This document shows positions 1-49,256 of a DNA stretch of 49,256 nt, one piece after another. Under the pieces are notes generated by a model. The model worked only from the letters and a program-made list of their open reading frames with translations, made no database searches and had not been told where the DNA came from. Source of the stretch: Candidatus Methanoperedens nitratireducens (lineage in GTDB: Archaea; Halobacteriota; Methanosarcinia; Methanosarcinales; Methanoperedenaceae); contig NZ_JMIY01000004.1 of NCBI RefSeq assembly GCF_000685155.1, positions 15,136-64,391 of the forward strand, given 5' to 3'. Made by a program: the position numbers and the translations under genes. Positions within the stretch are counted from its first letter, which is position 1; each line of letters starts with the position of its first letter.

Positions 1-132
1 TGTTGTCATTACCCCACATTACCCTACATTGTAATTCTTCTACTTTTCGGATAGGCTCTAAGCCAGAGTTATCCTCTACTAAAAAGAATCTAAAAGGTTA
101 TATATCTTTTCATATAGCCCATATCCTTCCCC

Positions 133-146
133 CGTGGTGTTCCACG
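133..146 (-). terminator. possible 3' hairpin after the Trm5-like gene
   Basis: Bases cgtgg / ccacg pair around a tgtt loop just past the stop of the minus-strand methyltransferase gene. The stem is only 5 bp and no T-run follows on the minus strand, so a terminator role is weakly supported. The rest of 1-148 is AT-rich with no recognisable gene. Confidence 0.25.
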
Positions 147-148
147 AT

Positions 149-952
149 CTAATTGAACTGCTGTCTTCTCAGGTCGAAGACATACCTCTTCACCCGCGGG
201 GCAATCCCTCCGCAGGCTCTATAAAAATCGATCTGCCATCCCTTTATCTCAAGTAATCTTTTAAAATGGGGTATTTCAAAATCTTTCTTGAATGTATAAA
301 AATGGATGATCCCTTCAGGCGCCAGTATGGATCGGGCAATATTCAGGAAATGATCCTGACCATATGGAATCGGCATCACTATCCTGTCAAAAGGTTTTTT
401 GAAAAGATGATCTATGGAATTCGCATCGGCAAGGATAATAGCGGCATCTATATTATTAAGCTGTGCATTCTTTTTGAATAAAGCGCATGCAGTCGGATTA
501 TTATCAAGCCCTGTTATATTGACGTCTCTTTTTTTCTTTATCGGCATCAGAAACGGTCCGACACCGCAGAATAGTACAAGGACGTCCTCACCATCGCTTA
601 CCTTCTGCACTATTCTATTTCGTTCATATGCCAGTTTTCCTGAGAAATATGTTTTTGCTATATCCACATGGAAGATGCAGCCGTTCTCATTGTGGAGCGT
701 CTCAGTTGTATCTCCCAGCAGTAGTTCAAATTCCCCGGTACGCCGTGCACCTTTGAGCTTATGCGTTTTTCTAAGGACAGCCCTTATGTCTTTCCTGTGG
801 GATACCAGTGCTTCTGCGATAAGATATTTCTCATTATCCAGAGGCTGAGGGATATTGATAATAGCAATATCTCCTATCACCTCAAAGCCTCCGGGAAGAA
901 TAGAGATCTTTTCCCTGGATAGTCTGTCTTTTAGAAGATCCTTAAGTGACAT
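149..952 (-). CDS. Trm5/TYW2-family class I SAM-dependent methyltransferase
   Basis: Predicted SAM-dependent RNA methyltransferase or wyosine-type aminocarboxypropyl transferase of the Trm5/TYW2 family. Seen: the family block with AKTYFSGKLAYERNR (about residues 99-113), a SAM-binding FCGVGPF motif (about 128-134), an acidic-loop GLDNNP, and IIHFY near the end. The position where Trm5 usually has an NLP-type catalytic motif reads MPIPYG (about 193-198), so m1G37 activity is uncertain and this may be a paralogue with another substrate. The open frame begins at a TTG at 955, but ATG 952 is preferred because it overlaps the TGA of the upstream mtxX gene (TGATG), implying translational coupling. 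It is the last gene of a proC-mtxX-methyltransferase run. Family sure; exact reaction not. Confidence 0.8.
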   Translation of the reverse strand: MSLKDLLKDRLSREKISILPGGFEVIGDIAIINIPQPLDNEKYLIAEALVSHRKDIRAVLRKTHKLKGARRTGEFELLLGDTTETLHNENGCIFHVDIAKTYFSGKLAYERNRIVQKVSDGEDVLVLFCGVGPFLMPIKKKRDVNITGLDNNPTACALFKKNAQLNNIDAAIILADANSIDHLFKKPFDRIVMPIPYGQDHFLNIARSILAPEGIIHFYTFKKDFEIPHFKRLLEIKGWQIDFYRACGGIAPRVKRYVFDLRRQQFN

Positions 953-1761
953 CAAATAGCTGGATTTTTAAGTGCGCTGGCAAGCATGATAGCCCTGGTA
1001 GAATCGTCTTTAGCCCTGGATGTGTCCACAAATACCTTCTCCATCAGCACAGGGGCTCCATAACCGTATCCACCGCCAAGGAATACAAGCGTCCTGAAGA
1101 TAAGGTTACCTGATATCCCATCAGGTGCCACTATAAAGTTAGCCTCTTTGATGGCATCTTCTATCAGGATTGAATAGTGCCCTGCATTGATTCCCTTATC
1201 ACATACCATCTTAGTTACAAGCTCTGTATCTGCAAGCGTCCTGTCAACACGCTCATCCCTGCCTATATCTTCAAATCGTCCCCCTGAGAGAAGACCTGCT
1301 CTTACCTCGATACCAAGTCGCCCGATGTACTCTGCGCCCCGTTTTATTAACTCGATCTTATCTGCAATCGAATTTCCTTCATCGATTCCTACCGGTGCCA
1401 GAAAAAAAGGCGTTCCATCTGCGGTTTCCAGCAGCGCAACCCTGTATAATCTGTTAATACCCAGCGATTTTTTTAATGCAGAGAGCGTCTTTGTGGCACT
1501 GAGAGTCCCCCTGACCGCCCCATCTATCTTACCTTCTGCCAGTAGCTCTATTAATCTCTTTGATGGCTCTGTGGAATGGATTACCTCAAGATGAGTACCT
1601 GCTGCATTGATCTTTTCCTCATCACCCACAAGCACGACCTCAGCATACTCACATGCGTTCTCCGCGCTTTTAATAAGTTTCTCTGAGACCTCACCAATCC
1701 CAAGTCCTATCCTTGCATGGTTGCTTCTTGCTCTTCTCTCAATCTCAGAAAGTATATTCAT
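952..1761 (-). CDS. mtxX: MtxX, methanogenesis marker protein 4 (phosphotransacetylase-like fold)
   Basis: A 269-residue protein matching the methanogen marker protein 4 / MtxX family, which is related in sequence to phosphate acetyl/butyryl transferases; its reaction is not established. Seen: [16 protein letters not shown] near the N-terminus, [11 protein letters not shown] in the middle, the [17 protein letters not shown] segment, [18 protein letters not shown], and a glycine-rich [12 protein letters not shown] near the C-terminus, the last two resembling the PTA-family substrate loop. ATG start at 1761 lies 15 bases after the proC stop, and its TGA overlaps the next gene, so it is the middle gene of a minus-strand operon. 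Known distribution is restricted to methanogens and relatives, which is the main taxonomic clue here. Confidence 0.85.
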
Positions 1762-1776
1762 AGACCGATGCTCGCT

Positions 1777-2598
1777 TTATTTCTTTTTGCCCAGTTCCTT
1801 TGATCTCTCGCATGATGCAATAACAGCATTTATCATTGCTGCACGGACACCGCGCTCTTCCATTACCCTGATGCCCCGTATTGTCGTTCCGCCAGGCGAG
1901 GTCACCATATCCTTTAGTTCTCCTGTATGTGTTTCATAGTCCAGTACCATTTTAGCTGCTCCAAGAACTGTCTGAGCTGCAAGGAAGTTTGCGGTTTTCC
2001 TGTCAAGGCCTTCATACACCGCGCCATCAGCAAGCGCTTCAATTAGAATAAAGATATATGCACAGCCGCTTCCAGAGAGTCCGGTCACTGCGTCCATGAG
2101 ATGCTCGGATAATGTTACGGTCCTACCTATGGAATTAAAGATCTCACTTACAACGGCTACATCCTCATTTGATACAGTACTTCCCGGACTGATCGCACAG
2201 GCTGCTTCTCTTACAGTCGCTGCTATATTAGGCATTACCCTCACTACTCTGGTTCTCAGGGGCAGAGCATCTTCAAAAGTTTGTATCTGGACTCCAGCAG
2301 CTATTGATACAACAATCTGGTTCTTTATTGAGTCTCTTATCTCCTCCAGAACCTCCATGACCGTCTGGGGCTTAACCGCAATTATGAGTATATCTGAATT
2401 CAGGGCAACGTCACAGTTATCCTTATAAGTGTTAATCTTATATTCGCTCTCCAGCAGCTCCAGTTTCTCAGAGTCCATGTCACTTGCATGGATTCTGGAA
2501 GGCAGGACAAGTTCAGCCTGGAGTATACCTTTAATCAGGGCTTCGCCCATCTTTCCTGTACCTATAAATCCTATTCTTCTATTATCAGCGCCAGTCAT
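1777..2598 (-). CDS. proC: pyrroline-5-carboxylate reductase
   Basis: Catalyses the last step of proline synthesis, NAD(P)H-dependent reduction of pyrroline-5-carboxylate. Seen: N-terminal Rossmann motif GFIGTGKMGEALIKG, NSDILIIAVKPQTV, VRVMPNIAA, and the C-terminal dimer/active-site block with GLSGSGCAYIF and VTSPGGTTIRG, all hallmarks of ProC. The frame is open to a TTG at 2619, giving 280 residues, but ATG 2598 (protein begins MTGADNRR, 273 residues) fits the family length better. First gene of the operon with mtxX and the Trm5-like gene; a T-rich, TATA-like stretch lies near 2630-2645 on the minus strand. Confidence 0.92.
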   Translation of the reverse strand: MTGADNRRIGFIGTGKMGEALIKGILQAELVLPSRIHASDMDSEKLELLESEYKINTYKDNCDVALNSDILIIAVKPQTVMEVLEEIRDSIKNQIVVSIAAGVQIQTFEDALPLRTRVVRVMPNIAATVREAACAISPGSTVSNEDVAVVSEIFNSIGRTVTLSEHLMDAVTGLSGSGCAYIFILIEALADGAVYEGLDRKTANFLAAQTVLGAAKMVLDYETHTGELKDMVTSPGGTTIRGIRVMEERGVRAAMINAVIASCERSKELGKKK

Positions 2599-2711
2599 TA
2601 TTATCGGAACCCTGCTCAATAACGTGACTGAATCAATAAAAAGATTTTCATGGAATTAAAACTCAGAGGTAGTGAGATAACTATAATATCCTCTCAGTTA
2701 ATTCTGGCACC

Positions 2712-3992
2712 ATGTTCACTATTAAAAACCATCTTGAGGTGCAGAATAACCATCTTATAATAGGTGGCGCAGATACCACAGAACTTGCAGAAAAGTTCGG
2801 AACGCCGCTGTATGTCACCAACGAATCAAGAATCGTAGAGAATTTTTCTGCATACAGGAGAGCATTTCCGGATGCTGATATATACTATGCAGCCAAGGCC
2901 AACGGAAGTCTGGCGATCCTGAGGATACTTGCTAGGCAGGGGGCAGGCGCGGATGTCTTTAGCTTCGGTGAGCTTTATATGGCGCTTCTTGCAGGAATCC
3001 CGCACGATAAGATCCTCTTTAACGGCAATTCAAAGACCGACTTTGAGCTTCAAAAAGCCACAGAGCTGGGAGTAAGAGTATCGGTTGATTCACTGGATGA
3101 GCTGCATACCTTATCAGAGATAGCACAGAGATCGGGAAAAACAGTAGAGATAGCTTTCCGTGTGAATCCCGATGTTTCCCCGGATACGCATCCCAAGATA
3201 TCAACAGGGTTGCGTACCTCAAAGTTCGGAATACCGGCAGAAGAAGTTGTCAATACCTATCGTGAGGCATCAGATCTCCCGGGGATCGCACCCTGCGGGA
3301 TACACTGTCATATAGGTTCGCAGATACTGGATACTGAACCTTTTATTGAAGCTACAGAGAAGATGATGGACCTGGTGGAGCAGGTAATGAGAACTGGAAT
3401 CGACCTTAAGTTCGTTGATATTGGCTCGGGTCTTGGGATTCCATATAAGAAGGGAGAACGAACGCCACAGCCGCAGGATCTTGCCAGTGTGGTTCTCCCT
3501 ATATTCAATGAGAGGACGCAGGCTCTTGGGATCTCTCCTAAACTCATCCTTGAGCCAGGGCGCTACATCATCGGTGATACCACTGTCCTTCTTACCCGTG
3601 TCAATACAGTTAAAAAAGCAGCCCGGAATTTTGTAGGCGTGGATGCAGGTTTTAATCTCCTTATCCGCCCTGCGATGTATGACTCTTACCACCATGTACT
3701 TGTGGCGAATAAGGCCGCATCGCCTCCTGAGGGTGTATATACGGTCGTGGGACCTATCTGCGAAACCGGGGATGTACTTGCCAGGGACAGGGAGCTTCCA
3801 AATGTAGAAAAAGGGGATATTGTGGCCCTGCTCGATGCAGGGGCATACGGGTTCAGCATGAGCAGCCAGTATAACGGAAGGCCAAGATGCGCTGAGGTAT
3901 TGGTAAAAGACGGGATAGTGGATATTATAAGAAGCCGTGAGGATATCGAGGACCTGGTTGCAAAGCAGAGGATTCCGGCACGATTGATGTAA
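2712..3992 (+). CDS. lysA: diaminopimelate decarboxylase
   Basis: PLP-dependent decarboxylase making lysine from meso-diaminopimelate. Seen: YYAAKANGS with the Schiff-base lysine K62, the HIGSQ motif that positions substrate, the glycine-rich phosphate-binding DIGSGLGIPY, EPGRYIIGDT, and the ICETGDVLA dimer-interface active-site cysteine region. Length 426 is normal. ATG start; a TATA-like ctataatatc lies at about 2679-2688. It is transcribed away from proC and convergent with trkH, with only 30 bases between the lysA and trkH stops. Confidence 0.95.
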   Translation: MFTIKNHLEVQNNHLIIGGADTTELAEKFGTPLYVTNESRIVENFSAYRRAFPDADIYYAAKANGSLAILRILARQGAGADVFSFGELYMALLAGIPHDKILFNGNSKTDFELQKATELGVRVSVDSLDELHTLSEIAQRSGKTVEIAFRVNPDVSPDTHPKISTGLRTSKFGIPAEEVVNTYREASDLPGIAPCGIHCHIGSQILDTEPFIEATEKMMDLVEQVMRTGIDLKFVDIGSGLGIPYKKGERTPQPQDLASVVLPIFNERTQALGISPKLILEPGRYIIGDTTVLLTRVNTVKKAARNFVGVDAGFNLLIRPAMYDSYHHVLVANKAASPPEGVYTVVGPICETGDVLARDRELPNVEKGDIVALLDAGAYGFSMSSQYNGRPRCAEVLVKDGIVDIIRSREDIEDLVAKQRIPARLM

Positions 3993-4022
3993 TCCTGAAC
4001 TTCCACTCTTTCAGGATACTCA

Positions 4023-5456
4023 CTATCTTTTCCAGAACGATGGAACAAACAGTACAAGTACGGTCAATACTTCAAGTCTTCCTATCCACATATTGATTAG
4101 TAGGATTATCTTCCCTATTTCAGGAATTGCGGCGAAATTTGGGCCTACAAGATTAAAGCCAGGCCCCACATTGCCAAGTGTTGTTGCAGATGCACTCATG
4201 CTGGTTATCAGATCAAGTCCCATTGCACTCAGGATCAACGTACTTCCAACGAACGCAAGTAAATAGAGGACAAAAAACGAAAGGATTGCCTGCATCACAT
4301 CATCAGGGATAGATGTGTCGCCAATCCTGATAGGTCTGACCATTTTTGGATGGATCAACCTATATATTTCACGAAGACCGTATTTTATAAGAAGAATAAC
4401 CCTGATGACCTTCATGGCACCGGCTGTAGAACCAGCAGAGCCGCCCACGAACATCAGCAATAGCAGTATCATCTTCGTAGAATCGGGCCAGAGATCAAAA
4501 TTAGCTGATGCAAATCCTGCTGTTGTCATAATAGAAACAACCTGGAATGAAGCGTACCTGAATGCAGTCTGTAATGTTTCACCCCAGTTCCAGAGATAGA
4601 GTGTGATGATGAGTGTTGAAATAGCAATAATAAAAATATAGGCCTGGAACTCTTCATCTCTTATGAGGGATTTTCGCTCCACGCGCAGCGTTCGGTAGAA
4701 CATACTGAAGTTAACCCCTGCTATAAGCATGAATATGATTATAACGGCTTCAATAAAGGGGTCACCAAATGCGGCTATGGATTCATTTTTCGGAGAAAAA
4801 CCGCCCGTTGCCATGGTAGAAAACGTATGCACGATAGCATCGTACAGCGTCATCCCTGCAAATTTAAGAATAATTATTTCAAGAAGTGAAAATGTTAGAT
4901 AAACACCCCATAAGATCTGTGCAGTATCCTTGAGCCTTGGTCTTAGTTTATCCTTCATAGGGCCGGTTGTCTCTGCTCTGAACATCTGCCTGCCTGCCAC
5001 GGCAAGCCTGGGGAGGATCGCTATGACAAGGACAATAATTCCCATGCCTCCAAGCCACTGGGTCATACTTCTCCAGAAAAGGATGCTTCTTGAATAGATT
5101 TCAATCTCTGGCAGAATACTTGAGCCTGTTGTGGTAAACCCTGACATTGACTCAAACAATGAATCTATCGGGGATATTCCTGCTAACAAAAAAGGGATTG
5201 CTCCGAGCAGAGCTACTAAAAACCAGCCCATTGCCACAATGACAACACTCTCCCTGTGCGTGAGTTCATCAAACTCTGGCCTGTTTGTATATTCAAGTAT
5301 TGCCCCCATCACGGATACCAGAATGAATGTGATTGCAAAAATCAAGATGGATTCAGGCTCATTATAATACACTGCCACCACCAGCGGAATTAACAGAGAA
5401 ATCCCGAGAAATTTTATCACAGTACCAAGTATATTAAAAACGACCCTGTAGTTCAT
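4023..5456 (-). CDS. trkH: TrkH-family potassium uptake channel subunit
   Basis: Membrane protein of the TrkH/KtrB family, importing K+ (or Na+/K+) driven by the membrane potential. Seen: many hydrophobic segments arranged as four membrane-pore-membrane units, with selectivity-filter glycines in GFTTTGSS, MATGGFS, TTAGFAS and GNVGPGF. A basic loop after the third unit (KVIRVILLIKYGLREIYRL) and a C-terminal MWIGRLEVLTVLVLF are typical of the family. Length 477 is usual. No trkA gating subunit is next to it, so the partner must be encoded elsewhere. ATG at 5456, with a palindromic TATA element about 27 bases upstream. Confidence 0.93.
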   Translation of the reverse strand: MNYRVVFNILGTVIKFLGISLLIPLVVAVYYNEPESILIFAITFILVSVMGAILEYTNRPEFDELTHRESVVIVAMGWFLVALLGAIPFLLAGISPIDSLFESMSGFTTTGSSILPEIEIYSRSILFWRSMTQWLGGMGIIVLVIAILPRLAVAGRQMFRAETTGPMKDKLRPRLKDTAQILWGVYLTFSLLEIIILKFAGMTLYDAIVHTFSTMATGGFSPKNESIAAFGDPFIEAVIIIFMLIAGVNFSMFYRTLRVERKSLIRDEEFQAYIFIIAISTLIITLYLWNWGETLQTAFRYASFQVVSIMTTAGFASANFDLWPDSTKMILLLLMFVGGSAGSTAGAMKVIRVILLIKYGLREIYRLIHPKMVRPIRIGDTSIPDDVMQAILSFFVLYLLAFVGSTLILSAMGLDLITSMSASATTLGNVGPGFNLVGPNFAAIPEIGKIILLINMWIGRLEVLTVLVLFVPSFWKR

Positions 5457-5476
5457 TGACGTTTTAATTCAAGTAT

Positions 5477-5489
5477 GGTTTATTAAACC
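5477..5489 (-). promoter_or_regulatory. TATA-like element for trkH
   Basis: The 13-base palindrome ggtttattaaacc is centred about 27 bases upstream of the trkH ATG on the minus strand, the spacing expected between an archaeal TATA box and the transcription start, so trkH may be nearly leaderless. Because it is palindromic, a role as regulator site is also possible. Confidence 0.45.
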
Positions 5490-5587
5490 TTGCTATCAAA
5501 ATACTAAAAATACTATATTTTTCTAGTTGCAGACAGGGGAGAAGAAGCAGGGTGAAAAAAGCATCCACAGCCCCGAACCGGGTTATA

Positions 5588-5625
5588 CTTATATAAGCAT
5601 AATAACATACCTTAACTTGGGAGTG
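5588..5625 (+). promoter_or_regulatory. promoter and ribosome binding site of the ferritin-like/flavoprotein/Usp/ATPase operon
   Basis: TATA box cttatataag (5588-5597) is a perfect palindrome; a start site about 25 bases on would fall near 5618, just before the GGGAGTG ribosome binding site at 5619-5625 and the ATG at 5631. It is the only clear promoter before the four collinear genes that follow. Confidence 0.6.
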
Positions 5626-5630
5626 AACGT

Positions 5631-6635
5631 ATGTCCAAATTATTTAATGAAATGGAGGATTTTGATAAAATCGAGAAGAAGATCAGCGGCTGGACTTTAA
5701 GACCGGTAGATAAAGAAAAGACCGATCCTCTTGAGATGGTTGATCTGAATTCTGGTTATGCGGTTGAGCAGTATCAATGGGATTATTACCATCAGGCTTT
5801 CGCTCTGACCCAGGACAGGGAACTGCAAAAATTATTTGCCAGAATCAGCCTTGAGGAGGAAGAACATGTCTCAATACTGGGATCTATTATAGATCCGAAA
5901 ATGACCTATATTGAATCAGGTATAGCACTTCAGATGACTGCAATCCAGGGATTCACAGAGGCTGCGCAACTGGAACCAGATGAATCCCTGAGGAACGCTT
6001 ATAATTACATGCTCTTGGATCACCTTACCCAGATGAGGATATTCTCTGATACCGCTCTCAGCCAGGGAACCAGGTCCCAGGATATCACCAAAGATAGCCT
6101 GAGAATTATGGAAGGCAGGCCTTTTGAGAAACAGTTTATCCCAACTGAAGCTCTACTTAAACAGCCCCTGGATAAAGACACAGCAGACATAATGAGCTTT
6201 GTCAATGCGCACACTATCCTGGCAAATGAGACTCAGCTCAGGAATGATCTTCAAATGTTCAGGAAAACGCTGCCAGCACAGGATCTACGCAGGCTTTTTA
6301 ATATGGTAGCTGCTGTTGAGAACCTGCATATTCTAATGCTTGAATCATTGCTGGACCCTGCGATCAGTCCGTTAGAGTATGCAATGATCAATGAATTAAT
6401 GGAGATCAGAAAGCATAATCAGGGTATGCAGTCAGCTAAACATAAGGATATTAGATCTGCTCATGAATACACCATGAAAGAGGATGAGGTGCATCTGAGC
6501 CTGCTTATGGATGCTTACAGCAGTTATGGCCCTTCAGATAGATTTGAACTGACAGATAGACTCTTTGCTCAACCTGAGATGTCGACTAATAAATATATTA
6601 ACCATTTTATGGATCAGATCCACCAGGCTATATAA
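5631..6635 (+). CDS. double ferritin-like (di-iron four-helix) protein, function unknown
   Basis: All-helical 334-residue protein that reads as two ferritin-like bundles in tandem. Seen in the first half: E46, an ExxH at E76/H79 inside EEEEH, E110 and the D130-H131 pair; in the second half: E200, ExxH at E230/H233 (ENLH), and D285xxH288 (DEVH). Such acidic/histidine patterns on successive helices are what rubrerythrin and ferritin-like families use to hold two irons; no rubredoxin CxxC module is present, so it is not classical rubrerythrin. No signal peptide. First gene of an operon with a CoA-disulfide-reductase-like flavoprotein (29 bases on), UspA and a P-type ATPase, suggesting oxidative or ionic stress response. 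Substrate is unknown; peroxide reduction is an inference. Confidence 0.7.
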   Translation: MSKLFNEMEDFDKIEKKISGWTLRPVDKEKTDPLEMVDLNSGYAVEQYQWDYYHQAFALTQDRELQKLFARISLEEEEHVSILGSIIDPKMTYIESGIALQMTAIQGFTEAAQLEPDESLRNAYNYMLLDHLTQMRIFSDTALSQGTRSQDITKDSLRIMEGRPFEKQFIPTEALLKQPLDKDTADIMSFVNAHTILANETQLRNDLQMFRKTLPAQDLRRLFNMVAAVENLHILMLESLLDPAISPLEYAMINELMEIRKHNQGMQSAKHKDIRSAHEYTMKEDEVHLSLLMDAYSSYGPSDRFELTDRLFAQPEMSTNKYINHFMDQIHQAI

Positions 6636-6664
6636 GATATAAGCATTAACGATACATTAGAGCA

Positions 6665-8062
6665 ATGTCAAAATCTGGTTCACCCTTACGTATTGTTGTG
6701 ATTGGTGGCGTTGCTGCCGGGATGAGTGCAGCGAGTAAAGCGCGAAGACTGAGGCCAGATATTGAGATTTTTGTGTTTGAGAGAAGCGGTCATGTATCCT
6801 ATAGTTCCTGCGGTATACCTTATTTTGTATCTGATATAGTTAAATCTCCTGAGAATCTTGTTGCCTATGATGCAAAATTCTTTAAGGAAAAAAGAAATAT
6901 CAATGTATTTCTATATCATGAGGTAATTTCGCTACACCCGGAAAAACAATCCATTCTTGTTCGGGACCTAAAGACTGGATTGGAGAATGAATACAGGTAT
7001 GACAAACTCGTGATTGCAACAGGTGCAAGAGCGAATATACCGCAGATCAAAGGGATTGAACTTAAGGGAATTTTTACGATACGAATACTTCAGGATGGAA
7101 TCAAAACAAAAGATTTTATCCGGGAAAATTCTCCCGGAAGGGCGCTTATCGTTGGCGCTGGCTACATAGGGATGGAGATGGCAGAGACGCTTGTGAAGTT
7201 AGGTCTAGATGTCACAATGGCTGCACGTGGACCTGATATTCTGGGAACTATGGAAAAAGAGATAGATGAAATAGTCGAGGATGAGCTTGGGAGAAATGGG
7301 ATCACACTTCTTAAATTCACACAGGTGAGGGAATTTACAGGTGAAAATGGATATGTCAGAAAAGCGATTTTTAATAACGGCAGGTCAGTGGATATTGATA
7401 TGGTAATTGTGGCCACGGGTGTAAGGCCAAACTCAGGAATTGCAAAGGAGGCAGGGATTGAGATCGGATATAAAGATGCGATCAGGGTGAACCAACGGAT
7501 GGAGACGAGTATTCCCGGCATCTATTCAGCCGGGGATTGTGCAGAGACATACCATCAGATCCTCGAAAGGTCGGTGTATCTTCCCCTGGGAACAACTGCA
7601 AATAAACAGGGGAGAGTAGCAGGAGAAAATATGGCAGGGGGTCATGCTTTATTCAGAGGGGTCGTCGGGACCTCCACCTTCAAGGTCTTTGATCTTGAGG
7701 TTGCAAGAACCGGCCTTTCCTCGAGAGAAGCAAAGATTGAAGGTTTTGATTATATCTCCAATGTCATTGAGCAGTATTCAAGAGCTAATTATTATCCTGG
7801 CGGTAGCAAGATACGGGTCAAGTTGATTGCTGAAAAGAACACAGGTCGGGTTCTCGGGGCTGAAATGGCGGGCAGGGATGGTGTTCCGAAGCGAATAGAT
7901 GTTATTGCTACGGCTATAACTGCTAAAATGACCGCGAAAGATATAGGGGACCTGGATTTGACCTACTCACCACCATTTGCACCTGTGTGGGACCCGGTTC
8001 TGACTGCTGCAAATGACCTCAAAAAGAGAATAACTATAAAAGAAGAGCACCCCAATCTATAG
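6665..8062 (+). CDS. CoA-disulfide reductase / NAD(P)H oxidase-family flavoprotein
   Basis: FAD- and NAD(P)H-binding oxidoreductase of the single-cysteine pyridine-nucleotide-disulfide group (CoA-disulfide reductase, NADH oxidase/peroxidase, NADH:rubredoxin-type enzymes). Seen: FAD motif VVIGGVAAGMSAASKARR at the N-terminus, redox-active C49 in SYSSCGIPY, LVIATGARANIP, NAD motif IVGAGYIGMEMAE, second FAD motif IYSAGDCAET, then the dimerisation domain ending in TYSPPFAPVWDP. No fused rhodanese domain. Length 465 is slightly over the family norm. Follows the ferritin-like gene closely; a flavoprotein beside a di-iron protein suggests an electron donor-acceptor pair in peroxide or oxygen removal (inference). 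Its stop codon lies inside a 20-base palindrome. Confidence 0.88.
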   Translation: MSKSGSPLRIVVIGGVAAGMSAASKARRLRPDIEIFVFERSGHVSYSSCGIPYFVSDIVKSPENLVAYDAKFFKEKRNINVFLYHEVISLHPEKQSILVRDLKTGLENEYRYDKLVIATGARANIPQIKGIELKGIFTIRILQDGIKTKDFIRENSPGRALIVGAGYIGMEMAETLVKLGLDVTMAARGPDILGTMEKEIDEIVEDELGRNGITLLKFTQVREFTGENGYVRKAIFNNGRSVDIDMVIVATGVRPNSGIAKEAGIEIGYKDAIRVNQRMETSIPGIYSAGDCAETYHQILERSVYLPLGTTANKQGRVAGENMAGGHALFRGVVGTSTFKVFDLEVARTGLSSREAKIEGFDYISNVIEQYSRANYYPGGSKIRVKLIAEKNTGRVLGAEMAGRDGVPKRIDVIATAITAKMTAKDIGDLDLTYSPPFAPVWDPVLTAANDLKKRITIKEEHPNL

Positions 8063-8069
8063 ATTGGGG
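8050..8069 (+). promoter_or_regulatory. perfect 20-base palindrome over flavoprotein stop and uspA ribosome binding site
   Basis: ccccaatcta (8050-8059) is followed directly by its exact reverse complement tagattgggg (8060-8069). It contains the stop of the flavoprotein gene (8060-8062) and its right arm holds the only G-rich ribosome-binding candidate (tggggaaag) before the TTG start of uspA at 8075. As RNA it could fold into a hairpin or dimerise, reducing uspA translation; as DNA it is also a good dimeric regulator site. Function is inferred; the sequence itself is exact. Confidence 0.6.
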
Positions 8070-8074
8070 AAAGA

Positions 8075-8887
8075 TTGTACCGGAAAATAGTATCTGCTGT
8101 AGATGGCTCCTTCCATTCTGAGCTTGCAGCCCATCATGCTATTGCCATAGCCTCTTCCTGCGATAGCGAACTTGTGGTGCTTGCGGTTGATACAGGGGAT
8201 GTAGAGCGAGAGAAGTTGTCATATTCAGTGGAACGTATATGCCAGCATTCAAAAGACTATGGCGTACAGGCAGAGGGTATTATAAGAAGAGGAGATGCTG
8301 TTAAAACAATTCTTAAAGTTGTTAACTCAGAGCGTGCTGATCTTTTAGTCTCAGCCACCCGCCGCAGTGAATATAGACTGTTTGTGAGGAGCATTACACA
8401 GAAGATCATGCTCAAAGCCCCCTGCTCTGTGATGGCAGTAAAACCAGCAGGAATCGCCAGGAGAGGGAAAAGCATGCTTCTGCCAGTCGCAAGCAGAGAG
8501 CTTGTTACTGACGAGCTGATAACACTCACCTCGTGCCTTGCAAAATTCTACGAACACAGGGTTGAGATATTTCATGTGGTGGAACTGCAGCGCTGGTACA
8601 CGCTCCCGTGGAAGGAGCTGTACACAATGCGCCATCATGGTGAAGAAGAGATGATGCCGGTTGCAAAAGTACTGAGAGAACAGGGCATTGATGTTGATGT
8701 GCGGGCAGTCATCTCAGAGAGCAGCATAAACGCCATTCCCAAGGAAGCTGCAATCGGAAGACACAGCCTTGCCCTCATGAGGGCAAGCCGTAGAGGAATT
8801 TTAAAACAGGTAGTATACGGAAATCCAATAGAACGGATGTTATCCAGCATACTCTGTGATGTTTTGATCTGGAGGCCAAAGCTGTGA
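8075..8887 (+). CDS. tandem universal stress protein (UspA) domains
   Basis: Two Usp folds of about 130 residues each. Seen: first domain begins YRKIVSAVDGSFHSELAAHHA and ends with APCSVMAVKPAG; second begins KSMLLPVASREL and ends RRGILKQVVYGNPIERMLSSILCDVLIWRP. The usual G-x2-G-x9-G(S/T) ATP motif is lacking in the first domain and only partly kept in the second (RRGI...YGNP), so it may not bind ATP well. Starts at TTG 8075, 12 bases after the previous stop; the stop overlaps the GTG start of the ATPase gene by 4 bases (GTGA), so translation is coupled. Usp proteins linked to ion pumps are often regulators of transport; here that is an inference from coupling. Confidence 0.82.
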   Translation: MYRKIVSAVDGSFHSELAAHHAIAIASSCDSELVVLAVDTGDVEREKLSYSVERICQHSKDYGVQAEGIIRRGDAVKTILKVVNSERADLLVSATRRSEYRLFVRSITQKIMLKAPCSVMAVKPAGIARRGKSMLLPVASRELVTDELITLTSCLAKFYEHRVEIFHVVELQRWYTLPWKELYTMRHHGEEEMMPVAKVLREQGIDVDVRAVISESSINAIPKEAAIGRHSLALMRASRRGILKQVVYGNPIERMLSSILCDVLIWRPKL

Positions 8888-11514
8888 GAATCCAGACCCT
8901 ATCAAAAGAAGAGGTACTTCGGGAACTTCATACTACAGAGCAGGGTCTGACAGAGAAAGAAGCAAGGAAGCGGCTTTTAGATTTTGGGGAGAACGAGATC
9001 GCTGAGAGGAAAAAAGTACCCTGGTTATTTCGATTTGCCTCACACCTTGTAGACCTGTTTGCAATTTTATTGTGGATTGCAGGAGGGCTTGCATTTCTTG
9101 TAAGCAGGCTTGCGGACGATGTGGGCATGGCATATATAGGGTTAGCTCTGGTCACGGTGATATTCATTAATGCTTTCTTCACCTTTTTACAGGAATACCG
9201 TGCAGAGAAGGCATCTGAGGCTTTGAAAAAATTAATGCCTTATCAGGCAAGCGTGATCCGGGAAGGAAAAGAGATACATATACCTGCAAGACAAATCGTG
9301 CCCGGGGATATAATTACCGTGAGGGCAGGAGATCGTGTGTCTGCGGATGCACGGATAATCAAGGTAGCCGACCTTGCAGTGGATATCTCTCATCTTACAG
9401 GAGAATCTGAGCCACAGGTAAGAAAAGACGTACCTAAAAAAGAATATGAAGAGCCGACCAACCTTATTTACTCAGGCTCCACCGTGGTAAGGGGAAATGG
9501 TATCGCAGCAGTTTTTGCAACAGGCATGGCAACAGAATTTGGGAAGATAGCGCACCTCACGCAGGAAATTGAAGAAGCACCAACACCGATTCAGCGGGAA
9601 CTAACCTATGTGGCTCGCACAATTACATTTATAGCGGTCGGACTCAGTTTTATATTTTTCACAGCAGGAGAACTTATCGGTATAGGTACCCAGGCTAACA
9701 TTCTCTTCGCCATTGGCATCATAGTGGCGAACGTGCCAGAGGGACTGCTACCAACAGTAACACTCTCCCTGTCCCTTGCAAGCCAGAGAATGGCGAGCAG
9801 GAATGCCCTTGTAAAAAGACTCTCCTCTGTAGAAACTCTCGGAGGCGCAACTGTGATATGCACGGATAAAACCGGGACTATTACGGAGAATAAGATGACC
9901 ATGGATTACATCTACACTCCTTATGAGAGCAAGAGCAAAAAACTATCAGATGCAGGGCCATCTGAGCTACTGCTGGCAGCGATACTATGCAATAATGCAA
10001 AAATAGAGGATAATAAGGTAATAGGTGAGCCTACAGAAGCAGCACTCCTGCAGGGTGCATCAACCATCATGGCTGATGTGCGTAGCGAGTGGGAACGAGT
10101 GGATGAGATCGCTTTCACCTCTGAGCGGAAAATGATGAGTACTGTGAACAGGAAAGAGAACATGCTCGTTCTATATTCCAAAGGTGCACCGGTGGTGATA
10201 CTTCCAAAATGTACGCGTATTGCAACAGAAAAAGGCATACAAAACATTACAGACGAGGATAGAGAACGAATAGTAGAACATGTATCGGATTACGCTGGCA
10301 GAGGCATGCGGGTAATTGCTTTTGCAAAAAAAAGCATAGAGGGAGAGTACACACGGGAGACCCTCGAAGAGAACATGGTATTCCTGGGGATCGGGGCACT
10401 GCGGGACCCGCCCAGAAAAGAGGTGCCGTATGCTGTTGAGAAATGCAAGAGAGCAGGCATAAAAGTAATAGTCATAACAGGGGACGACCCACTTACGGCT
10501 AAAACAATAGCAAGAGAGGTTGGAATAGCTAAAGAGCCAGTAACAATCACTGGCAGCCAGCTTGATATGATGCGTAAAAGAGAACTTGAGGAGGTTCTAC
10601 ACGGTGAGGTTCTATTTGCAAGGACAACGCCAGGACATAAGCTTCGCATCGTGAGGGCTCTAAAGGAGATGGGGAGTATAGTGGCAGTAACAGGCGACGG
10701 CGTCAATGATGCACCGGCACTTAAGGAAGCTGATATCGGCGTAGCGATGGGAAAAACAGGTACGGATGTTGCAAGAGAATCAGCAGATATGATACTGATG
10801 GACGATAACTTTGCAACTATTGTGCTGGCTGTAGAAGAAGGCAGGGCAATGTTCGATAACATAAGACGCTTCATAGCCTATATTTTCACCCATCTTGTTC
10901 CCCAGATTGTATCCTATATTCTCTTTGTGCTCCTGCGAATACCCCTGCCTCTTACGGTTATTCAGATCCTGGCAATCGATCTCGGCACTGAGATGGCACC
11001 ATCAATCGCTCTTGGGGCTGAGCGACCGGAGCCTGATGTGATGAACCGCCCACCTAGAAGAAGAGGTGAAAGAATACTCACAGTGCCAATACTTCTGCGC
11101 TCATATCTTTTCCTGGGTCTCATAGAGGCAATTGCAGCCATGAGCGCCTATTACTACGTGTTAACAGGTGGAGGCTGGAGCTACGGTATGCCCCTCTCAG
11201 ATGCAGATCCCCTTTATCTTAAGGCTACCACTATCACCCTTGCAGCTATAGTCATAACACAGGTAGCGAACAGCCTAACCAGCCGCACTACAAAGGAATC
11301 AGTGTTCAAAATAGGCATTTTCACAAACAAATACCTTATAATAGGCATAGCAATAGAACTGATCCTTCTATTCCTTATAGTATATACCGAGCCCTTACAG
11401 CGTATAACAGGCACAGCGCCATTAGAATTAAACGAATGGCTCATCCTTGTGCCTTTCGCAGTGCTGCTCCTTTTTGCAGATGAGCTGCGGAAATGGCTGG
11501 TAAGAAAATCATAA
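8884..11514 (+). CDS. P2C-type (Na,K-ATPase-like) cation-transporting P-type ATPase
   Basis: Large membrane ion pump of P-type class II. Seen: actuator TGES (172-175), M4 IGIIVANVPEGLLPTVT with E286, phosphorylation motif DKTGTIT with D328, TGDGVNDAP at 603-611, and M5-M6 with IPLPLTVIQILAIDLGTEMAP, which follows animal Na,K-/H,K-ATPase alpha much more closely than Ca-ATPases; even the C-terminal DELRKWLVRK resembles the DEVRK ending. Compared from memory with Na,K-ATPase, the M4 Glu and M6 Asp (D699) are kept, D808 is Glu (E703), but M5 positions S775, N776 and E779 are H670, L671 and Q674. Transported ions are therefore uncertain. No beta subunit is evident. Starts at GTG 8884 inside the uspA stop. 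Last gene of the operon. Confidence 0.88.
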   Translation: MRIQTLSKEEVLRELHTTEQGLTEKEARKRLLDFGENEIAERKKVPWLFRFASHLVDLFAILLWIAGGLAFLVSRLADDVGMAYIGLALVTVIFINAFFTFLQEYRAEKASEALKKLMPYQASVIREGKEIHIPARQIVPGDIITVRAGDRVSADARIIKVADLAVDISHLTGESEPQVRKDVPKKEYEEPTNLIYSGSTVVRGNGIAAVFATGMATEFGKIAHLTQEIEEAPTPIQRELTYVARTITFIAVGLSFIFFTAGELIGIGTQANILFAIGIIVANVPEGLLPTVTLSLSLASQRMASRNALVKRLSSVETLGGATVICTDKTGTITENKMTMDYIYTPYESKSKKLSDAGPSELLLAAILCNNAKIEDNKVIGEPTEAALLQGASTIMADVRSEWERVDEIAFTSERKMMSTVNRKENMLVLYSKGAPVVILPKCTRIATEKGIQNITDEDRERIVEHVSDYAGRGMRVIAFAKKSIEGEYTRETLEENMVFLGIGALRDPPRKEVPYAVEKCKRAGIKVIVITGDDPLTAKTIAREVGIAKEPVTITGSQLDMMRKRELEEVLHGEVLFARTTPGHKLRIVRALKEMGSIVAVTGDGVNDAPALKEADIGVAMGKTGTDVARESADMILMDDNFATIVLAVEEGRAMFDNIRRFIAYIFTHLVPQIVSYILFVLLRIPLPLTVIQILAIDLGTEMAPSIALGAERPEPDVMNRPPRRRGERILTVPILLRSYLFLGLIEAIAAMSAYYYVLTGGGWSYGMPLSDADPLYLKATTITLAAIVITQVANSLTSRTTKESVFKIGIFTNKYLIIGIAIELILLFLIVYTEPLQRITGTAPLELNEWLILVPFAVLLLFADELRKWLVRKS

Positions 11515-11538
11515 TATCACTAGTTAAAAAATAGGTTC

Positions 11539-13047
11539 TTACTCACTCGCCTCTTTAAACCTTCTTACCACAAAATCCCTATCAAGCGAAGCCAGGAAAT
11601 GCCCGGCGCGAGGCCCTGATTTCAGACCAAGAAGCGCAAGATACACTGCCTCAAAGACCTTTTTCCCGTCAAGCCCGGCCTCCTGCGCCACCTTATATAT
11701 ATTCTCATGGATCTCCTGGCCAGTCATGCCCTGCTCAAGCTCATCTGCAATGATCGCCAGGGCATGCTTCTGTTCTTTTGTTAAACTTTTTACCTGAGGG
11801 GGAAGTGTCTCCTGAACCCTGAATTTAACCGAGGGCGGTGCATATCTCAGAAGCCAGTTCCTGGCATTATCTGCCCTCTGCCTGATCGCCTCGATATCCG
11901 AAATTTCATAGCCGCTGCGCCTCAGAACGGTGAGCAGATAATCAAAACCCTTCTCATCTGCGATCTGCACAGTGGTAACCATATGCCTGAAAGGAATATC
12001 AGTTGGTCTGGATGCCTCGGTCTGGGATAGCTGGTAGGCCCGCCTGTCACCCTCAACCCTGTCATACTCATCGACAAGGTTAAGAAGGGCAAGGCCCGGG
12101 TCAAATTCGATATGTTTCTCAGGCTTCTGCCTGATTATAAGATAGCGCAGGACCTCAGGCGGCACTATCTCAAGCATCTCACTGATAGAGATCGCAAGCC
12201 CTGTGGAGGAGTGCATGGCTCCCCTGCCTTTTAGCATGATCCACTCATACACTATCGGGTAGGGAGGATCATAGTCGTATATCTCTTTGCTTATCCGTTT
12301 TCCTGTATCATATGAACCGCCTGCTGTAGCATGATCTTTGCCGAAAGGCTCAACCGTAGTTCCGAATATGGGCCATCGCGCAGGCCAATCAACACGCCAG
12401 GTAAGCTTGCCCCCGCCTCTCATGGATACAGTGCCCTGGGAGCCGCATGCACAGGCATAATCGATTGTTTCTTTCTCAATATCAAACCCTGTGACTTTAG
12501 TAGTGCTCAGGCGGCCGCATTCATTGCAGATAGGATTAAACGGGTTCCAGTCAGGTTCCAGTTCACGTCCTGCTACTTCAGAGATTATGCGGGCTATGGC
12601 ATCCCTTTTGATCAGGGCAATCTTAATTGCTTCAACATATCTTCCCTGTCTGTAGAGTTCATCTGCCCTGTAGACATCAGGTTTGATGCCGAGGGAATGC
12701 AGCGCCTCAATGAACGGCACCAGGAAATGCTCGGCATAACTTTTATGGCTGCCGCAGGGGCATGGGATCTCTGACAGGGGCTTTCCAACGTGATTCTCAT
12801 AAACTTTTGGAAGAAAAGGATATACCTTACGGAGGGGATCAAAGGTATCGGCGATATAGATGAGGCGAACATCCGCGCCCTTATCCCTGAGCGCCCTGTA
12901 TACAGCATCTGCTGTGACTACTTCTCTCATATTGCCAATGTGGATTGCTCCCGATGGCGTTATTCCTGAAGCTACAGTGTGCTTTTTTCCCCTCGCAAGC
13001 ACATTCTCTGCGATAACATCTGCCCAGTGTTTTGTTTCTTCGTTCAT
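11539..13047 (-). CDS. lysS: lysyl-tRNA synthetase, class I
   Basis: Charges tRNA-Lys; class I type as in most euryarchaea. Seen: HIGN at residues 36-39 in GAIHIGNM, zinc-type cysteine pairs CPCG (about 96-99), CNEC (174-177) and CACG (199-202), the class I-Lys[19 protein letters not shown] segment (233-249), and GAMHSS (276-281) at the place of the KMSKS loop, followed by the helical anticodon-binding C-terminal half. The loop lacks the usual lysine, a departure worth checking. ATG at 13047 preceded by taggggca ribosome binding site; a TATA-like tttaatatc lies about 27 bases upstream, divergent from coaD. Confidence 0.93.
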
Positions 13048-13070
13048 TGCCCCTAAAACCGCACATGAGA

Positions 13071-13099
13071 TATTAAAAGATACCCTTATCGTTTATAAG
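13071..13099. promoter_or_regulatory. divergent lysS / coaD promoter region
   Basis: The 67-base gap between the two starts holds two TATA-like boxes: tattaaaag (13071-13079), correctly placed about 26 bases before lysS on the minus strand and also usable for coaD, and tttataag (13092-13099), about 20 bases before the coaD ATG. Which serves coaD is not decided by the sequence. Confidence 0.4.
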
Positions 13100-13114
13100 C
13101 CCAATTTTGTAAGT

Positions 13115-13576
13115 ATGGTGCGCGTAGTGATCGGGGGGACGTTTGACCCTCTGCATGACGGCCATAAGGCCCTGTTGGTGAAAGCATGCGAATTGAGCCG
13201 CGGCGGTGAGCTGGTTGTTGGACTGACCTCGGATGAAATGGTTAAGAGTAAGGCCCATAAGGTGAGTGACTATCGCTCGCGCTATGATCAGGTTATGCAA
13301 TTTATCCGTGAGCAGGGCATCGATCCTGTAATTATAAAGCTGGATGATCCATACGGCCCCACCATACATGATGATTTTGACTATCTCATAGCGTCCCCGG
13401 AGACGCAGCCTACCGCACAGGATATAAACCGGATACGCAGGGAAAAAGGCATGAGGCCAATAAGAATAGTACCTGTGGATTATGTTCTTGCAGAGGACGG
13501 GCTACCGATATCCGCCACCCGCATCAGCAGAGGAGAGATAGATGAGCACGGGAGGATAATGAAAAAATGCCTGTAG
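13115..13576 (+). CDS. coaD: phosphopantetheine adenylyltransferase (archaeal CoaD)
   Basis: Transfers AMP to 4'-phosphopantetheine to make dephospho-CoA. Seen: nucleotidyltransferase motif GGTFDPLHDGH at the N-terminus, VVGLTSDEMVKSK, YDQVMQFI, and a closing PISATRISRGEID that carries the ISSTxIR-like motif. At 153 residues it matches archaeal PPATs. The frame stays open upstream to 12860, but that part overlaps lysS on the other strand and is not family sequence; ATG 13115 (or GTG 13118) is the sensible start. Confidence 0.9.
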   Translation: MVRVVIGGTFDPLHDGHKALLVKACELSRGGELVVGLTSDEMVKSKAHKVSDYRSRYDQVMQFIREQGIDPVIIKLDDPYGPTIHDDFDYLIASPETQPTAQDINRIRREKGMRPIRIVPVDYVLAEDGLPISATRISRGEIDEHGRIMKKCL

Positions 13577-13590
13577 ATATTGAAGAACTT

Positions 13591-14349
13591 TCATGCTAAT
13601 ACTACAGGCAGCAGGCCAAATAAGAACACATTTGCAGTGCCGTGAATCGTCAGTATGAAAGGAAAACTTCGTGTCTTCTGGAAGATGTATCCGATCATGA
13701 TACCAAAGAGACTTGCAAAAAATATCTCATTTATGAGACCGTAGCCTGCATGCATTATCCCGAACAAAATGGCGCTTAGCAAAAGTCCGTAATTTAAACC
13801 CAGTATTTTTTCAAGCCTTGTCTGAAGTATTGACCTGAATATAAGCTCTTCCACAAGCCCCACAAAAACAAACATCACTATAATTATCAATGCGACATTG
13901 TGAGGCTTAATATTATCTATAAGGGATTTAGGATACAGGATATTATACTCGGCCAGTGCCACTGCAGCACCTATCAAAATGGCAGCAGGCAGGTAGATAT
14001 GCAGATTCTTAAAATCAATGCCGATCTCTCGTGATGATATCTGCTGATTCTGGATAATTGAATATATTGGTAAAAACATGATCCCGTACACCAGTGGATA
14101 CCACATCAGGGTTGTTGTGAAAAACTGGGGCATTGCCAGATTTATAATCCGCATCAGAAGCAATAGAAGCAGGCTTTGAAGAATATTTTTTGCTGGTGAT
14201 GAGGAATTGCTGAAAATAAGTAGAAGTATTATACCCTGAAGGTTTATTATGTGCACAGCTAAGCTGAGATACACATGCCCGAATAACATCATCAACTCTC
14301 CTGCCGCGATGCCCAGCACAGGGATATATAGCTCTTTTTTCATTTTCAT
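13591..14349 (-). CDS. CPBP-family intramembrane metalloprotease (CAAX protease-like)
   Basis: Polytopic membrane protein with the Abi/CPBP glutamyl-type protease motifs. Seen: about eight hydrophobic segments; EELIFRSIL (motif 1, EExxxR), FGIMHAG (motif 2 histidine), and TIHGTANVFLFG (motifs with H and N) near the end. ATG 14349 chosen over the longer frame start at 14367 because it forms a 4-base ATGA overlap with the upstream DUF1616 gene. CPBP proteases cleave prenylated proteins or act in immunity and protein export; here the DUF1616 neighbour points to envelope/surface-protein maturation, an inference only. Confidence 0.85.
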   Translation of the reverse strand: MKMKKELYIPVLGIAAGELMMLFGHVYLSLAVHIINLQGIILLLIFSNSSSPAKNILQSLLLLLLMRIINLAMPQFFTTTLMWYPLVYGIMFLPIYSIIQNQQISSREIGIDFKNLHIYLPAAILIGAAVALAEYNILYPKSLIDNIKPHNVALIIIVMFVFVGLVEELIFRSILQTRLEKILGLNYGLLLSAILFGIMHAGYGLINEIFFASLFGIMIGYIFQKTRSFPFILTIHGTANVFLFGLLPVVLA

Positions 14350-15209
14350 TCTGTTACGTTCACCCATAGATGCAGTGATCTATAGGGAGCTGTGAAGTTG
14401 TTATCCTTGAACAGCCAGAACTCGAGCTTCAGATCATTCCCTTCTCTATCAGGTACAAATGTCATTTTATTTTCCCAAGCCTCATTATGAGCAAGCATGA
14501 ACCTGGTATCAGACAGGATGATTTTATCAAGCGCAACCTGAACAGTATAGTTGACAGGATTATATTCATGGTTTACTACACCAGCAAGGATCTCTGCAGT
14601 AGAGCTGTATTTAAGGCTGGTAGGATAGTTCTCTGCTTTTCCAGACGGATCGAGAATATAGAATTCCGTGAACCTCTCCCCGATCCTGGGCGTCGTGGTC
14701 ACAAAATATACCATGCCGGCTGCCAGAACTATGGAAGATATAAGAATAATGGTCAGGATCTTATCAGTTCTGCTTTCAGGAGTGTTTATTTCGCTATCAA
14801 TTAGCTCATATATGCTGTGAAAAGGGACTGTGAACCGCTCATACTCAGGCAGTTTCTCCCGCCTGTACGCTGCTGCGAATACAAGGGCTATTGAGTACAG
14901 GCACAGGATCAAAAGTATAGGGATAAGCCTTATCCCGAAAGTGAAATTGAGCAGCAGACCAATAAGAGGCACTACTGCAATACTCAGGCCGAAGCTCAAT
15001 GCAATGCGCTCGACAGCTTCCAGGTCCTTCTTCTTTGGAAATAGTATAGCTATCAGTACATAGCCGGGAATAAAGATCATCATGAGCATGCCAAGGATTG
15101 CTCTTACAAAGGTATCCTCTAATACAGGAGTAACGACAAAACCAAGCGTGAGCAGAACCCAGATAAGTATAATAAAGAGATCCTGGGGAAGTTTCTTGAG
15201 GATTTCCAT
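14346..15209 (-). CDS. DUF1616 membrane protein
   Basis: Archaeal DUF1616 family, function unknown but common in surface glycosylation and S-layer gene neighbourhoods. Seen: four to five N-terminal membrane helices (about residues 10-115), another at about 155-175, then an extracytoplasmic domain beginning with the family signature GERFTEFYILDPSGKAENYP and finishing in beta-rich sequence with N-glycosylation-like sites (NYT, NFT, NVT). ATG 15209. Coupled to the CPBP protease gene by an ATGA overlap and divergent from the flippase gene, whose start is 76 bases away. Confidence 0.85.
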   Translation of the reverse strand: MEILKKLPQDLFIILIWVLLTLGFVVTPVLEDTFVRAILGMLMMIFIPGYVLIAILFPKKKDLEAVERIALSFGLSIAVVPLIGLLLNFTFGIRLIPILLILCLYSIALVFAAAYRREKLPEYERFTVPFHSIYELIDSEINTPESRTDKILTIILISSIVLAAGMVYFVTTTPRIGERFTEFYILDPSGKAENYPTSLKYSSTAEILAGVVNHEYNPVNYTVQVALDKIILSDTRFMLAHNEAWENKMTFVPDREGNDLKLEFWLFKDNNFTAPYRSLHLWVNVTE

Positions 15210-15228
15210 TTTTTTACCAATGTCTTTA

Positions 15229-15241
15229 AATCTCTATATAC
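15229..15241. promoter_or_regulatory. shared TATA region between DUF1616 gene and flippase gene
   Basis: The stretch containing ctatatact reads as a TATA-like element in both directions. On the minus strand it is about 26 bases before the DUF1616 ATG; on the plus strand it lies about 50 bases before the flippase ATG. One AT-rich core may drive both genes. Confidence 0.4.
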
Positions 15242-15285
15242 TTTGTTCAGAAATCTTTTTGCCCTGCCCCACTTAAAGGGTTTTC

Positions 15286-16572
15286 ATGCGCTTTCTCAAA
15301 AGAATCTATAGCGATTCACTTCTCAAAAACTCAATCTACCTTATGGCTACGAATCTCTCCAACCTTATTCTCGGATTTTTTTTCTGGGTAATTGCTACCA
15401 GATACTATACACCTGATGAGGTCGGGACAGTCTCGGCAGTGCTGTCCAGCATGTTACTGATCGCTATGGTAAGCTCTCTGGGTTTTCCTATAGCTTTATT
15501 ATTTTACCTGCCAAGAGACCCCGCAAATGCCAGAAGGATTATCAACTCATGCATGATAGCAAGTATTGCGGCATCTCTTGTATTCTCGTTAATATTCATA
15601 TCAGGGCTTGAGATCTGGACGCCATCGCTAAAACCGGTCCTTGGCGATTTAGAACCTGCAATACTTTTCGCTGCTGTTACAGTAGTATCGACTGTCTCTG
15701 CGCTCATAAGCGGGGCATTCACGGCTGGAAAGAGGTCTTTTTTCCATATGGCCAAGGAGACACTTTTTGGTTTTGTTAAAATATTTCCTCTTGTCTTATT
15801 TGCAGGCTTTGGGGCTATGGGGATTTTTCTATCCTGGGGTATAGGCCTTGTGCTGGCTGTAATCATGGGTTTTATCCTACTATATAAGGTATGGAAGGGA
15901 TATTTTCTAATGCTTGAATTTGATCCTGTAATTAAAAGTATGGTAAGTTTTTCTGCCGGGAATTATATTGCAGGAATTTTTTCTTCTCTCCCACGCTTTG
16001 TACTTCCTATTATAATCATGAATATGATCTCTGCTGAGTCTACAGGCTTCTTTTTCATAGCAATGACAGTGGCGAGTTTACTCCACGGAGTTCCGCTATC
16101 GATATCAAACTCGCTCCTTGCTGAATCTTCGGATGGTGAAAAATTCTGGGGCAATGTTGGCAAGGCAGTACGCTTCAATGTAGCACTTCTCTTACCTGGA
16201 TTACTGCTTTTCGTGCTTCTTGGAAAGTTTTTTCTGAATCTTTTCAATCCGGACTATGCTGAAAATGCATCGACTACTCTTATTATCCTTGCAGCAGCAA
16301 GTATTCCTCTATCACTAAGCAGCATCTTTACTGCTGTGAGAAACACCCAAAAAAGAGTGGCAAGCGTAGTAAAGATCAATGCAGTAAAAGCTGCGATTAC
16401 CCTTGTTCTATCAGTGCCTCTTATTAAAAGTAGTGGCATCGAAGGCGCAGCCGCGGCTTACCTTGCAGCTAATACTATAGCAGCTATAGCTGTGATTTAC
16501 AAGATGAAAAATCCGGTAGAATTTGCCTTAAAATTAGTGCTATCAAAGGCAGGTAAACACATTGATAGGTGA
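15286..16572 (+). CDS. polysaccharide / lipid-linked oligosaccharide flippase (MOP superfamily)
   Basis: Wzx/RfbX-like membrane transporter that likely flips lipid-linked glycans outward. Seen: twelve or so hydrophobic segments over 428 residues, an N-terminal SLLKNSIYLMATNLSNLILGFFFW typical of Wzx helix 1, followed by ATRYYTPDEVGTVSAV, the conserved A-x-x-Y-x-x-x-x-G pattern of this family, and a helix-terminating basic tail. Plus-strand monocistronic unit followed by a small hairpin. Its position at the edge of the glycan region supports an envelope-glycan role; the substrate cannot be read from sequence. Confidence 0.85.
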   Translation: MRFLKRIYSDSLLKNSIYLMATNLSNLILGFFFWVIATRYYTPDEVGTVSAVLSSMLLIAMVSSLGFPIALLFYLPRDPANARRIINSCMIASIAASLVFSLIFISGLEIWTPSLKPVLGDLEPAILFAAVTVVSTVSALISGAFTAGKRSFFHMAKETLFGFVKIFPLVLFAGFGAMGIFLSWGIGLVLAVIMGFILLYKVWKGYFLMLEFDPVIKSMVSFSAGNYIAGIFSSLPRFVLPIIIMNMISAESTGFFFIAMTVASLLHGVPLSISNSLLAESSDGEKFWGNVGKAVRFNVALLLPGLLLFVLLGKFFLNLFNPDYAENASTTLIILAAASIPLSLSSIFTAVRNTQKRVASVVKINAVKAAITLVLSVPLIKSSGIEGAAAAYLAANTIAAIAVIYKMKNPVEFALKLVLSKAGKHIDR

Positions 16573-16600
16573 TATCGATTATGCTGAGCCGGTATGTAAA

Positions 16601-16617
16601 GCAGGATTAGAACCTGC
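16601..16617 (+). terminator. possible flippase terminator hairpin
   Basis: gcagg and cctgc pair around a 7-base loop 28 bases after the flippase stop. The run that follows is A-rich rather than T-rich, so this is a weak call. Confidence 0.3.
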
Positions 16618-16634
16618 ATAACTTAAAAAAAACG

Positions 16635-16669
16635 TTTATAAACTATAAAAACTCAAAATAGTTTATAAA
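16635..16669. repeat. 12-bp perfect inverted repeat
   Basis: tttataaactat (16635-16646) and atagtttataaa (16658-16669) are exact reverse complements with an 11-base spacer; flanking aacg and cgtt extend the symmetry imperfectly. Each arm resembles a TATA box, so it may be a paired promoter/regulator site. Confidence 0.55.
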
Positions 16670-16677
16670 AAACGTTA

Positions 16678-16696
16678 AAAGTTTCCCTGAAACTTT
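16678..16696. repeat. 8-bp hairpin
   Basis: aaagtttc and gaaacttt pair around a cct loop, directly after the preceding dyad. It could end a short transcript or be a protein site; no further evidence. Confidence 0.45.
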
Positions 16697-16910
16697 AGGT
16701 ACATTTAAATCTAATTACAGATATATTTATTATTACTGGTATGATGAGATATGCTGCTTTATTGCGCTTCTTGCGTTCGGAAACTAAATCAACAGCTCTG
16801 TTGGACTTCCTGCATTACTGTGGCTATATCTTCTTCATACCTCCTCCTTCCTCACGATTTTTTTAACCCACCTGAGGATTCACTGGCAAATATGTTCTAA
16901 CATGATCATT

Positions 16911-16935
16911 CATTTACATAATTATTATGTAAATG
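16911..16935. promoter_or_regulatory. 11-bp inverted repeat upstream of the surface-protein gene
   Basis: catttacataa (16911-16921) and ttatgtaaatg (16925-16935) are exact reverse complements around tta. The TATA-like aatatttatta follows at about 16938-16948 and the start codon about 25 bases later. An operator right beside the TATA box is the usual place for archaeal activators or repressors. Confidence 0.55.
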
Positions 16936-16966
16936 GAAATATTTATTACTTATCATTACCATAGTG

Positions 16967-19051
16967 ATGATTATGTATATTAAATTTGTATTTATCTTTT
17001 TTGTCCTGCTCCTGACGTACACAACACCATCGTTGGCAGCCCCTATTCACTTCTCAAACCTTATCGCAAACCCTGGATTTGAGAGTGGTACAACAAAGCC
17101 CCTGAACTGGAGCTTTGTGACAGTCGATGGAAATACGCCCTTATGGAGTACCGTTTCTTATAGTGGCAGTAGATCTGTGAAAATAAGTGTCCCGGGGACA
17201 ACCGATAGTAAAAGTGGATACCCAAAATCAGATTTAATAGAAGTTGAGTCGCTTCAGAACTACATCCTCTCGGTCTGGTTTAAGACCCAGGGGGCAGGAG
17301 GTACTAACGCGCCTGCAATAAGGGTGGTGGAACTGGATGCTAATAAAAAGGTACTAAAAAATATCGGCTTCAATTTTAAAAAGGGCACAAACGACTGGAC
17401 ACAGAAGCAGATTACCTTCAGGACAGGTATCAATACAAGATGGGTCTATGTGTATGCCAATACATGGGATGGTTATGGTACACTCTGGATAGATGATGTA
17501 GAGTTAAGACGCTCAAACCTCATCGCAAACCCTGGATTTGAGAGTGGTGCAACAAAGCCTCTGAACTGGAGCTTTGTGACAGTCGATGGAAATACGCCGT
17601 TATGGAGTACCGTTTCTTATAGTGGCAGTAGATCTGTAAAAATAAGCATCCCGGGGACAACGGATAGTAAAAGTGGATACCCAAAATCAGATTTGATAGA
17701 AGTTGAGTCGCTTCAGAACTACATCCTCTCGGTCTGGTTTAAGACCCAGGGGGTAGGAGGTACGAATGCGCCTGCAATAAGGGTGGTGGAACTGGATGCT
17801 AATAAAAAGTCGCTAAAAAATATCGGTTTCAATTTTAAAAAGGGCACAAACGACTGGACACAGAAGCAGATTACCTTCAAGACAGGTACCAATACAAGAT
17901 GGATCTATGTGTATGCCAATACATGGGATGGTTACGGTACACTCTGGGTAGATGATGTAGAGTTGAGGCCCTATTCATATATCATTTATACAGATGGCAT
18001 AAATACATATGCAAAAAATGGTTATACAGGAAAAATAGATTACAGTGGTACAGACTCAACAATTATAATACAGAATGCATTAGATATGGTAGATAATAAT
18101 CCAACACTTGGTAAGAAACAATATTATGTATATTTAAAAGGTAAATTTACAGTAACCGGGATAAACGTTAAAAGTAATACAGTTTTAGATCTTAGAGAAG
18201 CAATAATCATATCCTCTGGAAATACAATTCCATTGAGACTATCAGGTACAAGTAATAGTAAAATTATTGGCGGAGTAATTGATTGTAATAGTCAAACAGA
18301 TGGTAACACAAATATGCGTTGTATTAGTTTATTGAATACTGATAAAGTTACTATTGATGGAACAGAAGTTAAAAATGGTGGGTACTATGGAATTAACTTA
18401 TGGCAGGCAAATAACAATATTATTAAAAACGTGTACTCACATCATAATTTCGTGGGTGGAATACATCTTGGAAGTGATACTGCCGGGCGGGGCTGGTATA
18501 ATACAGTTCAAAATTCCATATTTAAAAATAACAGGATTAGTGGACTTAGTGATAGGGGAAGTACAGTACCGAATGAAAAACTCTATAATACGTATAATTC
18601 AATAACAGCGATAAATAATAATGCAACAAGTGATTCAAGAGGAATATTTTTATCTGGAACTGGATCTACTGATGCAGTATTTACATTAAACGACATTACA
18701 GTATTAAATAATACTCATGGTTTACTGGCTGAAAATGCTTCAGTTTATATTACCAATCTTAATGCAAGTTATAACAAAGAATCCGGTTTATTCATGAGAG
18801 CAGTAAGAAATTCGACAATAATAAATGTAACTGCAAATGATAATGGGAAAAAAGCATATAGTGGTGGAATACGAATTATTGATTTGTTTGGCAGAGCTTC
18901 TCAGGACATTACAGTAATTGGGACTGAAGCAAGAAGGAATTGGAGAAATATATATGTGTTCTCTAATGTTGGATCAAAAAATATAACATTTGATTCAATT
19001 GATGCAACAGACGGGGTAGACTCAAATGTGTTTATTTATGGTGTTCAGTAG
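16967..19051 (+). CDS. secreted surface protein: two carbohydrate-binding-like domains plus parallel beta-helix
   Basis: Predicted exported cell-surface or glycan-active protein of about 694 residues. Seen: signal peptide in the first ~25 residues (hydrophobic core FVFIFFVLLLTY, cleavage near SLA-AP); two adjacent ~153-residue jelly-roll domains of CBM4/9 type (each starting LIANPGFESG and ending WVDDVELR or WIDDVELR); then from about residue 335 a right-handed beta-helix with N-rich rungs (NIIKNVYSHHN, NSTIINVTAND). No membrane anchor or sorting tail seen. Start: GTG 16964, ATG 16967 and ATG 16973 are in frame; ATG 16967 is preferred from TATA spacing. The first half has ordinary base composition, the beta-helix half is much more AT-rich, suggesting a chimera. 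An IS4-like remnant begins right after the stop, so the C-terminus may have been trimmed. Confidence 0.8.
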   Translation: MIMYIKFVFIFFVLLLTYTTPSLAAPIHFSNLIANPGFESGTTKPLNWSFVTVDGNTPLWSTVSYSGSRSVKISVPGTTDSKSGYPKSDLIEVESLQNYILSVWFKTQGAGGTNAPAIRVVELDANKKVLKNIGFNFKKGTNDWTQKQITFRTGINTRWVYVYANTWDGYGTLWIDDVELRRSNLIANPGFESGATKPLNWSFVTVDGNTPLWSTVSYSGSRSVKISIPGTTDSKSGYPKSDLIEVESLQNYILSVWFKTQGVGGTNAPAIRVVELDANKKSLKNIGFNFKKGTNDWTQKQITFKTGTNTRWIYVYANTWDGYGTLWVDDVELRPYSYIIYTDGINTYAKNGYTGKIDYSGTDSTIIIQNALDMVDNNPTLGKKQYYVYLKGKFTVTGINVKSNTVLDLREAIIISSGNTIPLRLSGTSNSKIIGGVIDCNSQTDGNTNMRCISLLNTDKVTIDGTEVKNGGYYGINLWQANNNIIKNVYSHHNFVGGIHLGSDTAGRGWYNTVQNSIFKNNRISGLSDRGSTVPNEKLYNTYNSITAINNNATSDSRGIFLSGTGSTDAVFTLNDITVLNNTHGLLAENASVYITNLNASYNKESGLFMRAVRNSTIINVTANDNGKKAYSGGIRIIDLFGRASQDITVIGTEARRNWRNIYVFSNVGSKNITFDSIDATDGVDSNVFIYGVQ
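17053..17970 (+). repeat. 459-bp tandem direct repeat within the surface-protein gene
   Basis: Two copies, 17053-17511 and 17512-17970, differ at only a small number of positions by eye; the period is 153 codons, so the frame is kept. This encodes the duplicated carbohydrate-binding-like domain. Near identity at silent sites points to a recent duplication or ongoing gene conversion. Confidence 0.9.
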
Positions 19052-19267
19052 CTAACTAACTCTCTTGACCGTTGGGGACGTATTTTAGCACCTGTCATTG
19101 AGGCATTGCAACAGATGTAATGGCTGTCCGGCAGGCTCATCCACATTGTTTCAGATAGGGAATTTGCCAGTCCCAGGATTGCGGGATGGCTCAAAACAAC
19201 AAACAGGAACGTGGATGCAACACTGAGAATATCAGGTTTTAACTCAGCGATATCTCAGAAGAATTAA
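19052..19267 (+). pseudogene. remnant of an IS4-like DDE transposase
   Basis: In one frame the stretch reads TNSLDRWGRILAPVIEALQQ, a stop (19118-19120), then WLSGRLIHIVSDREFASPRI and AGWLKTTNRNVDATLRI to a TAA at 19265-19267. The DREF motif with following WL...LRI is the second catalytic-aspartate region of IS4-type transposases. Both the N-terminal part with the first aspartate and the C-terminal part with the glutamate are missing, and there is an internal stop, so it is dead. No terminal repeats found. It abuts the stop of the surface-protein gene, marking a past insertion or deletion at the edge of the AT-rich island. Confidence 0.7.
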
Positions 19268-19301
19268 GTATATTGATGTAACAAGGTAAAGTTAATAGAT
19301 T

Positions 19302-19523
19302 ATGAAAAACAACGAGAATTTATTTAACCACTTAAGCAGGGTTATACTACATTTACCGATATTATTTCTAATTTCTATTCTTCCGATCCTCTTCTTACTG
19401 GGCTATACCGGACATGCGATCAGGACGTTATACCTGTTACCGCCAGTTATACTGAGCTTTATTTTTCTACTAAGAAATAAAAATGTTTTAGATTCCTTAC
19501 AGCAAAAATCATTTTTTTTTTAA
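19302..19523 (+). CDS. 5' part of a split membrane glycan-synthesis protein
   Basis: Encodes 73 residues with two hydrophobic helices (HLPILFLISILPILFLLGY and LYLLPPVILSFIFLL). It ends immediately at a run of ten T (19512-19521). Adding one T (or removing two) would continue straight into the 19541-21223 frame through NISNTK, giving one protein of about 640 residues. So this is the N-terminal piece of that gene, separated by a homopolymer frameshift, real or due to sequencing. Confidence 0.65.
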   Translation: MKNNENLFNHLSRVILHLPILFLISILPILFLLGYTGHAIRTLYLLPPVILSFIFLLRNKNVLDSLQQKSFFF

Positions 19524-19540
19524 ATATATCTAACACAAAA

Positions 19541-21223
19541 GTGTTTTTGATATTGTATTTATTATTATATTCTTATAGTTTATTTCTCTTATATGAATAT
19601 TACGAGAGGCCAATTTTATATTTTTTAGTCTTATCTCTTATAAGCATGATTCTATTTTTGGAAATTCTTTCATGTAAAAATAACTTTGACAAACATTTGA
19701 TATTAATACAAATTATACTTCTACAATTAAATTTGATATGGGGCCAGAACTTAAAATATTTCTTCGTTTTTGGTTATACAGATATTTTCGTACATTTATA
19801 TTATATACAGAGTATATTAGATAGCTTTCATATAACTGATGCTATGGATTATTATGAATATGCGCCCATATACTATATTTTCAACGCAATGGGCATAATA
19901 ATTATGGGCATTAATACAAATGTTGCATTTTTTATTTTAACAGCTCTCTCATATGTTCCCTCTACTCTTTTTATCTATTTGATATTCAAGTCATTAACAA
20001 AAAATGAAAAAATTTCTTTATTAGGGGTTTTATTCTTTGCAATAAGTAGAAAATTTATATTTCATGGAACCTATGTGATTCCACTATCATTAGGATTCGT
20101 CATATTTTTAATAATAGTATTCTTACTCATAAAAACAAATGAAATTAAAATTTTTAGATCAAAAACTTTATTTAATTTATTTCTAATACTTTTCAGTTTT
20201 ATATTGATTATTGAACATCAAACAACTACTATTTTTGTAGCTTTCATATTGCTTCTATTATTGTTATCGGAGATACTAATTTACAAAAAAGATTATATAA
20301 TATCTAGAAAGTATGTTCTTCTATTTATATGTGGATTTTTAGCGCACTGGTTCTTTGTGCAATATGTTATGGTAGCAAATACAGTTTACCAGATGAAAAA
20401 ATCAGTTTTGTATGATAACGAAGTTTTTTCAGGAGCATTGCCAATAACATTAGGTGAATTTTTATTAAATAGTATAGATTATATGCTAATAGTATTTTTA
20501 GCATTTATCGGCATCTTCTGTGCTTATTATACGGCAGACATACATAAGAACAGAATAAGAAATATCGTACTCTTGATCTTGCCAATTGCAATATTTTTCT
20601 ATATTCCAGGCCCGGCTGGTCTTCTTGGAGAAATATTCCTTACTAATAGACTCCCTTTGCTTATGATGCCGTTTGTAGTGCTTGCCATGGCATTTGGAAC
20701 AATTTATTTGTATACTATACTTTATAATAAAAATAGTAGAGATAGAGCCATAGGAATCTCTATATTAATAGTTGGTTTTTTTGCTTTTTTTTCTATGTTC
20801 AATTCAGTAAATAGTCCAGAATTGAACATAAGCTGGCTAAATATCGAAAGTGACTTATACTTTAATGAAGCAGAAATATCTGGTTTTTCTTTTTTAGAAG
20901 GTATTTTTAATAATAGTATAGATGCAGTTTATTCTGATTATCATACCTGGAATTATTTTTCTAGATATTTAAGTCATTTTTCAAAAAGCTACATAATAGA
21001 GCAAACGGATGTTGGATACATAAATAAAGGATATATTGTGCTCAGGATAGAAGAGTTCAAAGATAAACTATTGTGGCTAACCGAAGGAAGGATAGTTGGT
21101 ATTAAAGGACCTAAATTATATAGATATAAATATTCTGAATCGGATGAATTAATACCAACGTCCGAACTTAACCAGAAAATTTATGATAACTCGTTTATAT
21201 CTATATATAAATATAGATCATAG
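19541..21223 (+). CDS. polytopic membrane protein, GT-C glycosyltransferase or polysaccharide polymerase-like (3' part of a frameshifted gene)
   Basis: About 560 residues with a dozen hydrophobic segments, then a soluble C-terminal domain of about 110 residues. Seen: a loop after the first helices with GYTDIFVHLYYIQSIL, matching the acidic-aromatic first loop of GT-C type glycosyltransferases that use polyprenyl-phosphate sugars, and a short-chain pattern YEYAPIYYIF. The apparent start is GTG 19541, but the frame is open upstream to the poly-T tract and the true start is probably ATG 19302 (see the 5' part). Very AT-rich codons compared with the genes outside the region. Role in surface glycan assembly is inferred from fold and from neighbours; a Wzy-type polymerase is the alternative. 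Confidence 0.6.
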   Translation: MFLILYLLLYSYSLFLLYEYYERPILYFLVLSLISMILFLEILSCKNNFDKHLILIQIILLQLNLIWGQNLKYFFVFGYTDIFVHLYYIQSILDSFHITDAMDYYEYAPIYYIFNAMGIIIMGINTNVAFFILTALSYVPSTLFIYLIFKSLTKNEKISLLGVLFFAISRKFIFHGTYVIPLSLGFVIFLIIVFLLIKTNEIKIFRSKTLFNLFLILFSFILIIEHQTTTIFVAFILLLLLLSEILIYKKDYIISRKYVLLFICGFLAHWFFVQYVMVANTVYQMKKSVLYDNEVFSGALPITLGEFLLNSIDYMLIVFLAFIGIFCAYYTADIHKNRIRNIVLLILPIAIFFYIPGPAGLLGEIFLTNRLPLLMMPFVVLAMAFGTIYLYTILYNKNSRDRAIGISILIVGFFAFFSMFNSVNSPELNISWLNIESDLYFNEAEISGFSFLEGIFNNSIDAVYSDYHTWNYFSRYLSHFSKSYIIEQTDVGYINKGYIVLRIEEFKDKLLWLTEGRIVGIKGPKLYRYKYSESDELIPTSELNQKIYDNSFISIYKYRS

Positions 21224-21262
21224 AACTTATTGTTGGTTAAAGTTAATCGCGTAAGTCCTGAA

Positions 21263-22459
21263 TTATTTAAATTTTTGTTTTAACTTGCTACAATAAAGCG
21301 CTATTTCTTCAGTTACACGCCCCCAGCTATATTCTTTTGTTGCTTTATTATAACCTGTGCAAGACAATTTTTCACATATTTCTTTGTGATCTAATAAATA
21401 AATTATAGCATCACTTAATTCGCCAGCATTGTCAGGAGGTTTTATAAGACCACAACCATTCAAATACTGTTTAATTCCCCATATGTCAGTAGAGATTACA
21501 GGTTTACCACAGGCCATGTATTCAAAAATTTTTAGTGGAGAGAAGTCAAGGTCTTTTTTGCTTGTATCATACGGAGCAATACAGATGTCTGCTGAGTTTA
21601 TGTACCACACTATTTCTTTGTGTGGAACACGCCCGATCAATCTGATGTTTTTTTGTATTTTCAATTTATTGATCATATACAATATATAGTCCTTGAATTG
21701 ACCATCCCCAACAATTAAAAAAACAGTGTTTGGGTGTTTTTTTAGGACAATAGGCACAGCCTCAACTAAATAACTTAGCCCTTGCCACTGTTCAAGAGAC
21801 CCTGTAAATATAACATATTTAGTTTCAAGATTTAAATTTAATTTTTTCCGAGCTATTGCGGTGTCGATTGGTTTGAATATATTTATATCAACACCATTGT
21901 GTAAAGGTACAATTTTGTCTTGAGCTATATTAAACCTGTATTTCAGCATCTTAATAATCCCTTTACCACTGGTTGAAACAAAAACATATGAAGCGTTTGT
22001 TAATACAATTTTTTCTACAATTCTAATAACATAGGAAAACATGATTAAAATTATTTTATTTGGTCTAAAAGCATATTCTATTTCACCATATTGATGTAAA
22101 ATACCGTTGACCTCTATAACATACGGGATTTTCAAGATTTTACTCAGCAGGTATGCAGAGAACGAATTAATCCCGTGACGAACATATATTAAGTCGATAC
22201 TTTCTTTTCGACCTGTTTTTAGACCAATTAAAAAAGATTTTAGAATAAATTTTATTAAATTATATAAAAACTTTGGTGACGTGGTCTCTAATCCCAGCGG
22301 GATTATTTTCAAATTAAACGAATCATGAAAATCAAATGCTGATGGACATATCACAAATAATTCGTGTTCAGAAGGAAAATTATAGAGAATTCCTTTTAGG
22401 TGAATCTCTGTTGCAGTAGAATGTTTCCAGGCCATTCCTGAAAGAAATAGAAATTTCAT
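21263..22459 (-). CDS. glycosyltransferase family 4
   Basis: Two-domain GT-B glycosyltransferase transferring a sugar from a nucleotide donor, with retention. Seen: N-terminal acceptor domain with YVRHGINSFSAYLLSKI and VIEVNGILHQYGE; C-terminal donor domain opening VIFTGSLEQWQGLSYLVEA and carrying FLIVGDGQFKDYI, RLIGRVPHKEI and the E-x7-E-like SPLKIFEYMACGKPVIS nucleotide-sugar site. Length 398 is normal, no membrane helix. ATG start. Minus strand, convergent with the split membrane gene and 84 bases downstream of the DUF362 gene, so within the glycan cluster. Sugar specificity cannot be told. Confidence 0.9.
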   Translation of the reverse strand: MKFLFLSGMAWKHSTATEIHLKGILYNFPSEHELFVICPSAFDFHDSFNLKIIPLGLETTSPKFLYNLIKFILKSFLIGLKTGRKESIDLIYVRHGINSFSAYLLSKILKIPYVIEVNGILHQYGEIEYAFRPNKIILIMFSYVIRIVEKIVLTNASYVFVSTSGKGIIKMLKYRFNIAQDKIVPLHNGVDINIFKPIDTAIARKKLNLNLETKYVIFTGSLEQWQGLSYLVEAVPIVLKKHPNTVFLIVGDGQFKDYILYMINKLKIQKNIRLIGRVPHKEIVWYINSADICIAPYDTSKKDLDFSPLKIFEYMACGKPVISTDIWGIKQYLNGCGLIKPPDNAGELSDAIIYLLDHKEICEKLSCTGYNKATKEYSWGRVTEEIALYCSKLKQKFK

Positions 22460-22543
22460 TTCTTATCACTTTTTTGAGAACAACAGATGAGTACAAAATT
22501 AGCTGTATCCAACCATTTCTTTAAAAACCACATATAAAATTAC

Positions 22544-23608
22544 TTATGTTTTTAGTCTTAATATAAATAAAACTTTTAATCTTATAATCAAACCTCTGAC
22601 ATATCTAAAGCCATCTTTTTTGAAAAGTGTCCCGAATTCAGAACTATTATAATATCCTCTGGCAAAGATCATGAGCCCACCACCTGCTAATGAAATAAAT
22701 TTTGATACTCCTTCAAAATAACGATTTACCCTGAAACTGCACTTATTTAGAAATAATGCGAATCTATATGATAAATAAGAATACACAGGTATAAACTCGA
22801 ACTTTCCTTCCGCAATATTCCCGATCACTTCAGGTTTTGTTGTGCCCAGACCTTTTTTTTCAGCATATCGTAAATTAGGCACTCTTTCAGGATCAAACCC
22901 CATTATTCTGGCAGCAACTGCGTCTGTTGCTACTGGATTATTCCCAACTATGATCATTCCTGCCTCTTTTTTATAACCATCGGAAGGTCCAGGTCCCTCC
23001 ATTCCCACGATTCCATCGATAATACAGAAAGGTCTGTAATACTCAGCCAGATCCACCAGCACTTCTGACATGAACGGATGATACTTTGCCTTGTACTTCT
23101 CAGGCAGCAGACCAAAAAGATTCTTCATATTACAGGTTATCTTCTGCTGGATATGAGTTTTTAATTTTGCAATAGATATGATTTTAGTTGCTCCAAGTAA
23201 GGTTTCTGTAGTATTAAGCGTCTCAAAATAATGACCTTCCAGTACCACCTCATAGCGTTTATCTTTGCTCAGGTTTACAAGCTCAACCCCCAGTCTTTCA
23301 GCCATTTCTTTATAGCCCATCCGTTCAAATTCTTCATCCGCAGTAGCTACAGCATGATCACTTTCGACTATGGTAATTTTTGGATTTGCTTTTTCTCTAA
23401 TAATCTTTATAAAAGCTTCAACGATTCTTGGATCGGTTGTGCCTCCTTCCCAGGCTGGTCTAAAATCACACAGGTTGGGTTTGATAACAATATTATCCCG
23501 GTCATTTACTTCAAAATGCAGGACATCCAGGGCTTCTCTTAAATTTGGTTCAATATTTGCTTCTGAATCCCGCATTTTTTTGATTAAGACTTTATCGTTA
23601 TCTATCAT
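22544..23608 (-). CDS. DUF362 domain protein
   Basis: Belongs to the DUF362 family, whose biochemical role is unknown; members sit in polysaccharide and maturation clusters. Seen: NIVIKPNLCDFRPAWEGGTT, TIVESDHAVATADEEFERMG, IISIAKLKTHIQQKITCNMKNLFG and the NNPVATDAVAARIMGFDPERV block, all diagnostic. There is no 4Fe-4S ferredoxin tail as seen in some members. The ATG at 23608 overlaps the stop of the upstream Gfo/Idh/MocA gene (ATGA), so the two proteins are made together. Confidence 0.85.
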   Translation of the reverse strand: MIDNDKVLIKKMRDSEANIEPNLREALDVLHFEVNDRDNIVIKPNLCDFRPAWEGGTTDPRIVEAFIKIIREKANPKITIVESDHAVATADEEFERMGYKEMAERLGVELVNLSKDKRYEVVLEGHYFETLNTTETLLGATKIISIAKLKTHIQQKITCNMKNLFGLLPEKYKAKYHPFMSEVLVDLAEYYRPFCIIDGIVGMEGPGPSDGYKKEAGMIIVGNNPVATDAVAARIMGFDPERVPNLRYAEKKGLGTTKPEVIGNIAEGKFEFIPVYSYLSYRFALFLNKCSFRVNRYFEGVSKFISLAGGGLMIFARGYYNSSEFGTLFKKDGFRYVRGLIIRLKVLFILRLKT

Positions 23609-24603
23609 TTCTTTGTTACCTCTACGAATATTCCCTTCTCATACGATTCATAAGCCGCAAGGGTTGATTCCAGGGTTTTATAGCCTTCAGTACCATTCAC
23701 TACAGGCGTTCTATCTTCCATGATGCATTCAAAGAAATGCCTGAATTCTTCGTGATATGCTGAAATTTTTTTATCTGCCTTAATTCTTATAGGTGCCTGT
23801 GCAACAACCCCTTTGGGTGTAAAAAGCACCTCATTTTTACTTCCATTTGCATATATAAATCCTCCATCCCCGTAAACCCTTATTTCATTTATGCTCAAAT
23901 CTCCCCATACAACCGCAAGGTTAGCAGCAGCTCCATTTTTGAACTCCATATAAACATTGGCTGTATCATCAATAGTAATATCCTTGTTCAGCGTTTTGAT
24001 GTTCCCAAAAACGTTCCTGATATCTCCAAGATACCATCGTATTAGATCCATGTGGTGGCAACCCATTTCAAAAAGAGCTCCTCCGCCTTCTCTGGAGTAC
24101 TGGAACTTAGATTTTGAGGGCCAAACAGAGGCATTTGTAAAAAAAGTTGAAGAAGCTCCTATCAAATGCCCCAGAAATCCTTTTTCTATAAGTTCGTGAA
24201 CCTTCTTAAACTGAGGAATAAATCTAAAATTTAAGCCAACCATAAGTTTGACACCTGCTTTTTCAGAAGCTTCTACCATGTCTTTGGCTTTTTCAAGGCT
24301 TGTTTCCATTGGCTTTTCACAAAATATGTGTTTTCCAGCTTCTGCACATTCTATTGCTATTTGAGAATGAAATTTAGGGGGAGTTAATATGAATACAGCA
24401 TCAATATCTTTTGATAAAACTTTTTTGTAATCGCTGAAAGTTTCACAATTCAGGCTATACTTGTTTTTTAGTTCCTTTGCACGTTCTTCATTTGCATCAA
24501 CCAGAGCAACAATTTCAAACTCTGGCATCCTCTGGAGCGTTGGTATGTGAAAAACTTCCGCCACAGCACCGCATCCTATTATTGCTAATTTTATTTTTTT
24601 CAT
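23605..24603 (-). CDS. Gfo/Idh/MocA-family NAD(P)-dependent sugar dehydrogenase
   Basis: Oxidoreductase acting probably on a nucleotide-sugar or free sugar. Seen: N-terminal Rossmann motif AIIGCGAVAEVFHIPTLQ, the family's EKP motif in HIFCEKPMETSLEKAK, VGLNFRFIPQFKKVHELI, and the GGGALFEMGCHHMDLIRWYLG segment with the proposed catalytic histidine. Length 332 is usual. ATG at 24603. Coupled by overlap to the DUF362 gene. Other members make UDP-acetamido sugars for surface glycans, which fits the location, but the substrate is not shown. Confidence 0.88.
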   Translation of the reverse strand: MKKIKLAIIGCGAVAEVFHIPTLQRMPEFEIVALVDANEERAKELKNKYSLNCETFSDYKKVLSKDIDAVFILTPPKFHSQIAIECAEAGKHIFCEKPMETSLEKAKDMVEASEKAGVKLMVGLNFRFIPQFKKVHELIEKGFLGHLIGASSTFFTNASVWPSKSKFQYSREGGGALFEMGCHHMDLIRWYLGDIRNVFGNIKTLNKDITIDDTANVYMEFKNGAAANLAVVWGDLSINEIRVYGDGGFIYANGSKNEVLFTPKGVVAQAPIRIKADKKISAYHEEFRHFFECIMEDRTPVVNGTEGYKTLESTLAAYESYEKGIFVEVTKK

Positions 24604-24717
24604 TTCAACTCTCCTGCCACATATCCGTTTTCGACGTTTGCTATCATAACTAACAACATCACTTCTTTTGACTGATTATTACATTTTCCGAGTTAAGGCT
24701 CATAATTTAATGGTGTT

Positions 24718-26064
24718 TTATTTTTGATAGATCAGACTTCTGGTAAATAAAAATTTCCCGCTATCACTTGGTTTTATCTCATTAACAAAATTGAATTCTA
24801 CTTTGCAGGATTCACCCATGACAGCTTTTATCTTATTTTCAATATCTTTCAAATCATTTTCATCCTTTTCTCCATACAATACTATATAGATCCGAATAAA
24901 ATTGTAATCCACCTGTATAATTTGAAATTTATTAACCCAGTTCTTAAAGTAAAATAGACCTCTAAAATATCCCCCATGAACTAAAGTGCCATCTTTCCTT
25001 TTAAAATGGTCTGAAACTCTGCCAGTAATTTCAGAAAGCATAGAGAACCCCCTGCCGCAGGAGCATATTTTAGTTGAAACTATTCCCATATCCCCTATAT
25101 CGTATCTTATCAAAGGCATAGAATAATTATCAAGATTGGTCACATAAATTTTTCCAGCCTCCTCTATATTAACAGGTTCTAAATCATTATTTAATACTTC
25201 TAAATATTGTGAATATTCAAAAATATGAAGTCCTTCTTGATTTATACACTCAACAGCAATATCACCAACCTCTCTTGAGCCATACTGATTTATAACCTTA
25301 GTTTTAAATACATCTTCAACAAAACCTCTGACATCTTTATGTAGAGTTCCTGAAGTAACAATGATCGATCGGGGAGACCAGATATTAAAGTTATTTCGAT
25401 CAATGAACTTTGAAAATTCGTAGATAGAATCTACATATGCCCAGACATACACAGGTTTAAAATCATTCCAAATTTTTACATAGTTTTCCATTTTTTCTTC
25501 ACTCATTAAAAAACTATTTAAAAGAACTCTGTTGATTAACCAGTTGTAAAATTTAGCCTTATAACCTGTAGAACCTTTTAAGATATCTCTCTCGGAACCC
25601 CATAAATGAATCTCTTTTTCACCTATATTTTTTCCATTAACTAATGGAAAATAAACCTTCGTAGCCATTAATTTAGCCAGGTATTCTTTATCCTGTATGA
25701 ATTTAACTGGAACTCCTGTGGACCCCCCGGAAGTGTTAAAATACCATTTCCTTTTATTCAAATCTTTACTCTTTAGTTCTTCAAAATTTTTCCGAATAAT
25801 ATCTTTTGTAAGTATTGGGATTTTTGAAAAGTTATCTAAATTGATCTTTCCATCAATAACCACGCCACTTTCGCTCAAGACTCTATTATAATATGGCACA
25901 TTTCTATAAGCATGCAGAAGCAAGGTTTTTAATCTCTCTCTCTGAATGGCTTTAATCTCCTCTTTATTCTTATATTCTATACTTTTAATAAATTCTAATG
26001 TTTTAGGAATTTCACTTCCGGTCAGCTTTAGCAGACCTATAATAATTGGCTTCCTCCAGTTCAT
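24718..26064 (-). CDS. PaaK/CapK-like adenylate-forming enzyme
   Basis: Phenylacetate-CoA ligase-like AMP-forming protein of the CapK group found in capsule clusters. Seen: the family N-terminus with LLLHAYRNVPYYNRVL, P-loop-like NTSGGSTGVPVKFI, an INQYGSREVGDIAVECINQ motif that contacts adenylate, MPLIRYDIGDMG, and a CxC pair in KICSCGRGFSML before the C-terminal lid domain. Length 448 fits. Very AT-rich. It could activate a carboxylic acid for attachment to surface polysaccharide, an inference from CapK homologues; coenzyme F390 synthetase-like activity is a less likely alternative. Confidence 0.82.
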   Translation of the reverse strand: MNWRKPIIIGLLKLTGSEIPKTLEFIKSIEYKNKEEIKAIQRERLKTLLLHAYRNVPYYNRVLSESGVVIDGKINLDNFSKIPILTKDIIRKNFEELKSKDLNKRKWYFNTSGGSTGVPVKFIQDKEYLAKLMATKVYFPLVNGKNIGEKEIHLWGSERDILKGSTGYKAKFYNWLINRVLLNSFLMSEEKMENYVKIWNDFKPVYVWAYVDSIYEFSKFIDRNNFNIWSPRSIIVTSGTLHKDVRGFVEDVFKTKVINQYGSREVGDIAVECINQEGLHIFEYSQYLEVLNNDLEPVNIEEAGKIYVTNLDNYSMPLIRYDIGDMGIVSTKICSCGRGFSMLSEITGRVSDHFKRKDGTLVHGGYFRGLFYFKNWVNKFQIIQVDYNFIRIYIVLYGEKDENDLKDIENKIKAVMGESCKVEFNFVNEIKPSDSGKFLFTRSLIYQK

Positions 26065-26166
26065 ACTAAAAATCCCTCTATGATTGAACTGCCTGCCAGT
26101 TCCTGGATGTTGTATATAGCTTCATAATTAATCCAAGCCTGCAATCTAAAATCCGATTTTTAGTAT
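26063..26166. repeat. 12-bp inverted repeat spanning the gap between the PaaK-like and GT2 genes
   Basis: atactaaaaatc (26063-26074) and gatttttagtat (26155-26166) are exact reverse complements, 80 bases apart. They bracket almost exactly the intergenic DNA. No gene lies inside. Could be a long-range hairpin ending the GT2 transcript or the ends of a small inserted element. Confidence 0.45.
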
Positions 26167-26174
26167 TACTCTTT

Positions 26175-27131
26175 TCATTCTATCCTCCCGATTATATAAC
26201 CAAATCCAACACTGACTGTTACCATTAACAACGCTATCGTCTCTTTTGTATTATACACAACATCTCTACCAACAAGCATGTTTCCTATTCGTGCAGGAAT
26301 CGCTTTAGCTAATAAATATCTAAGATATGTCTGTTCTGTAGAGAGTGCTTTGCTACCGCCGTCCTTATTATAATACAACTTCCCAATATGCGCTTTCGAT
26401 ACACCCTCGTGATACCCCCTTCTCATCATATACCTGAAAGTCTGTCTATACCCGTGCACTTTATGGTAAACAATAACAGAAGGATCATAGATTATCTTTG
26501 AGCCTGGAAGTGAGTTTAATACCCTTATACAGAACTCAGTTTCCTCAGCAGTTACTAAATTTTTTCCGACCCGCCCAAGATTAATATCAAAAAATCCAAC
26601 CTTATCAAAAATCTCCTTTCTGAAAGACATATTGCATCCAAGGACATTCCTTACTTCGCATCTTTTATCTGGAAAACCTTTGTATGTGAATCCTCCAATC
26701 CAGTATAGTTCCTCAGGATAATTCGGCTTCTCTTTCGGCAGGATCTTCCCAACAACACCTACTATATTCTTATCTTCATAATTTTTAATCATGTTTGAGA
26801 TATAATTATTATCTGCAACGGCATCATCATCTATAAAAACAATAATATCGCCGGTTGCATTTTTAATCCCAAGATTTCGGGCCTCAGATAGACCGGGATG
26901 CTTATTGATTATTATATTTACCGATTCAGGAAGAGAATCAATTAACAATCTGTATAGTTCATAGTTCTCATCCATAACAAGAAGTATCTCTTTATCTGCA
27001 TAATTCTGACTGGTTAGTGAGCTTATGCACTCAAAGGTATCAGAAAGAAATTCTATACTGTAAGTACAGACGATAATTGAGACCTTTATACTACTCACTT
27101 TTTCTTCTCTCAATACTCTCAATACTCTCAA
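26175..27131 (-). CDS. glycosyltransferase family 2
   Basis: Inverting GT-A glycosyltransferase. Seen: KVSIIVCTYS at the start of the fold, PGLSEARNLGIKNATGD, DDD metal-binding acidic triad in IVFIDDDAVADNNYI, VLGCNMSFRKEIFDKVG, ETEFCIRVL (catalytic-base region), and basic RQTFRYMMRRGYHEG. One C-terminal hydrophobic stretch may anchor it. Starts are uncertain: TTG 27131 follows a gaggag ribosome-binding-like stretch, but the first codons come from a 9-bp tandem repeat and GTG 27098 begins exactly where family sequence begins. In the glycan cluster, downstream of the PEF-CTERM-like gene on the same strand. Confidence 0.85.
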   Translation of the reverse strand: MRVLRVLREEKVSSIKVSIIVCTYSIEFLSDTFECISSLTSQNYADKEILLVMDENYELYRLLIDSLPESVNIIINKHPGLSEARNLGIKNATGDIIVFIDDDAVADNNYISNMIKNYEDKNIVGVVGKILPKEKPNYPEELYWIGGFTYKGFPDKRCEVRNVLGCNMSFRKEIFDKVGFFDINLGRVGKNLVTAEETEFCIRVLNSLPGSKIIYDPSVIVYHKVHGYRQTFRYMMRRGYHEGVSKAHIGKLYYNKDGGSKALSTEQTYLRYLLAKAIPARIGNMLVGRDVVYNTKETIALLMVTVSVGFGYIIGRIE

Positions 27132-27134
27132 TAT
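27108..27134 (-). repeat. three tandem copies of a 9-bp unit at the GT2 start
   Basis: tctcaatac, tctcaatac, tctcaatat in tandem on the plus strand; on the coding strand each unit supplies an in-frame TTG and codons for leucine, arginine and valine. Copy-number change would keep frame and alter only the N-terminus or start-codon distance. Confidence 0.7.
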
Positions 27135-27195
27135 CTCCTCATCAATACCTCAAATAATCATCTCCAATCCGACCTTCTAATTTTAAAAATACTAA

Positions 27196-27220
27196 AGCAT
27201 CCTCCTTATGGAGGTATGCT
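27196..27220 (-). terminator. terminator hairpin after the PEF-CTERM-like gene
   Basis: cctcc / ggagg around a ttat loop, extended by agcat / atgct with a one-base bulge, makes about a 10-bp stem. On the minus strand it is followed by a T-rich stretch (tttagtattttt). It lies 38 bases past the gene's stop and 60 bases before the GT2 gene, so it may end transcription or attenuate GT2. Confidence 0.55.
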
Positions 27221-27257
27221 CTAATCATCTAAATCTTGTTTTGATTTGCTCTGTTTT

Positions 27258-27773
27258 TTAGTCTCTTCTCTGTCGCCTTACCAGCGCGATCATTCCCAGC
27301 AAGCCAGCCGACATGAGTACTACAGTGCTCAACTCTGGGACTGGAACCACAGTAGCTGTAACTGAAGCTTTGGTACTCCATTTCTTCTTTATGCCGTCTT
27401 TATTCTGGTATTCAATATAGATGTCATGTTTCTCGTTGACGGTTGCACCGTCCTGTGGCGTTATCTCAAGTGTGAACGTCTTAGGAATCTTTGGAGTATT
27501 ATCGAATTCAAGCTCTCCATCGTTTCCAGTACCAGTCTCACTGCTTGATGAATCTTCTATCAGATTGGCCTTGATTTCATCAGAATCTGTCTCGAACTTT
27601 AACTTTGCTTTTCCATCATCGTCTGTATCTAGAGTTAAAGTGAGACTGCCTGTTGAACCTATATCTATACTCAGTTCTTTTGGATCAGCCGTCAGTTCCG
27701 CATATGCACTTGCCAGAGTCACTGTTGACATTATTGCTATTGTTGCTATCACAAGTAGTAATCCTCTTCTCAC
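27258..27773 (-). CDS. secreted PEF-CTERM-like surface protein
   Basis: A 171-residue exported protein with a sorting tail. Seen: signal peptide (hydrophobic GLLLVIATIAIMSTVTLA, cleavage near SAYA), a beta-sandwich-like middle rich in Asp/Glu and Lys, and a C-terminus with PVPELS, a hydrophobic helix and RRQRRD, the tripartite shape of archaeosortase substrates (PEF-CTERM/PGF-CTERM). The motif here is PEL, slightly off consensus. GTG 27773 is chosen as start because a perfect ggaggt ribosome binding site lies 6 bases upstream, inside the last codons of the preceding GT2 gene; the frame's TTG at 27791 lacks one. No archaeosortase gene is visible in the window. Confidence 0.78.
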   Translation of the reverse strand: MRRGLLLVIATIAIMSTVTLASAYAELTADPKELSIDIGSTGSLTLTLDTDDDGKAKLKFETDSDEIKANLIEDSSSSETGTGNDGELEFDNTPKIPKTFTLEITPQDGATVNEKHDIYIEYQNKDGIKKKWSTKASVTATVVPVPELSTVVLMSAGLLGMIALVRRQRRD

Positions 27774-27777
27774 TCTT

Positions 27778-28533
27778 TCACCTCCTGTCAAATTTTTTAA
27801 AATATTCTTTGACTATAATACCAAGTATCTTCCACCCATCCCTGAATGAGTTGAGATTGGAGTTCCCGTTCTTCCTCCTGGCCTCAAAGGAAGGTACTTC
27901 TTTTACCCTCAGCCCTGCTTTTTTCATAAGTATCGATTGCTCGGTCTCGATCTCAAACCCGCTTGAGCTGCAGCATATCTTCTTCAGGGCCTCTCTCTTG
28001 AATGCACGGTAGCCGTAGCATAGGTCTGTGTAGTCTGTGCCGTACATGTTGTTCACCATTGCCACAAATATGCTGTTACCGAATCTCCTGAACGGTGTGA
28101 GATCTTCAGAGCCCCCACCCGGCAGTAAGCGTGATCCTTTTGCGACATCGTAGCCATCGAGCACAGGTTCAAGAAGTGAAGGAATCTCCCTAGGGTCATG
28201 GCTGCCGTCTGCATCCATCATGACTATCAGGTCGCCTGTTGCATGCTCAAATCCAGTTTTTATTGCAGTGCCTTTTCCAGAGGGTCTTTCTACTATGATT
28301 TTTGCATCATTTCTGAGCTTTAGTATCTCTTCCCTGGTCCCGTCTGTCGAGTTACCATCAACAACAACCACTTCATCAACGAATGCAGGTATATCCGAAA
28401 ATACTTCTCTTATATTTAGAGCTTCATTTAATGTAGGTATTACAACACTGATCTTTTTTCTCTGCTCGTTTTTGCTTATGAGGCTCAAGATTATCACCAC
28501 CGTTTTGCACAGAGAAGAGCGTCGTCCACACAC
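27778..28533 (-). CDS. polyprenyl-phosphate glycosyltransferase (DPM1/GT2 type)
   Basis: Likely transfers a hexose from a nucleotide sugar to dolichol phosphate, providing the lipid-linked sugars used in N-glycosylation. Seen: ISVVIPTLNEALNIREV, EVVVVDGNSTDGT, GKGTAIKTGFEHATGD, the DxD-type MMDADGSHDP, KGSRLLPGG, and FRRFGNSIF, all as in dolichol-phosphate mannose/glucose synthases. No C-terminal membrane domain, so the short soluble type. GTG 28533 start is supported by a TATA box about 24 bases upstream (leaderless); the first ~28 residues precede the conserved fold. Its final codons form the ribosome binding site of the PEF-CTERM-like gene, so the two are co-expressed. Confidence 0.88.
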   Translation of the reverse strand: MCGRRSSLCKTVVIILSLISKNEQRKKISVVIPTLNEALNIREVFSDIPAFVDEVVVVDGNSTDGTREEILKLRNDAKIIVERPSGKGTAIKTGFEHATGDLIVMMDADGSHDPREIPSLLEPVLDGYDVAKGSRLLPGGGSEDLTPFRRFGNSIFVAMVNNMYGTDYTDLCYGYRAFKREALKKICCSSSGFEIETEQSILMKKAGLRVKEVPSFEARRKNGNSNLNSFRDGWKILGIIVKEYFKKFDRR

Positions 28534-28551
28534 TATTCACTTCATCCGATA

Positions 28552-28562
28552 GGTTTATAACC
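28552..28562. promoter_or_regulatory. bidirectional TATA element
   Basis: ggtttataacc reads almost the same on both strands. On the minus strand its centre is about 24 bases before the GTG of the DPM1-like gene; on the plus strand a start near 28582 would fall just ahead of the two hairpins at 28588-28650. Confidence 0.5.
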
Positions 28563-28581
28563 ATGAAAACCGAAAATAAGC

Positions 28582-28660
28582 AGTGTTGACTGCTTTCAGT
28601 CGGTCAATGCAGGTAGCTGGCTTTGCATACGATTTACCCGGCCAGCTACCAAACATTCTT
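28582..28660 (+). ncRNA. candidate small structured RNA with two hairpins
   Basis: Stem 1: gactg (28588-28592) and cagtc (28597-28601) with a cttt loop. Stem 2: ggtagctggc (28612-28621) and gccagctacc (28641-28650), a perfect 10-bp GC-rich stem with a 19-base loop, standing out in AT-rich surroundings. A TATA element at 28552-28562 would start a plus-strand transcript near 28582; T/C-rich DNA follows. Neither strand encodes a protein here. It could equally be a regulator-binding dyad or the 5' leader of the DsrE-like gene; the rest of the 28534-28833 gap shows nothing else. Confidence 0.35.
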
Positions 28661-28833
28661 CCTAGTTACCTTCTCTGTCTCGTTTGATTTTATTAAAGTC
28701 CATTACAATATATAAGCTTTTCTACTTTGTATAATAATTTATACTGATGGTGAGCATAGTAATCATTTGATTATAATAATAAACACCATTTAAGTTTTTA
28801 AAGTCAGAGTTAAATAGTTTCTATTCCAAATAT

Positions 28834-29211
28834 ATGCTGATGCCTGCAAGGAAAGTCTCAAAAGTCCTTCTATTTCTTAAAAATATGGTATATGAAAGTA
28901 CAAGCCCTATGGAAACACTGCGTTTTGCAAAATATTTTCGTAAGAAGGGACTGGACGTAGTTGTGGTTCTGTGGGGGCCGATGGGGGTTATCCTTGCAAA
29001 AAAGGGAAAGCATGGAAATCCCCCATATGATGAACATATTAAGGAATGTATGGATATGGGAGTAAGGTTCAAATGCTGCGAACTGGCATCTGCGATGATC
29101 GGTTTTGAGAAAGATGAGCTGATAGAAGGCGTGGAAATTATACATTCCTTTGAAGTAGCTGACCTGATGCTGAAGTACTGTGAAGAAGGGCAGCTTGTGA
29201 TTAGCCTCTGA
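28834..29211 (+). CDS. DsrE-like small protein
   Basis: A 125-residue protein of the DsrE/DsrF/TusD-like fold used in sulfur transfer and related redox roles. Seen: VSKVLLFLKNMVYES, then TLRFAKYFRKKGLDVVVVLWGPMGV with the alternating strand/helix pattern, FKCCELASAM with the cysteine position conserved in DsrE-like sulfur carriers, and a C-terminal IIHSFEVADLMLKYCEEGQLVIS typical of the family's oligomer surface. ATG 28834 or 28840. No other sulfur-relay genes adjoin, so partner and substrate are unknown. Confidence 0.75.
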   Translation: MLMPARKVSKVLLFLKNMVYESTSPMETLRFAKYFRKKGLDVVVVLWGPMGVILAKKGKHGNPPYDEHIKECMDMGVRFKCCELASAMIGFEKDELIEGVEIIHSFEVADLMLKYCEEGQLVISL

Positions 29212-29253
29212 GTCTGATATCTTTTTAACCATCAAGATCAATTACGCTCTCTT

Positions 29254-30462
29254 ATGTACAGAGAACTCCTTGAAAAACTCAAAGCTGGTGAGATGCGTCT
29301 TCATGAGATTGACGGGATGCTTGATACAAAAGATGCAGTTAAACTTCGGCGTGCTGCGATCTCAGAACTGACAGGAGTGGAATTTAAGCATATCGATCAA
29401 TTCTCGTTCGATGCAGAGGATATAACAAAGCGCAATATTGAGAATATGATAGGTGCCATACAGGTTCCGCTCGGGGTTGCAGGGCCGCTTTTAATCAACG
29501 GTGAATATGCAAGCGGCAGATACTATATCCCCCTGGCAACTACCGAAGGCGCACTGGTTGCGAGCACACACAGGGGATGCTCGGTCATTACTGCCTGCGG
29601 CGGTGCGAACGTAAGGATATTCAAAGATGAGATGACAAGAGCTCCTGTTTTCAGGGCAAATGATGTAATAGGCGTAAAAAGGCTTGTGGAGTGGGTTAAA
29701 GAGAATTTCCAGCGCTTGAAGGAGAAAGCAGAAGAGACCACGCGTTTTGGCAGGCTGCTTGCGGTTGATCCATTTGTAGCAGGGAGGAGTGTTTTCCTGC
29801 GGTTCTCCTATGATACAGGGGATGCCATGGGTATGAACATGGTCACAATTGCCACGAATGCGGCTGTTGATCTCATTATAGAGGAAAACGATGTGGAACT
29901 TGTTGCATTATCAGGTAATATGTGCACAGATAAGAAGCCTGCTGCAATCAATGCTATAATGGGCAAGGGTAAAACAGTATCTGCTGATGTGGTACTGAGC
30001 AGGGAGATAGTTCTTGGGAAACTGAAGACCACTCCTGAGAGAATGGTAGAGGTGAATTACAGAAAGAATCTTGTAGGTTCAGCCCGTGCAGGGTCGCTTG
30101 GATTTAATGCCCATGCTGCAAATATCGCAGCAGCCATGTTCATCGCCTGCGGACAGGATGCAGCCCATGTTGTTGAGGCAAGCAATGCCATGACCACGAT
30201 TGAACTTAAAGATGAGGATCTCTATTGCTCGGTCACTCTTCCTTCGCTCGCTGTGGGAACAGTCGGGGGAGGAACGCGTATCGGTGCACAGCAGGAGTGC
30301 CTGAGTATGCTGGGTGCAGCAGGCGCAGGTGACCCTCCGGGTGTGAATTCAAAGAAACTCGCCGAGATAATAGCAGCAGCGGTCCTGGCAGGTGAGATCT
30401 CACTCATCGGAGCGCTGGCGGCCAGGCACCTTGCAAAGGCTCATGCTGCACTTGGGAGATAA
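29254..30462 (+). CDS. hmgA: 3-hydroxy-3-methylglutaryl-CoA reductase, class I
   Basis: Rate-setting step to mevalonate and hence archaeal ether-lipid isoprenoids, using NADPH. Seen: TTEGALVASTHRGC with catalytic Glu98, DKKPAA with the catalytic lysine, GQDAAH with the aspartate, GTVGGGTRIGAQ, and a C-terminal ARHLAKAHAAL with the general-acid histidine. Lacks the eukaryotic membrane domain; 402 residues is standard for archaea. ATG start at 29254, about 30 bases after a tctttttaacc TATA-like box, probably leaderless or nearly so. Confidence 0.96.
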   Translation: MYRELLEKLKAGEMRLHEIDGMLDTKDAVKLRRAAISELTGVEFKHIDQFSFDAEDITKRNIENMIGAIQVPLGVAGPLLINGEYASGRYYIPLATTEGALVASTHRGCSVITACGGANVRIFKDEMTRAPVFRANDVIGVKRLVEWVKENFQRLKEKAEETTRFGRLLAVDPFVAGRSVFLRFSYDTGDAMGMNMVTIATNAAVDLIIEENDVELVALSGNMCTDKKPAAINAIMGKGKTVSADVVLSREIVLGKLKTTPERMVEVNYRKNLVGSARAGSLGFNAHAANIAAAMFIACGQDAAHVVEASNAMTTIELKDEDLYCSVTLPSLAVGTVGGGTRIGAQQECLSMLGAAGAGDPPGVNSKKLAEIIAAAVLAGEISLIGALAARHLAKAHAALGR

Positions 30463-30466
30463 ATAA

Positions 30467-31496
30467 TCATTTTTTAAAAGCACTGCTGAAGAGTGTCGAA
30501 TAAGAATATCCCTCTTTGCCTTTTTTGCATCCATCATCGAAAATGAATGATTGACCTATATTAAATTCTCTCCAGAGTTCTTGAGCAAGAGATACTCTTT
30601 TCTGATAAGGATATATCCCTCCTTTATCAGATATATAATCAAAAAAGATATCATACGGAGATAGCTTTATCAATTTCTTGATGCTAAATTTTCTGTAGTT
30701 TCTGAACATTCTGGATTTAATAAAGATATAAAACGGTACAAAGGTCATCTCAACACAATATGGTTTGATGGATTTTGCAAATTCTAATGTCTCTTTTTAT
30801 CTCCTGCAATACGTCCTCAGGATTTCGGCACCTGTATTCGCCAAGGACATAGGGCAGTCCGCAGAAGTTACAGCTTTGAGTACAGCCTCTGGTGAGCATG
30901 ATAGGCAGCATCCTCACCGGGTATGCATCAAGGTCAAAATCATCAAATTCCGGAAATACCGATAATGGTTGATTCTGCCTCGTTTTAGAGCCCCGAAGGG
31001 TCTGTAATATTGGTTTTCTTCTAGACACAACATTTGCATGATCAACTTTACGGCCAGACTTGATACATTCAATCAGAATTCTAAACGCATCTTCTCCTTC
31101 CCCGACTATACAAAAATCTATAAATTTAAAATTTCTCATTAGATCTTCATGCATATAGGTCGCATGGGGCCCGCCTATTACGTTATATATCTCAGGGTTA
31201 TGTGCCTTGATCCTGTTCATAATATAAAGGGCAGTATGGTAATTCAGGTGAAATAGAGAAAAACCCACTATATCTGGATTAAAGGCAATGATATCTTCGA
31301 TATCTTCTCTAAACAGGTCAGGGGCTTCCTTTATGAGTTCTTCCTGTCTCAAAAAACCTTTTTTGCCCCCATGCCTCATATTCAGGTCAAATATCTTACA
31401 TTCAGATATATCCTGGATTGCAGCTTTAATGTAAGATATGCCTATAGGGGGACATGGAGCGTCCCAGAAAGGTGTGAATACCAGTGCTACTTTCAT
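30467..31496 (-). pseudogene. decayed B12-binding radical SAM protein gene (internal deletion and frameshift)
   Basis: The 5' part (31496-30750) encodes 248 residues: a cobalamin-binding-type domain (GPHATYM, CIVGEGEDAF) and the radical SAM cluster motif RGCTQSCNFCGLPYV, then QEIKRDI. There the frame breaks: skipping one base gives EFAKSIKPYCVEMTF, which is the usual C-terminal half of the radical SAM barrel and runs on into the second open frame (30748-30467) ending with an IYPYQKRV tail. In intact relatives more than a hundred residues of barrel lie between these two points, so there is a deletion as well as a frameshift. ATG start at 31496, 12 bases after ilvC. The product is unlikely to be active; original substrate unknown. 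Confidence 0.75.
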
Positions 31497-31508
31497 ATTA
31501 TGGATAGC

Positions 31509-32504
31509 TCAATCCTTCTTAAGCCAGGGCATCATGGCGCGGATCTCTTTCCCTACCTTCTCTACAGGATGCTCGTTCTCCTGTCTCTCAAGCGCGTTCA
31601 GCACAGGCTTGTTTGCCCTGCCTTCAAGTATGAACTCCCTTGCGAATTCACCGCTCTGTATCCTGCGCAGTGCCTCTTTCATAGCCTGGCGCGATTGCTC
31701 ATTGATGATCTTCGGTCCAACGGTCAGTCCTCCGTACTCGGCGGTATTGGATACATAATACCACATCTTGCTCAAGCCGCCTTCATGAATCAGGTCGACT
31801 ATGAGCTTTAGCTCATGCAGTGTCTCAAAATATGCAACCTCAGGCTGGTATCCCGCTTCAACAAGCGTCTCAAAAGATGCTTTTATCATACTTGTACAGC
31901 CGCCGCACAGGTCAACCTGCTCACCGAAAAGATCAGTCTCGGTCTCTTCCTTGAACGTGGTCTCTAACACGCCTGCGCGTGTGGCGCCGATTCCTTTCGC
32001 ATAGGCCATGCCTGTATCCCATGCACGTCCTGTCGCATCCTGGTATATTGCAAGAAGTGCAGGGACACCGATACCTTCGGTATATGTGCGCCTGACAAGG
32101 AAGCCCGGCCCTTTCGGTGCGACCATTATCACATCCACGTCCTTTGGAGGCACGATCTGGTTATAATGTATATTGAACCCGTGTGAGAAACACAGCGTTT
32201 TGCCGCTGCTCATATGCGGGGCGACCTCACTGTAGTATATAGTGCTCTGTATCTCATCAGGTATGAGCATCTGTACAAGATCTCCTTTTATTGCAGCATC
32301 TGCAATACTCATGACCGCAAGACCATCACTCTTTACCTGAGACCATGATTCACCGTTTTCCCTTACGCCTACAACCACATCAAGCCCCGAATCATGAAGG
32401 TTCTGTGCCTGACCGGCACCCTGACTGCCGTAACCTATAATAGCAATCGTTTTATTTTTCAACACATCCAAATCTGCATCCTTGTCATGGAATATTTTTA
32501 ACAT
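31509..32504 (-). CDS. ilvC: ketol-acid reductoisomerase
   Basis: Second step of valine/isoleucine synthesis, Mg2+- and NADPH-dependent. Seen: N-terminal Rossmann [30 protein letters not shown], the metal-site [10 protein letters not shown] and [12 protein letters not shown], and SNTAEYGG, all class I (short) KARI hallmarks; 331 residues. ATG at 32504. No ilvB/ilvN neighbours; the gene stands between tatC and the decayed radical SAM gene, all on the minus strand. Confidence 0.96.
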
Positions 32505-32576
32505 AGTTGATACCTTCCTTCTCCTTTGATTGCATTAATATGTATATTAGTTTTGTTAATTGTATTCTCTAAAACA

Positions 32577-33308
32577 TCAAAAGAATCTGGCTACCATGAG
32601 GCTGAACTCAAACAGGATCACAAGTACTGCAGCCACGATCAACTCAGAAAATATTGTTGGGTCTGGCGATATAAATAATGAAACTGCCAGAAGAGCACCG
32701 TATATTATCTTTCGCTTTCTTTTTAGAGGCTCAAGTTTCAAGAGATCCATCTTTAAAGCAAATATCAGCAGGAGAGGGAACTGGAAAATAAGACCGAAAC
32801 CCACAACAAGCGTAATCATCGTGTAGATCGCCTTTATAACTGAGATCTGCGGGGCTGCTACATCGATTGAATAAAAGACTGTATATTTAAACGTGAGAGG
32901 CACGACAACAAAGTAAGCAAGTGCTGCACCCGCTGAGAATAGAATGAAGGAGAGAGGTACAATCTTGATAAAGAATCGTTTTTCATTCTCGTACAGTCCT
33001 TTTCCTATGAACATGAACGCCTCGTACATTATGAGCGGTATCCCAAAAAAAAGCGCACATGCCAGGGAAAAGGTCAGTTTTGTCATGAGCACCTCCATCG
33101 GAGAATACATGACCATGGGCACAGTTACCACCTCCTCCGGTATCAATCTCAACGCCTGTTTCCATATCAACTGCAGCAACTCGCCAGAGAACATGAAAGC
33201 AACTACTGTAATAATAACGATCGGAACTGCAGTAATGATCATCCTTGATCGCAGTTCTTTTATATGTTCAACAAGCGGTAGCTCTTCGTCGCCCGGTACA
33301 GTGTTCAT
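32577..33308 (-). CDS. tatC: Sec-independent (twin-arginine) translocase subunit TatC
   Basis: Receptor subunit for export of folded proteins with RR signal peptides. Seen: six hydrophobic segments, the N-terminal EELPLVEHIKELRSRMI with the conserved LxEHxxELRxR that binds the twin-arginine motif, YMYEAFMFIGKGLYENEKRF-like cytoplasmic loop (PLIMYEAFMFIGKGLYENEK), and RRK-rich loop before the last helices. Length 243 is normal. ATG at 33308 with an AT-rich TATA-like tatttatta about 26 bases upstream. No tatA nearby. Confidence 0.94.
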   Translation of the reverse strand: MNTVPGDEELPLVEHIKELRSRMIITAVPIVIITVVAFMFSGELLQLIWKQALRLIPEEVVTVPMVMYSPMEVLMTKLTFSLACALFFGIPLIMYEAFMFIGKGLYENEKRFFIKIVPLSFILFSAGAALAYFVVVPLTFKYTVFYSIDVAAPQISVIKAIYTMITLVVGFGLIFQFPLLLIFALKMDLLKLEPLKRKRKIIYGALLAVSLFISPDPTIFSELIVAAVLVILFEFSLMVARFF

Positions 33309-33383
33309 TTAAGTCTACTGATCCTTTATTAATAATAAATATGATGCAGAGAAAGCTATAGATACAGTGGTAGATATTTACTT

Positions 33384-34352
33384 GTGAAAATTAACCAGCT
33401 TAATGAGAGGGCATTGATTGCGCATATCTCCAGGTTACTTGCAAGGCCAGGAGATAACGTCGTCATAGGGGCTGGTGAGGATGACTGCGCTGTGCTTGAT
33501 ATTGGTATCGGGGATTATATCGTCATAACTACCGATATGCTCCACCGAAAAACAGATTTTCCATTCCAGATGAGCGGCAGGCAGATCGGATGGATGTCGG
33601 TCGCGGTAAATCTGAGCGATCTTGCTGCTAAAGGTGCAAGACCTATCGGTGTTGTAATGGCAATGGGCATACCGCCTGATACTGAACTTGAATTTGTCGA
33701 TGAAATAGTAAAGGGAATGGATGAGTGCGCCTCAAAATACGGGACGCAGATCATTGGCGGTGATACGGACGCACATGATGAACTGACAATGGCAGGTACT
33801 GCGCTTGGCACCGTGAGAAAAGAACTGCTTATTCGCAGAAGCGGGGCAAAGGTAGGGGATATCGTATGTGTGACAGGATACCCTGGCTCTGCTGGAGCAG
33901 CTCTTTTTGCTCTGAATAGGGGAATACCACCCGGTCAGGAGGTATTAAAGGCATTGTTTGAGCCCGTACCCAGAATATACGAGGGTATTGCCCTTGCAGA
34001 ATCCCGCTCGGTTACATCTATGATGGATATCAGCGACGGGCTTGCACTGTCACTTCATGATATGAGCAGGGCAGGCAATGTGGGTTTTAAAATATATGAG
34101 AGCAAATTGCCTGTCCTGCCATATGTTAAAAAGCTATTGAAAGGCGATGAACTGCTGGAGGCAGTGGTTTTTACAGGTGGGGATTTTGAGCTCTTATTCA
34201 CCGTGGCTCCAGATAGGATCGATAGAGTGAGAAGAAGCTGTCCTCTAACTGCTATCGGTGAGGTTATTGACAGAGGAGTATTTATTGATAGGGCAGGCAG
34301 GCTGGAAGAGCTAAGAGCACGGGGGTATGAGCACTTTAAGCCAGCCTTATAG
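33384..34352 (+). CDS. thiL: thiamine-monophosphate kinase
   Basis: Makes thiamine diphosphate from thiamine phosphate and ATP. Seen: [21 protein letters not shown] metal-binding aspartates near the N-terminus, [56 protein letters not shown], and the C-terminal [14 protein letters not shown]. Start is GTG 33384; no good ribosome binding site but a TATA-like ctatagata lies about 26 bases upstream, consistent with leaderless translation. Its 3' end overlaps the aCPSF1 gene on the other strand by 17 bases. Confidence 0.93.
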
Positions 34353-36249
34353 TCTCAAGGTTCATCGGGGCCCGGGTCTCTATCTTGAACTTTCTGTATA
34401 TTGAGCTTGCAAGATCCATACAGTTCTTCTCATCCCCGTGCTGGGTTATGATATGTTCTGCCCTCGGTCTCATCCTTCTGACATATTCCAGAAGCTGTAC
34501 TCTATCCGAGTGGCCTGAGAATCCATCAACCGTATCTATACGCATATTGATCTTGATAGTCTCTGTCCTACCTCCACCTGCATACACGGGTACCTCTTTC
34601 CATCCTTTCTGAATGCGCCGTCCAAGTGTTCCTTCTGCCTGGTAGCCTACAAAGACCATGGTGTTCCTCTCCTCAGGACCGAGCGATCTTAAGTATTCCA
34701 TGACTGGTCCACCGTTGAGCATACCTGAGGTTGCCAGGATAATACAGGGTTCACGACTATCGATTATTTTCTGACGCATCTCCTTTGAATCTACCTGAAC
34801 AAAGCATTTTGAAAGGAACGGGTTCATTCCCTTATGGAATATCTGGTTTCTAAGTTCATTGTTTAGATATTCAGGGTGTGTTGTATGAATTGCTGTTGCT
34901 TCATAAATCATACCATCAAGATAAACAGGAACATTCCCAATTAATTCCTTACGTATAGCTTCCTCAAGCACAATCATGACTTCCTGGCTTCTTCCCACGG
35001 CAAAGGTCGGTATAAGCAGACATCCTCTATTCTCAAGGGTCTCTTTTGCTAACTGCTGCATGTGCCGCTCAGCATCTTTTCTTGAGGGCTGCATATCCCT
35101 TGATCCACCATACGTTGCTTCCATCACAACTGTTTCTATGCGTGGAAAATCAGCAACGGCAGGATCAAACAGCCGTGTCTTCTCGTACTTGAAATCACCT
35201 GTAAAGGCAATATTGTATAGACCGTCCCCTACATGGAAGTGCGCTACCGAGGAGCCCAGTATATGTCCTGCATTATGCAATGTCAATTTCATATCCGGGC
35301 CGATATCGGTGACATCGCCATAGTTCAATGTTATCGTGTGTTTTAGAACCTCACGGATCATGGCCGATTCATAGGGGATCTTCCTTCCCTCACGGGCAGC
35401 CACATCGATATAATCTAATTGGAGCAGTGCCATCAAATCGCGTGTAGGGGGAGTGCAGTAAACCGGTCCCTCGAACCCGTACTTGTACAGTAAGGGCACA
35501 AGTCCTGCATGATCAAGATGTGCATGTGTCAGGATTACTGCGTCTATCTGACCTATCGGATGCACTTCAGGTACGTAGAGATAAGGTGTACCGTTCTCAT
35601 CTCCGCTCACTGAAACCCCGCAGTCAATTAGTATCCTGGTCTCAGGGGTTGATAGTAAGAAGCAACTGCGTCCAACCTCACGGCAGGCACCCAGGGTTGT
35701 CAATCTTACCCATTTATCTTTGGATGATACTCCGCGGTGTATCTTCCTGCCTATTGTTTTCAGTATAGCCTTACGTTCATCTTTATTGGCACGCATGAAC
35801 TGGCGTATGTTGCTCACTGTAGCGGACTTCATGGGAGGCGTACGAACTACCTTTGGTGTCCATCCGATCTCTTTTGTGATCTCCCTCAGTGTTTCACCGT
35901 GTCTGCCTATTACAAGACCTGGTTTTTCAGCTTCAATTATGACCTCACCTGTATCCACATCAAAATAATGGTTTGAGATACCGGACTCAGGAGGGACAAT
36001 TTTTGAGATTGAGGTAATTGCTCCCTCTGGCTGGGCAAGAACCTTTGGATCCGGTCTCACAACCAGTCGTTTTCTCAGATCCTTTGCAAGAGATTTTATA
36101 AGGTCGCCGCTATCTGCGAATTTTCTTGGCTCTTCTGTATAAATAACCAGCTCTGGTCCCTCAAAATCTACATCCGATATGGTTATATCTTTAGGAAGTT
36201 GTGCTCTTATTTTCTGTTTTAAGTCGTTAAGTACTTCATCAACTGTCAT
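34336..36249 (-). CDS. aCPSF1, KH-domain beta-CASP metallo-beta-lactamase ribonuclease
   Basis: Archaeal CPSF73-like endonuclease/5'-3' exonuclease; in methanogens the established general factor for transcription termination at U-rich 3' ends. Seen: two N-terminal KH-like domains ([10 protein letters not shown] at 111-120), MBL motif HAHLDHAG with H242, H244, D246, H247, [33 protein letters not shown], then the beta-CASP segment with [19 protein letters not shown] and the C-terminal GFSGHSDR and ITQHGDEKN. Full length at 637. ATG 36249 with a ggagaac-type ribosome binding site. Last gene of a psmB-side minus block; convergent and overlapping with thiL. Confidence 0.95.
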
Positions 36250-36292
36250 CGTTGTTCTCCTTCAAAAATTGGGAAAAATAAAAATAAAATCT

Positions 36293-36925
36293 TTAAGATT
36301 TTATAGTCTCAAGTAATTTTTTAATCTCGTTTTCTTCTAACTCTTTATAGCCCTCAGCAGTTATTGTTATTACACGTATGCCATCGCCTGATGCAGAATC
36401 GCGCTTCATGACATTATGCAGGGCACGTACGACCAGCTTAATTCCATCCTCAATCGGCATCTTTTCAACATATCTATCTTCAAGTATACCGTATGCGATT
36501 GGTGAACCTGATCCTGTCGCTACTGCTTTCTTCTCTTCGATTACTCCACCGATAGCATCCAGTGAATAGATGCTCGGTCCGTTTTTATCTACTCCACCGA
36601 CAAGAAGCTGGACAAAGAATGGATAATACCTTGAACTGTTCAGGATATTAGCAAGTAAACTTACTACTCCTTTTACAGTCATAGGTTCTTCCCTGCGCAT
36701 TTTATAGAGCTTGGCCTCGACCTGCATCCACTTTACAAGCCTCTGGGCATCTCCTACCGATCCTGCGGTGGTCATAGCTATAGTGTCATCGATTTGATAG
36801 ATCTTCGTGGCATCCTTACTTGCAATAAAGTGTCCCATAGTAGCCCTTTTCTCGGCAGCTAAGACTACACCTTTATCGCAAACTAACCCAATTGTAGTAG
36901 TTCCTTTATATTGCATGTTGTCCAT
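36293..36925 (-). CDS. psmB: proteasome beta subunit
   Basis: Catalytic subunit of the archaeal 20S proteasome, an N-terminal threonine hydrolase that becomes active after self-cleavage. Seen: short propeptide MDNMQYKG then [11 protein letters not shown] with the catalytic threonine, [12 protein letters not shown] with the catalytic lysine region, [33 protein letters not shown] and [15 protein letters not shown]. The frame extends upstream to 36976, but ATG 36925 is chosen: it gives the usual short propeptide and has gaggta 9 bases upstream. Good homology over all 210 residues. Confidence 0.94.
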
Positions 36926-36997
36926 TTTTAAATACCTCTCAAATACCTCATTAGTAAAAAATGAGAAAATTAGCAATCTATAATTCGTTTATAGATA

Positions 36998-37019
36998 TTT
37001 AAAGGTTTTTGCCTTTAAA
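36998..37019 (-). terminator. hairpin between proS and psmB
   Basis: tttaaagg and cctttaaa are exact reverse complements around a 6-base loop, 32 bases past the proS stop. It may end the proS transcript; its outer cctttaaata also looks like a TATA element for psmB, so it may have both roles. Confidence 0.4.
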
Positions 37020-37050
37020 TATACAACGGATTATATATTCATTCCTTCTT

Positions 37051-38496
37051 CTAATAAGTCTTAGCCATTATCGCCATGTGCTGCGTTTCTCTCTTGCATA
37101 CAGGACAAATTCCAGCGCCTCTGCCAGGCTCGCCTTCAGGAATGCCAAGAATACCTGCACCGACAGCATTTTCCATCGAAAGCCCGCATTCACGTTCGCC
37201 GCACCACGGTATCCTGGCGATACCCTCCGGGATTTTATCCCTTACTTCTTCTATTGTTGTACAATCGAATATGCGCTCTTTTAATGATTGCTCAGCTTTT
37301 TTAAACAAATTGCCGTGGATATCCTGGAATCGCTTCTTTATCTCTTCTGCAATATGATCCAGCGGGATTGTCTCCTTGCTTCCGCTATCCCTTCTGGCAA
37401 CAGTGGCCACATTATTTTTAAGATCGCGCGGGCCGATCTCCACTCTTAGCGGCACGCCCTTCATCTCCCATTTGTAATACTTGGCCCCGGGGCGCTCATC
37501 ACTCTCATCAAGAACCACGCGGATGCCCCCTGCCCTCAGAGATTCCGCAACAGCACGGCATGCCTGAGTTATCTCATCGCTCTTTCCGAACAGGATCGGG
37601 ATGACCACAACCTGGATGGGTGCAACCTCTGGCGGGAATATCAGTCCTTTATCATCCCCGTGAACAGAGATCAGTGCAGCTATGCACCGCTCTGATATCC
37701 CGTAGCAGGTCTGCTGGGCGTACTGCTGCTCTCCGTTTATGTCCTCATACATGATATCAAACGTTTTTGCGAAATTGTTCCCAAGATGATGTGCAGTTCC
37801 TATCTGCAGCGTTTTGTTATCTGGCATCAGCGTGTCCACAGCCATTGTGTAATCTGCCCCCGGGAATTTATCCCAGTCCGGGCGTTTTGAGACTATAGTG
37901 GGGATTGCCAGCCGCCTGTATAACTCCTGATAGATGCGCGTCGCTTCTTTTACCTGTTCTGATGCCTCATCCCATGTGGCATGCACTGTATGGGCTTCCT
38001 TGAATGACGTTATCTCGCGCAGGCGGATAAGGGGACGTGTGTGTTTTGTCTCGTACCTGAATGTATTCACAATCTGGTAGATCTTAATCGGCAGATCGGC
38101 ATGGGAGCGCACCCACACTTTATACATAGGATAGATAGCCGTCTCACTTGTGGGACGCAGGGCAAGTGGGATATCAAGTTCATTTTGACCTCCGCGTGTG
38201 ACCCAGTAGACCTCATCTTCAAAACCCTTGATATGTTCTGCTTCCTTCATGAACTCGGTCTCAGGGATCAGCAGAGGAAAAAGCGTCTCCTGATGGTCTT
38301 TATCAAGCAGCTCACGTATGATCGCGTACGTTCGCTTCCGTACCTCAAAGCCAAAAGGGAACCAGACATACAGCCCTTTTACGGGGTAACGCACATCCAT
38401 TATCTCCCCTATCATAAGGATTTCATTATACCATTCGCTGAAATCTGATTTCTTAGGAAGTGCTGTCTTCTTTTCTTCGATCTGCTTTTCTGCCAT
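37051..38496 (-). CDS. proS: prolyl-tRNA synthetase (archaeal/eukaryotic type)
   Basis: Charges tRNA-Pro; class II enzyme. Seen: motif 1 region [49 protein letters not shown] (motif 2), [27 protein letters not shown], anticodon-binding [17 protein letters not shown], and a C-terminal zinc-type module with cysteines CGERECG and CPVC ending in a terminal tyrosine, all features of the archaeal ProS group. ATG 38496 (protein begins MAEKQ) preferred over the frame's first ATG 38505 because a ggtga sits 8 bases upstream. Confidence 0.95.
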
Positions 38497-38607
38497 GAAC
38501 GTCACCGTATGGGGTGTTACTATGTCTTATTAGCTATAAGACTTTAGCATTTTGAAAAATAGCCACAAGACTATTATTAACCTTTACCATAGAGTACAGA
38601 GATTTTT

Positions 38608-38766
38608 ATGAATGATGTTAATATTGTTCTGGAAGTAGATGGGAAAAAAATCCCGCTGAATGAATTTGTCAGGAAGATGTTGTGCGGAATGGTAGCAGGT
38701 TCGATTAATGCTCTTCATGGTGTAGATGAGAACTGGAAGACAGCAAACATCAGTATTAAGAGATAG
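38608..38766 (+). CDS. conserved small protein of 52 residues, function unknown
   Basis: Too short for routine gene finders. The product runs MNDVNIVLEVDGKKIPLNEF, then VRKMLCGMVAGSINALHGVD, then ENWKTANISIKR. The arrangement beta strand - IPLNxFV - hydrophobic helix - short loop - strand is that of a small protein seen repeatedly in methanogens and other euryarchaea (memory-based), and codon use is ordinary. ATG with T-rich gatttt before it; a TATA-like attattaacc lies about 30 bases upstream. It sits alone on the plus strand between proS and larB. Confidence 0.65.
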   Translation: MNDVNIVLEVDGKKIPLNEFVRKMLCGMVAGSINALHGVDENWKTANISIKR

Positions 38767-38788
38767 AGCAGATATACACTTTTGATTT

Positions 38789-39565
38789 CTATGCTTTATT
38801 TCTGTGCTTTGCAGCCAGATTCGCGATCCTTGCTGCAAAAGCACCGGCAACAAACCCTGCATCTATATTTACCACTGTTAGAACAGAGCAGGACTGGAGC
38901 ATAGAAAGAAGTGCTGCTTCGCCTTTACCTCCTGCGCCGTAGCCTGTTGAGACCGGAACCCCGATAACAGGTGCATCGATCAGCCCTGATACGATCGCCG
39001 GGAGCGTGCCCTCACGGCCTGCGGCAACAACAACGGCATCCACGCCTGCCTCAACAAGCCCTGTTAATCCGGGGAACAGTCTATGTATCCCTGCTACACC
39101 GACATCATATATTGTAGTGACTGCGCAGCCCATCTCCTGTGCTATTACCTTTGCCTCTTCTGCAACAGGAATATCAGCCGTACCTGCTGAAATAACACCT
39201 ACCCTTCCCCCTGTTCTATCAACAGGATTGCCTATAACAACAACCCTGGCACGCTCTGAGTATCTAATATCCATCCCCATCTCTTTTGCCAGTGACCCCA
39301 GTGCCTGATAGTTCTCATCACTGATCCGGGTTATAATAACTCTTCCTTCATTTTTTAAATGAACCCGTGCTATGGATACAACCTCATCGCAGGCCTTGCA
39401 ATCAGCTATTATAGCCTCAGGAATACCTGTCCGCTTTGAGCGGTGGATATCCACCCTGGCAATATCCGATAATAGTTCAAAATTAGTTATCCGAAGGGTG
39501 CGTTCAGCTTCTTCAAGACTTATCTCATTATTTTTTAGTTTTTTCAATGTATCTGATAAATCCAT
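38789..39565 (-). CDS. larB: LarB, pyridinium-3,5-biscarboxylic acid mononucleotide synthase family
   Basis: LarB carboxylates and hydrolyses nicotinic acid adenine dinucleotide, first step of the nickel-pincer cofactor of lactate racemase and relatives; formerly called PurE-related. Seen: N-terminal helical part LKKLKNNEISLEEAERTLR, VGVISAGTADIPVAEEA, YDVGVAGIHRL, VVVAAGREGTLPAIVSGL, GVPVSTGYGAGGKGEAALLSM and LQSC with C226, which aligns with the cysteine proposed to attack the dinucleotide. 258 residues is usual. No larC or larE next to it. Minus strand, 80 bases downstream of the small Cys protein gene. Confidence 0.9.
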   Translation of the reverse strand: MDLSDTLKKLKNNEISLEEAERTLRITNFELLSDIARVDIHRSKRTGIPEAIIADCKACDEVVSIARVHLKNEGRVIITRISDENYQALGSLAKEMGMDIRYSERARVVVIGNPVDRTGGRVGVISAGTADIPVAEEAKVIAQEMGCAVTTIYDVGVAGIHRLFPGLTGLVEAGVDAVVVAAGREGTLPAIVSGLIDAPVIGVPVSTGYGAGGKGEAALLSMLQSCSVLTVVNIDAGFVAGAFAARIANLAAKHRNKA

Positions 39566-39645
39566 ATGCTAAAGTAGGCCTTCATATGGATTAGTCTTGT
39601 GCACATAAAATATAAAAAGGATCCAACAATGCTCTTTTGCCGGAT

Positions 39646-39768
39646 CTATGCTTTTATCTTTTTATCTTTATGATCGCATGGGACCCCGTAGTCACATGCA
39701 CGCGCCTCTTCCCATTTCCTGTTAATGATGCGTGTAACGCAGTCTATTCTTGAGTTCTTACACTGCAT
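39646..39768 (-). CDS. 40-residue four-cysteine protein in the ftsZ operon
   Basis: Not in routine ORF calls. Product MQCKNSRIDCVTRIINRKWE followed by EARACDYGVPCDHKDKKIKA. Cysteines at 3, 10, 25 and 31 could bind one zinc or an Fe-S cluster; rest of the protein is strongly basic/acidic with WEEARACD. ATG 39768 has gggtgata 3 bases upstream and lies only 14 bases after the ftsZ stop, on the same strand, so it is very probably co-transcribed with ftsZ. No family recognised. A nucleic-acid-binding or FtsZ-associated role is speculation. Confidence 0.6.
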   Translation of the reverse strand: MQCKNSRIDCVTRIINRKWEEARACDYGVPCDHKDKKIKA

Positions 39769-39782
39769 GTTATCACCCTTTC

Positions 39783-40922
39783 TCACACTATCTGGTCTAT
39801 TATTGAGATATTAGGCCCTCTTGGTATCCTGGATCTTCCAACGGGCACAGGAGAACCGGTGCGTGAAGATTCTTTAACTCTACTGCTGCCTGGCCCCATG
39901 ATCTGGGCTGATTTGATACCGGTCATTATAGCCATGCACCGCACTTTACTCTCGTAATCCTTCCTTACCCTGGCGCCCCAGATCACATTGGCATGGGAAT
40001 CAAGTTCGTAAGTCAGTGAAGATGCGATCTGTTCAGCCTCATGGAGAGACATATCAGTTCCTCCTGTGATATGCAGCAGACACCCGGTTGCCCCATTTGT
40101 GTCCACATCAAGCAGTGGATGGTTCAGTGCTGCCCTTACGACCTCTTTTGCCTTATCCTGCCCTTTTGCTTCTCCGACAAGCATTACAGCAAGCCCTCCG
40201 CCCTTCATTATAGCCCTGACATCAGCATAGTCAAGGTTGATCAACGATGGCTGTGTTATGGTTTCGGATATACCCTTTACAGTTTCTGATATCAACTGGT
40301 CCATTACCGAGAATGCCTGATCAATCGGAAGGTTTGGTACGTAATCCAGCAGCCTGTTATTGTCAAGTACAATGACTGTATCTGCTGAGTTCCTTAGATC
40401 ATCAAGGCCCTCTTCTGCTTTGATCATCCTTGCTCGCTCGACCCTGAACGGGCTTGTCACCATACCGATAACGATCGCTCCCTGGTCTTTGGCGATCTGT
40501 GCGACCACAGGAGCTACACCTGTTCCTGTTCCGCCGCCCATACCTGCGGTGACAAATACAAGGTTTGCGTTCTTCAGTACCTCTTCAAGCGTTCCTCTTG
40601 CAAGTTCAGCAGCTCTCTTTCCGACCTCAGGGAATCCGCCTGCCCCGAGTCCTCTTGTCAATGATTTACCTATCAGGATCTTCTTATCCGCCTGAGTGAT
40701 ATCAAGGTGGATCTTATCCGTGTTTATTGCGATCGTATCTGCGCCGGCTACGCCTATGTTGTATAGGCGGTTTACTGTGTTGTTACCACCGCCGCCGCAT
40801 CCGACCACAACGATCTTTGGTGTCCCGAAATCTTCAACCTCGTCCATTGCGCCTGTCGCAGCTCTCTTCAACTGCTGTTCTTTTTCTGCCATTTTAAGAG
40901 CATCTTGTACAAATGATTCCAT
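39783..40922 (-). CDS. ftsZ: cell division protein FtsZ
   Basis: Tubulin-like GTPase that polymerises at the division ring. Seen: [13 protein letters not shown] nucleotide-binding loop at 41-53, NTDKIHL, the GGGTGTG signature at 129-135, [13 protein letters not shown], and the T7 synergy loop NLDYAD at 229-234 supplying catalytic aspartates; N-terminal extension of ~35 residues and a basic, SIIDQIV-ended tail. 379 residues is standard. Strong ribosome binding site gaggggatg. The gene starts 20 bases after a ribbon-helix-helix regulator gene, the same order as cdrS-ftsZ2 in haloarchaea. Whether this is FtsZ1 or FtsZ2 is not settled here. Confidence 0.95.
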
Positions 40923-40942
40923 TTTTCATCCCCTCTAGTTTT

Positions 40943-41173
40943 CTATTGTTCGTCCTTTAAGCGCAGGAAGCTATCAGCATTTTTTGATTGTTCTTGCGCT
41001 TTCTCGAATAGTTTTATCCTGCCGACCAATTTTTCACTTCTCTGATCGATCAAGTCCCTTATAGCCGTCCTGATTGCTTCACTTGCGGACGGAAATTCAC
41101 CATACTCGACCAGCATATCGATCATTTTTAATTGCTGTTCCGGGAGCCTAAGTGTTATTCTTTGCATTTGCAT
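40943..41173 (-). CDS. ribbon-helix-helix regulator, CdrS-like
   Basis: Small DNA-binding protein. Seen: RHH beta strand QRITLRLPEQQLKMIDMLV then GEFPSASEAIRTAIRDLI, the classical RHH N-terminal strand and two helices, followed by a charged tail. In Halobacterium the RHH protein CdrS is co-transcribed with ftsZ2 and controls cell-division genes; this protein matches in size, in the GEFPxxSEAIR motif and in gene order. ATG 41173 is preferred (gggagat ribosome binding site 8 bases upstream) over the frame start at 41251, which lies inside the operator. It precedes ftsZ by 20 bases. Confidence 0.85.
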   Translation of the reverse strand: MQMQRITLRLPEQQLKMIDMLVEYGEFPSASEAIRTAIRDLIDQRSEKLVGRIKLFEKAQEQSKNADSFLRLKDEQ

Positions 41174-41219
41174 TCTTGGTATCTCCCTCGGCAGTAGACA
41201 TATACCTGTACGCCTCGTA

Positions 41220-41273
41220 TCAGACACTTGTCTGACATTTGTCTGACACATGTATTACACTATACTATATAAG
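41220..41273 (-). promoter_or_regulatory. operator and TATA box of the cdrS-like/ftsZ operon
   Basis: TATA box: ctatataag at 41265-41273 (minus strand cttatatag). Operator: tcagaca (41220-41226), ct, tgtctga (41229-41235), and another tgtctga (41240-41246) exactly 11 bp on. The predicted transcription start, about 26 bases from the TATA centre, is near 41243, inside the operator, so a protein bound there would block initiation. The 11-bp phasing puts sites on the same helix face, as RHH dimers prefer. Leader of about 70 bases to the ATG. Confidence 0.65.
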
Positions 41274-41388
41274 TTTACCTATTAAATATCATCATTATGA
41301 TCATAGATTTAAAATATTAACCCGGCATTGATAGAAAACCAACAAAACTTTAAGCTTGATTATCATGTAGATACACGAAAGTGATAGA

Positions 41389-43287
41389 ATGCAGATTCTA
41401 CTTATCCATTCTGATTATATAGAGTACGAAACAAAAAGAAGCACACCGGTTGCTGAAAAAATAGAGGACAGCCTCAAAAAAGGACGCATGGAAGAAGCTG
41501 TGGCTGTTTTTGTGGCGGTCGAGAGAGATGATGAAGGAAATATTGAATACGCAACCTGTAAAGCTTTTGAGGAGATAAAAAAAGTCGCAGAGCAGGTTAA
41601 GACGAATCGTATAATGCTCTACCCGTATGCACATCTCAGCTCAAGTCTAGCATCCCCGAAAGCCGCAGTTGATACACTAAAGAAACTTGAGGGATTGCTT
41701 AAAGAAGCTGAATTTGAAGTAAAACGTGCACCTTTTGGCTGGTACAAATCCTTTACTATAAAATGCAAGGGGCATCCCCTATCAGAGCTCTCAAGAACAA
41801 TACGGGCAGGTGAGAAAAAATGCGCAGCAGTAGTAAAGGAAAAAGAGGAAGTGGTCTCAGAGGCATTAAAATCCGAGGCAAAGGCAACATCGTACTGGTA
41901 TATATTAACACCACGGGGAGAACTAATAAAACCCGATGACTTTGATTTTAGCGGACACGGTAATCTTGCGAAGTTTGTGAATTATGAGATCCATAAGAGC
42001 AGGGCAGTTGATAAGATACCCCCGCATGTAGAGCTTATGAGGCGGCTTGAACTTTCTGATTATGAACCTGGCTCTGATCAGGGGAATATGCGTTTCTATC
42101 CCAGGGGAAGATTAATGAAGAGCCTGCTTGAGAATTATGTCCTGGAAGAGGCTGCAAGGAAGGGGGCAATGGAAGTCGAAACACCCCTGATGTATGATAT
42201 GAACCATCCCACACTGAAGAAATATCTTGACCGTTTCCCTGCCAGGCAGTACTCAATAGAAGCTGATAAGAAGCAGCTTTTCCTGAGGTTTGCGGCATGC
42301 TTTGGCCAGTTCCTTATGAACCATGACATGACCATATCATATAAGAACCTCCCGCTTAAGATGGTTGAGCTTACCCGCTACAGCTTCAGGAAAGAGCAAA
42401 GCGGGGAACTTGTGGGGCTGAGGCGGCTTCGGGCATTCACCATGCCTGATATGCATACGCTCTGTAAAGATATGGATGAGGCGATACGCCAGTTCAATGA
42501 GCAGTACAATATGTGTATAGATGTACTCTCAGACATCGGTTTAGACCTCTCAGATTATGAGGTAGCTATCCGCTTCACACGGGATTTTTATGAAGAGAAT
42601 AAGGATTTCATAGTCGGGCTTGTAAAGACTGTGAACAAACCTGTACTGATAGAGCTCTGGGACCAGAGGTTCTTCTATTTTGTCCTCAAGTTCGAGTTCA
42701 ATTATATTGATGCCATGGACAAGGCAAGTGCACTTTCTACAGTCCAGATCGATGTCGAGAATGCTGAAAGGTACGATATAAAGTATATTGACCCGACAGG
42801 AGAGGAAAGAAGGCCGCTCATCCTGCACTGCTCACCGAGCGGGGCTATTGAGAGATGTATGTATGCACTTCTTGAGAAGGCATATATGAATTCAGAAAAA
42901 GGTATCGTCCCCATGTTCCCTGTCTGGCTCTCCCCAACGCAGGTGCGCATAATCCCTGTTACACAGAAGCATATCGAGTATGCCGAAAAAGTGGCAGAAG
43001 GGCTGGACTGCAGGGTAGATATTGATGACCGGGAAGAGACAGTGGGCAAGAAGATACGCGATGCTGGAAAAGAGTGGGTCCCGTATGTCGTGGTTGTTGG
43101 TGATGAAGAGGTAAATAGTGGTAATATCACTGTTACGATCAGGAGTGAATCATTACCCAACAAACCTGCAAATGTAAAGATGACCGTACAGGAACTCAAT
43201 GAGAGGGCATCAGATGAGATCTCCGGTCTCCCGTACAGGGGACTCGCACTTGCGGCCCGGTTATCTGCAAGGCCGAGATTTATGTAA
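41389..43287 (+). CDS. thrS: threonyl-tRNA synthetase, archaeal type
   Basis: Charges tRNA-Thr and removes mis-attached serine. Seen: N-terminal D-aminoacyl-tRNA-deacylase-like editing domain (residues ~1-140, starting [16 protein letters not shown], with [10 protein letters not shown] and APFGWYKSF) that replaces the bacterial editing domain; class II catalytic domain with [35 protein letters not shown] (motif 2), and [13 protein letters not shown] (motif 3); C-terminal anticodon domain with [14 protein letters not shown]. 632 residues is full length. ATG 41389; upstream aaagtgataga contains a gtga ribosome binding site. Confidence 0.96.
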
Positions 43288-43329
43288 TCAGGGTTAACTT
43301 TAATACTTTAGGAACTTATTCAGTTAATC

Positions 43330-44745
43330 ATGCCTTGCGAAGATTTCACTGAAAAAATTGGTGATTATAAGAACCTGCGCAAACAAAAAAAGCTTTTCGG
43401 GACATTTGGTTTTCGCGGTATAGTGAATGAGGGAATGGACGCAAATAAGGTAAAACAGGTTGGTGCAGCCCTGGCAGTATACCTTGGTGAGGGTAAGACC
43501 GTTGCCATAGGAAAAGATCCAAGGATCTCCTCAGATATGCTTGAGGAGGCATTGGTCGCCGGGATCACAGACCATGGGTGCAATGCACTGACCCTGGGTA
43601 TAATAACGCCAAACACGCTCTCTCTTGAGGCGGGCAGGCAGGCTGATGCTGGCGTGATGATCACAGCCTCACACAATCCACCCGAGTACAACGGTATAAA
43701 GTGTCTGGGTAAAAGTGGAAGGGGTTTTTCTCCAGAAGAGGACCTTGCCCTTGAGAGGATATATTTTGGTGACCTGAATAAGATAACAAAAAAAGGAGAA
43801 AGATTGAGAGATAACGGAGCCAGCGATAGGTACCGTGCTCACATAGTCAGGTATGTCACAGGGCTATTTCCCACAACACCTATGAGACTCGTGGTTGATG
43901 GCGGAGGAGGCTCAGCATCATCTGTGACGCCCGAAACACTTGAGAGATTGGGGCACAGGGTGATCAGGTTCAACTGCGAATACGACGGCATGTTCAGGGA
44001 GAGGAATCCTGAGCCTACAGACGCAAACCTTGAAAAACTCAAAAAACTTGTGATAAGGGAGGGCGCAGATTTTGGGGTTGCACATGATGGCGACGGGGAC
44101 AGGACTGCATTCGTGGATGAGAAAGGAAGATTCGTTCAGGGAGATATCTCTGCCGCGATAATCGCAGACCATGTACTGCGCCAGAGCAAAGATAAAGAGA
44201 AGAAGATCGCTGTGACGATAGCGTTCTCCAACCTCATAGAACACGTTGCAAAAACCCTCGGCGCAGAAGTGATCTATACCCCTGTCGGTGAGCCGTATCT
44301 TGCGCAGGCAAAACTGCTATGTGGCGCTCAGATAGGTCTTGAAGAACATGGCTCAGTACTGCTTGAGTGGAGCCGTGAAGGCCCTATGCTCGCAGGACTG
44401 ATGGCAGGGATACTATCGAAGGAAGAGAAGAGTCTATCTGAGCTTGTTGCTTCATATCCAGGATATCACCAGATAAAAGATGCAAAAATACTTCCTGAGG
44501 GTATGGATACGCAGGCAGTTCTTGATGGATTGAAGCAGGAGATACCAGGGGACTATGAGAGTGCCACGGATATGGATGGTATAAGAGTGGATTATACAGA
44601 CGGATGGTTCCTTGTGAGGGCAAGCGGGACAGAGCCAAAGGTAAGGGTTTTTGCAGAGGGCAGGACTGAGGATATAGCGAGAAGGCTTAACAGGACTGCA
44701 ATGGAAGGATTAGAGAGAGCAGTTGGGGCATTTCACAGAATTTGA
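43330..44745 (+). CDS. glmM: phosphoglucosamine / phosphohexomutase
   Basis: Alpha-D-phosphohexomutase interconverting 6- and 1-phosphates of glucosamine, glucose or mannose, supplying nucleotide sugars. Seen: FGTFGFRG start of domain 1, catalytic serine S114 in TASHNPPEYNGIK, metal-binding DGDGDR, EEHGS sugar-binding motif in domain 3, and phosphate-binding RASGTEPKVRVF in domain 4. 471 residues, slightly long because of N-terminal ~20 residues. GlmM rather than phosphomannomutase is preferred from the LEEHGS motif but not certain. ATG 43330, 42 bases after thrS on the same strand. Its last bases overlap a gene fragment. Confidence 0.85.
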   Translation: MPCEDFTEKIGDYKNLRKQKKLFGTFGFRGIVNEGMDANKVKQVGAALAVYLGEGKTVAIGKDPRISSDMLEEALVAGITDHGCNALTLGIITPNTLSLEAGRQADAGVMITASHNPPEYNGIKCLGKSGRGFSPEEDLALERIYFGDLNKITKKGERLRDNGASDRYRAHIVRYVTGLFPTTPMRLVVDGGGGSASSVTPETLERLGHRVIRFNCEYDGMFRERNPEPTDANLEKLKKLVIREGADFGVAHDGDGDRTAFVDEKGRFVQGDISAAIIADHVLRQSKDKEKKIAVTIAFSNLIEHVAKTLGAEVIYTPVGEPYLAQAKLLCGAQIGLEEHGSVLLEWSREGPMLAGLMAGILSKEEKSLSELVASYPGYHQIKDAKILPEGMDTQAVLDGLKQEIPGDYESATDMDGIRVDYTDGWFLVRASGTEPKVRVFAEGRTEDIARRLNRTAMEGLERAVGAFHRI

Positions 44746-44993
44746 TAAAGATTGGTATAGAGGACAATGCCACATTTGGAACACATTATCAGTATGGTGA
44801 AAACCCAAAAAATGAGAGTGTAACTGTACAGTTTAGCGTGTATGAAAAAATAAACAATGTGAATATAGAAATTCTTTTTTCTGATGGAATGTGGTTCACT
44901 AGGATGGAAAATGAATAAATCGTGGGCGATATTGCTGAATTAAATAGAGATGCCTATATAGAAGCGTTCAAGGAAAAATTAGTTAAATCATGA
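44742..44993 (+). pseudogene. broken gene fragment between glmM and tnpB
   Basis: From TTG 44742 an open frame encodes GIEDNATFGTHYQYGENPKN, then VTVQFSVYEKINN and SDGMWFTRMENE to an in-frame TAA (44916-44918); reading past the stop continues IVGDIAELNRDAYIEAFKEK to TGA 44991-44993. The text looks like the end of a soluble protein interrupted by one nonsense codon. Family not recognised. The final TGA overlaps the tnpB ATG. Probably the decayed host-side gene next to which the TnpB element landed. Confidence 0.5.
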
Positions 44994-46132
44994 AACTTTC
45001 TATTTACGCTAAAAACATGAAGAAGCGATATAAACAGAACAATCACGGGTCAATGAGGCGTACATCACGGATATATCTGAATGACCTTAACAAATCGAAA
45101 TCCGATACAATGAGAGTGTTCCTTAATTTATATCAAAACATAATCAACTACTGCATCTGTCTTTTCTGGTCAGCATCCGACTTCACGGAAAATTTAGCAG
45201 ATAAGGGCATAACTAAATCAATAGAGGAACGATTTGGAGTAACCGCAAGATTGAGCCAGTGTACATCGAAACAGGCTAAAGAAATAGTCCGCTCGCAGAT
45301 GAAAAAAAGTAAAAGGTCTCAAAGGATGCCGAGATTTAAATCACATATGGCTAACCTGGACAGCAGGTTTGTGGAGATAGAGAAATTCAACGGTCATTTC
45401 GAGATTTGCATTAAAACAGGTTCTGGTGTACCAAAAATGGTAATTCCATTCAACTGGACTAAACATACAAACAAATTCAGGGATAATGGCTGGACGTTAT
45501 CTAACTCGGTGCGGCTCGGTTATGATAAAAAAGGAATATTTATTGATCTAATTTTTGAGAAAGAGAAAACCCCATTAAGGCAGGAAGGCAATGTCATGGG
45601 AGTCGATAGGGGATTCAACTGCATGATAGCATGTTCTAATGGACAGATGATAGGAAAAGGACTGAAAGAAATAATCAAGAAGGGTGGAAAAAGAAGAAAG
45701 AGTTATCATCATTTTATAGAGACAGAAACGAACAGGTGTCTTAAGCAGTTAGACACCGACAACATCAAACTTATTGCTCTTGAAGAACTCAAGAATGTAA
45801 AAGCCAATAAGCGTGGAAAGTTTTCACGTAAAGTTAACAGGCTTCTATCTTTTTGGCATTATGCCAGGGTCGGCAAACGATTAGAACAGCTTTGTGAAGA
45901 GAAGGGGATATGCATAGCACATAAGAGTCCTTGGAAAACTTCGCAGAGATGCTCTGTTTGTGGCAACATCGATAGAAGAAATCGCAAAGGTGAGAGGTTT
46001 TTGTGTCTTAAATGCGAATCTGAAATGAATGCAGATTATAATGCATCCAAGAATCTTGAACTTCTGGGATTGGCGGGAGTCTATAGTCTCCGTTCACTGA
46101 CAAACAACTTTGTGGGGAATAAATCTCTATGA
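44990..46132 (+). CDS. tnpB: TnpB, RNA-guided nuclease of the IS200/IS605 group
   Basis: OrfB-type transposon protein related to Cas12; in studied relatives a small RNA-guided DNA nuclease that helps maintain the element. Seen: N-terminal helical region, RuvC-type catalytic D206 (GVDRG), E265 (LEEL) and D349 (NADYNASKN), and a zinc finger C321xxC324...C339xxC342 just before the last RuvC block. All key residues are present and 380 residues is full length, so the product could be active. No tnpA transposase is adjacent; the guide RNA, normally overlapping the 3' end of the gene, was not delineated, and element ends were not found. Confidence 0.9.
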   Translation: MKLSIYAKNMKKRYKQNNHGSMRRTSRIYLNDLNKSKSDTMRVFLNLYQNIINYCICLFWSASDFTENLADKGITKSIEERFGVTARLSQCTSKQAKEIVRSQMKKSKRSQRMPRFKSHMANLDSRFVEIEKFNGHFEICIKTGSGVPKMVIPFNWTKHTNKFRDNGWTLSNSVRLGYDKKGIFIDLIFEKEKTPLRQEGNVMGVDRGFNCMIACSNGQMIGKGLKEIIKKGGKRRKSYHHFIETETNRCLKQLDTDNIKLIALEELKNVKANKRGKFSRKVNRLLSFWHYARVGKRLEQLCEEKGICIAHKSPWKTSQRCSVCGNIDRRNRKGERFLCLKCESEMNADYNASKNLELLGLAGVYSLRSLTNNFVGNKSL

Positions 46133-46142
46133 ATGTTGTAAC

Positions 46143-46151
46143 TATTTATAC
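46143..46151 (+). promoter_or_regulatory. TATA box of the LamG-like lipoprotein gene
   Basis: tatttatac lies about 28 bases before the ATG at 46175, so the transcript probably has little or no leader. It begins 10 bases after the tnpB stop. Confidence 0.4.
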
Positions 46152-46174
46152 CTGAAAGAAGAAAAACCTGATTA

Positions 46175-46918
46175 ATGGCAAGATTAGTGTGGGCCGGTAC
46201 AGTACTTGTAGTGATAGTTATATTAAGCGCTGTATTAAGCGGGTGTATACAAAGACCCGAGCAGCAATCGAACTCAACGCAATCAGATGAGATGACGCTC
46301 AGGGATAGTTTTCCTGATGGTAGACCTGAACTTAGATGGGCATTTTTTCCATACTTCAATCTGGATAATCTTGAAGGAAAAAGAGACAATAACGCACCTG
46401 ATGGAGATAACGGCATCGGTGCATTGAGTAATGCAAATGCAGGGGGGTTTGCAAGTTTGAGCTATGCTGTTACAGGAGAGGTAAATAACTTCTATCTTGA
46501 AGCAATGATCTACTGCCCTGTTACAGAAGGTGACACAGGCCAGTTGTCAGGAATAGCTTTTCTTATAAACCCGGTGGAGGGTAATTTCTACAGGTTCGTC
46601 TGTGATTTCAAATCCTCTGACCCGACACTGAACATTGCCTATGTTGGACTGGATACAAGGAATTTCCCTGTTTATCTGAAGTTCTGGGACCCCGGGGGAA
46701 TTCCAGGTGGAGTTCCGAAGGAAGAGGGCTGGCATAAGATGGCTGTACGGGTTAAAGACGGAAAGGCGACGGCATACTGGAATGGGAATGAACTGGAAGG
46801 CAGCCCGGTTAATGTTGATAAGATCCCGGGAGGGTTTGTCGGAGTTTACACAAATTATGTCGGAGGGCTCGGGAATGCAACCACAAAGGTGGATAGCTTT
46901 ATCCTGAAGGTGGAATGA
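46175..46918 (+). CDS. secreted lipoprotein with LamG/concanavalin-like domain
   Basis: Predicted surface lipoprotein of 247 residues. Seen: hydrophobic N-terminus (VLVVIVILSAVLSG) with lipobox LSGC (cysteine about 24), a polar NQ/S-rich linker, then a beta-rich domain with NNFYLEAMIYCPVTEG, GNFYRFVCDF, GWHKMAVRVKDGKATAYWNG and GGFVGVYTNYVGG, the strand pattern of laminin-G/DUF1080-type sugar-binding sandwiches. ATG 46175. Stands alone on the plus strand, converging with the JAMM gene 8 bases away. Ligand unknown; extracellular glycan binding inferred from the fold. Confidence 0.75.
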   Translation: MARLVWAGTVLVVIVILSAVLSGCIQRPEQQSNSTQSDEMTLRDSFPDGRPELRWAFFPYFNLDNLEGKRDNNAPDGDNGIGALSNANAGGFASLSYAVTGEVNNFYLEAMIYCPVTEGDTGQLSGIAFLINPVEGNFYRFVCDFKSSDPTLNIAYVGLDTRNFPVYLKFWDPGGIPGGVPKEEGWHKMAVRVKDGKATAYWNGNELEGSPVNVDKIPGGFVGVYTNYVGGLGNATTKVDSFILKVE

Positions 46919-46926
46919 CAGCATTT

Positions 46927-47331
46927 TCATTCATATTCTACTATTTTTATAGCTTTTATTCCATTATCCCATATATAAGCCCTCATCCCATCGGCGCCTG
47001 CGATAAGCCATACTGATGTAACGTTCTCCATTGTCTCCCTGTCCCAGAGCGAAGGAACGGCAGACGAGACAGGGTGGGTATGGTATATCCCGATGATCTC
47101 TTTGCCCTTTTTCTCAGCATCGTTCCAGGCATCATAGTGTTCCTTCGGATCAAGCTCAAAACTCGTCCTTGTGCGCCTAACATTGGTTACAGGCAGGGCT
47201 TTTTCTACATGCGCCGTACTATCGTTGATAATCCCTATAAGTACGCCGCAGGCTTCATACGGCTTATTTGCTTCAAGCTCTTCCTGTATCAGCGCCATAT
47301 CATGATGTGAGATTTTGATTTCATAAATCAT
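46927..47331 (-). CDS. JAMM/MPN metalloprotease
   Basis: Zinc peptidase of the deubiquitinase-like JAMM group; archaeal members remove SAMP/ubiquitin-like modifiers or act in sulfur transfer. Seen: E26 in PYEACGVL and the zinc motif HTHPVSSAVPSLWD with H84, H86, S94 and D97, the complete E...HxHx7SxxD signature; the C-terminal SVWLIAGADGMRAYIW matches the fold. 134 residues is the single-domain size. ATG at 47331, only 3 bases after the 31-aa ORF stop, so co-translated with the HEPN/MNT genes. Confidence 0.9.
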   Translation of the reverse strand: MIYEIKISHHDMALIQEELEANKPYEACGVLIGIINDSTAHVEKALPVTNVRRTRTSFELDPKEHYDAWNDAEKKGKEIIGIYHTHPVSSAVPSLWDRETMENVTSVWLIAGADGMRAYIWDNGIKAIKIVEYE

Positions 47332-47334
47332 ATA

Positions 47335-47430
47335 TTAATTAAGACTTTTCAGGAGATTAAAAACCTTCTCAGTATCAGAAGCTTGATTTTCTTCAATGCT
47401 GGGAGAAATGTGCTCAAGTTTTTCAGTCAT
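47335..47430 (-). CDS. possible 31-residue protein between HEPN and JAMM genes
   Basis: Reads MTEKLEHISPSIEENQASDT then EKVFNLLKSLN. The ATG (47430-47428) directly follows the TAG of the HEPN-like gene and the stop is 3 bases before the JAMM ATG, so the ribosome could pass through all three. The helix-like EKVFNLLKSL end and absence of cysteine or GG tail give no family clue. Could be a genuine tiny partner of JAMM or HEPN, or a leftover of a longer HEPN C-terminus. Confidence 0.4.
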   Translation of the reverse strand: MTEKLEHISPSIEENQASDTEKVFNLLKSLN

Positions 47431-47655
47431 CTATACCTCTTTCATGAGGTGCTGATATACTCTATCCATAAGTTTGTGATAATCCTCAATTACCCTGAGA
47501 TATTCTCTTAAGAATTTCCAGAATATCTCAAAGCTGTATTCAAATCTTTGAATAGCTGCATCCCTTACTATTACAGAGTAGGGGGTGTCTATTATCTCTT
47601 TTAAGGTTATTAATGCCTTTCCTGCATCTTCTGCTGTTAACTTCAGCTTTTCCAT
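47431..47655 (-). CDS. shortened HEPN-domain protein (nucleotidyltransferase partner, HI0074-like)
   Basis: All-helical 74-residue product. Seen: DAAIQRFEYSFEIFWKFLREYL, the conserved first half of nucleotidyltransferase-substrate-binding/HEPN proteins. Usual members have about 130 residues with a later Rx4-6H RNase motif (RN...H); here it is missing and sequence goes straight to VYQHLMKEV, which resembles the family's last helix, so an internal segment appears deleted. Its ATG overlaps the end of the MNT gene by 13 bases. It is likely RNase-inactive, perhaps serving only to bind the MNT partner. Confidence 0.7.
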   Translation of the reverse strand: MEKLKLTAEDAGKALITLKEIIDTPYSVIVRDAAIQRFEYSFEIFWKFLREYLRVIEDYHKLMDRVYQHLMKEV

Positions 47656-47951
47656 AATACTCCTTCTTTCAGTGCTTTTTCTCTGAAAACCTTTGAAACT
47701 TTAGAAAGGTTCACCACTTCAACTTTATATGGAATATTCATCTCCTCAAGTTTTTCTTTTAAAAGAATTAATTTTTTCTTGCTGTACTCATTCTTTGGGA
47801 GTATGCCTATATCTATATCAGAACGTCTGCTGTAATCTCCCCTTGCTCGTGAGCCAAAGAGAATGATCATGACATCTTCTCCCCTCAAAGCATCGAGTAC
47901 AGTTTTTTTTACCTGTTCCAGGCTTTCCTCGTAAATATCTGATATCAGCAT
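47643..47951 (-). CDS. mntA: MNT-family minimal nucleotidyltransferase (antitoxin-type)
   Basis: Small nucleotidyltransferase; in MNT/HEPN pairs MNT is the antitoxin, transferring AMP to a HEPN tyrosine. Seen: GSRARGDYSRRSDIDIGIL with G33-S34 and the metal pair D45, D47, and a C-terminal segment VVNLSKVSKVFREKALKEG. Complete by comparison with the family at 102 residues. ATG 47951. Overlaps the HEPN-like gene by 13 bases, forming a tight operon with it, the 31-aa ORF and the JAMM gene. Symbol follows the general MNT naming. Confidence 0.85.
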   Translation of the reverse strand: MLISDIYEESLEQVKKTVLDALRGEDVMIILFGSRARGDYSRRSDIDIGILPKNEYSKKKLILLKEKLEEMNIPYKVEVVNLSKVSKVFREKALKEGVLWKS

Positions 47952-47978
47952 TTTATACGCTCATCTGCGGTTCCATAT

Positions 47979-48959
47979 TCAAAGGTCGATATGAGGGTTA
48001 AGGTCGCACCCTGTGCACGGCAAGCACATGGTCTTCGCCGCACCTGCATCTAATCCGTATTTATCCAGGATTCTTCGCGCCATTTTTGTAAGTTTCAGCA
48101 ATCTCTCTTTTGTCGGGCGTTCTGCTTCCAGTTCCCCGAACCGCAGGGGATGAACTCCTACTGCCCTTAGTATCGGAATAACACCTATCTTTGCAAGTTC
48201 CTCATACTGCTCTTCTACAATCTCATCAGTCTCTCCGAGCCCGACTATAAAGTTCGTGAACACATAGTTTTTTCCGAATATACTGACAGCATCCCTCAGG
48301 CACTGGAGCGTGAAATCAAGAGGAGGTTTTTTACAGTACCTGTCGTAGATCTCCCTGTCCATGGTCTCCACATTGTATTTGATCTCACTTGCCCCTGCCT
48401 CTTTTAACAGGCGGGATGAGTCTTTTGTGGGATAGACAGAGACGCCTATTGGAACATTGTATTTCCTTAATGCTCTGACCAGGAGAAGTGCCCTTTCCAC
48501 TTCTTTCTCTGGCGATTCTTCAACTCCAGAGGTTATCGATATCCCTTTCATATTTCCAAGACTGTGTGCCTCTTCGACCAGTGCCAGCAGCTCATCGGTT
48601 GATTTGACCTTACCATCAAGCCTGGGGACAGGACAGAACTTGCAGTCGTAAATGCAGCGCTCGCTCATTGTGATATATGCCTGCTCAGGACAGTGGATAA
48701 GTTCCTCTTCAATAGTCCCCCTTACAAGCTCCCTGCCGCCTTTTAATATCACTATGTCGCCGTTATCTCTGATGGCCCGCAGAGGCGAGCCCTCGTCCAT
48801 TACCAGCCTTACCCTGCGTTTCCCAGATCTGAAGAAAAAAGCCTTACCACCTGCACCCGGTCCTGCTGTAGGGATGGTAATCCTCCCAAGCAGGGAGCTA
48901 TCTATATCAATAGCACCGATAGAAATAAGCTCGGCTTTGATTTCTGCGTTCATTTCCAT
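47979..48959 (-). CDS. radical SAM protein, biotin synthase-related (COG2516-like)
   Basis: Binds a 4Fe-4S cluster and SAM to make 5'-deoxyadenosyl radical; substrate unknown. Seen: cluster motif C102xxxC106xxC109 in SERCIYDCKFCPVPR, ISITSGVEES (GGE-like), VGVSVYPTKDS, IKYNVETMDREIYDRYC, NFIVGLGETDE, and a C-terminal CLPCTGCDLNPHIDL with extra cysteines that could bind another cluster. The long frame begins at 49232, but its first 91 residues are not family-like and overlap the divergent gene; ATG 48959 (or 48953) is chosen, with a TATA-like element about 27 bases upstream, so leaderless. Found in methanogens and relatives. Confidence 0.88.
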   Translation of the reverse strand: MEMNAEIKAELISIGAIDIDSSLLGRITIPTAGPGAGGKAFFFRSGKRRVRLVMDEGSPLRAIRDNGDIVILKGGRELVRGTIEEELIHCPEQAYITMSERCIYDCKFCPVPRLDGKVKSTDELLALVEEAHSLGNMKGISITSGVEESPEKEVERALLLVRALRKYNVPIGVSVYPTKDSSRLLKEAGASEIKYNVETMDREIYDRYCKKPPLDFTLQCLRDAVSIFGKNYVFTNFIVGLGETDEIVEEQYEELAKIGVIPILRAVGVHPLRFGELEAERPTKERLLKLTKMARRILDKYGLDAGAAKTMCLPCTGCDLNPHIDL

Positions 48960-48980
48960 GTTTTCAGGATACTTTTTTGA

Positions 48981-48994
48981 TACATAAATACTTG
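48981..48994 (-). promoter_or_regulatory. TATA region of the radical SAM gene
   Basis: tacataaatactt on the plus strand gives agtatttatg on the minus, centred about 27 bases upstream of ATG 48959. A divergent TATA-like tatttatatt at 49029-49038 and gaatatatgg at 49050-49059 probably serve the plus-strand gene at 49113. Confidence 0.5.
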
Positions 48995-49112
48995 TGGAAT
49001 TCCAGTACTTCCGAATCCAGCAAAAATTATTTATATTCCGACATGCTAAGAATATATGGTACAGCAATTGTACTTTTGGAGGGGATTCGGTTAATAAAAG
49101 TGGAGGTAAAAT

Positions 49113-49256
49113 ATGGCAAGATATATGATAGAGGAGCCTCACACTCCAGAGGAGTGCTTGAAGGCGCTGGATGAAACGCTGGCAAAGGGATTGTTGGACA
49201 AAGCAGAGTTCGGATGCAATGCCGGAGTGCATACGAGCTGGACGATAGTGGAAGCT
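49113..49256 (+). CDS. conserved hypothetical protein, 3' end cut by window edge
   Basis: Open from ATG 49113 to the edge (48 codons shown): MARYMIEEPHTPEECLKALD, then ETLAKGLLDKAEFGCNAGVH and TSWTIVEA. A strong tggaggt ribosome binding site lies 5 bases upstream and a TATA box near 49029 or 49051. The pattern EEPHTPEECLKALDE...WGC.AG.H..W.IVEA resembles a small alpha/beta family seen in archaea and bacteria, function unknown (memory-based). Confidence 0.7.
   Translation, partial: MARYMIEEPHTPEECLKALDETLAKGLLDKAEFGCNAGVHTSWTIVEA

Follow-up and report, generated by a model that had tools for sequence, protein, structure and literature searches.

A P2C-like cation pump of Candidatus Methanoperedens nitratireducens with histidine at the Ser775 position of the Na,K-ATPase

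The closest described relatives of the pump presented here are the Na,K- and H,K-ATPases, and positions are numbered below after the Na,K-ATPase. According to PMC9463140, the side chains holding K+ in the non-gastric H,K-ATPase (ngHKA) are Glu346, Asn795, Glu798 and Asp823, equivalent to E327, N776, E779 and D804. The same source also describes a salt bridge from Lys794 of ngHKA to Asp827 (position 808), and a bridge from Lys791 of the gastric enzyme (gHKA) to Glu820 (position 804). The gastric enzyme retains Asn792 and Glu795 (PMC8481561), and the K+ affinity of the Na,K-ATPase is lowered when Ser775 is changed to Ala, Cys or Tyr (PMC6262219). Built-in counter-ions are provided by basic TM5 residues in P1A, P1B-2, P3A and P4A pumps and by a His in P1B-4 (PMC10654040); the P3A H+-ATPases and KdpB (Lys586), which belong to other families, resemble our pump in this proposed working principle. 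PMC10654040 (Palmgren 2023) lists the role of archaeal P2C pumps as an open question and knows of no characterised example, so that "known Na+/K+-transporting archaeal pumps" form an empty set there.

The pump and its ion site

The window, the whole stretch of 49,256 nucleotides that was analysed, encodes a P2-type ATPase (Table 1). Its 876-residue reading frame is free of internal stops, and its start shares 4 bp with the stop of the upstream universal stress protein gene. A domain scan returned Cation_ATPase_N, E1-E2_ATPase, Cation_ATPase and Cation_ATPase_C, and the motifs DKTGT (328), TGES (172), TGDGVNDAP (603), VPEGLLP (284) and THLVPQ (669) were found. The domains, together with DKTGT, TGES and TGDGVNDAP, identify the protein as a P-type ATPase of the P2 (type II) cation pumps. 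Within this group it scored below the curated cut-offs of TIGR01106 (P2C Na,K/H,K-ATPase alpha; 626.6 against 946.1 bits), TIGR01522 (PMR1-type Ca2+ pump; 663.2 against 798.3) and TIGR01116 (SERCA-type Ca2+ pump; 542.1 against 703.4). The nearest solved structures, by sequence and by fold, are Na,K- and H,K-ATPases. These were also the best matches of the AlphaFold model (mean pLDDT 82.8, pTM 0.71), in a comparison where Z values lay close together over many P2 pumps and where SPCA1 and LMCA1 also appeared. The protein may work like a P2C Na,K/H,K-ATPase alpha, though it is not filed there because its bit score falls short of the TIGR01106 cut-off.

The first-pass annotation had described M4-M6 and the C-terminus as following animal Na,K-ATPase closely. 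The best PDB matches, the overall fold and the ungapped M4-M6 core agree with this description, whereas a TIGR01106 score far under the cut-off and an identity of 38% in the structural alignment qualify it. No beta subunit was found among the eight window proteins that were domain-scanned, including those next door. Across the entire pump gene, dN/dS was 0.09-0.19 in four pairwise comparisons.

Residue equivalences were taken from an alignment of the ATPase to solved Na,K-ATPases. As this alignment runs through M5 and M6 without gaps, the suspicion that the earlier hand alignment was shifted could be dismissed, and the proposed replacements of S775 by H670, N776 by L671 and E779 by Q674 were borne out, as was the retention of the M4 glutamate (E286) and of the D804 equivalent (D699). 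Three changes absent from that earlier list, D808 to E703, P782 to S677 and D926 to N796, were also seen. From the site I/II set of the Na,K-ATPase (Ser775, Asn776, Glu779, Asp804, Asp808, Glu327), only E327 and D804 are kept. Like the gastric and non-gastric H,K-ATPases, the window pump has a base at the same M5 position and carboxylate residues at the partner sites in M6; it differs from them in having His rather than Lys, in the loss of the N776 and E779 equivalents, and in carrying Glu at 808, where the gastric enzyme has its Glu at 804.

Outside sites I and II, the pump shares Q923 (Q793), E954 (E825) and Y771 with animal Na,K-ATPase alpha, and the equivalents of these three residues are conserved in both the His and the Ser types of relatives. 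Glu is found at the E327 position in 100/100 relatives. This pattern could fit a Na+ (or Na+/K+) pump of altered affinity, in which E825, Q793, Y666 and T669 would remain as a site III-like set and Na+ export would continue, and the dominance of SN relatives in the census below points the same way. We nevertheless regard such a pump as unlikely, as the D926 equivalent is usually Asn in the prokaryotic relatives (93/100 rows), the window pump has two more of its carboxylates weakened or shifted, and S775 and N776 are both lost.

Table 1. Genes and ion-site residues discussed in the text (window positions; NKA, Na,K-ATPase)
Feature	Positions	Strand	Basis and remarks
TrkH potassium-uptake protein, 3.4 kb upstream	4023..5456	-	domain scan
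Ferritin-like protein, upstream	5631..6635	+	weak EncFtn-like match below cut-off; of four clade loci compared, common only to L218
CoA-disulfide-reductase-like flavoprotein, upstream	6665..8062	+	of four clade loci compared, common only to L218
Two-domain universal stress protein, ATPase operon partner	8075..8887	+	domain scan; linked in every member of the window pump's clade
P2-type (P2C-like) cation-pump ATPase, 876 aa	8884..11514	+	GTG start; Pfam domains, sequence and fold matches
E286, M4 (NKA E327), kept	9739..9741	+	alignment
M5-M7 stretch, aa 641-765	10804..11178	+	recombination patch, dS; L091 as divergent as a distant species
H670, M5 (NKA S775; ngHKA K794, gHKA K791)	10891..10893	+	alignment
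L671, M5 (NKA N776, K+ ligand)	10894..10896	+	alignment
Q674, M5 (NKA E779)	10903..10905	+	alignment, census (Q in 3/167 rows)
S677, M5 (NKA P782)	10912..10914	+	alignment
D699, M6 (NKA D804), kept	10978..10980	+	alignment, census
E703, M6 (NKA D808)	10990..10992	+	alignment, census
N796, M8 (NKA D926)	11269..11271	+	alignment, relatives

Basic residues at position 775 among prokaryotic P2C-like pumps

Our census of prokaryotic P2C-like pumps holds 167 rows, 166 of them distinct (L015 and L242 are identical). It was assembled from every match scoring over 1000 bits in 392 Halobacteriota genomes (66 in all), from P2C-like matches of a genome-contig search (of the 293 relatives that six query peptides detected, the 80 best), from a Methanosarcina genus sample (22 matches in 21 of 30 genomes), from plasmid-borne relatives (9 of 468 matching records, 8 counted; the sole route to Actinomycetota) and from 70 of the 87 matches in 198 Nitrospirota genomes. 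Duplicates (L001, L113, L011, L237-L239), paralogs (L002-L004), L134 with an internal stop and L030 with a frameshift were left out before a 96-row set was formed, and L179-L182, which are of another P2 type, and L229 (SNE), which the motif filter removed, were dropped from it. Also dropped were the Nitrospirota rows L257 (identical to L014), L271 (read in a wrong frame) and L315 (another P2 type), and the plasmid row L251 (other type).

Position 775 was occupied by Ser in 153 rows, His in 13 and Lys in one, with no other residue. SN stood at 775-776 in 153/167 rows and Asp at 804 in 166/167. The three M5 residues of the window pump are thus not common among its relatives and, the hand alignment being unshifted, neither of the two objections that the first-pass annotation had foreseen applies. 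The full set of H, L, Q and E808 occurred once in the 167 rows, in the window pump, and in none of its relatives. Its motif is nonetheless not peculiar to this archaeon: among the "cation-transporting P-type ATPases" of the same subfamily in Methanosarcina, Nitrospirota, Chloroflexota and Actinomycetota, His at 775 was also found in three rows from Methanosarcina, two from Nitrospirota and four from actinobacteria, with 40-51% identity to the window pump. The His is followed by Leu in the window pump, L092, L093, L118, L243 (Embleya) and L287 (Nitrospirota), by Thr in L135, L146 and L235 (Methanosarcina, genus inferred), by Ala in L246 (Mycolicibacterium) and L247 (Rhodococcus), and by Asn in L249 (Streptomyces) and L258 (Nitrospirota). 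The only Lys, in L309, a second copy in a Nitrospirota genome, is followed by Ile and accompanied by Glu at 804, which is the gastric pair K775 and E804.

The basic state at 775 did not come alone. N776 was lost in 12/14 basic-775 rows against 0/153 Ser rows, and Glu at 804 or 808 was present in 7/14 against 0/153 (Fisher 5e-9, uncorrected for descent); Glu at 808 was confined to His-775 rows (6/13 His, 0/153 Ser). In a tree built without the M5-M6 columns, the basic state required at least seven changes. Independent pairs all pointed in the same direction, with 3-4 to 0 for Glu and 4-5 to 0 for the loss of N776, and the sign tests missed 0.05 because such pairs were too few. From these alignments, related microbes appear to have made the basic-775 change several times. 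The Methanosarcina HT rows nest within an SN clade. A single origin of all His pumps, with the HL clade of archaea and the His rows of actinobacteria placed together, cost 21.5 log-likelihood units, with an AU p of 0.071 that does not formally exclude it. A viral origin was set aside, as no viral relatives of the pump were found in a viral contig scan. A loose DNA pattern of the motif, run over the 392 Halobacteriota genomes, returned mostly noise but did find the window gene, G388 and G259. The terms S775H, K791H, K794H and Ser775His had no whole-word mention in the literature searched.

The two positions at which prokaryotic pumps gain Glu, 804 and 808, are the two positions of the Lys partners in the H,K-ATPases.

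The analogy with gastric H,K-ATPase drawn in the first-pass annotation is strengthened by these counts, since position 775 is recurrently basic together with an M6 Glu and once forms the exact K775/E804 pair; it weakens where the M5 change also removes K+ ligands. One could envisage an electroneutral exchanger of the H,K-ATPase kind, with His acting as Lys791/794, H+ moving out and one K+ moving in at a residual site II. The shared position of the base, the existence of L309 and the trk genes close to several members, which point to K+ handling, would all agree with this. However, K+ exchange is doubtful because the M5 change removes K+ ligands besides adding a base: of the four side chains that bind K+ in ngHKA, the window pump lacks the equivalents of Asn776 and of the carboxylate of Glu779, and both H,K-ATPases retain these residues. 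We therefore hold an exchanger of this kind to be quite unlikely.

A recombinant M5-M7 segment separating close orthologs

Among the best 80 of 293 relatives, the nearest public record was a Ca. Methanoperedens nitroreducens bin, on a contig whose pump, L091, has 87% protein identity and whose three upstream genes keep the matching order at 92-97% identity. Orthologs of at least 75% identity were present in 4/34 genomes of the family sample, the window's included; in the order, the ortholog was found in 4/185 genomes and 52% relatives in two more. A 71% copy (L118) lies in G103, 1/51 genomes of another family, where, in an assembly of 90 contigs, either transfer or mis-binning is possible.

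Unlike the window pump, L091 has SNE/DD at its ion site. The dS between the two genes rose from 0.18 in aa 291-640 to 1.25 in aa 641-765, the latter about equal to that between the window gene and the 77% ortholog L092 (1.28). Synonymous differences were clustered, with 36 in 60 comparable codons over aa 687-763 (permuted maximum 29; 0/20,000 permutations), and a second, weaker patch was seen at aa 151-229 (p 0.0005). At the sites differing over aa 681-765, the window pump agreed with two or more of L092, L093 and L118 in 33/62 cases and L091 in 14/62; over aa 291-640 the figures were 25/64 and 22/64. Because of this closer agreement of the window pump in the M5-M7 region, L091 is the likelier recipient in our sequence comparison, its donor being an unsampled SN-type relative. 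The rest-of-gene tree joined the window pump and L091 (support 100), while the segment tree, computed without the three trait columns, placed the four HL rows together (79/86) with L091 outside; for the segment alone, a window-L091 grouping was not rejected (AU p 0.106). Since the segment tree joins the HL rows and L091 is the likelier recipient, HL would most simply be ancestral to the Methanoperedens/G103 clade.

The HL state is maintained by purifying selection, with dN/dS of 0.12 to L092 and 0.10 to L093. These values, the intact catalytic motifs, and the presence of H/L in L092, L093, L118 and elsewhere make it highly improbable that the ion site is relaxed or drifting in a pump that is losing its function, even if the window pump is the only one to combine the H/L change with Q674 and also carries S677.

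Gene neighborhood and candidate transported ions

The stress-protein gene adjoins the ATPase gene in L091, L092, L093 and L118 and in the SN relatives L012, L015, L114 and L121, a linkage seen in 8/54 P2C loci with flanks (the window excluded from the count); USP-like genes also adjoin L287 and L258. In G103, the pump/stress-protein pair is flanked by two trkH genes and one trkA. Two trkA genes lie directly 3' of the pump in 10/24 loci tested, all bacterial, and the five downstream trkA genes scanned carry Pfam TrkA_N and TrkA_C. Trk linkage was rejected as a mark of the His type, as the trkA pair mostly accompanies SN pumps. The trk neighbours tie the P2C-like group to K+ handling and do not tell which ion is transported.

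The ferritin-like and flavoprotein genes found beside the pump in the window and in L218 could point instead to a divalent metal (Mn2+, Fe2+ or Ca2+), for which the His-Glu-Asp set of the ion site would offer mixed ligands, and SPCA1 and LMCA1 are among the fold matches. The ferritin-like gene was, however, not found beside L092, L093 or L118, and by sequence the pump is matched best by Na,K- and H,K-ATPases rather than by Ca2+ pumps. Asn768 and Glu771 of the Ca2+ pumps (SERCA numbering) are also replaced. A metal pump is, in our judgment, improbable.

The model we lean towards, tentatively and short of calling it probable, is that His670 paired with Glu703 acts as a built-in counter-ion in a pump exporting H+ (our first choice) or Na+ independently of K+. 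The counter-ion pocket would have been rebuilt in a working P2-type cation pump. His670 would be protonated in the outward-facing state, would pair with Glu703 as Lys794 of ngHKA does with Asp827, and would replace K+ as the trigger of dephosphorylation. H+ or, less likely, Na+ would then be exported with no K+ import, and K+ would enter via other systems such as Trk. Export of H+ free of K+ is proposed because two K+ ligands are lost (the window pump keeps the E327 and D804 equivalents out of the four side chains of ngHKA), because Ser775 mutants lower K+ affinity, and because TM5 bases act as counter-ions. The replacement of the potassium pocket by His and Leu suggests, at the level of sequence, a pump no longer needing K+. 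In AHA2 the counter-ion residue is Arg655, and the TM5 base of P3A-type pumps and KdpB sits elsewhere in the helix than the H670 position.

The intact catalytic motifs and the dN/dS range over the whole gene favor this counter-ion model, as do the recurrence of a basic 775 with N776 loss and M6 Glu and the gastric pair of L309. Several points count against it. A His, unlike a Lys, is charged only at suitable pH; D808 is retained in 7/13 pumps of the His type and N776 in two; the ferritin-like neighbour would suit a metal better; and the sign tests fell short of 0.05. A base at 775 is by itself no proof of K+ independence, since wild-type H,K-ATPases have one and yet move K+.

A broader and more doubtful idea, which we consider conceivable but rather unlikely, is a recurrent two-state switch in M5, between SN pumps that exchange ions and pumps with His or Lys, N776 lost and Glu in M6 that export H+ free of K+. 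In Methanoperedens the switch would have moved as a module, because homologous recombination there replaces M5-M7 while most of the pump is nearly unchanged. Of most interest here are the repeated, coupled change at the ion site and the exchanged M5-M7 cassette. The window pump and L091 form a natural near-matched pair whose strongest difference lies in this cassette and, with the pumps of other phyla that gained His or Lys independently, would allow a direct test of the choice among Na+, H+ and K+ and of the need for a counter-ion in P2C pumps. If the switch is real, microbes would have turned a sodium pump into an acid pump on several occasions, in one case with the Lys/Glu pair of the gastric enzyme.

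M5 residues in other P2-type and P2C-like pumps

In six P2-type paralogs of Methanoperedens (L098, L099, L100, L101, L104 and L106), M5 reads GLGCHIGEVL or GIGCHIGEVL, a Cys-His pair whose His falls at the place of N776 (Na,K-ATPase numbering). The corresponding segment of L180, a P2-type paralog from the same order, is GISTHTGEVL. This segment of the Methanoperedens paralogs and of L180 may form a metal site.

In L309, a P2C-like pump of Nitrospirota, positions 775 and 804 are occupied by Lys and Glu, respectively, as they are in gastric H,K-ATPase. A second copy, with the usual Ser-Asn at 775-776, is present in the same genome (56% identity between copies).

Divergence and base composition within the window

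A second, weaker region of raised divergence between the window pump and its closest ortholog, L091, spans the A domain and M3-M4. The window also holds an A+T-rich island (26-37% GC vs about 45%), which encodes glycosyltransferases and is adjoined by a beta-helix protein; two large ORFs in it had no Pfam match. The stretch looks like a cell-surface sugar island.

Gene neighborhoods of related pumps

In the Nitrospirota locus L328, a His-type pump and its stress protein are flanked by what appear, from their sequences, to be complex I and cytochrome b/Rieske genes. An apparent acetyl-CoA synthetase gene, likewise judged from its sequence, lies near the pump in two loci of the window pump's clade, adjoining the stress protein gene in L220. 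In bacteria, a conserved cluster places two trkA (RCK) genes directly downstream of the P2C-like ATPase (10 of the 24 loci tested), and BLAST found no trkH adjoining the cluster at those loci. This trkA pair may regulate the pump itself.

Positions of the features discussed
Feature	Locus	Coordinates
Lys/Glu pump	L309	G628:C1:68065-70683
Second divergent region	window	9151-9750
A+T-rich island	window	18000-27000
Large ORFs of island	window	19541-21223; 24718-26064
His-type pump and stress protein	L328	7820-11339
Apparent acetyl-CoA synthetase	L218	15668-17617
Apparent acetyl-CoA synthetase	L220	13599-15578
ATPase with two downstream trkA	L016, L018, L019, L020, L021, L022, L024, L025, L031, L252

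Follow-up and report, generated by a model that had tools for sequence, protein, structure and literature searches.

The closest described systems are the haloarchaeal CdrS-FtsZ2 system and a set of small RHH proteins that control their own genes. An RHH dimer reads a short palindrome by placing a two-stranded sheet in the major groove, and dimers on adjacent subsites bind cooperatively (PMC5569661), with RelB providing an example of binding to neighbouring subsites (PMC2812701). In Hbt. salinarum, the cdrS-ftsZ2 promoter is bound by CdrL, and loss of cdrS results in less ftsZ2 transcript (PMC7439475). ChIP-seq of H. volcanii CdrS yielded a symmetric motif and 18 sites, including ftsZ1 (-50), dacZ (-47), threonine ammonia-lyase (-95) and psmB (proteasome), while the organism's own cdrS promoter was not among them (PMC8406309).

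We analysed a stretch of 49,256 nucleotides from Candidatus Methanoperedens nitratireducens (the window). The original prediction had three elements, all supported here: an RHH regulator resembling CdrS, its operon with ftsZ and, where transcription is predicted to start, a phased operator. Along the minus strand, the TATA box (41272-41265) comes first, followed by the repeats (41259-41207), the Shine-Dalgarno sequence (41187-41181), the RHH gene, a 20-base gap and ftsZ. The gap matches the stated length exactly, with the last base of the RHH gene at 40943 and the first of ftsZ at 40922. The features are as follows.

39783..40922, minus strand: ftsZ, FtsZ2-type (the copy linked to cdrS), matching TIGR00065 with 412.8 bits
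40943..41173, minus strand: cdrS-like RHH gene of 76 or 74 amino acids, with its ATG at 41173 or 41167, matching PF01402
41181..41187, minus strand: cdrS Shine-Dalgarno GGGAGAT, from the sequence and kept in relatives
41207..41215, minus strand: putative operator box 5, AGGCGTACA, degenerate, from the 11-bp register and kept in close relatives
41218..41226, minus strand: putative operator box 4, TGTCTGATA, from the sequence and a genome search
41229..41237, minus strand: putative operator box 3, TGTCAGACA, perfect, from the sequence and a genome search
41240..41248, minus strand: putative operator box 2, TGTCAGACA, perfect, where the transcription start is predicted
41251..41259, minus strand: putative operator box 1, TGTAATACA, degenerate and closest to the TATA box, from the 11-bp register and relatives
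41265..41272, minus strand: TATA box of the cdrS-ftsZ promoter, TTATATAG, from the sequence and kept as TTTATATA in relatives

The RHH protein matches PF01402 (RHH_1) with 28.1 bits, above the curated cut-off of 20.5, and NF058555 (NCBIfam equivalog TransRegCdrSHalo) with 60.6 bits, below the cut-off of 100. Because it falls below this cut-off and NF058555 is a haloarchaea-restricted CdrS model, we refer to the window protein as a CdrS homolog and not as haloarchaeal CdrS. An open reading frame start at 41251, which runs through the repeats, is an unlikely gene start, with the Shine-Dalgarno sequence and the starts in relatives favouring 41173 or 41167. The Shine-Dalgarno GGGAG has its full five-base complement a few bases upstream in 19 of 24 non-redundant Methanoperedens leaders (background 6%), usually as CUCCC-ACA-GGGAG just 5' of the ATG (for example in loci L007, L017 and L019). 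This small hairpin could sequester the Shine-Dalgarno sequence, and the window subclade (41181-41200) retains four of its five pairs.

The gene for ftsZ directly follows cdrS in 174/174 testable loci, and the window pair is co-directional and presumably co-transcribed. The window FtsZ shares 67-74% identity with cdrS-linked FtsZ proteins from other families and 41-51% with unlinked FtsZ paralogs; for haloarchaeal FtsZ, the identity is 67-68% to the cdrS-linked copy and 47-48% to the other copy. The window's own genome has four further FtsZ homologs (C7:698562, C1:472747, C8:59082 and C5:183936), three of which are just 41-44% identical, and each of the 11 other genomes searched has two in all, the cdrS-linked copy included. 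Elsewhere in the window, a plus-strand open reading frame (44990-46132) is probably an IS200/IS605-type gene, as by eye it carries TnpB/transposase-like C-terminal zinc motifs (SQRCSVCG...CLKCESEMNADYNASKN).

The repeats had been described as an inverted repeat with a third half-site 11 bp away and a TATA-like box, and all of these are present, with TCAGACA at 41220-41226 and TGTCTGA at 41229-41235 and 41240-41246. While the half-sites are real, the repeating unit is not a half-site pair; the layout is instead a tandem array of five palindromes with an 11-bp period. The five 9-bp boxes run in register on the minus strand from 41259 to 41207 with 2-bp spacers, reading TGTAATACA-tg-TGTCAGACA-aa-TGTCAGACA-ag-TGTCTGATA-cg-AGGCGTACA. 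Each is an exact or degenerate form of the odd palindrome TGTCNGACA (consensus TGTCWGACA), two being perfect (TGTC-A-GACA) and the remaining three degenerate. The array spans from just past the TATA box into the cdrS leader, and by the usual 25-bp rule from the TATA box, transcription would start at ~41243, in box 2. Since a single TGTCTGA occurs at chance level in the window (7 against 6.6 expected), the half-site alone is not usable as evidence. A two-box search with TGTCNGACANNTGTCNGACA, however, gave three overlapping matches in the 3.2-Mb genome, all in the array, with no other match anywhere in that genome at two or fewer mismatches. The locus has the layout of RHH tandem-operator autoregulation, in which palindromes recur as subsites at a fixed interval across the promoter of the regulator gene itself.

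Conservation of the half-sites in related genomes had been put forward as the check on this layout, and the outcome was strong: the array precedes cdrS-ftsZ in Methanoperedens, ANME-2a/b, GoM-Arc1, Methanosarcinaceae and Methanomicrobiales. The cdrS upstream regions were taken from 30 relatives, order-level families and other phylum families, plus 80 further loci, and relatives' genomes were grouped according to their gene content or the contigs they have in common with the 80-locus set. From these, 84 non-redundant promoters (<80% mutual identity, haloarchaea excluded) were scored for boxes that match GTCNGAC with no more than one mismatch, giving 351 boxes against 44 ± 6 expected from dinucleotide shuffles. 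Within promoters, 505 of 656 box distances are exact multiples of 11 (shuffles: mean 1, maximum 5, n=200), a shuffle figure that is not a probability, as the 84 promoters share descent. Judged from these promoters, the 11-bp spacing has persisted even though the sequence has turned over completely between orders. Averaging the units gives ATGTCWGACAW. Phase relative to the TATA box is likewise restricted, with 239 of 329 boxes in four of the eleven possible phases and the first box ~11, 22, 34-35 or 46 bp from the TATA centre, depending on the clade. The longest arrays, in ANME-2a/b, reach nine consecutive 11-bp units directly 3' of the TATA box. Between the TATA box and the box array, f16 loci (for example L098-L103) carry a conserved stretch, GTAGGATTCATCTGCT.

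We consider it likely that 41207-41259 is a multi-subsite cdrS-ftsZ operator, on which CdrS dimers would bind cooperatively and repress their own operon. One dimer would occupy each 9-bp palindrome TGTCWGACA and, as the 11-bp step is approximately one helical turn, the dimers would sit side by side on the same face of the DNA, where neighbours would touch and bind cooperatively. Repression is proposed from the position of the array over the predicted start and leader, where full occupancy would obstruct the initiation complex or early RNA polymerase; as a general statement, archaeal regulators sited over the start usually repress (PMC8406309). From this position, self-repression is the best inference, and CdrS would limit the synthesis of both itself and FtsZ, a negative feedback on the division protein. 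The Methanomicrobiales geometry differs, in that the array starts ~34 bp past the TATA box and lies wholly within the leader, so that there elongation, not initiation, might be the step blocked, although a roadblock is still compatible with it.

The sign of control is where the repression model meets counter-evidence, as the lower ftsZ2 transcript on cdrS loss in Hbt. salinarum suggests activation, albeit from a cdrS promoter with different boxes. The array could accordingly be a CdrS operator that acts positively, or as a dual-sign homeostat in which low CdrS helps and high CdrS blocks, with the number and strength of boxes setting the threshold. In line with this, ftsZ2 is under positive control by CdrS in Hbt. 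salinarum, as ftsZ1 probably is in H. volcanii, and box quality is uneven along the array, with a degenerate box closest to the TATA box in the window. We regard positive or dual control as rather unlikely, since the presumed activating haloarchaeal sites are upstream of BRE/TATA, whereas the window boxes are all downstream, over the start.

Self-repression also presumes that CdrS is the protein that binds. These genomes encode other RHH proteins, and psmB, a ChIP target, has no convincing paired site in the promoters of the haloarchaeal genomes tested, which counts against the link to CdrS. A different DNA-binding protein is nevertheless improbable, because the array and cdrS occur together and are absent together among the relatives, and because a paired box, GTCNGAC-N4-GTCNGAC, is found at haloarchaeal CdrS ChIP targets. 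This pair is present in 5/6 haloarchaeal ftsZ1 promoters (10-12 of 12 positions), -62 to -66 from the ATG and just 5' of BRE/TATA, which would put it at ~-50 from the transcription start, as published. It is also present in 6/12 haloarchaeal dacZ promoters (10-12 of 12 positions, ~-60 from the ATG), a count that takes in L215 with one particular start. A blind search for the exact pair in seven haloarchaeal genomes returned 27 sites and none when the pattern was reversed; downstream of these sites lie, among others, ftsZ1 (four), threonine ammonia-lyase (one) and CetZ (one, L186). The DNA-reading strand is R-T-R in CdrS of both the window group and the haloarchaea, and in the window protein these β-strand residues are predicted to read the DNA. 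The paired box at published targets and the common R-T-R strand are independent lines of evidence that point to CdrS as the protein tied to the box.

In four of the seven haloarchaeal genomes (L176, L181, L184 and L199; weak Pfam support), a paired site also precedes a gene for a bactofilin-like, polymer-forming cytoskeletal protein, and in one genome each it precedes Mch (L182) and an apparent S-layer glycoprotein gene (L198). Together with CetZ, these are candidate CdrS targets.

Outside the haloarchaea, nearly all of the pairs found are at cdrS. Across 60 relatives, we found 23 GTCAGAC-type pairs with at most one mismatch, of which 22 are at cdrS and one is inside a coding gene. Those f3 and f5 relatives that lack a close CdrS have no box pairs beyond this single coding match, and for the matches in family f9 (L129-L135), a script search gave no CdrS-pattern protein. 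In the searches made of methanogens and ANME, there were no clean paired sites away from cdrS. We also considered whether CdrS controls further genes in the window's lineage and rejected this, as relaxed two-box searches gave just chance-like or coding matches outside cdrS. No CdrS relatives were found in viral contigs.

It is very improbable that the repeats act in the mRNA leader, through RNA structure or translational control, and not as DNA sites. In favour of a leader role, most of the boxes are 3' of the predicted start, and the Shine-Dalgarno hairpin is common in Methanoperedens leaders. However, in Methanoperedens, ANME-2a/b and some Methanosarcinaceae the first boxes are already 5' of the predicted start, the haloarchaeal ftsZ1 and dacZ copies lie upstream of the TATA box and outside the transcript, asymmetric box variants are found in either orientation (30 vs 10 and 36 vs 7), and the 11-bp period and phase to the TATA box are helical properties. 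Control of the divergent thrS (41389-43287, plus strand), which shares the intergenic region with cdrS in the window, is largely refuted by synteny and can practically be dismissed: thrS is the upstream neighbour of cdrS in 22/46 Methanoperedens loci, 0/39 loci in three other Methanosarcinales families, 0/16 haloarchaeal loci and one locus elsewhere, and as it is not kept with the array, the array belongs to cdrS-ftsZ.

The haloarchaeal analogy drawn in the original prediction holds for the linkage of an RHH gene to ftsZ2, but does not transfer directly, as CdrS is absent from its own promoter in H. volcanii and the Hbt. salinarum promoter is bound by CdrL, a protein that the window's relatives lack. 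We searched 40 of these relatives, the window's own genome included, for CdrL (CdrL_M, PF24252) and found none, with the H. volcanii control positive. None of the 16 haloarchaeal cdrS promoters has the array; all 16 carry GTAAGAC/GTCTTAC-type pairs instead, 13 of them at 11-bp spacing. These pairs adjoin cdrL in the four loci inspected (CdrL_M was recognised in the one tested), and the reading strand of CdrL is K-T-R. A joint reading, which we offer tentatively and with slightly less than even confidence, is that the array represents ancestral archaeal cdrS-ftsZ2 control, with CdrS once governing just itself and FtsZ. Haloarchaeal CdrL would then have captured the promoter (GTCNGAC to GTAAGAC, one base per box; R-T-R to K-T-R), while the CdrS paired box would have spread upstream of the TATA box at ftsZ1, dacZ, cetZ and others, so that a repressor limiting itself became a global regulator of the activator type.

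To our knowledge, how FtsZ levels are set in archaea is poorly known outside the haloarchaea, and not known at all in anaerobic methanotrophs, of which there is no pure culture yet. In the literature searched, we found neither an array of this kind nor any account of CdrS control in methanogens or ANME. With a defined and conserved operator, self-control by CdrS is directly testable in cultivable relatives (Methanohalophilus, Methanocorpusculum and Methanoregula), and the array offers a DNA signature for locating CdrS targets in other genomes. CdrS and CdrL would also make a clear-cut example of how regulation is rewired between RHH proteins, testable by base and residue.

Compared with the haloarchaeal CdrS-FtsZ2 system (PMC7439475, PMC8406309), the window locus has the same small RHH gene directly before ftsZ2, the same R-T-R strand and the box that recurs in paired form at published CdrS target promoters. 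It differs in that its array is longer, at CdrS's own promoter and downstream of the TATA box, whereas the haloarchaeal cdrS promoter has GTAAGAC boxes and is CdrL-bound (Hbt. salinarum). CdrL is similar as an RHH regulator of the cdrS-ftsZ2 promoter whose presumed boxes are mostly 11 bp apart, but is distinguished by its K-T-R strand and its absence from the window's relatives. The operators of Arc, MetJ, CopG, RelB, F55 and SvtR differ in sequence, and most comprise two to four subsites. Arc, MetJ (met boxes), CopG, RelB (PMC2812701), archaeal-virus F55 and SvtR (PMC5569661) are, like the window protein as we predict it, small autoregulating RHH proteins with repeated short subsites, one dimer per palindrome and cooperative spread over the promoter. 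Unlike these, the window-type array is built from the 11-bp unit TGTCWGACAWA in up to nine copies, precedes a cell-division operon and is conserved across archaeal orders.
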